Of a stretch of DNA of 33,207 bases, positions 1 through 33,207 are shown piece by piece. Under the pieces are notes generated by a model, which ran no database searches, was not told where the DNA came from, and saw only the letters and a list, made by a program, of their open reading frames with translations. A program made the translations under genes and the position numbers. The stretch comes from a virus. Numbering within the stretch: position 1 is the stretch's first letter; each line of letters begins with the position of its first letter. Location of the stretch: IMG/VR virus record IMGVR_UViG_3300014720_000104, positions 1-33,207 of that record. The stretch is one strand, 5' to 3'.

Positions 1-1
1 C

Positions 2-748
2 CACCTCAGAAAAATCGATCAAGTCTTTGGTGTGAAACCACGGAATAAAGAACAGACATTTTCCATCGAACTCCTGATGGATCCCAGTGTCAAGCTGGTG
101 ACCCTCACAGGTAAGGCCGGCTGCGGAAAAACTTTAATCGCCATCGCGGCCGGCCTCGAGCAGCTCGAGGCAATGGGCAATGAAGGTCCATACCAGAAAC
201 TCATCGTGTCACGCCCAGTTCAACCTGTCGGTCGCGACATCGGGTTCCTCCCAGGCACCCTCGCCGAGAAGATGGAGCCGTGGATCGCTCCCATCAGGGA
301 CAACCTCGAGTACCTCCTCAACAGCAAGTCTGGCAAGAAGGGACCAACGAGGGGCAGAAAGAAGGCCGATGAGACGATGGGTGGAAGTGGAACCTCAGGT
401 CTCAGCAAGGATCCATTCCTCGAGTTGATGCAATCGAAGGGCCTCATCGAGGTGGAGGCGATCACCTTCATCAGAGGACGATCCATACCCAATGCCTTCA
501 TCATCATTGATGAGGCCCAGAACCTCTCGATGCACGAATTAAAAACCATAGTAACTCGTGCCGGTGAAGGCACGAAGATCATACTCACAGGAGATGTGGA
601 ACAGATTGACAACAACCATGTCGACACGTTCACCAACGGACTCACACATGCAGTTGAGAGGTTCAAGGACTACGATATCTCGGGTCATGTGACTCTCTTG
701 AAGGGAGAGCGCAGCGAATTGGCAACATTAGCCTCTAAGATTCTGTAA
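2..748 (+). CDS. phoH: PhoH-family ATPase, 5' end outside window
   Basis: C-terminal ATPase domain of a PhoH-like protein, a P-loop NTPase linked to RNA metabolism and common in large phages. The frame is open to the left edge, so the gene starts upstream; the GTG at 32 is internal, because the preceding residues HLRKIDQVFG continue into the family motif VKPRNKEQ. Walker A is GKAGCGKT (bases 110-133). The conserved VSRP and GFLPGTLAEKMEPW stretches follow, then Walker B IIIDEAQN and the LTGDVEQID motif. PhoH2 proteins carry an N-terminal PIN nuclease domain before this region; one may lie upstream but cannot be seen. A basic and Gly/Ser-rich insert (GKKGPTRGRKK to GGSGTSG) sits between the LPGT region and Walker B. 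The gene is richer in G+C than the structural genes that follow. Confidence 0.93.
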   Translation, partial: HLRKIDQVFGVKPRNKEQTFSIELLMDPSVKLVTLTGKAGCGKTLIAIAAGLEQLEAMGNEGPYQKLIVSRPVQPVGRDIGFLPGTLAEKMEPWIAPIRDNLEYLLNSKSGKKGPTRGRKKADETMGGSGTSGLSKDPFLELMQSKGLIEVEAITFIRGRSIPNAFIIIDEAQNLSMHELKTIVTRAGEGTKIILTGDVEQIDNNHVDTFTNGLTHAVERFKDYDISGHVTLLKGERSELATLASKIL

Positions 749-749
749 A

Positions 750-776
750 ATGGTACACAACTACATGTTGCACCAT
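750..776 (+). other. Weak stem-loop after phoH
   Basis: Inverted repeat ATGGT (750-754) with ACCAT (772-776), and an inner stem CAAC (758-761) with GTTG (767-770) around a TACAT loop, separated by an uneven internal loop. It lies directly after the phoH stop and is followed by the short pyrimidine-rich stretch TATTTCT. It could be a weak terminator dividing phoH from the structural genes, but the stem is imperfect and the T-run is short. Confidence 0.25.
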
Positions 777-792
777 ATTTCTACGTAGAACT

Positions 793-2277
793 ATGAGCGG
801 AATCTTAGACAAGAAGTCGAGAATACTTGATGCTATTCTGACGGTTGACGGACGTCGTCAGATGGCTGAGGGAACTTTTGAAGTCTCTTATGTCACTTTT
901 ACTGACACCGGTGTCTCTTACGTACCTGACTCGGTAAATGGTCATGAAGATCCCACAGACAAGCTGTATCTTGAAGCATGTGATCTGCCTCAGGATCAGA
1001 TAACTTTTGAGGCGAATGATGCTGGGAAGTTGCTGTCTTTTAGAAAGCAAGACATAACTGTAAACTACGATTTTTTTCCTCCACCGAAAGACGGTGTGCC
1101 ACCTTCAATCGTGACAGGGAAATTGGTCAACGGGCAGCTTGTAGTCTATCAGTATAGAAATGGCAGATCAGTCAAGACTTTTGATATAGACAGAGTTTCA
1201 ACTGACAAAGATTGCGGATTCAACTATTCTGACATCACAGGCCTGACAGGAAGCGTTCTAATAGACCCAAACCGAAGTAGCGGCGCCATTGACTTTACAA
1301 GCTCCGCTCCTTGGAAAGCCAAGATAGGGACCCAAAGCGGCCTTACTTCTGAATCATTTGCAACTGCTATTTCAGGATCCATAGAAGGATTAAGGAGTAG
1401 AGGCGGTCCCTCTGTTAGCTGTTATAGTGTGGGAAGCATTGCGTATCTTGATAATAATGACATTACACTACCCAACTTAGTCTTGGAGTTCACTGGATCA
1501 GCAGACGGTTCGTTTAGAAAAAGTCTAGGACTGAGACAAATGGCCGCCGGCGGAACATTGATGGTGGACGAAGTTGCAAATGCCAGTTTTGCTTCACAGA
1601 TAACTGGTACATTGGCATCTTCTTTAGACAATTTTGTTAATTTGCAAACCATATCGACCATCAACAGGTTATTTGAAGACGACCAGTTCGAATTATCGAA
1701 CAATGAGTTGAACTTTAGTCTTCAGAATTCTCTCACGGCCGACCTAGTAGCGGACAGTTACTCTCCTCCGACTGTCAATTCTATTCAATCACTCTTCAAT
1801 GACAATAAAGTCAGTCATCTCGACAATTTTCTCTACCTTCCGCCCATAGTAAAAGCTTCAAGTTCTGAGATACCTGATAAGTCAAAACTAGAAAACTTGA
1901 GTGGTTTTCTTCTCGGCGGTCCTGGTGCATACCCGTCTTGGGGTGACAACGAAAAGAAGCTGACATATGAAAAATTGAAGACAGAGTTGTCCGTTTACAA
2001 AGACGTAAAGCCACCGATCATTTTTACCAAGACTTCTAGGAACAACAGGATCATAGGACAGTTTTTTGAAGTTACTTCAGACCAAGTCAACAAGCTCGAT
2101 GTGGTAGATTTTGGAGACGTGATGGATGACGCTCAAGAGCCTACTGCCGTCACCAAGAGAGTTTTCTTTGTGGGGAAAACTTACATAGATGACAGAGGAA
2201 CTGTGTGTTTTGTCAACATGTTCACACTAGTTTTTTCTAGAGTCAGTTCTAATCCCGAGGAGGAAGAATCGAGATGA
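793..2277 (+). CDS. Virion structural protein with N-terminal ILDA-LT-GR module
   Basis: A 494-aa protein, probably a tail or baseplate component. Its first 45 residues (MSGILDKKSRILDAILT, then GRRQMAEGTFEVSYVTFTD) match the start of the 250-aa protein at 10739, which has MGYLD, IILDAVLTDYGRSQLALG and FEIAKFAFGDDEVDY. From memory, this N-terminal module recurs in structural proteins of large T4-like phages; its exact role is not known to me. The rest is Ser/Thr/Asn-rich, with no signal peptide, membrane segment or enzymatic motif. The start has no strong ribosome-binding site. The stop overlaps the next start as ATGA, which suggests translational coupling. Confidence is high for the gene, moderate for virion, low for the precise part. 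Confidence 0.8.
   Translation: MSGILDKKSRILDAILTVDGRRQMAEGTFEVSYVTFTDTGVSYVPDSVNGHEDPTDKLYLEACDLPQDQITFEANDAGKLLSFRKQDITVNYDFFPPPKDGVPPSIVTGKLVNGQLVVYQYRNGRSVKTFDIDRVSTDKDCGFNYSDITGLTGSVLIDPNRSSGAIDFTSSAPWKAKIGTQSGLTSESFATAISGSIEGLRSRGGPSVSCYSVGSIAYLDNNDITLPNLVLEFTGSADGSFRKSLGLRQMAAGGTLMVDEVANASFASQITGTLASSLDNFVNLQTISTINRLFEDDQFELSNNELNFSLQNSLTADLVADSYSPPTVNSIQSLFNDNKVSHLDNFLYLPPIVKASSSEIPDKSKLENLSGFLLGGPGAYPSWGDNEKKLTYEKLKTELSVYKDVKPPIIFTKTSRNNRIIGQFFEVTSDQVNKLDVVDFGDVMDDAQEPTAVTKRVFFVGKTYIDDRGTVCFVNMFTLVFSRVSSNPEEEESR
2258..2263 (+). promoter_or_regulatory. Strong Shine-Dalgarno for the 875-aa gene
   Basis: Perfect AGGAGG ten bases before the ATG at 2274, lying inside the last codons of the upstream gene. 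It fixes the start of the 875-aa protein and lets ribosomes restart after the overlapping stop. Confidence 0.7.
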
Positions 2278-4901
2278 TACCTTACTACATTCCTACCCCG
2301 AACTTCGATCTCTTAATGAGCGTCGAAGACAATAATTTTTTTGAGATCGTAGGAACGACTAAGGCTTCCTATGGGCCTAATGACGTGAGGACCTACTACA
2401 ACTCTGAAGTCAAGGTAAAGATAAAAAAGTCTTCTGGTACAAAGAACATAAATGACTTCAGCAAAGTTGTAGTCTCCATCAGGAGAAAACCCCTTGCTAT
2501 CGGTCAAACAAGAGTATCACTTCCTGAAAATGCCCTTCAAGATTTTTCAGCATCCAGTCAGACTTCTTCAGAAGTGCCTCAGCAGATAAACACAGCGTAT
2601 CTAAACAGTACTTTTGGCCTAAGCTTTCCTCCTCTTCCTTCTTCTTTGGAGAAGAAACTTTATTCTGGGATGCAAATAGTTCAGGATGCCGGCAAGAGAG
2701 AAGAAATAGTAGCAACAAAAGACATAACAATCTCTCTTTCTACGGAAGAGCTAAACCAGTTCTATAACGTTCCTTCTCTTGTTGAGACCGCAAGTTCTCC
2801 TCAGCGTTCTTCTTCGCCCCCGTACGTCGAAATAGATCCCTCTAATCTATTGCAAAAAATTAATAGAGAGTTGACAGACATAACTGAGCCCGTGACAGAA
2901 GAAAATTTGTCCTCCTTATCTTCTCCAACTGTACCCTCTGTTATTGAGGCTTACACAACCAATACTCTCAAAAAAAGAAGTAGATCACTTTATGGTGGAA
3001 TAGTCAAGTATTATTTGGACGACGTTGCAAGAAGACCTGATGAAGACTCGATTAAAAACTACTCTACAAGCAGCGTCATTAGACAATTGACAGATTTTGA
3101 GTTCACTACCACATTGAAGATCAATAAAACACTGAAAAGTGAAGCACTTGAAGTAGTGTACCAACTCTATCGAATACAGTCAAATGTTCCCGAAGAGACA
3201 ATAGTCAAACCTCTAGACTTAAAAAGACACACAGAGGCGTTCGAGAGCATACAAAATCCACCTATTGTTTCTTACACAAGTGTTCTTAGTGGTTTCATTA
3301 GGAGCGGATTCATCACCATAGTCGACAAAGAACAGAGAGGGAAAGTAGCTAGTTTCAAGGTCTACTCAAAAGACATTACACCGAGTGGAGAGACCACTTC
3401 TTACGTTTTGATAGACGAAATAGCCAACAATGATCAGATATTGTCCGCAGGAATAAGTCCTAATTCCAATCTGTCGGTCATAAGAGTCGTTCCTGTTGCT
3501 TCCAATGGAGAAGAGTCCAATGTTTTCACAAACATAATGATTGGGCCTGGTCATTCTTCTACAGGAAATCTCTCTATAGTCTGTAAGCCGATCCCCTCCG
3601 ACGCACCCCGAGTAGAAGTTACCGTCTACAACATTCCTAAAGAAGCCCAGCGTCTAACTTTGTTTAGGAGGGTGGTCAGTGAAGGTTCTCTTGGGAACGA
3701 TTTTTCGGCGGATGCATCATTAGATCTCGGTGCCGACAATAACAATACCGGTAATTTTACTTCAAAGATTACTGATCCGAATCCTGCTCAGTACACCGAG
3801 TATTTCGTTCAAGTCGACCTTCCCTATTCAGAGAAGTTAAATTCTGAAGTAGTTCTGACACAAAATACTCGTGTGTCACAGCAAACTTCAGGTGTAGACG
3901 TACGTCTTACTGAACTTAAAAAAATCTCCGAAGGAAACGACTATAAAGTTTCGTTCAAGTTAGAAACTGTTGTTCTACCAAACGAGAACGCTAGAGTAGT
4001 AGAATTATTAAGGAGCAGACCTGAACTGAAAGAAATTTACGATAGTCTACAGAGCCCTGCGAATCAATCGAGCTCCGGCGCCGCCACGCCTTCATATGAA
4101 AAGCCGATTTACGCCAATCTCTACGTTCATGAAGTAGTAAGAACAGACCTCAACACGGGTGAAAGATCTGTTTTTGACATAATAAGCGATGGAACTTTTA
4201 TTGATGACCGTAATACTAGGTCAAAGAAGAACATAAACGATATAAACCCGCAGCATGCCTATGCATATCAAGTCTTTACTTACGAAAAAGATCCCATAAC
4301 TCTTTTGCGGAGGTACGTCCTGTCAGTCAAAGATTCCGAGTCAAAGACCTACTACTATGTTCCCTACAAATGGAACAATCCAAGCATCAACGGATACAGA
4401 ACGATGCCTGCAACGGACAGTGAAGATCTTCCAATCTTGTCTGAATACTCTAATTTTACAGCCAAACCACTCGGAGAGAAGAACTTAGTGACAATTCAAG
4501 GGTCTGGTGAATTCGCGTCTGTCACTCGTGTGATTGCGACAAGAATAGACAGAAACACGAACAGAATAGATTGGGATTTTGACATATCAAACTACAGCAG
4601 TGTTTATGACTCTTTCGTAGTGATGAAGGTCGTCAATGGTTATAGAAGCTTCGTTGGAAGGACAAAAAATAACTACATTTATCATGAATTGTCTTCAAGA
4701 GACTTAGGAAGCATTTACTACACAGTAGTACCAATAACTTCAGAGTTTGACATAGACACACCTGCACACTCGGAACCAATCGTCCTCCGACCAGATGGAA
4801 TATTGATGCCCCAGGTAACGCAAGGAGTCATTGAAATTCCTGTTGTTTTCTCAGACCCTCTACTTCCCAGACCAGACGGAGTATTTTTAGGAAATAGATA
4901 G
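2274..4901 (+). CDS. Large virion structural protein with Ig/FN3-like segments
   Basis: An 875-aa protein rich in Ser, Thr, Val and Tyr, with the alternating hydrophobic pattern of beta-sandwich proteins. A segment from about residue 440 (APRVEVTVYNIPKEAQRLTL) and another at about 745-850 (NRIDWDFDISNYSSVYDSFV, then YYTVVPITSEFD) look like fibronectin-III or Ig-like domains; this is pattern recognition, not a profile match. There are no catalytic motifs, signal peptide or membrane helices. It is translationally coupled to the preceding gene and belongs to the run of large structural genes, so a baseplate, tail-spike or fibre role is likely. The end DGVFLGNR is a short tail after a proline-rich linker. 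Confidence 0.78.
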   Translation: MIPYYIPTPNFDLLMSVEDNNFFEIVGTTKASYGPNDVRTYYNSEVKVKIKKSSGTKNINDFSKVVVSIRRKPLAIGQTRVSLPENALQDFSASSQTSSEVPQQINTAYLNSTFGLSFPPLPSSLEKKLYSGMQIVQDAGKREEIVATKDITISLSTEELNQFYNVPSLVETASSPQRSSSPPYVEIDPSNLLQKINRELTDITEPVTEENLSSLSSPTVPSVIEAYTTNTLKKRSRSLYGGIVKYYLDDVARRPDEDSIKNYSTSSVIRQLTDFEFTTTLKINKTLKSEALEVVYQLYRIQSNVPEETIVKPLDLKRHTEAFESIQNPPIVSYTSVLSGFIRSGFITIVDKEQRGKVASFKVYSKDITPSGETTSYVLIDEIANNDQILSAGISPNSNLSVIRVVPVASNGEESNVFTNIMIGPGHSSTGNLSIVCKPIPSDAPRVEVTVYNIPKEAQRLTLFRRVVSEGSLGNDFSADASLDLGADNNNTGNFTSKITDPNPAQYTEYFVQVDLPYSEKLNSEVVLTQNTRVSQQTSGVDVRLTELKKISEGNDYKVSFKLETVVLPNENARVVELLRSRPELKEIYDSLQSPANQSSSGAATPSYEKPIYANLYVHEVVRTDLNTGERSVFDIISDGTFIDDRNTRSKKNINDINPQHAYAYQVFTYEKDPITLLRRYVLSVKDSESKTYYYVPYKWNNPSINGYRTMPATDSEDLPILSEYSNFTAKPLGEKNLVTIQGSGEFASVTRVIATRIDRNTNRIDWDFDISNYSSVYDSFVVMKVVNGYRSFVGRTKNNYIYHELSSRDLGSIYYTVVPITSEFDIDTPAHSEPIVLRPDGILMPQVTQGVIEIPVVFSDPLLPRPDGVFLGNR

Positions 4902-4966
4902 ACGTTAAAGACTCCAGACTCACAGTCGTCTAATCGACTTACACTTGCAATAGTCTCAAGGTAAAA

Positions 4967-7900
4967 ATGCCAACAAAAAATGACCCAAAAGATTTTTTCA
5001 AGAGCTCTAGCTCTTCTAGAGTAGTTGCAGGGACTTCTTTGAAGTCTGTAGTACCTAATGGAGATTTGCACGGCAGTCCCATAATTGCCCCCATAAACCA
5101 GACTCTCGACTTGATTGCAAGAGTTCCTCTTGAGATAAAGCCGATTTTGCCTACACCTTTTCAGCAACAAGACCTCACGGTGCAGAGACTTCCCGTATCG
5201 CCTCCACCTGGAAGCGGTCAACCACAGGTTGCTAATCAAGGTGATCCTATAGTCCCGCTTAGCTCCCCAGACAGTGACTACTTCTACTTGACCGGTCTCA
5301 AAGAGGGGCAGCCTACAATAGTATTGACCTCTGAATTCATACCAGTCTATCAGGAATCATCTAATAATTCCACAACTTTTGCCCTTTCATCACAAGGAAG
5401 GTCGCTGCAGACAAAAGAAGAAGCAAAACTTATGACTGCAGCGACTGCAATAACTGCTCTCTCCCAGAGTCTACCCGTCTTGCAACTAGTTCGAGAGAGC
5501 AAGTCAGTTCTTAATTCTTTTTTGCGGTCTTTGAGTCCATCTGGAGAATCTTCTACAAATATAGAAAAATTCACTAAAGACTTTTACGGTCTTGAATACG
5601 ACATCTTACCGTCTTCTTTTGAACACTCAGTCGCATTCCCCAATGACTTCTTTTCATTCTTGAGTGTTCATGGTCATTCCACGCAAAAAGTACAGAAGTA
5701 CTCTGAGAGCAAGCTGTGGCTTCAGACACTAGTCGAGGCGAAGAGAAGTCTACTGTCTTATTCACCTTCTGTGAGAGAATATTCTCGAAGAACAAATCTC
5801 AGTGAAGACAATAGTCCTGTTCAAATTTCTAAGAATAGTGCCGACCAACCAAGAGTGTACTTAAATCCTTACACGACTGACATTTCTTTCGTCACAGACG
5901 TAGAGACTCTTAAAAAAGCGTCCGATCTTTATCCACTTATGGAAACGTCCATCTCTGATGCGGACAAGAAACAGTACTCAAGACATTCCAAAGTAGAGAA
6001 CATACAACAGGACGATTTCAATGCAAATTATTCTATGGGCGATGATCAATTAAACTGTCTCTTTTCGGTCGTCAATGTAATGAAGGAAATAAGGTACTCC
6101 CTGTACTTTTCTAAACCTCAAGCGACAGTCGACAATAGAAACATTCTTGGATATGAAAGTCCTGACGACGGTAGAAACTATAAGTTCTGGGACGCCATCT
6201 TTGGAAACATACCCGACAGAATTACCGACAAGATAGTTCCCTATAGAGCGTCGGCACTCTTCGAGACATCTGCGCTGTGTTCTTTGAGTCAATACTATTA
6301 TCCTGACTCATTGGTTAAGGGCACAAAAGTTTTAACTTTCGAGTCATCACCTCCTGCTGACACGGTCTCTGGATTCCGATATTTCTTCGAGAAAAACATA
6401 GAACAGACTATCGATAACGGACTCACGACGCCTCCTACAGACGAGTACTTGACGCTTCTCGCTTCTTACTGCGTCAACTATAGAAATGTGCTAGGACTTG
6501 CAAGCAGCGCAATAAATGACTCATCATTTATCGCCGAGTCACACAGAAATTTCAGCGCCATCGATGAAATGTGCGCCGAGGGGACAGCTCCCGGTAGTGT
6601 CTACCTCAAGCTAAAAGATCTCATAGGTAAACCTCAATTCTCCTCACAAGGTTCGGTACAAAGGTTTCAGTCGATTCTCTGCAAGTTGGCCTTGAGTGGA
6701 GATAATAGAGTAAAGACCTTGAAGACCAACTTGTTCCTGTGGTTCATGTCACAGATAATAGAGGCCGACAATCGACCCGGGTCTCTTAGGACTTCCATAG
6801 ACTTCTACGAGAGCAAGATAGTGGAGAACGTCTACTCCATTTTTCAAAAGTACACTAAAGAGAGACTAGAAGAGGACAGAAACAAGGGCGCAATCATCAA
6901 CGTACAAACATACAGCTCATCGATCGCGCGAGGCACATACGCAGGGACTGTCCGATTGATGCTAACAGGTTACTTTTTCCCCGTGATCAAGCGTCTTCTA
7001 ACTGCAGTCTACAAAGATCCGTCGATATACAAGATCGTAGCCGGCAAGAAGGTGACTGCATATTCAGGATTGAGCGTCGGTAATTTCTTGTATTCTTATT
7101 TCGACATGCTCTTGAGAGTAGTATCGATGCAGACACCAGAGACATTTAAGTGCTTCTTTGAGGTGGACATCCATAACAATTCAATGAACAATCCTTTCTC
7201 GCAACCAGCAGACGAAGGTAAAATTCTAGGGATATCTGTCACGCCTCCCACTGAAGAACAAAAGCTCGAATATTTCAACTTGACTTATCCGGGCACCGGT
7301 CCCATAAGGCCTTATTTGGAGAAAATCTCATACGTCTACAACAAGTCCTTCGAAGACGCGGGAGAGAAGATCGAATACGTGACGCTCTTGACTCAATTCA
7401 TAAACAGAATAGACACTCAGGTGTCTAATGCAAAGAGATTCCTGAAAGATGGACGTCTCTATGGCTACCTTCAGACTTTTGAAAGCATCTTTGTGAAAGA
7501 AGTCGACGCAGTTTGGGTGAAATCAGACTCCAACAGAGTCAAGAAGACACTCATGAAGATGTCACTACACAAGAACCAACTAAAACTTTTAAATCATGCT
7601 CACGGTGAACTAAGAGACAGAATCTTACAAGAAGAGACCAACACCAACAGCCTCAAGTCTTTGGATCCTACTCTAGAAGGTCTTCTTCCCAAAGAAAATT
7701 TCACAGACTTGCTTCCCATAGATGATTTAGGAATGGTTTCTTTCAAGCTTTTATCCTCCTTCTATAAGAGATCGGAGTTTAGTCCCAACAAAGGAAACAA
7801 CAAGAGGATCATTTCGGTCGGAATTCCTGACGGTCTACTCGAAAAATTACAGTCGAGTCAATCCAGAAAAAACAAAGTCATGTCGAACCACGTAAGACTT

Positions 7901-8794
7901 AAAGTCTGGAAATTGGACAGGCTTTATCCAGACGTACTCTTTAGACCGATAGAGTACGTTTTTGACATGAACAGATTTCCAACGAGATCACTGAGAAATT
8001 GGGAATTAAATTCGAGAGATTCTCAAGGAAGAGAAATTACATCTATACCGACAAAATACTACAGCTCGACACAGAATCGCTTCTATGTCCACAAAAATGT
8101 TAACGAAGCAGAACAACTTAGTGGTCTAGTACCAACAGACGTACAAGAATTTTCTGACTTCATCACAGACCCGCAAGCCAGGAGACAGTTCATCTCTACG
8201 GTTTACAACAATCACGTCAAAAGCTTTCTTTGCGAGGAGTACTTGAAGTGGTACACCGATGTTTCTTTTAATGAGACAGACTTCTACAATTACAACAAAT
8301 TGAATGACACTGATCTCACAACATCGTATCAGAGATTGATTGAAGCACTTCGTCGAGGCAGCACACAATTCGGTAACCTGAACGTTGCCGAATTTATCGA
8401 TCCACTCAACGGCGATGTTGTTAGTGTTCCCATACAAAGACCGCAGCCGGCGACAGCGGCAATACCACAGACGAATACTCAGACTACGGTACAGCTTTCA
8501 GACACTACAGTTTCCTACTTGAGGTCCCAGAGTTACTTAACAAGCGCCTTTAGGCAGCAGAAGAAAGTCCTGTATCCTAAGAAATTCGATAGAGTCTTTC
8601 ATGTCTTAGTAGACCCAGACGATTTTGTCGTAGAAAGTTCTGTCTTGACACCCAGAAGAAAAGAAGAACTGATAAAAGGACCTTTCATGATGACAAATTC
8701 TGGAATAATCGTTAGAGAAGACACCCGTCCTGGTGAAGTTTCTTTTCAAGAGTTTTTTGTCTCTATCGAGCCCTACGAGGGCGCCCGCGGCTAA
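4967..8794 (+). CDS. Very large virion protein, unrecognised
   Basis: At 1275 aa this is the largest protein here. I recognise no family. It opens with a Ser-rich, Pro-rich and probably disordered region (about residues 1-110, ending near PVSPPPGSGQPQ). A long mixed alpha/beta body follows, containing several helical stretches (for example TLLTQFINRIDTQVSNAKRF). No nuclease, peptidase or lysozyme motif was found, and there is no signal peptide or membrane segment. AAGG (4958-4961) lies five bases before the ATG. Its place in the structural block suggests a baseplate or tail-associated role. A tape-measure protein would be more repetitive and helical throughout, and this is not, so I do not call it one. 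Confidence 0.72.
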   Translation: MPTKNDPKDFFKSSSSSRVVAGTSLKSVVPNGDLHGSPIIAPINQTLDLIARVPLEIKPILPTPFQQQDLTVQRLPVSPPPGSGQPQVANQGDPIVPLSSPDSDYFYLTGLKEGQPTIVLTSEFIPVYQESSNNSTTFALSSQGRSLQTKEEAKLMTAATAITALSQSLPVLQLVRESKSVLNSFLRSLSPSGESSTNIEKFTKDFYGLEYDILPSSFEHSVAFPNDFFSFLSVHGHSTQKVQKYSESKLWLQTLVEAKRSLLSYSPSVREYSRRTNLSEDNSPVQISKNSADQPRVYLNPYTTDISFVTDVETLKKASDLYPLMETSISDADKKQYSRHSKVENIQQDDFNANYSMGDDQLNCLFSVVNVMKEIRYSLYFSKPQATVDNRNILGYESPDDGRNYKFWDAIFGNIPDRITDKIVPYRASALFETSALCSLSQYYYPDSLVKGTKVLTFESSPPADTVSGFRYFFEKNIEQTIDNGLTTPPTDEYLTLLASYCVNYRNVLGLASSAINDSSFIAESHRNFSAIDEMCAEGTAPGSVYLKLKDLIGKPQFSSQGSVQRFQSILCKLALSGDNRVKTLKTNLFLWFMSQIIEADNRPGSLRTSIDFYESKIVENVYSIFQKYTKERLEEDRNKGAIINVQTYSSSIARGTYAGTVRLMLTGYFFPVIKRLLTAVYKDPSIYKIVAGKKVTAYSGLSVGNFLYSYFDMLLRVVSMQTPETFKCFFEVDIHNNSMNNPFSQPADEGKILGISVTPPTEEQKLEYFNLTYPGTGPIRPYLEKISYVYNKSFEDAGEKIEYVTLLTQFINRIDTQVSNAKRFLKDGRLYGYLQTFESIFVKEVDAVWVKSDSNRVKKTLMKMSLHKNQLKLLNHAHGELRDRILQEETNTNSLKSLDPTLEGLLPKENFTDLLPIDDLGMVSFKLLSSFYKRSEFSPNKGNNKRIISVGIPDGLLEKLQSSQSRKNKVMSNHVRLKVWKLDRLYPDVLFRPIEYVFDMNRFPTRSLRNWELNSRDSQGREITSIPTKYYSSTQNRFYVHKNVNEAEQLSGLVPTDVQEFSDFITDPQARRQFISTVYNNHVKSFLCEEYLKWYTDVSFNETDFYNYNKLNDTDLTTSYQRLIEALRRGSTQFGNLNVAEFIDPLNGDVVSVPIQRPQPATAAIPQTNTQTTVQLSDTTVSYLRSQSYLTSAFRQQKKVLYPKKFDRVFHVLVDPDDFVVESSVLTPRRKEELIKGPFMMTNSGIIVREDTRPGEVSFQEFFVSIEPYEGARG

Positions 8795-8823
8795 GCACTA
8801 GTTACGTCAATTAAGGTAAAACT

Positions 8824-10680
8824 ATGTCTTCAACAAGCTTAAGACTTTCAGATCCTTCAGAATCAATAGATGATGTTGATATACCCGAGGTTACTGGTCA
8901 AACTTCAAGTTTTGTGTACAATTACTACTTGAAAGACGAGAGAGTATCAGATAACTCGTACGGTTCACTGGGTCCTTCCGCCGGGTTGGATAAAATAGCG
9001 AGATACGTCACCGTGTCTTGGAGGAAGCCACCACTGTCTTTCAATGGCTATCAAGAAAGGACTTTGAGTAGTGGAAAAACTTTTGGAATAGTCTCTATTG
9101 AAGAAGCAGACTCCAAGGGCCTCATAATGTCTGAGGACAACTACTTCAATTTAGGATACCTAAATCACACATTTTCTAACGTGTCTGCGATAGAGCAGGG
9201 AGCATCTGACTTAGAAAATTTCACAAGAATGTCGAGTTTTGATGCAGAGAGTATGCTGAAGATGGCAAACTTTCAAGTGAGAAGGATTGCGTCCCAAACT
9301 AGTAATTCTTCAGTTGAATCGAAAGCTCAGAGCCTAGTATCCATATCTGATTCTTATAAGACACTTTCCGATTTTCCAAGAACAGCTTTGGGGCTCAGGG
9401 TATACAATTCGGAGGGAAAGCTTTCCGATAATGATGATCTTCTTCGATCGATCATCGAATCTCTAACTTTGAACATAAAGCTCAACAACTCAGTGATATC
9501 AGATATTTTTTCGGAGTCTGTTCAAAAAAGTCAAGAAGATCTTCAGACGATGAGTGTGTCGTACGAGAATTCAGTTCAAGGGATAACTGCTGGGTCTACC
9601 CCTGGAAATCCACTTCGCCCGGTCTTTATAGATTCACCTGGCGGAGAAGATTTCGGCAATTCTGTTGAAATAATTGGTTACACAGTCGACAAATACTTCT
9701 ACGACAACGGATCGTTCAAAAAAATTAATCGTTTTTATCTAGAGGGAGCTGACAATACTGTCGTTAATGACACAGCAGTTTCCTACGGAAAGAACTATGT
9801 CTATGTCATAAAAACAATCGCATCTCTTAAGATGTTTCTTTACGAGTCTAATACAAGTTCTGTAAAAAAAGCCTTAGTGTACGTAAGTTCAAGAGGTTCT
9901 GCCACTAAAATACAGACCATAGAGAATGTCCCACCACCAGAACCATCCGACATAAGATTCTATTTCGACTACAAGAAGAGAAGCTTGTCTGTCACTTGGA
10001 AATCTCCTGTCAACCCACAGAGGGACATAAAGCAGTTCCAGGTGTTCAGAAGAGCAAGCATAAAACATCCTTTTGAACTGATTGCTCAGTATGGTTTTGA
10101 CGATACTATACCCGGTCCCGGCGGCCAGAGGTTCAAGACTTCCGAGGTAGTGGATGCAAACAATCTGCAACAGATGAAGCCTGAACTTCGCTATCTGGTC
10201 AAGAATAGCGAAGTCATAGTTAACGAACACGTAGACTTAGATTTCGTGGTGGACCCAGAGTTTTACACGTCTTCTGAGTACATCTACGCTATCTGCAGCG
10301 TCGACGCACACGGAATGATTTCTAACTATTCCACCCAGTACAGAGTTACTTTTGATAGCTACAAAAACAAACTTGTGGTGTCGACAGTTTGTGCTTCAGG
10401 GTGCCCCAAGCAGTACCCCAACTTAAAGTTGAACGTCGACACTTTTAAGGATGTAATCAGCGTTTCGGGAGACAACTCGAGGAGTTTGTCTGTTTACTTT
10501 ACACCCGAATATTTAAAATTAACTGACAGCAGAAGAAATGCAACACTCAAGGTAGTTGAAGCAAAGACTCCTATTGACAGAAATCCTTACTACGTCTTGC
10601 AGATGATAAATCTCGACAATCAAAAAATGCAGTTAGTAAAAATAAACATAGAAGACTCTAGCGGTCTTACGACTTTGTAG
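8824..10680 (+). CDS. Virion structural protein with fibronectin-III-like domain
   Basis: A 618-aa structural candidate. The segment from about residue 370 to 505 has the strand pattern and spacing of a fibronectin-III domain: PPPEPSDIRFYF, then LSVTWKSP, then IKQFQVFRR and later YIYAICSVDAHG. FN3 domains are widespread in tail fibres and baseplate proteins, where they serve as spacers or weak carbohydrate binders. The N-terminal half is Ser-rich and unrecognised. An AAGG site at 8813-8816 precedes the ATG by seven bases. It resembles the 875-aa protein in style (beta-rich with an FN3-like part), but I could not align the two. Exact location in the particle is unknown. Confidence 0.77.
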   Translation: MSSTSLRLSDPSESIDDVDIPEVTGQTSSFVYNYYLKDERVSDNSYGSLGPSAGLDKIARYVTVSWRKPPLSFNGYQERTLSSGKTFGIVSIEEADSKGLIMSEDNYFNLGYLNHTFSNVSAIEQGASDLENFTRMSSFDAESMLKMANFQVRRIASQTSNSSVESKAQSLVSISDSYKTLSDFPRTALGLRVYNSEGKLSDNDDLLRSIIESLTLNIKLNNSVISDIFSESVQKSQEDLQTMSVSYENSVQGITAGSTPGNPLRPVFIDSPGGEDFGNSVEIIGYTVDKYFYDNGSFKKINRFYLEGADNTVVNDTAVSYGKNYVYVIKTIASLKMFLYESNTSSVKKALVYVSSRGSATKIQTIENVPPPEPSDIRFYFDYKKRSLSVTWKSPVNPQRDIKQFQVFRRASIKHPFELIAQYGFDDTIPGPGGQRFKTSEVVDANNLQQMKPELRYLVKNSEVIVNEHVDLDFVVDPEFYTSSEYIYAICSVDAHGMISNYSTQYRVTFDSYKNKLVVSTVCASGCPKQYPNLKLNVDTFKDVISVSGDNSRSLSVYFTPEYLKLTDSRRNATLKVVEAKTPIDRNPYYVLQMINLDNQKMQLVKINIEDSSGLTTL

Positions 10681-10738
10681 AGAGTCACAAAAAAAAAGAC
10701 GTTATACTTACAGTGGAGCAGGAGCAGAACGAAGAAAC

Positions 10739-11491
10739 ATGGGTTACCTCGATCATTCTACAAATAACATAATTCTCGATGCCGTTTTGACTGACTATGG
10801 TAGAAGTCAACTTGCTCTCGGTGGATCAAATTTCGAAATAGCAAAATTTGCTTTCGGCGACGATGAAGTCGATTATACTATCATAAAGAAATATGGAAGA
10901 ACAGTCGGGAAAGAGAAGATAGAGAAAAACACACCTATTTTCGAAGCTTTGACCAATGAGAACATAGCTCTTAAGTTTCCTCTCATTGGAATTAGTAACA
11001 ATGCAACTCTAAGAACTGTCAGGCTCCCCGTCATGAGCGCAACTGTAACACCGATTGTTCTAGGACAAGCAACTTCAAATTCAGGAAACGCTACAAGCAT
11101 TACTACGGCACCTGTCAACATAACTGTAAGATACAAAGGAAACACGGCCGACCCAGCAACTTTGCAGACAGATTTTGCAAGTACATTAACAAAGTTTGAC
11201 ATAACTGTCTCTGGAAGATTTTTATCAGTTGGAAACAACGGTGGAGGCGCAGTGCCTCTTGTGTCTTCTTCTCCTACCGATGCAAACAGGACAGAGAGAT
11301 ACAAATTAAGTTCTACATCTTCGTCCACTGTCACTTTTAGCTTGACATCAAAGACCATCGATGCCACTACTCTCCAGATATATGGACAGAGAATAAGCTC
11401 GACACAACGTCGGATAACTACGTACGTAAAAGTAACCAATGAGTTGGGAACTACTCTTGAGATCCCAGTAACTTACACCGCTCTAGGATGA
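10739..11491 (+). CDS. Virion protein with ILDA-LT-GR N-terminal module
   Basis: A 250-aa protein. Its N-terminus (IILDAVLTDYGRSQLALGG, then FEIAKFAFGDDEVDYTII) is clearly paralogous to the first 45 residues of the 494-aa protein at 793 and is the cleaner copy of that module. The remainder is Thr/Ser-rich and beta-strand-like (for example APVNITVRYKG and KFDITVSGRFLSVG), resembling an Ig-like domain. The 58-base gap before it contains a run of A residues and a purine-rich AGGAG (10720-10724). The shared head and short length suggest a small tail or baseplate subunit that joins the same interface as the 494-aa protein; that is inference. Confidence 0.8.
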   Translation: MGYLDHSTNNIILDAVLTDYGRSQLALGGSNFEIAKFAFGDDEVDYTIIKKYGRTVGKEKIEKNTPIFEALTNENIALKFPLIGISNNATLRTVRLPVMSATVTPIVLGQATSNSGNATSITTAPVNITVRYKGNTADPATLQTDFASTLTKFDITVSGRFLSVGNNGGGAVPLVSSSPTDANRTERYKLSSTSSSTVTFSLTSKTIDATTLQIYGQRISSTQRRITTYVKVTNELGTTLEIPVTYTALG

Positions 11492-11508
11492 TTTAAGGAT
11501 AATCAGAA

Positions 11509-12807
11509 ATGGCAACTACATACAAAGATCTTTCGGGAGGCAACGGATACAAGAAGACGACTCGTTCCTTTCTAAATCAGCTGATCGACGTCATAGCAGG
11601 AGATGTAAGCGGATCCACAACGAGAAGAAAATATCAAGTTTTCGTCACAGGTGGCATAGGTCCTGGAGTTACGTCTTCTCTCTTTCAGACAGTCTACGAC
11701 CAAGATTTCACTCTTCAAACTTCCAACCCCGTATTCGATGTAACTTTTGGTCTTGCGCCACCGACGTCAAATCCATCAGGATATGCTGACAATGCTAAGT
11801 CTGGTGTCGACGACAACGGGAAGTATCTGTATCCGAGCAACTCTCTCATGATGAGAGAGAAAACAGACATATACGGACAGTTTGCACAGACTCTCTTAGG
11901 CAATAGAAACGGGGTATTTTCTCTACCTCAAGACGTGACCTCAGCAGGAGTCAACACAGACAGGGTCGACGCTGCTCTGTTCATTGCTTTCAAGAGGCTC
12001 TTCGCAAGAGACCAGATAAAGAGAGAGACTTTTGCAATGAAATTCTTTCAGTCTGCTTCTTTCCCGACGAAGTCAGGCGGAAGTGACATGCCTCCCGACC
12101 TCACCAGCAACGGCGTCACAAACTTGTACTCAGGGTCCAGGCAAGGACAAGCAATTTTCACTGACATAGGTTCTGCCGAAGCAAGATACTTCTCGCCAGG
12201 AGGTCAGTACGGATATCTCGTCAACGCTTCTAACACATCCAAGGCAGTCGGACTCTTGTACTACGACTCCGGAATCGTCGTCCTCGACGTCGAAAAATGC
12301 ATATCTGGTTCTCAGTTCGCATCTGGGTCCATAAAAGCCATGACTCCAACTGGAGTAATGATGCTCGGCGGCGACGGAACTGCTGGAGCTTTGACAGCAA
12401 AATTCATTCCTGATCTCATAGTGTCAGGGTGCATAGACGACATCGTGGACCACTTCTGTTACTCAAGAATGGGCATGGAAGAAGAGACTTCTATCACATT
12501 CCAAAATGTGACAAACATAAACTCTTCTCTCATATTCTGTAGAGCAACGGCAGATGAGTTCAACTTCTCTTCAAATCCTACTTACATTGATTCTTCTCAG
12601 ACAGGAACCAATGAAGGAAGACTCTCAATATACGACCCAGCTCTCGATGATAACAATCAAGAGTCCTTCACGTATATTACTACGATCGGATTGTATGACA
12701 ACAGCTCATCAGATGCACCAGGTCTTTTGGCAGTCGCTAAATTGAGCAGACCCGTCGAAAAGAATCCTGGAAGAGATTTGACTTTTAGAGTTAGACTCGA
12801 CTTCTAA
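11509..12807 (+). CDS. Virion protein with shared C-terminal module
   Basis: A 432-aa structural candidate. The first 60 residues include a helix-like region (KTTRSFLNQLIDVIAGDVSG) followed by RKYQVFVTGG. The last roughly 200 residues share a module with the C-terminus of the next gene: YYDSGIVVLD here against FYDEGIVLI there, FSSNPTYID against SSNPSYIEN, and VAKLSRPVEK to the final RVRLDF against VAKARLAQPIIK to the final KVAFDW. AAGGA at 11495-11499 is the ribosome-binding site. Two adjacent proteins ending alike suggests a common docking surface. I recall similar FYxxGI and SNPTY motifs in other T4-like phage structural proteins, without an assigned role. Confidence 0.8.
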   Translation: MATTYKDLSGGNGYKKTTRSFLNQLIDVIAGDVSGSTTRRKYQVFVTGGIGPGVTSSLFQTVYDQDFTLQTSNPVFDVTFGLAPPTSNPSGYADNAKSGVDDNGKYLYPSNSLMMREKTDIYGQFAQTLLGNRNGVFSLPQDVTSAGVNTDRVDAALFIAFKRLFARDQIKRETFAMKFFQSASFPTKSGGSDMPPDLTSNGVTNLYSGSRQGQAIFTDIGSAEARYFSPGGQYGYLVNASNTSKAVGLLYYDSGIVVLDVEKCISGSQFASGSIKAMTPTGVMMLGGDGTAGALTAKFIPDLIVSGCIDDIVDHFCYSRMGMEEETSITFQNVTNINSSLIFCRATADEFNFSSNPTYIDSSQTGTNEGRLSIYDPALDDNNQESFTYITTIGLYDNSSSDAPGLLAVAKLSRPVEKNPGRDLTFRVRLDF

Positions 12808-12824
12808 TGGACTAAGATGATAAA

Positions 12825-15353
12825 ATGTCTGTCATCAAGGTCACAAGTAATGACGTAGAGTACTTCACAGTAGTAACGACACCTAATCGTCACTATCTGT
12901 CAAGTTCTGTGTCAGGAGTAACCGGCTCAGTAAAAGTCTTTCCGAGACTCTCTAAAACAGAGAAGGACACTTCTGTAGAGTTTAGTGATCTGAGAGTAAA
13001 CGACACTAATTTCGAAGACACAGCAGAAAAAATCAAGAGAGCGTCTAGAGGAACTCGTCTGGCGAAAGGGTCCATCTTGGGACTAATTTCTGGGTCAGCG
13101 AGTTCATATTTTTCTCTCGTAGAGAAGTACTCTCCTCGAAAGAAAGTAGTTCTCGACGTCGAGAGGTTTACACCCTCGACTCGTTTTACGGCCTACACAC
13201 TGATAAAAAACAACATCAAGAACGTCTTGATGCCATACTACAAGGTCAGTTACCCACAGGCAAATTGGGCATACACCAACTACAACTCCTTGAATTTCTT
13301 CACGTCTTTCAATGGATCTACTCAATTAGTTCCTACTTCTTCTGTTCTACTCTATCCCAACTCTATCGACCCAGACCTACCAGAACACACAGGTTACATC
13401 TCCGGTTCTTACTGTCTTTCAGGAGCATTTAGTTTTGACTTCTACATGAATCCTCGTTACAAAGAGGACGGAATAGATGCCAGTCACTTTAAGGACGGAA
13501 CCATATTTCACTTGTCTTCGAGCTACGCTCTATCGCTAATCACGGGATCAAGGAAAGACATCAATGGTTATCCTGAAGGATTTAGGCTGAAACTACAGCT
13601 AAGTCACAGTGCAGATTACGCTCCTTCAAAAGCAGTTCCGGGATCATATCCTTATGATCTTGTGTTCATCTCAAACGACAATGTTTTGACGAGAAATAAT
13701 TGGCATCGTGTGACAGTCCGATGGGGAACAGACATCTACAATAACGGCACTGGTTCCTTCCTTGTCGACGGAACTACATGTGGCAACTTTGTCATTCCTT
13801 CCGGAACGATAATGCCCAAGAGCTTCTTGGGAAAGAACAATCCCGACGTCTTGTGTGTTGGAAATTTCTATGAAGGAAAAAATCAAGGAACCGACGCACA
13901 AAACTTATTTTTTGCAGTAAGACCCTCCAGGAGAGAAGGACTAGACAGACTCACTTCAGACACAACATACGATCAGCCGGTTTCTGCTTCTTTTAATCAT
14001 CCTCTCAAAGCTGAAGTACATGACCTCACGATTAAGAGATATTTTCTGTCCGACTATGAGATGTCTGTCACGGGATCACGAGGCATAGGTCTAGACGCCC
14101 TCAGTAAGAAGAACGTCGCTTTTTACGTTCCACCTTTCTTTGTCGAAAACACACAGGTTAGAAGATTCGTTGGAGACTACGGAGGAATTCTGCAGACTCC
14201 GTTCTTCGAGATAGACGGAACGACGGACGATCCATTCAATGTTGCGATGGCATTCGGTGTCAATGGACACTACATCAATCTTGAGAATTTCACCAAAGAC
14301 TTTGCGACAGGACGTTTTCCACGCTTGTTGCACTTGTCGGCCTCTGCGATAGACCACACAACACAGGCAAGAGCTGCAAACGATTTCTTGTACGATAATG
14401 GTGCAGTCGCTAAGAGAAACTTGACGATATTGCCTTGCGACGACGGCAACTTCACTCCCAATTACGAGTTACTCACCAGAGAGACTCTCACGAACAGATT
14501 CACTGACGGCCTCGCTTACGATTACAGTTACGTCAATCTGGATCACTTGGTGTCCGAGTCTTCTATAAGAAACGGAGGATTGCCCACAACTGTCAGTTCT
14601 ACGGGGGAAGACGACAACGACACTTACATAGAACAGCTGTACGGTCCGACCGACTCCGTCCCAGGACTACCACCGGGAACTGCATATTTGAACTACATGT
14701 CAGCAGTCACTTCTTCTCTCGCTGGAGCCACTGAGGACAGTACATTCGACAGGGGTGTGCAGAGAGGAGCACCACTTGCCATCTACTACCGCACTGGAGA
14801 CCCTTCTTCAAACCAGATCACCATCTTCAACATCAGCAACTTGTACTACGGCAGGAGGATATTGCCTGGTTCTTTTGAGATAAAAGATTCTTCTCTTTCT
14901 GGTTCCAATGGATCTGTGAGAATAACACTCAGAGACGACAGTCAAGGAAACTTGTATAGAGCCGACGCCAACACACCTCACGACACGAAAAACTCAGTGG
15001 GAAATATCTTTTACGACGAGGGAATAGTCCTGATAAAGAGTCCTCACCTGTATTTCTTTGGAAAGAATCAGTACGAGATGACGTTCAAGGGAGTCAAGAA
15101 CGTGTATACGTCGAAGTACGAGATCCTCGCAGGACCAGGCCTATTGAATTCTTCTTCCAATCCTAGCTACATAGAAAATGCCTCGAATTTAAGAGCTTCG
15201 GGAGACCCTACCGATCTAGACACTTTCGTCTACATCTCCGGTCTCAACTTCCACGACGAGAACATGAATGTGGTGGCAAAAGCTCGGTTGGCACAGCCCA
15301 TCATAAAGCGTGAAGGCGACAAGATTTTGTTTAAGGTTGCGTTTGACTGGTAG
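12825..15353 (+). CDS. Large virion protein with LamG/ConA-like domain and shared C-terminal module
   Basis: An 842-aa protein. Residues about 195-415 have the pattern of a laminin-G or concanavalin-A-like sandwich: SGAFSFDFYMNPRY, GTIFHLSSS, FRLKLQLSHS, NNWHRVTVRWGTD, GSFLVDGT and a closing AEVHDLTIKRYFLSDYEM. Such domains often bind carbohydrate. The C-terminal module (about 660-842) includes YYGRRILPGSFEIKD, GNIFYDEGIVLI and SSNPSYIEN, and ends in KVAFDW; its last part is paralogous to the C-terminus of the 432-aa neighbour. A receptor-binding or fibre-attachment role is plausible: a sugar-binding front and a particle-docking rear. No membrane or catalytic motif was seen. Confidence 0.8.
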   Translation: MSVIKVTSNDVEYFTVVTTPNRHYLSSSVSGVTGSVKVFPRLSKTEKDTSVEFSDLRVNDTNFEDTAEKIKRASRGTRLAKGSILGLISGSASSYFSLVEKYSPRKKVVLDVERFTPSTRFTAYTLIKNNIKNVLMPYYKVSYPQANWAYTNYNSLNFFTSFNGSTQLVPTSSVLLYPNSIDPDLPEHTGYISGSYCLSGAFSFDFYMNPRYKEDGIDASHFKDGTIFHLSSSYALSLITGSRKDINGYPEGFRLKLQLSHSADYAPSKAVPGSYPYDLVFISNDNVLTRNNWHRVTVRWGTDIYNNGTGSFLVDGTTCGNFVIPSGTIMPKSFLGKNNPDVLCVGNFYEGKNQGTDAQNLFFAVRPSRREGLDRLTSDTTYDQPVSASFNHPLKAEVHDLTIKRYFLSDYEMSVTGSRGIGLDALSKKNVAFYVPPFFVENTQVRRFVGDYGGILQTPFFEIDGTTDDPFNVAMAFGVNGHYINLENFTKDFATGRFPRLLHLSASAIDHTTQARAANDFLYDNGAVAKRNLTILPCDDGNFTPNYELLTRETLTNRFTDGLAYDYSYVNLDHLVSESSIRNGGLPTTVSSTGEDDNDTYIEQLYGPTDSVPGLPPGTAYLNYMSAVTSSLAGATEDSTFDRGVQRGAPLAIYYRTGDPSSNQITIFNISNLYYGRRILPGSFEIKDSSLSGSNGSVRITLRDDSQGNLYRADANTPHDTKNSVGNIFYDEGIVLIKSPHLYFFGKNQYEMTFKGVKNVYTSKYEILAGPGLLNSSSNPSYIENASNLRASGDPTDLDTFVYISGLNFHDENMNVVAKARLAQPIIKREGDKILFKVAFDW

Positions 15354-15382
15354 GTTTAGCCCGTTTCTACATACTTATATGC

Positions 15383-16369
15383 ATGTTCGTAGAAATCAAA
15401 ATTCTTCCCAGGAAGAATGCAGGCACAACAAAGAATTCCGGCAATCCACCACGAGCTCTCGTCCTAAAATGCGATGGTTGCGGATCTCTTTTTGAGAAGA
15501 AGTGGCTCAAGGAAACTTTTGAGGCCAATCACCACTATTGCAAAATCCAGTGCCATTATGCAAACAGAGGTGGAATTGGCGGCTATGGTGCTGAAATCCT
15601 CGAGACATCCTGTCTCATTTGCGACAAACTCATTAAGGTGAGAAAAGTAGGCAATGAGAGGAAGTGGGGCAAGACGTGTTCGAGGAAATGCTACGGAGTC
15701 TTTAGGTCAAACAACTCTAACCTATACGAGAGCAACACTTCCATGATGCACACGGAAGAATCTTGGAAGAAGATAAGAGAAAGTGTTCAGGAGAGAATGG
15801 CGCAGCCTGATTGGGTTCCTGGTTTCAAGGGCAAGCATCACAGCGAAGAATCAAAAGAGAAACTGAGAGAAGCTAAGAGGATAAACCCACCTGTCGGCGA
15901 GAAGAACGGCATGTTTGGAAAGAAACACTCGGACGAAACCAGGAATAGAATGTCCGAATTAAGAACTTTAAAGATGATTGACGGTTCCGTCAAGCCTTAT
16001 GGTAACAACAATCACTTGAACGGCCACTACATTTCAGAAAAGACCGGTCTGACTCATAGATACCGATCATCGTGGGAGTTGGCAACAATGAGATCCTTAG
16101 ACTCAGACCATGAAGTTACTTCATGGAGCTATGAGAGCATTAGAATACCATACTATTATCAAAGACACAAGCGGTGGTACGTACCAGACTTCTTTGTCGA
16201 GTTCTCAGATGGTAGAAAAGAAATCTGGGAGATCAAACCAAAGCAGTTTATCGATTCAGAAGCAAATAAACTCAAGTCCGAAGCAGCCTTGAGATTCTGC
16301 CCAGAGAATGGAATAGCCAACTATCTTGTCTTGACAAGGGACGAACTCGTGACACGAGGAATACTTTAA
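15383..16369 (+). CDS. Homing endonuclease: zinc fingers, NUMOD3 repeats, TnsA-like PD-(D/E)XK nuclease
   Basis: A 328-aa free-standing homing endonuclease. Two Cys clusters at the N-terminus (C30, C33, C53, C57 and C77, C80, C99, C103) look like zinc-binding DNA-recognition modules. Two NUMOD3 motifs follow (GKHHSEESKEKLREAKR near 150-166 and GKKHSDETRNRMSEL near 179-193). The C-terminal nuclease domain has E232 (RSSWE), PD at 268-269 and EIK at 283-285, the active-site layout of PD-(D/E)XK enzymes. No Shine-Dalgarno precedes the ATG. The next gene starts two bases after its stop and encodes a related nuclease domain. It has no obvious part in virion assembly and probably spreads itself by cutting phage genomes that lack it. 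Confidence 0.88.
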   Translation: MFVEIKILPRKNAGTTKNSGNPPRALVLKCDGCGSLFEKKWLKETFEANHHYCKIQCHYANRGGIGGYGAEILETSCLICDKLIKVRKVGNERKWGKTCSRKCYGVFRSNNSNLYESNTSMMHTEESWKKIRESVQERMAQPDWVPGFKGKHHSEESKEKLREAKRINPPVGEKNGMFGKKHSDETRNRMSELRTLKMIDGSVKPYGNNNHLNGHYISEKTGLTHRYRSSWELATMRSLDSDHEVTSWSYESIRIPYYYQRHKRWYVPDFFVEFSDGRKEIWEIKPKQFIDSEANKLKSEAALRFCPENGIANYLVLTRDELVTRGIL

Positions 16370-16371
16370 AC

Positions 16372-16773
16372 ATGGCTACCACCAAGAAGAAGCGAAAGAA
16401 GAGGAGGGGACACTACATCCGTGGAACCTACACCTCTCCGATCGCCGGTGAGTGCCGCTTCCGTTCGGGCTGGGAGCATCGCCTTATGATCCACCTCGAT
16501 GCGAGTCCCGATGTGGAGTTTTGGTCCTACGAGAAGACAGTGATCGAGTACGTGTCCAACGTGAAGACCAAGAAGATTCGCAAGTACTACCCAGACTTCC
16601 TCGTGAGGTACAAGGACGGTCGGACCGAACTCATCGAGGTTAAACCTAAGAGGAAATTAGAGCAGGCCGTGATCAAGAAGAAGATGGCCGCCGCCCTCCT
16701 GTGGTGTGCTGAACACGGGATGACATATAGAATAGTCACCGAAATACAGTTAAAGGAACTAGGTTTACTATAG
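16372..16773 (+). CDS. Small TnsA-like / gp4-like PD-(D/E)XK protein
   Basis: A 133-aa protein that is one nuclease-fold domain: basic N-terminus (KKKRKKRRGHYIRG), RFRSGWE with E35, WSYE, YYPDFLVRYKDGR with PD at 74-75, and IEVKPK with E89 and K91. The active-site residues are intact. I recall the T4 gp4 head-completion family having this size and pattern, so head completion is one reading; a degenerate or stand-alone nuclease is the other. It aligns along its whole length with the C-terminal domain of the homing endonuclease just upstream, down to the ending in LGLL against GIL. GAGGA (16356-16360), inside the upstream gene, is the probable ribosome-binding site. Codons are markedly more G+C-rich than those of its neighbours. 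Confidence 0.78.
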   Translation: MATTKKKRKKRRGHYIRGTYTSPIAGECRFRSGWEHRLMIHLDASPDVEFWSYEKTVIEYVSNVKTKKIRKYYPDFLVRYKDGRTELIEVKPKRKLEQAVIKKKMAAALLWCAEHGMTYRIVTEIQLKELGLL

Positions 16774-16803
16774 AATGATTTTTTATCTTCAGTTTTCGAA
16801 CAA

Positions 16804-17517
16804 ATGACGGAGAAAAATTATCCCTCGGGGTCAGTTTATCCAAATATTTGGTTTCAGGGTGGCGGTTATGCCTGCATCTGGTCATTCGGCGTCGCGCAGG
16901 CAATAAAAGAGTCAAAATTTAATTTCAGTAACGTTGGTGGGTATTCTGCCGGAGCTTTGGTCGCAACTTTTCTCTGCAACCCCCACACAAGTGTAGAAAA
17001 TTGTCTTGATTCTTGTTTTGATGGTCCTTACGGTCCAAAGAAAAGCATTTTTGCGCCCATAGGTCGACACCAAAGAAACATGACATACATGGCAGAAGCC
17101 TGTGCAGGTCATCCCCACGACTGGAATTGTAATTTTTACAATCAAAAACTGTGGATAACGATCAGGGGCTTGATGTCTTTCACAGGATCGTGGAGATCTC
17201 GATATAGAAACTATGATGATTTAGTAGATGTCGTAGTTTCTTCAGGATGCATACCTGGCATGTCCGGCGAGCTTTCAAATTGTTACTATCAAGACAATAG
17301 TGAAAAAAGAGGACCCACCATTGACGGAGGTTTATTTTCATCAACACCACCAGAATTCTGGAAAGGAGATACTATCATTGTATCTCCCTGGGGAAGCGGA
17401 GACATAAACATGAATCCGTCAGCTCGATTTTTAGATATCATAATACCAAGAATTGATAGACTTTGGATGTATTATCAACTTGGAGTAACGCAGGGGAGAA
17501 AATTTTTCTCGTCTTGA
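16804..17517 (+). CDS. Patatin-like phospholipase
   Basis: A 237-aa member of the patatin family, which hydrolyses acyl chains from membrane phospholipids with a Ser-Asp dyad. All landmarks are present in order: the Gly-rich oxyanion loop FQGGGY (18-22), the nucleophile elbow GYSAG with S48, the SSGCIPGM segment (146-153) that matches the family's conserved block before the Asp, and the DGG motif with D174 followed by LFSSTPP. There is no signal peptide or membrane helix, so the product should act from the cytosol or from the particle. It sits between the gp4-like nuclease and a RuvC-like resolvase, with no lysis genes in sight. No clear Shine-Dalgarno precedes the ATG. Possible roles are membrane damage at lysis, lipid remodelling, or interference with host defence. 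Confidence 0.87.
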   Translation: MTEKNYPSGSVYPNIWFQGGGYACIWSFGVAQAIKESKFNFSNVGGYSAGALVATFLCNPHTSVENCLDSCFDGPYGPKKSIFAPIGRHQRNMTYMAEACAGHPHDWNCNFYNQKLWITIRGLMSFTGSWRSRYRNYDDLVDVVVSSGCIPGMSGELSNCYYQDNSEKRGPTIDGGLFSSTPPEFWKGDTIIVSPWGSGDINMNPSARFLDIIIPRIDRLWMYYQLGVTQGRKFFSS

Positions 17518-17528
17518 AATAAAATATT

Positions 17529-18089
17529 ATGTCAAACCTCATTCTAGGCCTCGATGTGTCCACCTCCGTCACGGGAGTGTGCGTTGTGGATCCTGAATTG
17601 GAACCTGTTAACGGTGCCAACATCGCGTATCTCGATCGGATTGAATTCAAGAAGTGTGTGACTCTCTGGGACAAAGCAGATCGGATAAAGACTGAACTGC
17701 TCCTCCTCAAGGCTAGATTCCCATCTGTTACAATCTTCGCCCTCGAGGAGCCCCTTCTTGGATTTTCTAAGGGCATGAGTTCTGCGGCAACCATCACCAC
17801 GTTGATGCGATTCAACGGCATCGTCTCATACATCGGACGAGAAGTGTTCGGTCTCGAACCCACATACATACCTGCAGCATCGGCTCGAAAGCTGTGCGGA
17901 GTGAAGTTGCAAAAGACCTCGGTGGCCGGCATGCCCCACAAGGAGCAGGTCTTCAAGCACATGTGTGCCAACGATCTCTCGCACGTACAGTGGCCTCTCA
18001 CTCCGAAGTCGGGTGCCATCGTGGGCTGGTCGCGAGATGCAACGGATGCCTATGTGATCGCCCGTGCTGCAGGGATAATTCAAAAATAG
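17529..18089 (+). CDS. RuvC-like Holliday junction resolvase
   Basis: A 186-aa RNase-H-fold endonuclease, close in length to cellular RuvC. It has the first acidic motif ILGLDVSTSVTG with D9, a second in FALEEPL with E73/E74, and the final pair in SRDATDAYVIA with D170 and D173. The middle region IPAASARKLCG resembles the conserved substrate-binding part of RuvC proteins. It should cleave four-way DNA junctions and debranch replicating DNA before packaging, a job done in T4 by the unrelated endonuclease VII. It starts 12 bases after the phospholipase stop. Its codons are G+C-rich, like those of the primase and unlike those of the phospholipase. Confidence 0.85.
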   Translation: MSNLILGLDVSTSVTGVCVVDPELEPVNGANIAYLDRIEFKKCVTLWDKADRIKTELLLLKARFPSVTIFALEEPLLGFSKGMSSAATITTLMRFNGIVSYIGREVFGLEPTYIPAASARKLCGVKLQKTSVAGMPHKEQVFKHMCANDLSHVQWPLTPKSGAIVGWSRDATDAYVIARAAGIIQK

Positions 18090-18105
18090 ATTTTTGCCAG
18101 TCAGA

Positions 18106-18113
18106 TATAATTA
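18106..18113 (+). promoter_or_regulatory. TATAATTA element just upstream of a start codon
   Basis: TATAATTA ends five bases before the ATG at 18119. It differs by one base from the T4 late promoter core TATAAATA and also fits a bacterial -10 box. The following gene has no Shine-Dalgarno. The identical octamer sits six bases before the ATG at 19538. No convincing -35 box was found here. Confidence 0.35.
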
Positions 18114-18118
18114 CAAAC

Positions 18119-18460
18119 ATGAAGCTAACAGTCGATCAACTTCGTCAAATCATCAGAGAAGAAGTTCAGAAAGTTGTTTTAGAATCGCCTGAGACAGAAC
18201 CACTTAATGAGGCCACTCGTGAACCTTCAAACCTCATAAAAGATTTGAAGAGACTTCCCACGGGAGGAAGAATAGAAAGTGTTAATCTCTTTGACTTTGG
18301 AAAAGATGGAATCAAAGCCGACATTGAAAAGAGGCGCGTAGGTCGTAGTTTTATTTACGCCCTCATCAAGCTGGACAAAAGAGGAAATCCAAGATTAGAA
18401 GAAGTTTTTGACACAGCAGATAAGCTCGCTTATTCCATCGGCGATTTCTCTTATTTTTGA
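18119..18460 (+). CDS. Small protein with MKLT-type leader, possible internal virion protein
   Basis: A 113-aa protein. The ATG at 18119 is chosen because it yields the leader MKLTVDQLRQIIREEVQKVV, shared with the proteins at 25942, 30926 and 31401; a longer frame from 17894 would overlap the resolvase gene by almost 200 bases. After the leader comes V-L-E22-S23, an (L/V)-x-E context like T4 prohead-protease sites. The body (from about residue 35) is a basic alpha/beta domain including GRIESVNLFDFG and RSFIYALIKLDKRG, with no family I recognise. It lies among DNA-metabolism genes rather than head genes. If the leader is a capsid-targeting sequence, this would be an internal, possibly injected, protein. 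Confidence 0.75.
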   Translation: MKLTVDQLRQIIREEVQKVVLESPETEPLNEATREPSNLIKDLKRLPTGGRIESVNLFDFGKDGIKADIEKRRVGRSFIYALIKLDKRGNPRLEEVFDTADKLAYSIGDFSYF

Positions 18461-18510
18461 TCGACCAACAAGTTTTGAACTGTTGAACTCGGCTATGGTA
18501 CTTTTGTATC

Positions 18511-19497
18511 ATGGCCGTTTTTAGCATCAGCGACAAACTTGCATTTTTCGAGTCTGTCTTCGGCAAAGGAAGGCTTTCGTCGAACGGCGTCAACTTCGAC
18601 GTTCGGTGTCCAATATGCAATCCTTCGGACGTCACGAAGAAGAAGTTGTCCATTCGTACTGACAACGATGCCAACCATTGTTGGGTCTGTGGTTGGAAGT
18701 CACGATCTGTCGCTCCTTTAATCAAGAAATACGGCACCGAGTCACAGTTATCGAGATATCGTGAATTATTTGGTGGGCCGGATGGGGGTGGAGAACTGGT
18801 CACTGGCGAGAAGGCCGAGGAGCAACGTCTCGAACTACCTAAGGACTTCTGCCTCCTGCCCCTCGCTAATCAGAACGATCCTGACGTGAAGGCGATGTGG
18901 CGATATCTCTTCGGCCGCGGTCTCACTGAAAGGGATGCGTGGTACTTCAAGTTTGGTATCTCCAACGAACCTCGGTGGAAGCGACGAGTGATCATGCCAT
19001 CCTTCAACTTCAAGGGTGAACTCAACTACTTCACGGCCCGTGCGATCGACAAGGACAGAAAGCCCAAGTACGACAACCCAGAGGTGGACAAGAACCCCAT
19101 CATCTTCAACGAAATCAACATCGACTGGACGAAGCGACTGGCGCTGGTGGAGGGCCCATTCGACCTCGTCAAGTGTCCGGACAATACCACAGCACTCCTT
19201 GGGTCCGATTTGGATGAGAGGCACGAACTCTTCAATAGAATCCTACTCAATAACACACCAGTGGCCCTTGCCCTCGACGGAGACATGTGGGACAGAAAGA
19301 CTCCGAAGATTGCGAAGAAACTCCAGGAGTATGATGTTGACGTTCAGATCGTAGATGTCCGCCCGTGGGGCGATCCTGGCTCAATGTCCCGCGCAGAGTT
19401 TGAAATCGCCTTGAAAGAAGCACGCTACCTCGACTGGAATGACAACTTCTTCATCAAGCTTAACAGGGTTATTAGCACCTCGTCTTTGGGAATTTAA
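18511..19497 (+). CDS. DNA primase (zinc-binding and TOPRIM domains)
   Basis: A 328-aa phage primase that would make RNA primers for lagging-strand synthesis with a replicative helicase not in this window. The N-terminal zinc module has C33, C36, C57 and C60 (RCPIC and HCWVCGW). After a linker, residues about 125-200 form the catalytic core entry (WRYLFGRGL, RRVIMPSFNFKGELNYFTAR). The TOPRIM site has E214 in LALVEGPFD and D256/D258 in ALDGDMWDRK. The length is close to that of T4 gp61. It ends 40 bases before a homing endonuclease gene that separates it from the recombination nuclease. Its central part is strongly G+C-rich (36 of 60 bases at 19141-19200). Confidence 0.9.
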   Translation: MAVFSISDKLAFFESVFGKGRLSSNGVNFDVRCPICNPSDVTKKKLSIRTDNDANHCWVCGWKSRSVAPLIKKYGTESQLSRYRELFGGPDGGGELVTGEKAEEQRLELPKDFCLLPLANQNDPDVKAMWRYLFGRGLTERDAWYFKFGISNEPRWKRRVIMPSFNFKGELNYFTARAIDKDRKPKYDNPEVDKNPIIFNEINIDWTKRLALVEGPFDLVKCPDNTTALLGSDLDERHELFNRILLNNTPVALALDGDMWDRKTPKIAKKLQEYDVDVQIVDVRPWGDPGSMSRAEFEIALKEARYLDWNDNFFIKLNRVISTSSLGI

Positions 19498-19499
19498 TA

Positions 19500-19531
19500 T
19501 TGATCACGCTGCTGATTATTGTGTATAATTA
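19500..19531 (+). promoter_or_regulatory. Promoter-like sequence before second homing endonuclease
   Basis: TTGATC (19500-19505), an 18-base spacer and TATAAT (19524-19529) form a good match to a bacterial sigma-70 promoter. The longer TATAATTA (19524-19531) also resembles a T4 late core. Transcription would begin at about the ATG at 19538, giving a nearly leaderless message, and no Shine-Dalgarno is present. Confidence 0.4.
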
Positions 19532-19537
19532 GCTCAT

Positions 19538-20437
19538 ATGGCACAGCATCAAACTATGATTGACTCTTTTGTGTGTCAAATGTGTTCAAAAGCCTTTAAA
19601 AGACTTGATCTTCATTTACGTACTCACGGTGTATCACCTTTAGAATACACTGAATTATTTCCTTTAGATGATTTTTCTAAAGTTGTAAACGTCAAGAAAG
19701 AAAAAATTAATAACCCACCAAGCAAAATACACGGAAATACAGGAAGAATTGCTTGGAATAGAGGAAGAAAATCTACTGAGGAAGAGAAAAGAAAGATCAG
19801 AGAGTCTCACTGGGCAAGAAAACCCCCAGAAGAAACTCTTGAAATTCGTAAAAAAATGTCAATCAATGGTAGTAATACCATGAAGAAAATTAATGAAAAT
19901 GGCAAGGCATTTCGAATGCCCAAAGGTTATCACACTGAAGAACACAAAGTAAGAATGAAAGAAATCATGGCAAATAGAATTTGTTCATGGAACGAAGAAA
20001 TTAAGAAAAATCACTGGACGAGAAAATCTGCAGAAGAAGTTCAAGAAATAATCAATAAAATTCAACAAAATGGAACAAAAACCAATGCAAAAAGAGGTTG
20101 GTTTTTGTCTTCTAAGATGAATTGTGAATTTTATTTCATGTCATCTTACGAAGAAGAAAGAATGAAATATCTTGAGGAATGTTCATCAGTTTTATCTTTC
20201 ACAAATCAGCACAAGATATGGATAGACTACGAATGGAATGGAAGTGTACATCGATACAATCCTGACCTTATGATTGTATTCAACGATGGTCGCATACGTC
20301 TTGAAGAAATTAAAGGTGCAATTCTTGAAAAAGATAAAATTAGAGTTGATGCAAAAGAGAAAGCTTGTTTGATATTCGTAGAAAAAATGGGTTGGGAATA
20401 TAAAATGCTGTTTAGAAATGACCTGAGGACGATTTGA
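19538..20437 (+). CDS. Homing endonuclease: C2H2 finger, NUMOD3-like repeats, PD-(D/E)XK nuclease
   Basis: A 299-aa free-standing homing endonuclease between the primase and the SbcDC gene. A C2H2-type finger (C13, C16, H26, H30) is followed by GVSPLEYTELFP, a tail common after this finger type in phage endonucleases. NUMOD3-like repeats follow (GRKSTEEEKRKIRESHW near 76 and GYHTEEHKVRMKEIM near 134). The nuclease domain has SSYEEERMKYLEE, then NPDLMIVFNDGR and EEIKG, the same PD-(D/E)XK plan as the endonuclease at 15383. The gene is A+T-rich (20 G+C in 60 bases at 19861-19920) against G+C-rich flanks, a sign of recent arrival. Its TGA overlaps the TTG start of the next gene, and its last codons contain that gene's ribosome-binding site. 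Confidence 0.88.
   Translation: MAQHQTMIDSFVCQMCSKAFKRLDLHLRTHGVSPLEYTELFPLDDFSKVVNVKKEKINNPPSKIHGNTGRIAWNRGRKSTEEEKRKIRESHWARKPPEETLEIRKKMSINGSNTMKKINENGKAFRMPKGYHTEEHKVRMKEIMANRICSWNEEIKKNHWTRKSAEEVQEIINKIQQNGTKTNAKRGWFLSSKMNCEFYFMSSYEEERMKYLEECSSVLSFTNQHKIWIDYEWNGSVHRYNPDLMIVFNDGRIRLEEIKGAILEKDKIRVDAKEKACLIFVEKMGWEYKMLFRNDLRTI
20425..20429 (+). promoter_or_regulatory. Ribosome-binding site for SbcDC gene inside the homing endonuclease
   Basis: GAGGA four bases before the TTG at 20434, within the final codons of the homing endonuclease. An in-frame TGA at 20419-20421 rules out a longer SbcDC protein, so the TTG start is well constrained. Confidence 0.65.
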
Positions 20438-23400
20438 TCATCGCGCACACTGCGGATGTGCACATCCGCGCCCTCTCTCGCCACGACGAGTATAGACAGG
20501 TTTTCAAGGCTTTCATTGAGGATTGCAGGTCGCAGAATGTAGACCACATCTTCATTGGTGGCGACATCTTCCATACAAAGGTGACCGGAATCTCACCGGA
20601 GTACATCGAACTCCTCACCTGGTGGTTGACAGAGATGACGAAGGTTGCACCCGTCCACATGGTCCTAGGCAACCATGACGGGAATCTCGTCAATTTGTCT
20701 CGTCAAGACGCTGTCACGCCAATCGTGGAAGCGATGGCGAACCCACGTGTCTTCCTCTACAAGAAGTCGGGAGTATATAATTTCGCACCAGGATACAACT
20801 GGTGTGTCTTCTCATGCTTCGATGAAGAAGGATGGAAGAACGTTTCTCCTGTCTCTGGGGACATCAACATCGCGACCTTCCACGGCCCTGTCAGAGGATC
20901 TGTGACCGAGACTGGATGGGACATCGACGAAGAGAACATTACTGCGGACTACTTCAAAGATTACGACTTCTGCATGCTCGGAGACATCCACAAGCAGCAG
21001 TTCCTCGGTTACAGGGATGGTAAGCCTTGGATAGGCTATCCTGGGACACCGATTCAACAGAATTATGCAGAAGAATTAAACCACGGTTACTATCTCTGGG
21101 AGATAAAGAATTCTTCTGATTGGGTTGTAGGTAATCGTCCTCTTCCTAATCCAAGGCCTTTCATTACCATTGATTGGGATGGTTCTCTTGAAAAGACGCT
21201 CAGACTGACTGAAAAGTGTCCTCAAGGAACGAGATTCAGAATCAGATCAAATGTTGCCATAACTCAGAATGACGTTCATCTTCTGTCGGAAACATTACGA
21301 ACTGCTCTTAATGCAACTGAAGTCACGTACAAGATTGATGCTCAGCTGGACACCCAGTTCGTGAAAACGAGCACCGCGACTGTCACAAAAAACGATCTTC
21401 GATCTCCTGAAGTCATAACAAAATTCTTAAGAGATTATTACCAAGAACTTAACTTGTCAGATTCTGAACTGGATGGTCTTGCAGCAACTGCGAAATCATA
21501 TCTTCAACAAGTTTCTAACGTAGACGATTTGTCACGTAATTCCAAGTGGTCGTTACGTCGAATGGAATGGAGCAATTTGTTCGCTTATGGAGAAGACAAC
21601 GTCGTCAATTTTGACAAACTTAATGGTATTGTAGGCATTTTTGGCCCTAACAGAACGGGTAAGTCTTCTATCGTTGGTACGTTGATGTATTCGCTCTTCA
21701 ACGCGACTGACAGGGGACCTGTCAAGAATATCAACATATGCAACGTCAGGAAGGACTATTGCTCTGCTCAGGCCATACTCGATCACAATGGAACGACGTA
21801 TGTAATTGAAAGACAAACAACCAAATCAACGAGCAAGAAAGGTGCGGTGAGTGCTAGCACCTCTCTCAATCTCTTTAGAATGGCAAAAGGTTCGGATGAG
21901 ATGGAAGACCTCTGCGGCGAGCAGAGAAGCGACACAGAGAAAACGATTAGGGCTCTCATTGGTAATGCAGATGATTTTTTAATCACCTCTCTGTCAGCTC
22001 AGGGTGAAACAAACGCATTCTTGTCGCAAGGTTCTACCAAGAGAAGAGCCATACTCACCAAGTTCTTGGACCTGGACATCTTCGATAGGATGCATGAACT
22101 GGCCGCAAAAGAAGTGACATCAGTAAAGTCACAGTTGAAAAATTTTCCTGATAGAAATTGGGATGAGCTTAAGCAGCAAAATGAATCTTCTTTGAGAGAA
22201 TGTCAGGAAAAGATCGAATCTCTAACGAGCAGTATGACGGAAGATCAGATGTCTTTGACGCTACTTCGATCCGAACTGTCTCGTCATAATAGTTCTCCTG
22301 TAACGCAGGATGACGTTGATGCTCAGCGCAAGAGAGTCGCTGATCTTGAAACAAAATCTCAAACGTGCAAGAAGTCTATTGAGGATCTTGAGAATGAGAT
22401 TTTATCATTGCAGACAAAATCCGATGCTTTACAGGTCATCGTCGACTCCATCGATGTGTCATCTCTTCGAGACAAGCAAGAAGCTCAGAGAAAGATACTT
22501 TCGGCCATCTCCGAGTTGAAGCACGTTCATGACAAGGAAAATGCCGTCCTAGCCCAGCAGAAAAAGTCTTTAACAATTTTAGATGAAGTTCCATGTGGAG
22601 ATGAATATCCGTCATGTAAATTCATCAAGGACGCTCACCTCAACAAGAAAGAATTACCGCATCAGATCCGCAAGGTCTCAAAAGCTCTTAAGTTACTTGA
22701 AGATGCCGGTGAATCATTGGAGAAAGTCAAAGATGATTCCATTAAAGACAAATTGGAAAAACATGAGAAGGCAACCCAACTTCATTCAAAGATTCATTTA
22801 GAGATCTCCAAGAAAGAAATGGAGATAGTAAAGATGAAGTCGACATGTGACGCTTGTGAAACTTCCGTTGTAGACGCCAGAAAAAAGTTACAGACTTTAG
22901 AAGAATCGTTCTTAAACGAAGAGAACGAAGAAGTTGTCACAATTCGTTCCAAGATGACTGAATTGTCGAATGTAATCAAAGAGCACGATCATCAAAAACT
23001 TGAATGCGCGTCCCGCCTTGGGAAGCTACAATCTTTGATCGAAAAATTACAGGATGAAAAGAAGACTCGTGACTCTCTCCTTAGAAACGTAAGAATGTAT
23101 GAACTTGTGGCGAATGCATTCTCAAAGAAAGGCATTCCGTTACTCGTCACGAAGACTCAACTTCCCCTCATCAACGCAGAGGTCGCCAAGATACTTCAAG
23201 GCATTGTGGATTTTACCATCGAGGTTGAATCTGACGAGGACACGGACTCCCTAGAGATATACATCAACTATGGAGATTCACGACGTATCATCGAACTGTG
23301 TTCTGGCATGGAGAAGACGATATCTGCGATTGCTCTTCGCGTCGCGATGATAAACATCTCTTCTCTGCCCAAACCCGATTTCTTCATCATAGATGAGGGA

Positions 23401-23574
23401 TTTGGTACACTTGATAGTTCGGGAGTTGAAGCTTGCGGCAGATTTTTAACATCATTGAAGCGTCATTTCAAGACCGTTCTTGTCATCACTCACGTCGATG
23501 GCATAAAAGACAATGCAGATCACATTATTGAGATTGTCAAAACTGAGAAAGATTCAAGAGTAGAGTATCAGTGA
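20434..23574 (+). CDS. SbcD-SbcC (gp47-gp46 / Mre11-Rad50) single-chain fusion
   Basis: A 1046-aa protein joining both subunits of the Mre11-Rad50-type DNA end-processing complex. The nuclease half (about 1-340) has D8 and H10 (ADVH), GGDIFH with D44, GNHD with N80 and H81, FHGPV, and GDIHK. The ATPase half has Walker A GPNRTGKSS (about 404-412), two long coiled-coil arms (about 560-720 and 740-890), the ABC signature LCSGME (955-960) and Walker B FFIIDEGFGTLD with D987 and E988. Between the arms lies CGDEYPSC (C721, C728), the likely zinc hook; a CDAC (805-808) also exists. In T4, gp47 and gp46 are separate proteins. The TTG start is forced by an in-frame stop upstream. Likely role: end resection for recombination-dependent replication and host DNA breakdown. 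Confidence 0.9.
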   Translation: MIIAHTADVHIRALSRHDEYRQVFKAFIEDCRSQNVDHIFIGGDIFHTKVTGISPEYIELLTWWLTEMTKVAPVHMVLGNHDGNLVNLSRQDAVTPIVEAMANPRVFLYKKSGVYNFAPGYNWCVFSCFDEEGWKNVSPVSGDINIATFHGPVRGSVTETGWDIDEENITADYFKDYDFCMLGDIHKQQFLGYRDGKPWIGYPGTPIQQNYAEELNHGYYLWEIKNSSDWVVGNRPLPNPRPFITIDWDGSLEKTLRLTEKCPQGTRFRIRSNVAITQNDVHLLSETLRTALNATEVTYKIDAQLDTQFVKTSTATVTKNDLRSPEVITKFLRDYYQELNLSDSELDGLAATAKSYLQQVSNVDDLSRNSKWSLRRMEWSNLFAYGEDNVVNFDKLNGIVGIFGPNRTGKSSIVGTLMYSLFNATDRGPVKNINICNVRKDYCSAQAILDHNGTTYVIERQTTKSTSKKGAVSASTSLNLFRMAKGSDEMEDLCGEQRSDTEKTIRALIGNADDFLITSLSAQGETNAFLSQGSTKRRAILTKFLDLDIFDRMHELAAKEVTSVKSQLKNFPDRNWDELKQQNESSLRECQEKIESLTSSMTEDQMSLTLLRSELSRHNSSPVTQDDVDAQRKRVADLETKSQTCKKSIEDLENEILSLQTKSDALQVIVDSIDVSSLRDKQEAQRKILSAISELKHVHDKENAVLAQQKKSLTILDEVPCGDEYPSCKFIKDAHLNKKELPHQIRKVSKALKLLEDAGESLEKVKDDSIKDKLEKHEKATQLHSKIHLEISKKEMEIVKMKSTCDACETSVVDARKKLQTLEESFLNEENEEVVTIRSKMTELSNVIKEHDHQKLECASRLGKLQSLIEKLQDEKKTRDSLLRNVRMYELVANAFSKKGIPLLVTKTQLPLINAEVAKILQGIVDFTIEVESDEDTDSLEIYINYGDSRRIIELCSGMEKTISAIALRVAMINISSLPKPDFFIIDEGFGTLDSSGVEACGRFLTSLKRHFKTVLVITHVDGIKDNADHIIEIVKTEKDSRVEYQ

Positions 23575-23852
23575 TGGAGTGGAAAACTTATACCAAGTCT
23601 CGTTTGATAGCGCAGCATCCTGCAGGTTTTTACATCATAAAACCTGAAAATTATGACCCTGGCGATCCCATATTTTGCCCTGTTTGTGACGTCATAATGA
23701 ACAACTCTTTTGATGAAGAAGCATACATCAAATTTCAGTGCTGTGACCTGTGCGCTAGCAACTGGGCACGTCCAAATAAAGACAAATGGGCTCAAGGTTG
23801 GAGACCTACTTCGGAAGAAGTGGTGAATAAATACAAGGTCAATCATAATTAA
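23574..23852 (+). CDS. Small zinc-ribbon protein
   Basis: A 92-aa protein whose ATG overlaps the SbcDC stop (TGATG), implying coupled translation; the GTG three bases upstream is a less likely start. Two Cys pairs, FCPVC near residue 41 and CCDLC near residue 62, should bind one zinc ion as a zinc ribbon. The N-terminus WKTYTKSRLIAQHPAGFYII is beta-rich and the C-terminus is basic and Trp-rich (NWARPNKDKWAQGWRP). The family is unknown to me. The position between the recombination nuclease and the packaging genes, and the fold, suggest a nucleic-acid or protein adaptor. Confidence 0.8.
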   Translation: MEWKTYTKSRLIAQHPAGFYIIKPENYDPGDPIFCPVCDVIMNNSFDEEAYIKFQCCDLCASNWARPNKDKWAQGWRPTSEEVVNKYKVNHN

Positions 23853-23873
23853 AATCCGTAGGAGCCTCCACAC

Positions 23874-24257
23874 ATGCCCAAGAAACTCGACATAAACGCA
23901 CTAGGCCAGGCGATAGACACGACCTGGGGAAGGTCGTCGACACCAAAGACCGCATCATACTCTGTTAAGTTTTCTTTCATGGGTGACAGTCGTCTTCTTG
24001 CTTCTTACAAAGTAATTGTCAATTTTGTTAGCGAAAAGCAGATGATCGAAATGAAGAGGAGCTGCCTCGAAGAATCCGAAGGCGTTATCGCAGAGCACGT
24101 TAAGTTTGTCAAAGAAACGTACAAGCAGCTAACAGGTGATACTCTTGCTTTGAAGGAAGAAAGCGCCACCGATTCTCTTGAGATTATTGGATTCAATGTT
24201 CACAATCCCAAGAGAACCGCGTATTATAGGCGTAAGGTGGTTTTTGAGATTGCATGA
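23874..24257 (+). CDS. Unknown protein directly upstream of terminase
   Basis: A 127-aa protein I do not recognise. It starts MPKKLDINALGQAIDTTWGR, continues with a beta-strand pair (YSVKFSFMGDSRLLASYKVI) and a long helix (about 62-90), and ends in a basic strand (TAYYRRKVVFEIA). Its stop overlaps the terminase ATG as ATGA, so the two are probably co-translated. That invites the idea of a small terminase or packaging accessory, but no helix-turn-helix is evident, and T4 gp16-like proteins are mostly helical. GGAG at 23861-23864 is the probable ribosome-binding site. Confidence 0.7.
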   Translation: MPKKLDINALGQAIDTTWGRSSTPKTASYSVKFSFMGDSRLLASYKVIVNFVSEKQMIEMKRSCLEESEGVIAEHVKFVKETYKQLTGDTLALKEESATDSLEIIGFNVHNPKRTAYYRRKVVFEIA

Positions 24258-25873
24258 GTAAAGCTCCTCCAATGTCTCGGCAGGCACAAGTTGCCGAGAT
24301 CTTAAAATGTGGTAAAGATCCATCGTACTTTATGAAGAAGTACTGCAAGATCCAGCACCAGTTGAGAGGTTTGATACCCTTCGACACGTATGATTTTCAG
24401 GATGATTGTGTAAGAGACTTCCAGAAACACCGCTTCAACATAGTACTCAAGTCTAGGCAGTTAGGACTCTCCACGGTCTCGGCTGCCTATGTCGTTTGGT
24501 ATGCGATCTTTAAGAAGGACAAGAACATCCTCATCATCGCGACCAAACTCAATACGGCCATCAATTTCATCAAGAAGGTGAAGACGATGCTGGACGGTCT
24601 TCCACCTTGGTTGCTTCTCACCAAATTTGAGCCTACGAAGCAGTCCATCAGGTTTACGAATGGATCTACAATAACGGCTGTGCCGACGTCGCCAGACGCC
24701 GGACGTTCTGAAGCCTTAGCACTTCTCATTATAGACGAAGCAGCATTCATTAGAGACTTTGATGAGATTTGGACGTCTCTCTACCCGACCCTGTCTACCG
24801 GTGGTTCTGCAATTATCTTGTCCACTCCGAATGGTGTGGGTGGTCAGTACTACAAGCTGTGGACTGAGGCCGAGTCTGGTGCCAATGACTTCAATCCTAT
24901 AAGACTTCCATGGGATGTGCACCCAGAGCATAACCAAGAGTGGTTCAGTAAGGAAACCAGAAATCTAACAAAGCGGCAGATTGCACAAGAGTTTCTTTGT
25001 GACTTCGTGTCTTCTGGTGACACATTCCTTCAACCAACAGAATTTGAAAAACTTAGGGGGCTGATCAAACCTCCTCAGCTAAAAGAAGGTCCTCAAAATG
25101 GAGTTTGGATCTGGAAGAACCCGGAGCAAGGTAAAAAGTACGTCATATCCGCCGACGTGTCTCGTGGAGATGCAGCCGATTTTTCAACATTCCATGCCAT
25201 AGACTACGAAACTTGCGAGGTGTGTGTTGAGTTTATGGGCAAAATACCACCCGACAGATTCGCAGAACTTCTCTCCACATACGGACGTCGATACAATCAG
25301 GCCCTCATTTGTCCTGAACAAAATACTTTCGGCTATTTCACGTGTGTCAAACTTCGAGATGAAGGATATCCCAATCTATACTATCAACAGAATGTTGGAG
25401 ACCTTTTCGGATACAAACCAGTAGATCCTGAAACAGTTCCTGGGTTTTCAACACAGACCAAAACTCGTACGCAGATACTCACCAAGCTTGAAGAATCGAT
25501 TAGAAATTCACGGCTTAAATCGTACTCACAACGTCTTTACGATCAGTTACAGGCCTTTGTTTGGAACGGAGCAAAAGCTCAGGCTGCAAAAGATGCTCAT
25601 GATGATCTTATCATGAGTTTAGCGATTGGAACTTGGTTGGCTGCCGGTGATGGCGGTACAGATGCTCAAGGGATGGCGATGGCGATGGCGATGCTTAAAG
25701 CAACATCTGTCGGCAATAGGAATGTCAACGATTTACCTGGCAAGATAAATGAAGTAAAGCCCGTGCCTAATCCTCACATTCAAGGTTTCACACCCGACAA
25801 AGTACACCAACCACGAAAGCCTGAAGACATAAAACATGCTGACGTTTCAGATTTTTCCTGGCTGTTCAGGTGA
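24254..25873 (+). CDS. terL: Terminase large subunit (gp17-like)
   Basis: A 539-aa packaging motor with ATPase and nuclease domains. The ATPase has the adenine-binding FQDDCVRDF near 48-56, a T4-type deviant Walker A SRQLGLST (67-74), Walker B LLIIDEAAF with D161/E162, and the coupling motif ILSTPNG near residue 190. The RNase-H-like nuclease has SADVSRGDAADFSTF near residue 300 and the final acidic motif DAHDDLIMSLAIG near 455-465. It pumps DNA into the prohead through the portal encoded downstream and cuts the concatemer. A hexanucleotide GATGGC run in the C-terminal part encodes GMAMAMAM. It is coupled to the 127-aa gene by ATGA. Confidence 0.94.
   Translation: MSKAPPMSRQAQVAEILKCGKDPSYFMKKYCKIQHQLRGLIPFDTYDFQDDCVRDFQKHRFNIVLKSRQLGLSTVSAAYVVWYAIFKKDKNILIIATKLNTAINFIKKVKTMLDGLPPWLLLTKFEPTKQSIRFTNGSTITAVPTSPDAGRSEALALLIIDEAAFIRDFDEIWTSLYPTLSTGGSAIILSTPNGVGGQYYKLWTEAESGANDFNPIRLPWDVHPEHNQEWFSKETRNLTKRQIAQEFLCDFVSSGDTFLQPTEFEKLRGLIKPPQLKEGPQNGVWIWKNPEQGKKYVISADVSRGDAADFSTFHAIDYETCEVCVEFMGKIPPDRFAELLSTYGRRYNQALICPEQNTFGYFTCVKLRDEGYPNLYYQQNVGDLFGYKPVDPETVPGFSTQTKTRTQILTKLEESIRNSRLKSYSQRLYDQLQAFVWNGAKAQAAKDAHDDLIMSLAIGTWLAAGDGGTDAQGMAMAMAMLKATSVGNRNVNDLPGKINEVKPVPNPHIQGFTPDKVHQPRKPEDIKHADVSDFSWLFR
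25672..25693 (+). repeat. GATGGC hexanucleotide run in terL
   Basis: Three perfect GATGGC units plus GATG encode alternating Met-Ala in the terminase C-terminal region, after the nuclease motifs. This looks like a slippage-prone simple repeat in a flexible segment. Confidence 0.6.
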
Positions 25874-25890
25874 AATTTCATGTCGACGAA

Positions 25891-25898
25891 CATAAATA
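25891..25898 (+). promoter_or_regulatory. Late-promoter-like CATAAATA
   Basis: CATAAATA in the 68-base gap after terL differs by one base from the T4 late core TATAAATA. It lies about 40 bases before the ATG at 25942, a sensible distance for a leader that also contains GAGGT. It may drive the leader protein and portal. A single short match carries little weight. Confidence 0.3.
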
Positions 25899-25941
25899 AA
25901 ACATTGGCATCATCGCGCAAGATTGCTTATATTGAGGTCTC

Positions 25942-26232
25942 ATGGCAAAGATAACATTACAGACATTGAAAAAGATAATTCGTGAAGAGGTGACAATCCT
26001 TCGTGAAGGAGCCGACCACGACACAGCTTCCAAAGTAATGTCAGCTGCGACCAAGCTTCTTGGCGCCATCGAAGCGTTTAAAGAGAGTGCTAGTGAGAAG
26101 GCGAAGGCAGAAATGGGAACTAATCTTGATGGAGTCGAACAACTTCTCAACAGGATAGTGGCTTCTCCAATGCAATACGTCGATGCGACGAAGCCTCCTG
26201 CACAAAAAGTAACTCTGAAGCCTCAGAAGTAA
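25942..26232 (+). CDS. Small leader-bearing protein between terminase and portal
   Basis: A 96-aa protein with the leader MAKITLQTLKKIIREEVTIL, then R-E22-G23, giving L20-R21-E22 before Gly. This is the same layout as the protein at 30926. The rest is helical (ASKVMSAATKLLGAIEAFKE, then NLDGVEQLLNRIV) with a short basic tail. The ATG has GAGGT seven bases upstream by spacing. Its place between terminase and portal, where T4 carries tail sheath and tube genes, suggests a head-core or internal protein. I know no family for the body. Confidence 0.75.
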   Translation: MAKITLQTLKKIIREEVTILREGADHDTASKVMSAATKLLGAIEAFKESASEKAKAEMGTNLDGVEQLLNRIVASPMQYVDATKPPAQKVTLKPQK

Positions 26233-26258
26233 TTTTGTTGTATTGTAGAGAATCAAGG

Positions 26259-26280
26259 GCCGCTCCCAGAATGGAGCGGC
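26259..26280 (+). promoter_or_regulatory. Perfect GC-rich stem-loop abutting the portal ribosome-binding site
   Basis: GCCGCTCC (26259-26266) pairs perfectly with GGAGCGGC (26273-26280) around a six-base CAGAAT loop. The probable ribosome-binding site GAGAG begins at the next base and the portal ATG is at 26291. No T-run follows, so an intrinsic terminator is unlikely. It may tune portal translation, act as an mRNA processing site or bind a protein. Confidence 0.6.
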
Positions 26281-26290
26281 GAGAGCAAAA

Positions 26291-29200
26291 ATGGCCAAAA
26301 AAGAAGAACAAAACCTCTTTCAAAAACTTACAAAGTTATTTCGTAGTGGCCCTGTAGTCAAAAGAAAGATACGTGCGCTTGATACGACAGTTGCAGTCGC
26401 CGACAAGACGAAGTCTTCCGGCGCTTTGTTGTTTCAGAAGTCGATGGCACCAACGTACGCCACCATCACGGCGAATGCCTACAACCTGTCCGAGAGGTTG
26501 ATGCGATACCAAGATTTCGCAGAGATGGAATATTGTCTCCATGGCGATACTAAGATCGCTGTGCCTGGTGGCTATAAAACGATCTCAGAATTAGCTGCCG
26601 AATGTGAAGGTCGACCCGATCACACATTCATTGTGTATGCATACGATCATAATCTTCAAAGAATAATTCCTGCTCTCGGCAAACAGGCCCGCCAGACTCG
26701 GATCGATGAGTCTTACAAGGTCACTTTTGACAACGGACAACACATCATCGGGACTCCCAACCACAGACTCATGAAACGTGATGGGACCTTCTGCAAGATC
26801 GAGGACCTCAAGGTAGGTGATGCCATGATGCCCTTCTACCGGAGGGACTTATTCAACGGTTGCAAAGAAGAGGGCGAAGGTTATCGATGGATTTACACGA
26901 TGGACAAGCGTTCAAGCATGAATGGCTGGGTCGCCGAGCACCGAGTGATCGGAGAGATGCTGAAAGGATCTCCACTCGCTGAGGGTGAAGTTGTCCACCA
27001 CAGGAACTTCGTGAAGAGCGACAATCATCCCGAGAACCTCGAGGTGATGACCGAAAAAGATCACTTAAATCTTCATGCAAAGATACTCAACGGTGCCAAA
27101 TGGTCACAACAGAACTCGGGATGGATCGAACAGTTCAAAGCGAACCATTCCAAGTTCATGACGGAGAATAATCCTGCGGAGAGGAAGGACATCACTTTTG
27201 GTCGGATTCTTGAGGTCGCCGAGAGGACAGGTTTCAATTCGAAGAAGATGTGCGAAGTACTCGACACAGATCCTAACGTGATAAAGCGTAGACTTCGCAA
27301 GCACGGTTACCAGAACTTTGAGACATTTGCCAAGGCTTACAATCCCGACTGGCACAATCACGGGTGGGACAACAAGGGAGAGAAAAATCCTCGTTACGTC
27401 AAGTCCGTTACCTTCGACAAGATTTGTTCGAATTTCTCTAAGGGAATGTCGAACCATCAGTTGGCCGAATCTCTCGGAACTACAATCCACGTGATAGAAG
27501 GTAGAATCCGTGAGAGAGGCTACAGGAACTACTCCGATTTCTCATCTACATATGACAACCTTAAGGTCGTGTCTGTGGAACCGTATGGAGTGATTCCTCT
27601 GTTCGATCTTACAGTGGATGGTTACAAGAACTTCGCAACTGACACTGTCATTTCTCACAACACGCCTGAGCTGGCAGCCGCCCTTGACATCTACGCAGAT
27701 GAGACATGTGCCCAGGACGAGAAGGGCCGCGTTCTCCACATCTACTCGGACAACGAGAAGATCAAGCAGATTCTTGAGGACCTCTTCTACAACACACTCA
27801 ACGTGGAGTTCAACCTCCGTTCCTGGGTCAGAAATCTCGTGAAGTATGGAGATATGTTTCTCTACAACGACGTTTCTCCTGAACACGGAGTTATCAGCGC
27901 TTTTCCAATACCTGTCAATGAAATTGAACGCGAAGAGAACTACGATCCCAATGATCCTATGGCTGTGCGTTATCGCTGGGTCACTCTCGGTAATCGGACG
28001 TTGGAAAACTGGGAAGTCTCACACTTTCGCCTCCTCGGCAACGATATGTTCTTGCCATACGGTTCCTCTGTCATAGAACCAGCTCGAAGAATATGGCGTC
28101 AGTTGATCCTCATCGAGGACGCAATGTTGGTGTATCGTGTCGTTAGAGCTCCTGAGCGCAGAGTTTTCTATATTGACGTTGCTAACATTCCTCCCGAGAA
28201 TGTTCCTATGTACGTCGAGGAGCAGCGTAAGAATCTTCGTTCATCTCAGGTCATCGATAGGAATACAGGTCGTGTAGATCTTCGTTACAATCCTCTTTCC
28301 GTAGATGAAGACTATTTTATACCTGTTCGTGGCGGGGACTCAGGAACTCGAATTGACACTCTCGCAGGCGGACAAAACACGGCGGCAGTCGAAGATGTCG
28401 CTTATATTCAGAAGAAGCTGTTTGCTGCTCTAAAGATTCCACGAGCCTACCTCGGTTATGACGAGGCACTGTCAAGCAAGGCAACGTTAGCGCAGGAAGA
28501 TATTAGATTTTCGCGAACCATCAACGTTATCCAAAAGACTATCATTGCCGAACTAAATAAATTGGCGATAATTCACCTTTACGCTCATGGTTTTGATTCC
28601 GAAGATTTACAGAACTTTGCTCTGCGTATGTCTAATCCATCGACTGTTGCTCAACAACAGAAGCTTGAATTGTGGCGTGCTAAATTCGAGATAGCAGGAT
28701 CTGCTCCTGAAGGACAGATGTCCAAAGAATTCATCCGTAAGGAGATCTGGGGGCTGAACGACGACCAGTGCAAGGATCTTGACGAACAACGTCTGAAAGA
28801 GAAGCTTGTCGATCAAGCGATTGAGAGCGCCGAACCTGATTCTGGCGGTGAAGAAGAAGCGGCAGGTGGCGAAGAAGAGGGTGGTGAAGAAGCAGCCGGC
28901 GGTGAAGAAGAAGCTGGAGGCGGTGAAGAAGAGGGGGGTGACCTCTTTGCAGGTGACGACGTAAGTCAGAAGAATCCTTACATGGATCTCCTCACGGCAG
29001 GTGACGATCCTGAGGATGAAGAAGTTCCACTTAAGTTTTCCTTGAAAGACGTCGAAGTTCCTGTCAAGGCCCAACGTCAACTTGACAGGGCACTCTACAA
29101 CAGAGGAAGAATTAGACATCACGGTCCTTCAAAGACTCACATGCCTGATTTCAATAAAATGACGAAGGCAGACAGCAAGAGTTACTCGGATCCATATGAC

Positions 29201-29449
29201 AAGGAGTGGATATCCTCTTATGTTCGAAATCCATTTGGTGAATCGACGGTAAGAGAAATGTACAAGACTCCTATTGGTAATGAAATTTTTTCCTCTCTCA
29301 GGAACATGACATTGTCACCTAAATTCCAAAAAGTTGTGAAAAATTCCTCACAAACTCCACAAGTCCTCAGTGAATCAGATAATTTCGATGAGGCAGACGC
29401 ACGCGAACACAGAGAAGTCCTCATAATAGACGACGACGGGAGCAACTGA
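26291..29449 (+). CDS. Portal protein (gp20-like) interrupted by an intein
   Basis: A 1052-aa precursor; removing the 376-residue intein (82-457) leaves a portal of 676 aa. The joined extein reads QDFAEMEY then TPELAAALDIYADE, the conserved early portal segment. Later portal landmarks include IPVNEIER, MFLPYGSSVIEPARRIWRQL, EDAMLVYRVVRAPERRVFYI and the region around RAYLGYDEALSSKATLAQED. The portal is the dodecameric ring at the capsid vertex through which the terminase pumps DNA and which nucleates prohead assembly. A Gly/Glu-only tract (about residues 852-882) near the C-terminus resembles the acidic repeat of the scaffold candidate at 32251. The stem-loop and GAGAG before the ATG support the start. 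Confidence 0.93.
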   Translation: MAKKEEQNLFQKLTKLFRSGPVVKRKIRALDTTVAVADKTKSSGALLFQKSMAPTYATITANAYNLSERLMRYQDFAEMEYCLHGDTKIAVPGGYKTISELAAECEGRPDHTFIVYAYDHNLQRIIPALGKQARQTRIDESYKVTFDNGQHIIGTPNHRLMKRDGTFCKIEDLKVGDAMMPFYRRDLFNGCKEEGEGYRWIYTMDKRSSMNGWVAEHRVIGEMLKGSPLAEGEVVHHRNFVKSDNHPENLEVMTEKDHLNLHAKILNGAKWSQQNSGWIEQFKANHSKFMTENNPAERKDITFGRILEVAERTGFNSKKMCEVLDTDPNVIKRRLRKHGYQNFETFAKAYNPDWHNHGWDNKGEKNPRYVKSVTFDKICSNFSKGMSNHQLAESLGTTIHVIEGRIRERGYRNYSDFSSTYDNLKVVSVEPYGVIPLFDLTVDGYKNFATDTVISHNTPELAAALDIYADETCAQDEKGRVLHIYSDNEKIKQILEDLFYNTLNVEFNLRSWVRNLVKYGDMFLYNDVSPEHGVISAFPIPVNEIEREENYDPNDPMAVRYRWVTLGNRTLENWEVSHFRLLGNDMFLPYGSSVIEPARRIWRQLILIEDAMLVYRVVRAPERRVFYIDVANIPPENVPMYVEEQRKNLRSSQVIDRNTGRVDLRYNPLSVDEDYFIPVRGGDSGTRIDTLAGGQNTAAVEDVAYIQKKLFAALKIPRAYLGYDEALSSKATLAQEDIRFSRTINVIQKTIIAELNKLAIIHLYAHGFDSEDLQNFALRMSNPSTVAQQQKLELWRAKFEIAGSAPEGQMSKEFIRKEIWGLNDDQCKDLDEQRLKEKLVDQAIESAEPDSGGEEEAAGGEEEGGEEAAGGEEEAGGGEEEGGDLFAGDDVSQKNPYMDLLTAGDDPEDEEVPLKFSLKDVEVPVKAQRQLDRALYNRGRIRHHGPSKTHMPDFNKMTKADSKSYSDPYDKEWISSYVRNPFGESTVREMYKTPIGNEIFSSLRNMTLSPKFQKVVKNSSQTPQVLSESDNFDEADAREHREVLIIDDDGSN
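26534..27661 (+). mobile_element. Intein with HNH homing endonuclease in the portal gene
   Basis: A 376-residue in-frame protein intron. Its first residue is Cys (TGT at 26534) in CLHGDTKIAVPGG (block A), block B is GTPNHRLM, block F is LFDLTVDGYKNFATDTVI, and it ends in His-Asn (27656-27661) followed by extein Thr. All residues needed for self-splicing are present. The endonuclease region has HNH features: EHRVIGEMLKG, VVHHRNFVKSDNHPENLEVM and DHLNLHA. Two similar helix-turn-helix-like units follow (SKKMCEVLDTDPNVIKRRLR and SNHQLAESLGTTIHVIEGRI, each ending in a GY-x-N-(F/Y) turn), probably for target recognition. Insertion in a conserved portal motif is typical of homing elements. Confidence 0.93.
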
Positions 29450-29450
29450 A

Positions 29451-30302
29451 ATGTCAGCAATCAAGCACAACAAGAGAAGAAACAGCCTCCTCATCTACGA
29501 GTTTCTCGTGAGGACAATATCGAAGTCTATTGTAGAAGACGATAAGAAGAAGTCTGCCGCTGCCCTAAAGATATTGAAGAAACATTACAAGCCTGGCACT
29601 GAACTCTACAAAGAGTTTCGATTGATGAACGCCCTTGCAAAGACGACTGTTTCATCAGAACACGTTGCGGCTTCTATACTCAGCGAAGCGAAGGTCGCTT
29701 CTAACTCTTTTGATGCACAGAAGCTTGACAGAGAAAAGTCCATACTCATTAGAAACATCAATCACATGTTGAACGATGAAAATTTCTATGATCAACACGT
29801 AAATGAGTACAGAGAATTCGCCACAATACAAACTCTCATCAATGAGTGGAGATCGAGCGACAAAGATCTCAACACTCTCGCCAAGTTCGAAGATCAGCTC
29901 ATGAAGCACTTGGTCACTGAAAAAGTCCAAGCCCCCGATTCGACGATCTCGGAAGACACGACAGGATCTGCTCGTCTCCTCATGAAGGTTATGACGAAGA
30001 AACTAAATGAAAAGTACAGCGGTGTGCTTAATGAGCAACAGAAGTCGCTCATCAAGGCGTACGCTTACTCCACAGCATCTGAAGATCAGACTTCAATTCG
30101 TATGAAACTACAAGAGATAAAATCAGATCTTGTCGGTCTCATTGATGGGTATGAGACGGTAGCCAATGACTATCTTAAGAACAAACTGCAGGAGACCAAG
30201 GGCACTCTCCTCAGCGAGAACCTAGAACTCGTCGATGATGAGATGGTTACTCGCTTCATGCTCTACTCAAAACTCAGGGATGAGTTGGAATCTAAGGAGT
30301 GA
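29451..30302 (+). CDS. Helical protein between portal and prohead protease
   Basis: A 283-aa, strongly helical and charged protein. It starts with a basic segment (KHNKRRNSLLIYEFLVR), then long helices rich in Lys, Glu and Leu to the end (DEMVTRFMLYSKLRDELE). No enzymatic motif or membrane segment was seen. Genes in this slot of T4 (gp67, gp68) encode prohead-core proteins, so a core or portal-associated role is likely by position; I see no sequence match to those short proteins. GGGAG lies upstream of the ATG, one base after the portal stop. Its last codons contain AAGGAG, the ribosome-binding site for the protease. Confidence 0.78.
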   Translation: MSAIKHNKRRNSLLIYEFLVRTISKSIVEDDKKKSAAALKILKKHYKPGTELYKEFRLMNALAKTTVSSEHVAASILSEAKVASNSFDAQKLDREKSILIRNINHMLNDENFYDQHVNEYREFATIQTLINEWRSSDKDLNTLAKFEDQLMKHLVTEKVQAPDSTISEDTTGSARLLMKVMTKKLNEKYSGVLNEQQKSLIKAYAYSTASEDQTSIRMKLQEIKSDLVGLIDGYETVANDYLKNKLQETKGTLLSENLELVDDEMVTRFMLYSKLRDELESKE

Positions 30303-30306
30303 TACG

Positions 30307-30918
30307 ATGACACAGGATCTAAAACTACTCAATTCATACGAAGTCTTCGACTACACTCCCGACATGATCAAGGAGTCCCGTGAGCAACATGGTGGCAAAG
30401 TCGTGATGAAGGGAATTCTTCAGAAGGCAGATACACTCAATCAGAATGGCCGCATCTATCCGATGAATGTACTCGAAAGGGAAGTCCGCAACTATCAGAA
30501 ATTCATCGCAGAGAATCGTGCTCTCGGTGAGTTAGACCACCCGGACTCATCTGTGGTCAACCTCAAGAACGTCTCACACGTCATTAAGGAAGCATACTTG
30601 GACAGAGGCGTCGTCTATGGCACCGTGGAACTTCTCGACACACCTTCCGGAAAAATACTGCAGTCTCTGGTCGAGAGTGGAGTTAAACTCGGAATCTCTT
30701 CTCGTGGCGTTGGATCTGTCAAGAAGCAAGGCGATTACCACATTGTGCAGGACGATTTTCAACTCATATGCTGGGACTATGTGTCTGAACCGTCCACACC
30801 AGGTGCTTTCATGTTACCTGAGGGTCGCACGATAAATTCTTCAGAATTACGTAACATCTTTAACAAGTCTGACAGAATTGATCGTATAGTCAATGACATA
30901 TTGACCTCCAAGAAGTGA
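30307..30918 (+). CDS. Prohead maturation protease (gp21-like)
   Basis: A 203-aa serine protease of the T4 gp21 family (herpesvirus assemblin fold), which cleaves scaffold and capsid precursors after (L/I)-x-E. Key motifs are KGILQKADTLNQNGRIYP, GELDHP with H78 as the catalytic His, and GISSRGVG with Ser 131 or 132 as nucleophile. The later segment FQLICWDYVSEPSTPGAFML matches the family's conserved tail. The ATG at 30307 is chosen over an upstream in-frame start at 30235 because AAGGAG (30294-30299) is well placed and the longer form would overlap the preceding gene. It probably acts on the scaffold encoded at 32251, the unseen capsid protein, and perhaps the leader proteins. Confidence 0.92.
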   Translation: MTQDLKLLNSYEVFDYTPDMIKESREQHGGKVVMKGILQKADTLNQNGRIYPMNVLEREVRNYQKFIAENRALGELDHPDSSVVNLKNVSHVIKEAYLDRGVVYGTVELLDTPSGKILQSLVESGVKLGISSRGVGSVKKQGDYHIVQDDFQLICWDYVSEPSTPGAFMLPEGRTINSSELRNIFNKSDRIDRIVNDILTSKK

Positions 30919-30925
30919 GTTTCAC

Positions 30926-31348
30926 ATGAAGTTAACAAAAACAGAGCTCAAGTCATTGGTTAAAGAGTGCCTCACCGAGATACTCAGTGAAGGATTAGGT
31001 GCCGGCCTCGTCGCAAAAGAACAGACCAGCAGGGGATTGGTGGGCCAACAGTTCGAATCTCGTAAACCTCTTCCTGCTCCTCGGTCAGTTCCTACTGCTC
31101 ACTTAAAAGAAGCAATAAAGAGAGAGGCCGGCGGCAACAAAGTGATGGAGTCTATTCTCGCTGATACTGCTGCCTCAACACTTCCAAAATTTTTACAGGC
31201 AGGTGATGGAAAGTCACCAATGCCTGTCTCGGGTGGTGGTATCGTTGAACAGGTTGTTGCACAAGCCAATCCTGAAGATTTGTTCGGCGATGAGGTTGCT
31301 TCCAAGTGGGCATCACTGGCATTCTTGGATTCACCAACAAAGAAATGA
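30926..31348 (+). CDS. Leader-bearing small protein after the protease
   Basis: A 140-aa protein with leader MKLTKTELKSLVKECLTEIL, then S-E22-G23: L20-S21-E22 before Gly fits the T4 prohead-protease consensus. The body is Ala/Gly/Pro-rich with a probably disordered middle (ESRKPLPAPRSVP) and a helical end (NPEDLFGDEVASKWASLAFL). No family recognised. It starts seven bases after the protease stop, so it is expressed with the head genes, which fits an internal head protein. Cleavage at E22 would leave a 118-residue mature form. Confidence 0.78.
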   Translation: MKLTKTELKSLVKECLTEILSEGLGAGLVAKEQTSRGLVGQQFESRKPLPAPRSVPTAHLKEAIKREAGGNKVMESILADTAASTLPKFLQAGDGKSPMPVSGGGIVEQVVAQANPEDLFGDEVASKWASLAFLDSPTKK

Positions 31349-31400
31349 ACAATTGTGTTCGATCATATATTTACGCATTAGATTATCGTGAGGATTTGAC

Positions 31401-31646
31401 ATGAAGCTTACAAGCCAATTACTTCGTAGAATTATTGAAGAGGAAGTCGCCAAATTTGGTGACATGGAGTCAACTGAAGATCGTGCTAAGGACACTGAAG
31501 AAGTTGACGCAGACGAAATTGGCAGTGAAGATGTTGCCGCCAAGCACATCGACTTCATTAAGGCTCTCAAGATAGAAGAGAGCAGACTGCGCCGCCGCCT
31601 CGCCAAGATTCAAGAGACGAAGGCGCGTCTTTCAAAGAAGCTTTGA
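31401..31646 (+). CDS. Leader-bearing small coiled-coil protein
   Basis: An 81-aa protein with leader MKLTSQLLRRIIEEEVAKFG. An acidic linker (about 21-45) follows, then a helix likely to form a coiled coil (HIDFIKALKIEESRLRRRLA to ETKARLSKKL) with a very basic end. GTGAGGA (31389-31395) is a good ribosome-binding site. This copy lacks the (L/V)-x-E22 site seen in the other three; the nearest Glu-Ser is D21-M22-E23-S24. The acidic-then-basic layout and the location in the head block suggest a scaffold-like or DNA-binding internal protein. Confidence 0.77.
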   Translation: MKLTSQLLRRIIEEEVAKFGDMESTEDRAKDTEEVDADEIGSEDVAAKHIDFIKALKIEESRLRRRLAKIQETKARLSKKL

Positions 31647-31668
31647 TTCATAAGTAAGGGAGTTAGTC

Positions 31669-32217
31669 ATGAGCGGACCAGGCAAGGGTAGATACACAAC
31701 ATACGTCGACAAGGCGAGTTCTCGCAACTCGTTACTCTGGAAGCTCTTCAACAAGAAAGCTCCCAACGACGCAGGCGTTTTTTATGGCGGACAAGAGCCT
31801 TCGGATAATTTTGCGGCCGCTGCGGCAGTCACTGCACGTGCTGTTGCACCCGTTTCAAACGGTGTCGGTGGTGTCATTCCTTCAAATGGATTGCAGGCCG
31901 CTGACCCAGGCATGTTTCCTAATGGAGTCGATCTGTCGTTTGGCAATGCACCGGACTTGAAAGACGTTAAGTGGTCCAAAGCCGGAGACCCAGCGAACTC
32001 TTTCGTTCCTGACGTCTCGTCCCCAGGACCCGGCAGGACTTTGGGTACAGAAAAGGATGAGAATCCCAACATCGGCATCAAAGACATTAAGCCTGCTTAC
32101 GATACGCAGAATCCTCCTGCAGTTGGTGAAGGTACCGTGTCTCCTTCTGCTACGAGTCAGTCGATCGGAACTTCTCCAATCGGCAAGGACTTAACTCAAG
32201 GAAAGTCATCAGTTTAA
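31669..32217 (+). CDS. Gly/Pro/Ser-rich, probably disordered protein
   Basis: A 182-aa protein with a short ordered start (KGRYTTYVDKASSRNSLLWK) followed by Ala-rich and then Gly/Pro/Ser/Asp-rich sequence with almost no predicted helix (PSNGLQAADPGMFPNGVDLS, then VSSPGPGRTLG). No family recognised. AAGGGAG sits 8-14 bases before the ATG. It lies between the small core-protein candidates and the scaffold candidate, so it is probably a head or connector component. A shadow frame on the other strand is rejected. Confidence 0.72.
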   Translation: MSGPGKGRYTTYVDKASSRNSLLWKLFNKKAPNDAGVFYGGQEPSDNFAAAAAVTARAVAPVSNGVGGVIPSNGLQAADPGMFPNGVDLSFGNAPDLKDVKWSKAGDPANSFVPDVSSPGPGRTLGTEKDENPNIGIKDIKPAYDTQNPPAVGEGTVSPSATSQSIGTSPIGKDLTQGKSSV

Positions 32218-32250
32218 TTTATTAATTAAGCATAAAAAGAAAGAACAGAC

Positions 32251-33207
32251 ATGACCAAGCAATTGTACGAAGAGGCGTTAGCCGACGTAAAGAAGTTGAA
32301 GGAAGTTGCTGAAGACAACGCGAAGCGTGCTCTTCTTGAAGCCGTCACACCTCGCATCCGCGACCTCATCGAGAATCAGCTCCTTGGTGAGATGGGCGTC
32401 GGCGAGCTTGAGGCTGAGCCGGATCATTTGCTGATGGATGAACTTCCTACGGCTGTTCCTGCTGCAGGTGATTCCGATGCAGCGGCTGCCGCCATTTCGA
32501 TGCCTGATGAGGAAGGCAAGGTCACCCTCGACCTCGATGCTCTCAAGGTGTTAGGTACAGATGAGTACGAATTGAGCCTAGAGTCTGCAAAGAGCTTGGG
32601 AATGCTGCTCTCGACAACCAAATTTCGTGACACAGTTGTTGAATCCAAACTCGCAAACATCAAGCGCAGCGTCGAGTTAATTGGATCTGCCGGCCGCCTC
32701 GTGAAAGAGTCCAAGGGTTATTTGGACACTCTTTCTTCACTCATTTCAGAAGTGGAGAATACGTATTCGTACTTGCAGTCAGAGATGCAGGATTCTAAGA
32801 ACAAAGACTCGTATGAATCTGTCCTCGAGTCTCACTATACAACCCTCAACAAGCTCATGGAGCAGAAGATGATGAAGAAGAAGACGCTTTCAGAAGCAGA
32901 CGTAACACTCAAGCTCACCGGCATGCCTGATGAGTTGGACCTCGATTCAATCGGAGTTGACCTCATCACTGGTGAGGAAGGCGATGAAGGCGGCGAAGAA
33001 GAGGGCGGCGACGACCTCGGCGGCGAAGAAGAGGGCGGCGACGACCTCGGCGGCGAAGAAGAGGGTGGAGATGAAGGTGAAGAGTCCGAAGAGGGTGGAG
33101 ACGATGAGCTCGACCTCGGCGGCGATGAAGATTCAGATGAAGGTTCGGAGGATAAGATGGAATCACGTAGACTTGGAGACAACATTGTTGTCGAGATCGA
33201 CGAAGGA
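32251..33207 (+). CDS. Acidic scaffold-like prohead core protein, 3' end outside window
   Basis: 319 codons are visible and the frame runs off the right edge. The product is helical and acidic: an N-terminal helix (QLYEEALADVKKLKEVAEDN), an Ala-rich linker, a central region with coiled-coil potential (about 110-215, including KLANIKRSVELIGSAGRLVK and MEQKMMKKK), then a Gly/Glu/Asp repeat tract (about 245-300) and a more ordered end (SRRLGDNIVVEID). T4 places the scaffold gp22 after protease gp21, and both composition and position match here. Fusion to further domains beyond the window cannot be excluded. There is only a weak AAGAAAG ribosome-binding site before the ATG. Confidence 0.78.
   Translation, partial: MTKQLYEEALADVKKLKEVAEDNAKRALLEAVTPRIRDLIENQLLGEMGVGELEAEPDHLLMDELPTAVPAAGDSDAAAAAISMPDEEGKVTLDLDALKVLGTDEYELSLESAKSLGMLLSTTKFRDTVVESKLANIKRSVELIGSAGRLVKESKGYLDTLSSLISEVENTYSYLQSEMQDSKNKDSYESVLESHYTTLNKLMEQKMMKKKTLSEADVTLKLTGMPDELDLDSIGVDLITGEEGDEGGEEEGGDDLGGEEEGGDDLGGEEEGGDEGEESEEGGDDELDLGGDEDSDEGSEDKMESRRLGDNIVVEIDEG
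32991..33065 (+). repeat. 30-base tandem repeat encoding acidic decapeptides
   Basis: Two perfect 30-base copies (32991-33020 and 33021-33050) and a perfect 15-base third part (33051-33065), in frame. Each codes for the ten residues GGEEEGGDDL, written from any phase. Degenerate copies follow to about 33125. Perfect nucleotide identity points to recent slippage or unequal recombination. Confidence 0.9.

Follow-up and report, generated by a model that had tools for sequence, protein, structure and literature searches.

A shared N-terminal leader on otherwise unrelated proteins of T4-like environmental phages is a candidate capsid-targeting signal

In large environmental phages, most small genes have no assigned role. 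The stretch of DNA analysed here (the window, an IMG/VR record) is a 33.2-kb fragment of a T4-like phage genome. It carries genes for the baseplate and tail, the terminase, a portal with an intein and a gp21-type protease, and it ends within a probable scaffold gene (Table 1). Four of its proteins, starting at positions 18119, 25942, 30926 and 31401, begin alike, and a sequence-only reading had proposed that this common start recruits them into the prohead, where the gp21-like protease would cut it off. Here we ask whether the common start is real, how widely it occurs, and whether it is best explained as a signal for entry into the head.

Table 1 Leader genes and head-module features of the window (a slash marks the predicted cut)
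Feature	Position	Strand	Remarks
Leader 1, 22 codons	18119..18184	+	MKLTVDQLRQIIREEVQKVVLE/S, predicted cut after E22; profile 49.6 bits
Body of leader protein 1	18185..18460	+	Orphan, not in the head module; forms one of the 321 body families by itself
Terminase large subunit, head-module anchor	24254..25873	+	PF03237, PHROG 2
Leader 2, 22 codons	25942..26007	+	MAKITLQTLKKIIREEVTILRE/G; profile 37.3 bits
Body of leader protein 2	26008..26232	+	Between terminase and portal; 38-member syntenic family
T4-type portal with HNH-bearing intein inserted	26291..29449	+	PF07230, PF14890, PF13392
gp21-like prohead protease (Peptidase_S77)	30307..30918	+	PF03420 E=1e-26; PHROG 207 head maturation protease E=8e-51
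Leader 3, 22 codons	30926..30991	+	MKLTKTELKSLVKECLTEILSE/G; profile 34.4 bits
Body of leader protein 3	30992..31348	+	Immediately 3' of the protease; syntenic family
Leader 4, 22 codons	31401..31466	+	MKLTSQLLRRIIEEEVAKFGDM, without (L/I)-x-E end; profile 32.6 bits
Body of leader protein 4	31467..31646	+	Acidic, C-terminal helix; syntenic family
Probable scaffold/core protein, runs off the window end	32251..33207	+	Precedes the capsid gene in relatives; acidic repeats

Results

All four proteins start as the sequence-only reading had given them. The leader has the consensus MK(I/L)TKSQLKQIIKEEL..VLxE and spans about 22 residues. The search pattern MK-x-T-xxx-L-xx-II-x-EE, written as degenerate DNA and run across IMG/VR, matched at least 120 stretches, and a 22-position profile was trained on 179 leaders from other IMG/VR contigs, none of them from the window. 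With this profile the next-best start in the window reaches 4.6 bits, and the best score in control DNA (120 random viral loci, 1.1 Mb) is 14.0 bits. Given the gap between these values and the 33-50 bits of the four leaders, their likeness is not a product of chance. The window contains exactly four leader proteins, and their bodies, described earlier as unrelated, sort into four different body families. Searches of PHROG and Pfam returned no match for the body of leader protein 1 and no family match for the probable scaffold/core protein.

The copy at 18119 had been taken as a hint of a dispersed, genome-wide set. This gene is indeed distant from the head genes, other leader genes lie at a similar distance upstream of terminase in some relatives, and a scan of relatives for leader N-termini found multiple carriers per large record. 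A 298-kb relative of the window (G105) encodes 16 leader proteins, the large records G016 and G031 encode 29 and 25, and the large records G002 and G022 encode 12 and 6. Among the environmental viruses of IMG/VR we count at least 457 distinct leader copies; the 443 bodies long enough to be compared form 321 families, 289 of which are singletons. Leader genes are often arrayed, with up to 29 carriers per record, and an uncultured phage of 484 kb (LR756508) has at least 13 leaders.

Outside viral records the leader is rare. In bacterial and archaeal genomes (84,980 species), only 11 stretches matched, all on metagenome-bin contigs, and several of these are phage-like and packed with leader genes. 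In 8-kb stretches of two such contigs (L413 and L416), nearly every gene is leader-bearing, with 15 and 16 copies; the contigs were binned as Halobacteriovorax and Methylococcaceae, yet they resemble phage genomes. T4, Flavobacterium phage immuto, Microcystis phage Mel-JY01 and Rhodothermus phage RM378 gave no leader matches, and searching named records for the pattern, with 3 mismatches allowed, revealed no cultured carrier. When cultured phage records were searched by tblastn with a 23-residue leader, only marginal matches were returned; a query this short is insensitive, and it is mainly the pattern search that speaks for absence from culture. To our knowledge, no carrier phage is in culture, and we found no description of a leader of this kind, or of its motif, in the open-access literature.

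A leader that is removed in the prohead is expected to end in a site for the head-maturation protease. T4 gp21 cleaves after L/I-X-E (PMC9026906), and the sites in the T4 record are FLTE/A in gp23, LLRE/S in gp24 and FIAE/A in IPII and IPIII. In the window, Glu22 was correctly read as being followed by Ser at 18119 and by Gly at 25942 and 30926. The contexts V-L-E, L-R-E and L-S-E also hold, but the strict form (L/I)-x-E is present in only two of these three proteins. The protein at 31401, whose N-terminus is MKLTSQLLRRIIEEEVAKFGDMES, has no (L/I)-x-E site at the leader end.

The larger set gives a clearer picture of where the leader stops. In 174 leaders selected on residues 1-15 only, Glu peaks at residues 21-22 and information falls sharply to background from residue 23. 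The motif (L/I)xE occurs within residues 17-29 in 167 of 321 representative leaders, against a mean of 45 and a maximum of 65 when residues are shuffled (1000 trials). Its position ranges over residues 19-31 and is mostly 21, 22 or 27; a longer form of the leader ends at residue 27, also in (L/I)xE. A small residue (A, G or S) follows 43% of leader sites and 21% of body sites (p=8e-7). The canonical motif is absent from about half of the leaders, which may be cut at looser sites or left uncut. Synonymous codons vary freely within the leader, pointing to selection at the protein level, and a nucleotide-level signal was therefore rejected. The T4 late promoter TATAAATA was also considered; it is essentially absent upstream of leader genes and shows no enrichment in carrier genomes.

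In relatives, the head module consistently includes three of the four window leader genes, whose families differ in how the leader ends. In family 2 (25942), the motif is kept in all 36 members, allowing for a single F and a single V at its first position, and the Glu shifts between residues 21 and 24. Family 3 (30926) has members in the distant records G016 and G031; here LxE is kept in 26 of 26 members despite indels, and Gly comes next in 25. In family 4 (31401), the cut motif is found in 2 of 21 aligned members and is absent from 19, and the residues after the leader are conserved. Protein 4 may be a core component that docks without trimming at the leader end. Structure models of leader proteins reached moderate confidence only: AlphaFold2 (AF2) predicts a separate helix over residues 5-23 of leader protein 3, followed by disorder (mean pLDDT about 90 over residues 1-20), and in leader protein 2 the leader helix is predicted, with low confidence, to continue into the body.

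The encoded protease had been called gp21-like, and its PF03420 match (94 bits against a curated cut-off of 27) confirms a gp21-type serine protease of the Peptidase_S77 (T4 gp21) family. Of 50 long leader records, 33 have Peptidase_S77, against 2 of 49 controls, one of these above the cut-off (p=2e-12); among records of at least 100 kb the counts are 15 of 17 and 0 of 8. The sequence-only reading had raised the possibility that the leader is equally common in phages that lack such a protease, and it is not: none of 39 control records carries the leader, with up to 2 mismatches allowed. The median distance to the protease is also shorter for leader genes (11.6 kb) than for random places (22.9 kb; p about 0.002). 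It may be that a single clade contains all carriers; the 33 records would then not be independent events, and the association may partly reflect common descent.

All 17 leader records without the protease also lack a gp23-type capsid gene; a portal is found in two of them, in one case at the contig end. A diverged protease, sought with an iterated profile in four of the S77-less leader records, was not found. Because the capsid gene is missing too, these records are best read as fragments. A gp23-type capsid gene is shown in 8 leader-found records, and the protease is present in all 8.

If the leader is cut by this protease, its end is expected to resemble the site in the capsid protein. Capsid proteins of leader phages have (L/I)-x-E at a conserved propeptide junction in 28 of 29 cases, mostly before A, S or V, and this junction sits where T4 gp23 is cut (E65, FLTE/A). 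With a gp21-type protease encoded in the same phages, the protease, the capsid site and the leader end thus agree. The N-terminus of the major capsid protein is itself somewhat leader-like, mostly in the top 1-3% of non-leader ORFs, in close relatives but not in distant ones; since distant relatives lack this likeness, it was not used as evidence.

The bodies were searched for a common activity. Pfam and PHROG gave only scattered matches among 148 bodies (pentapeptide repeat, PAP2, GNAT, RMF), and there is therefore no common cargo activity; a recognisable activity is seen in few leader bodies. Known folds occur in L033:3609-4229 and L035:2501-3211 (pentapeptide repeats and a PAP2-type domain), and the GNAT and ribosome modulation factor models were each matched by single leader-body members.

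Discussion

We consider it probable that the leader is a capsid-targeting sequence that is cut off in the prohead in many of its members. It would most likely load a set of proteins into the head, because it ends in what appears to be the site of the phage's own head-maturation protease. In this mechanism, residues 1-15/16 (MK-I/L-T...L..II-K/R-EE) would form an amphipathic helix that docks the carrier onto the growing prohead core. The (L/I)-x-E would serve as the cut point of the protease at 30307 during head maturation, as suggested by the motif and by the homologous site in the capsid protein. By analogy with T4 internal proteins, the mature body would remain in the head and might leave it together with the DNA on ejection. 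The helix would serve for docking alone in head-module members that lack a site, the protein at 31401 among them, and these would be components of the core. Each sequence-level prediction tested came out in favour of the interpretation first drawn from the window, and it is supported at that level. The V-L-E end of the leader at 18119 and the site-less leader at 31401 count against it, as do T4, immuto and Mel-JY01, which bear an S77 protease yet are leader-free.

The same observations may be read in other ways. The leader could be a helix that docks proteins onto the core or scaffold and recruits them into the prohead but is generally not removed, its terminal Glu reflecting a helix-end preference. 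The roughly half of leaders without a canonical site fit this well, as do site-less leader 4 with its conserved following residues and the predicted continuity of leader helix 2 with its body. However, the motif shifts (residues 21-24 and 27) and is nevertheless kept, unlike a fixed helix end, small residues are enriched after the Glu, and the capsid protein, too, has this motif at its conserved propeptide junction. We regard uncut docking as a general explanation as rather improbable.

Early action is common among small phage proteins, and the majority of carriers are encoded in variable arrays away from the head module. Both points would suit a leader that binds a common host or phage factor (polymerase, chaperone, membrane or replication compartment), with carriers that are early host-takeover proteins unrelated to the head; moreover, the N-terminus of T4 gp23 is itself reported to direct proteins to GroEL (title of a work cited in PMC10052503). 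This explanation, which seems unlikely to us, leaves three things unaccounted for: the three carriers fixed in the head module, the gp21-type cut motif, and the association with and proximity to the protease. Tandem arrays of up to 16 copies in 8 kb (L416) point to duplication; on this view, the leaders would be remnants of one recently duplicated small gene family with diverged bodies, and the common start would have no targeting role. Against this, near-identical leaders are borne by bodies that show no detectable likeness to one another, some of them with distinct folds (pentapeptide repeat, PAP2). Only residues 1-22 are conserved, and only at the protein level, with free synonymous change; duplication would therefore need strong selection on the leader alone, which makes it very unlikely as the explanation.

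Among known systems, the closest to the leader is the T4 capsid-targeting sequence (CTS) of IPI, IPII, IPIII and the gp21-cut Alt propeptide. Both are short, N-terminal, start with MK and occur on unrelated small proteins, and both end in (L/I)-x-E before A, G or S; the phages concerned encode a gp21-type protease. A T4-type CTS is one peptide on unrelated proteins of a genome, with a gp21 motif at its end and an S77 protease encoded. Here, one leader is found on 321 body families; 167 of 321 leaders have the motif, with V-L-E at 18119 and no site at 31401; and the protease is encoded in the window (30307-30918) and in 33 of 50 leader records. In T4, the targeting (residues 4 and 7) and cutting (residues 8 and 10) parts of the 10-residue CTS appear separable (PMC9026906), which fits the conserved front half and mobile (L/I)xE end of the leader. 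Unlike the CTS, the leader has about 22 residues rather than 10, occurs on up to 29 carriers per record rather than T4's few, and is also present on fixed head-module proteins. It has no sequence similarity to the CTS (MKTYQEFIAE): IPI, IPII and IPIII score -25.7, -27.1 and -19.7 bits with the leader profile. The best explanation, as judged from sequence, is that the leader is a new signal for capsid targeting, analogous to the T4 CTS, unrelated to it in sequence and far larger in scale.

Other systems resemble the leader in part. The head propeptides of the giant phages SPN3US and phiKZ are likewise N-terminal on inner-head and ejection proteins and are cut after Glu by a gp21-related protease, but most exceed 100 residues and are cut after A/S/G-x-E (PMC5694885, PMC10052503), whereas the leader is short and ends in (L/I)-x-E; these propeptides are not known to us from the two papers to share a leader of this kind. 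P1 DarB has an N-terminal signal, no longer than 30 residues, through which a heterologous protein can be brought into the phage head (PMC9024508). Unlike the leader, it has a single carrier, and the Dar proteins lack a consensus (PMC9024508). The first 27 positions of PHROG 15212, a family of unknown function, weakly match leader protein 4 (E=0.033), in the leader only.

We see about an even chance of a broader picture, in which a clade of large uncultured T4-like phages would use one cleavable leader to send up to about 30 distinct and rapidly changing proteins from each virion into the host along with the DNA. This would far exceed the injected arsenal of T4, and many variable small-gene arrays would encode injected effectors. 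If the capsid-targeting reading is correct, a readable head tag would place hundreds of orphan families in the virion in one step. Candidates for injected proteins of host takeover or anti-defence could then be listed and searched, and T4's capsid-targeting signal would be joined by a second one of unrelated sequence. The prediction is checkable in virion mass spectra as peptides that begin after the predicted Glu.

Several neighbouring genes are of separate interest. The portal intein carries an HNH endonuclease domain (PF13392), and comparable long intein-bearing portal ORFs are found in many relatives and are absent from others. Three genes on either side of the leader gene at 18119 (15383-16369, 16372-16773 and 19538-20437) have in common a TnsA-like nuclease domain (PF08722), which in the third falls below the cut-off, and one of them has a NUMOD3 motif; all three probably encode homing-type nucleases. 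In Mel-JY01, the head module includes, a short way past the prohead protease, a gene annotated as ribosomal protein S21 (L419:8110-8337). At 16804-17517 the window encodes a patatin-like phospholipase (PF01734, E=1e-11), flanked by nuclease and resolvase-like genes.
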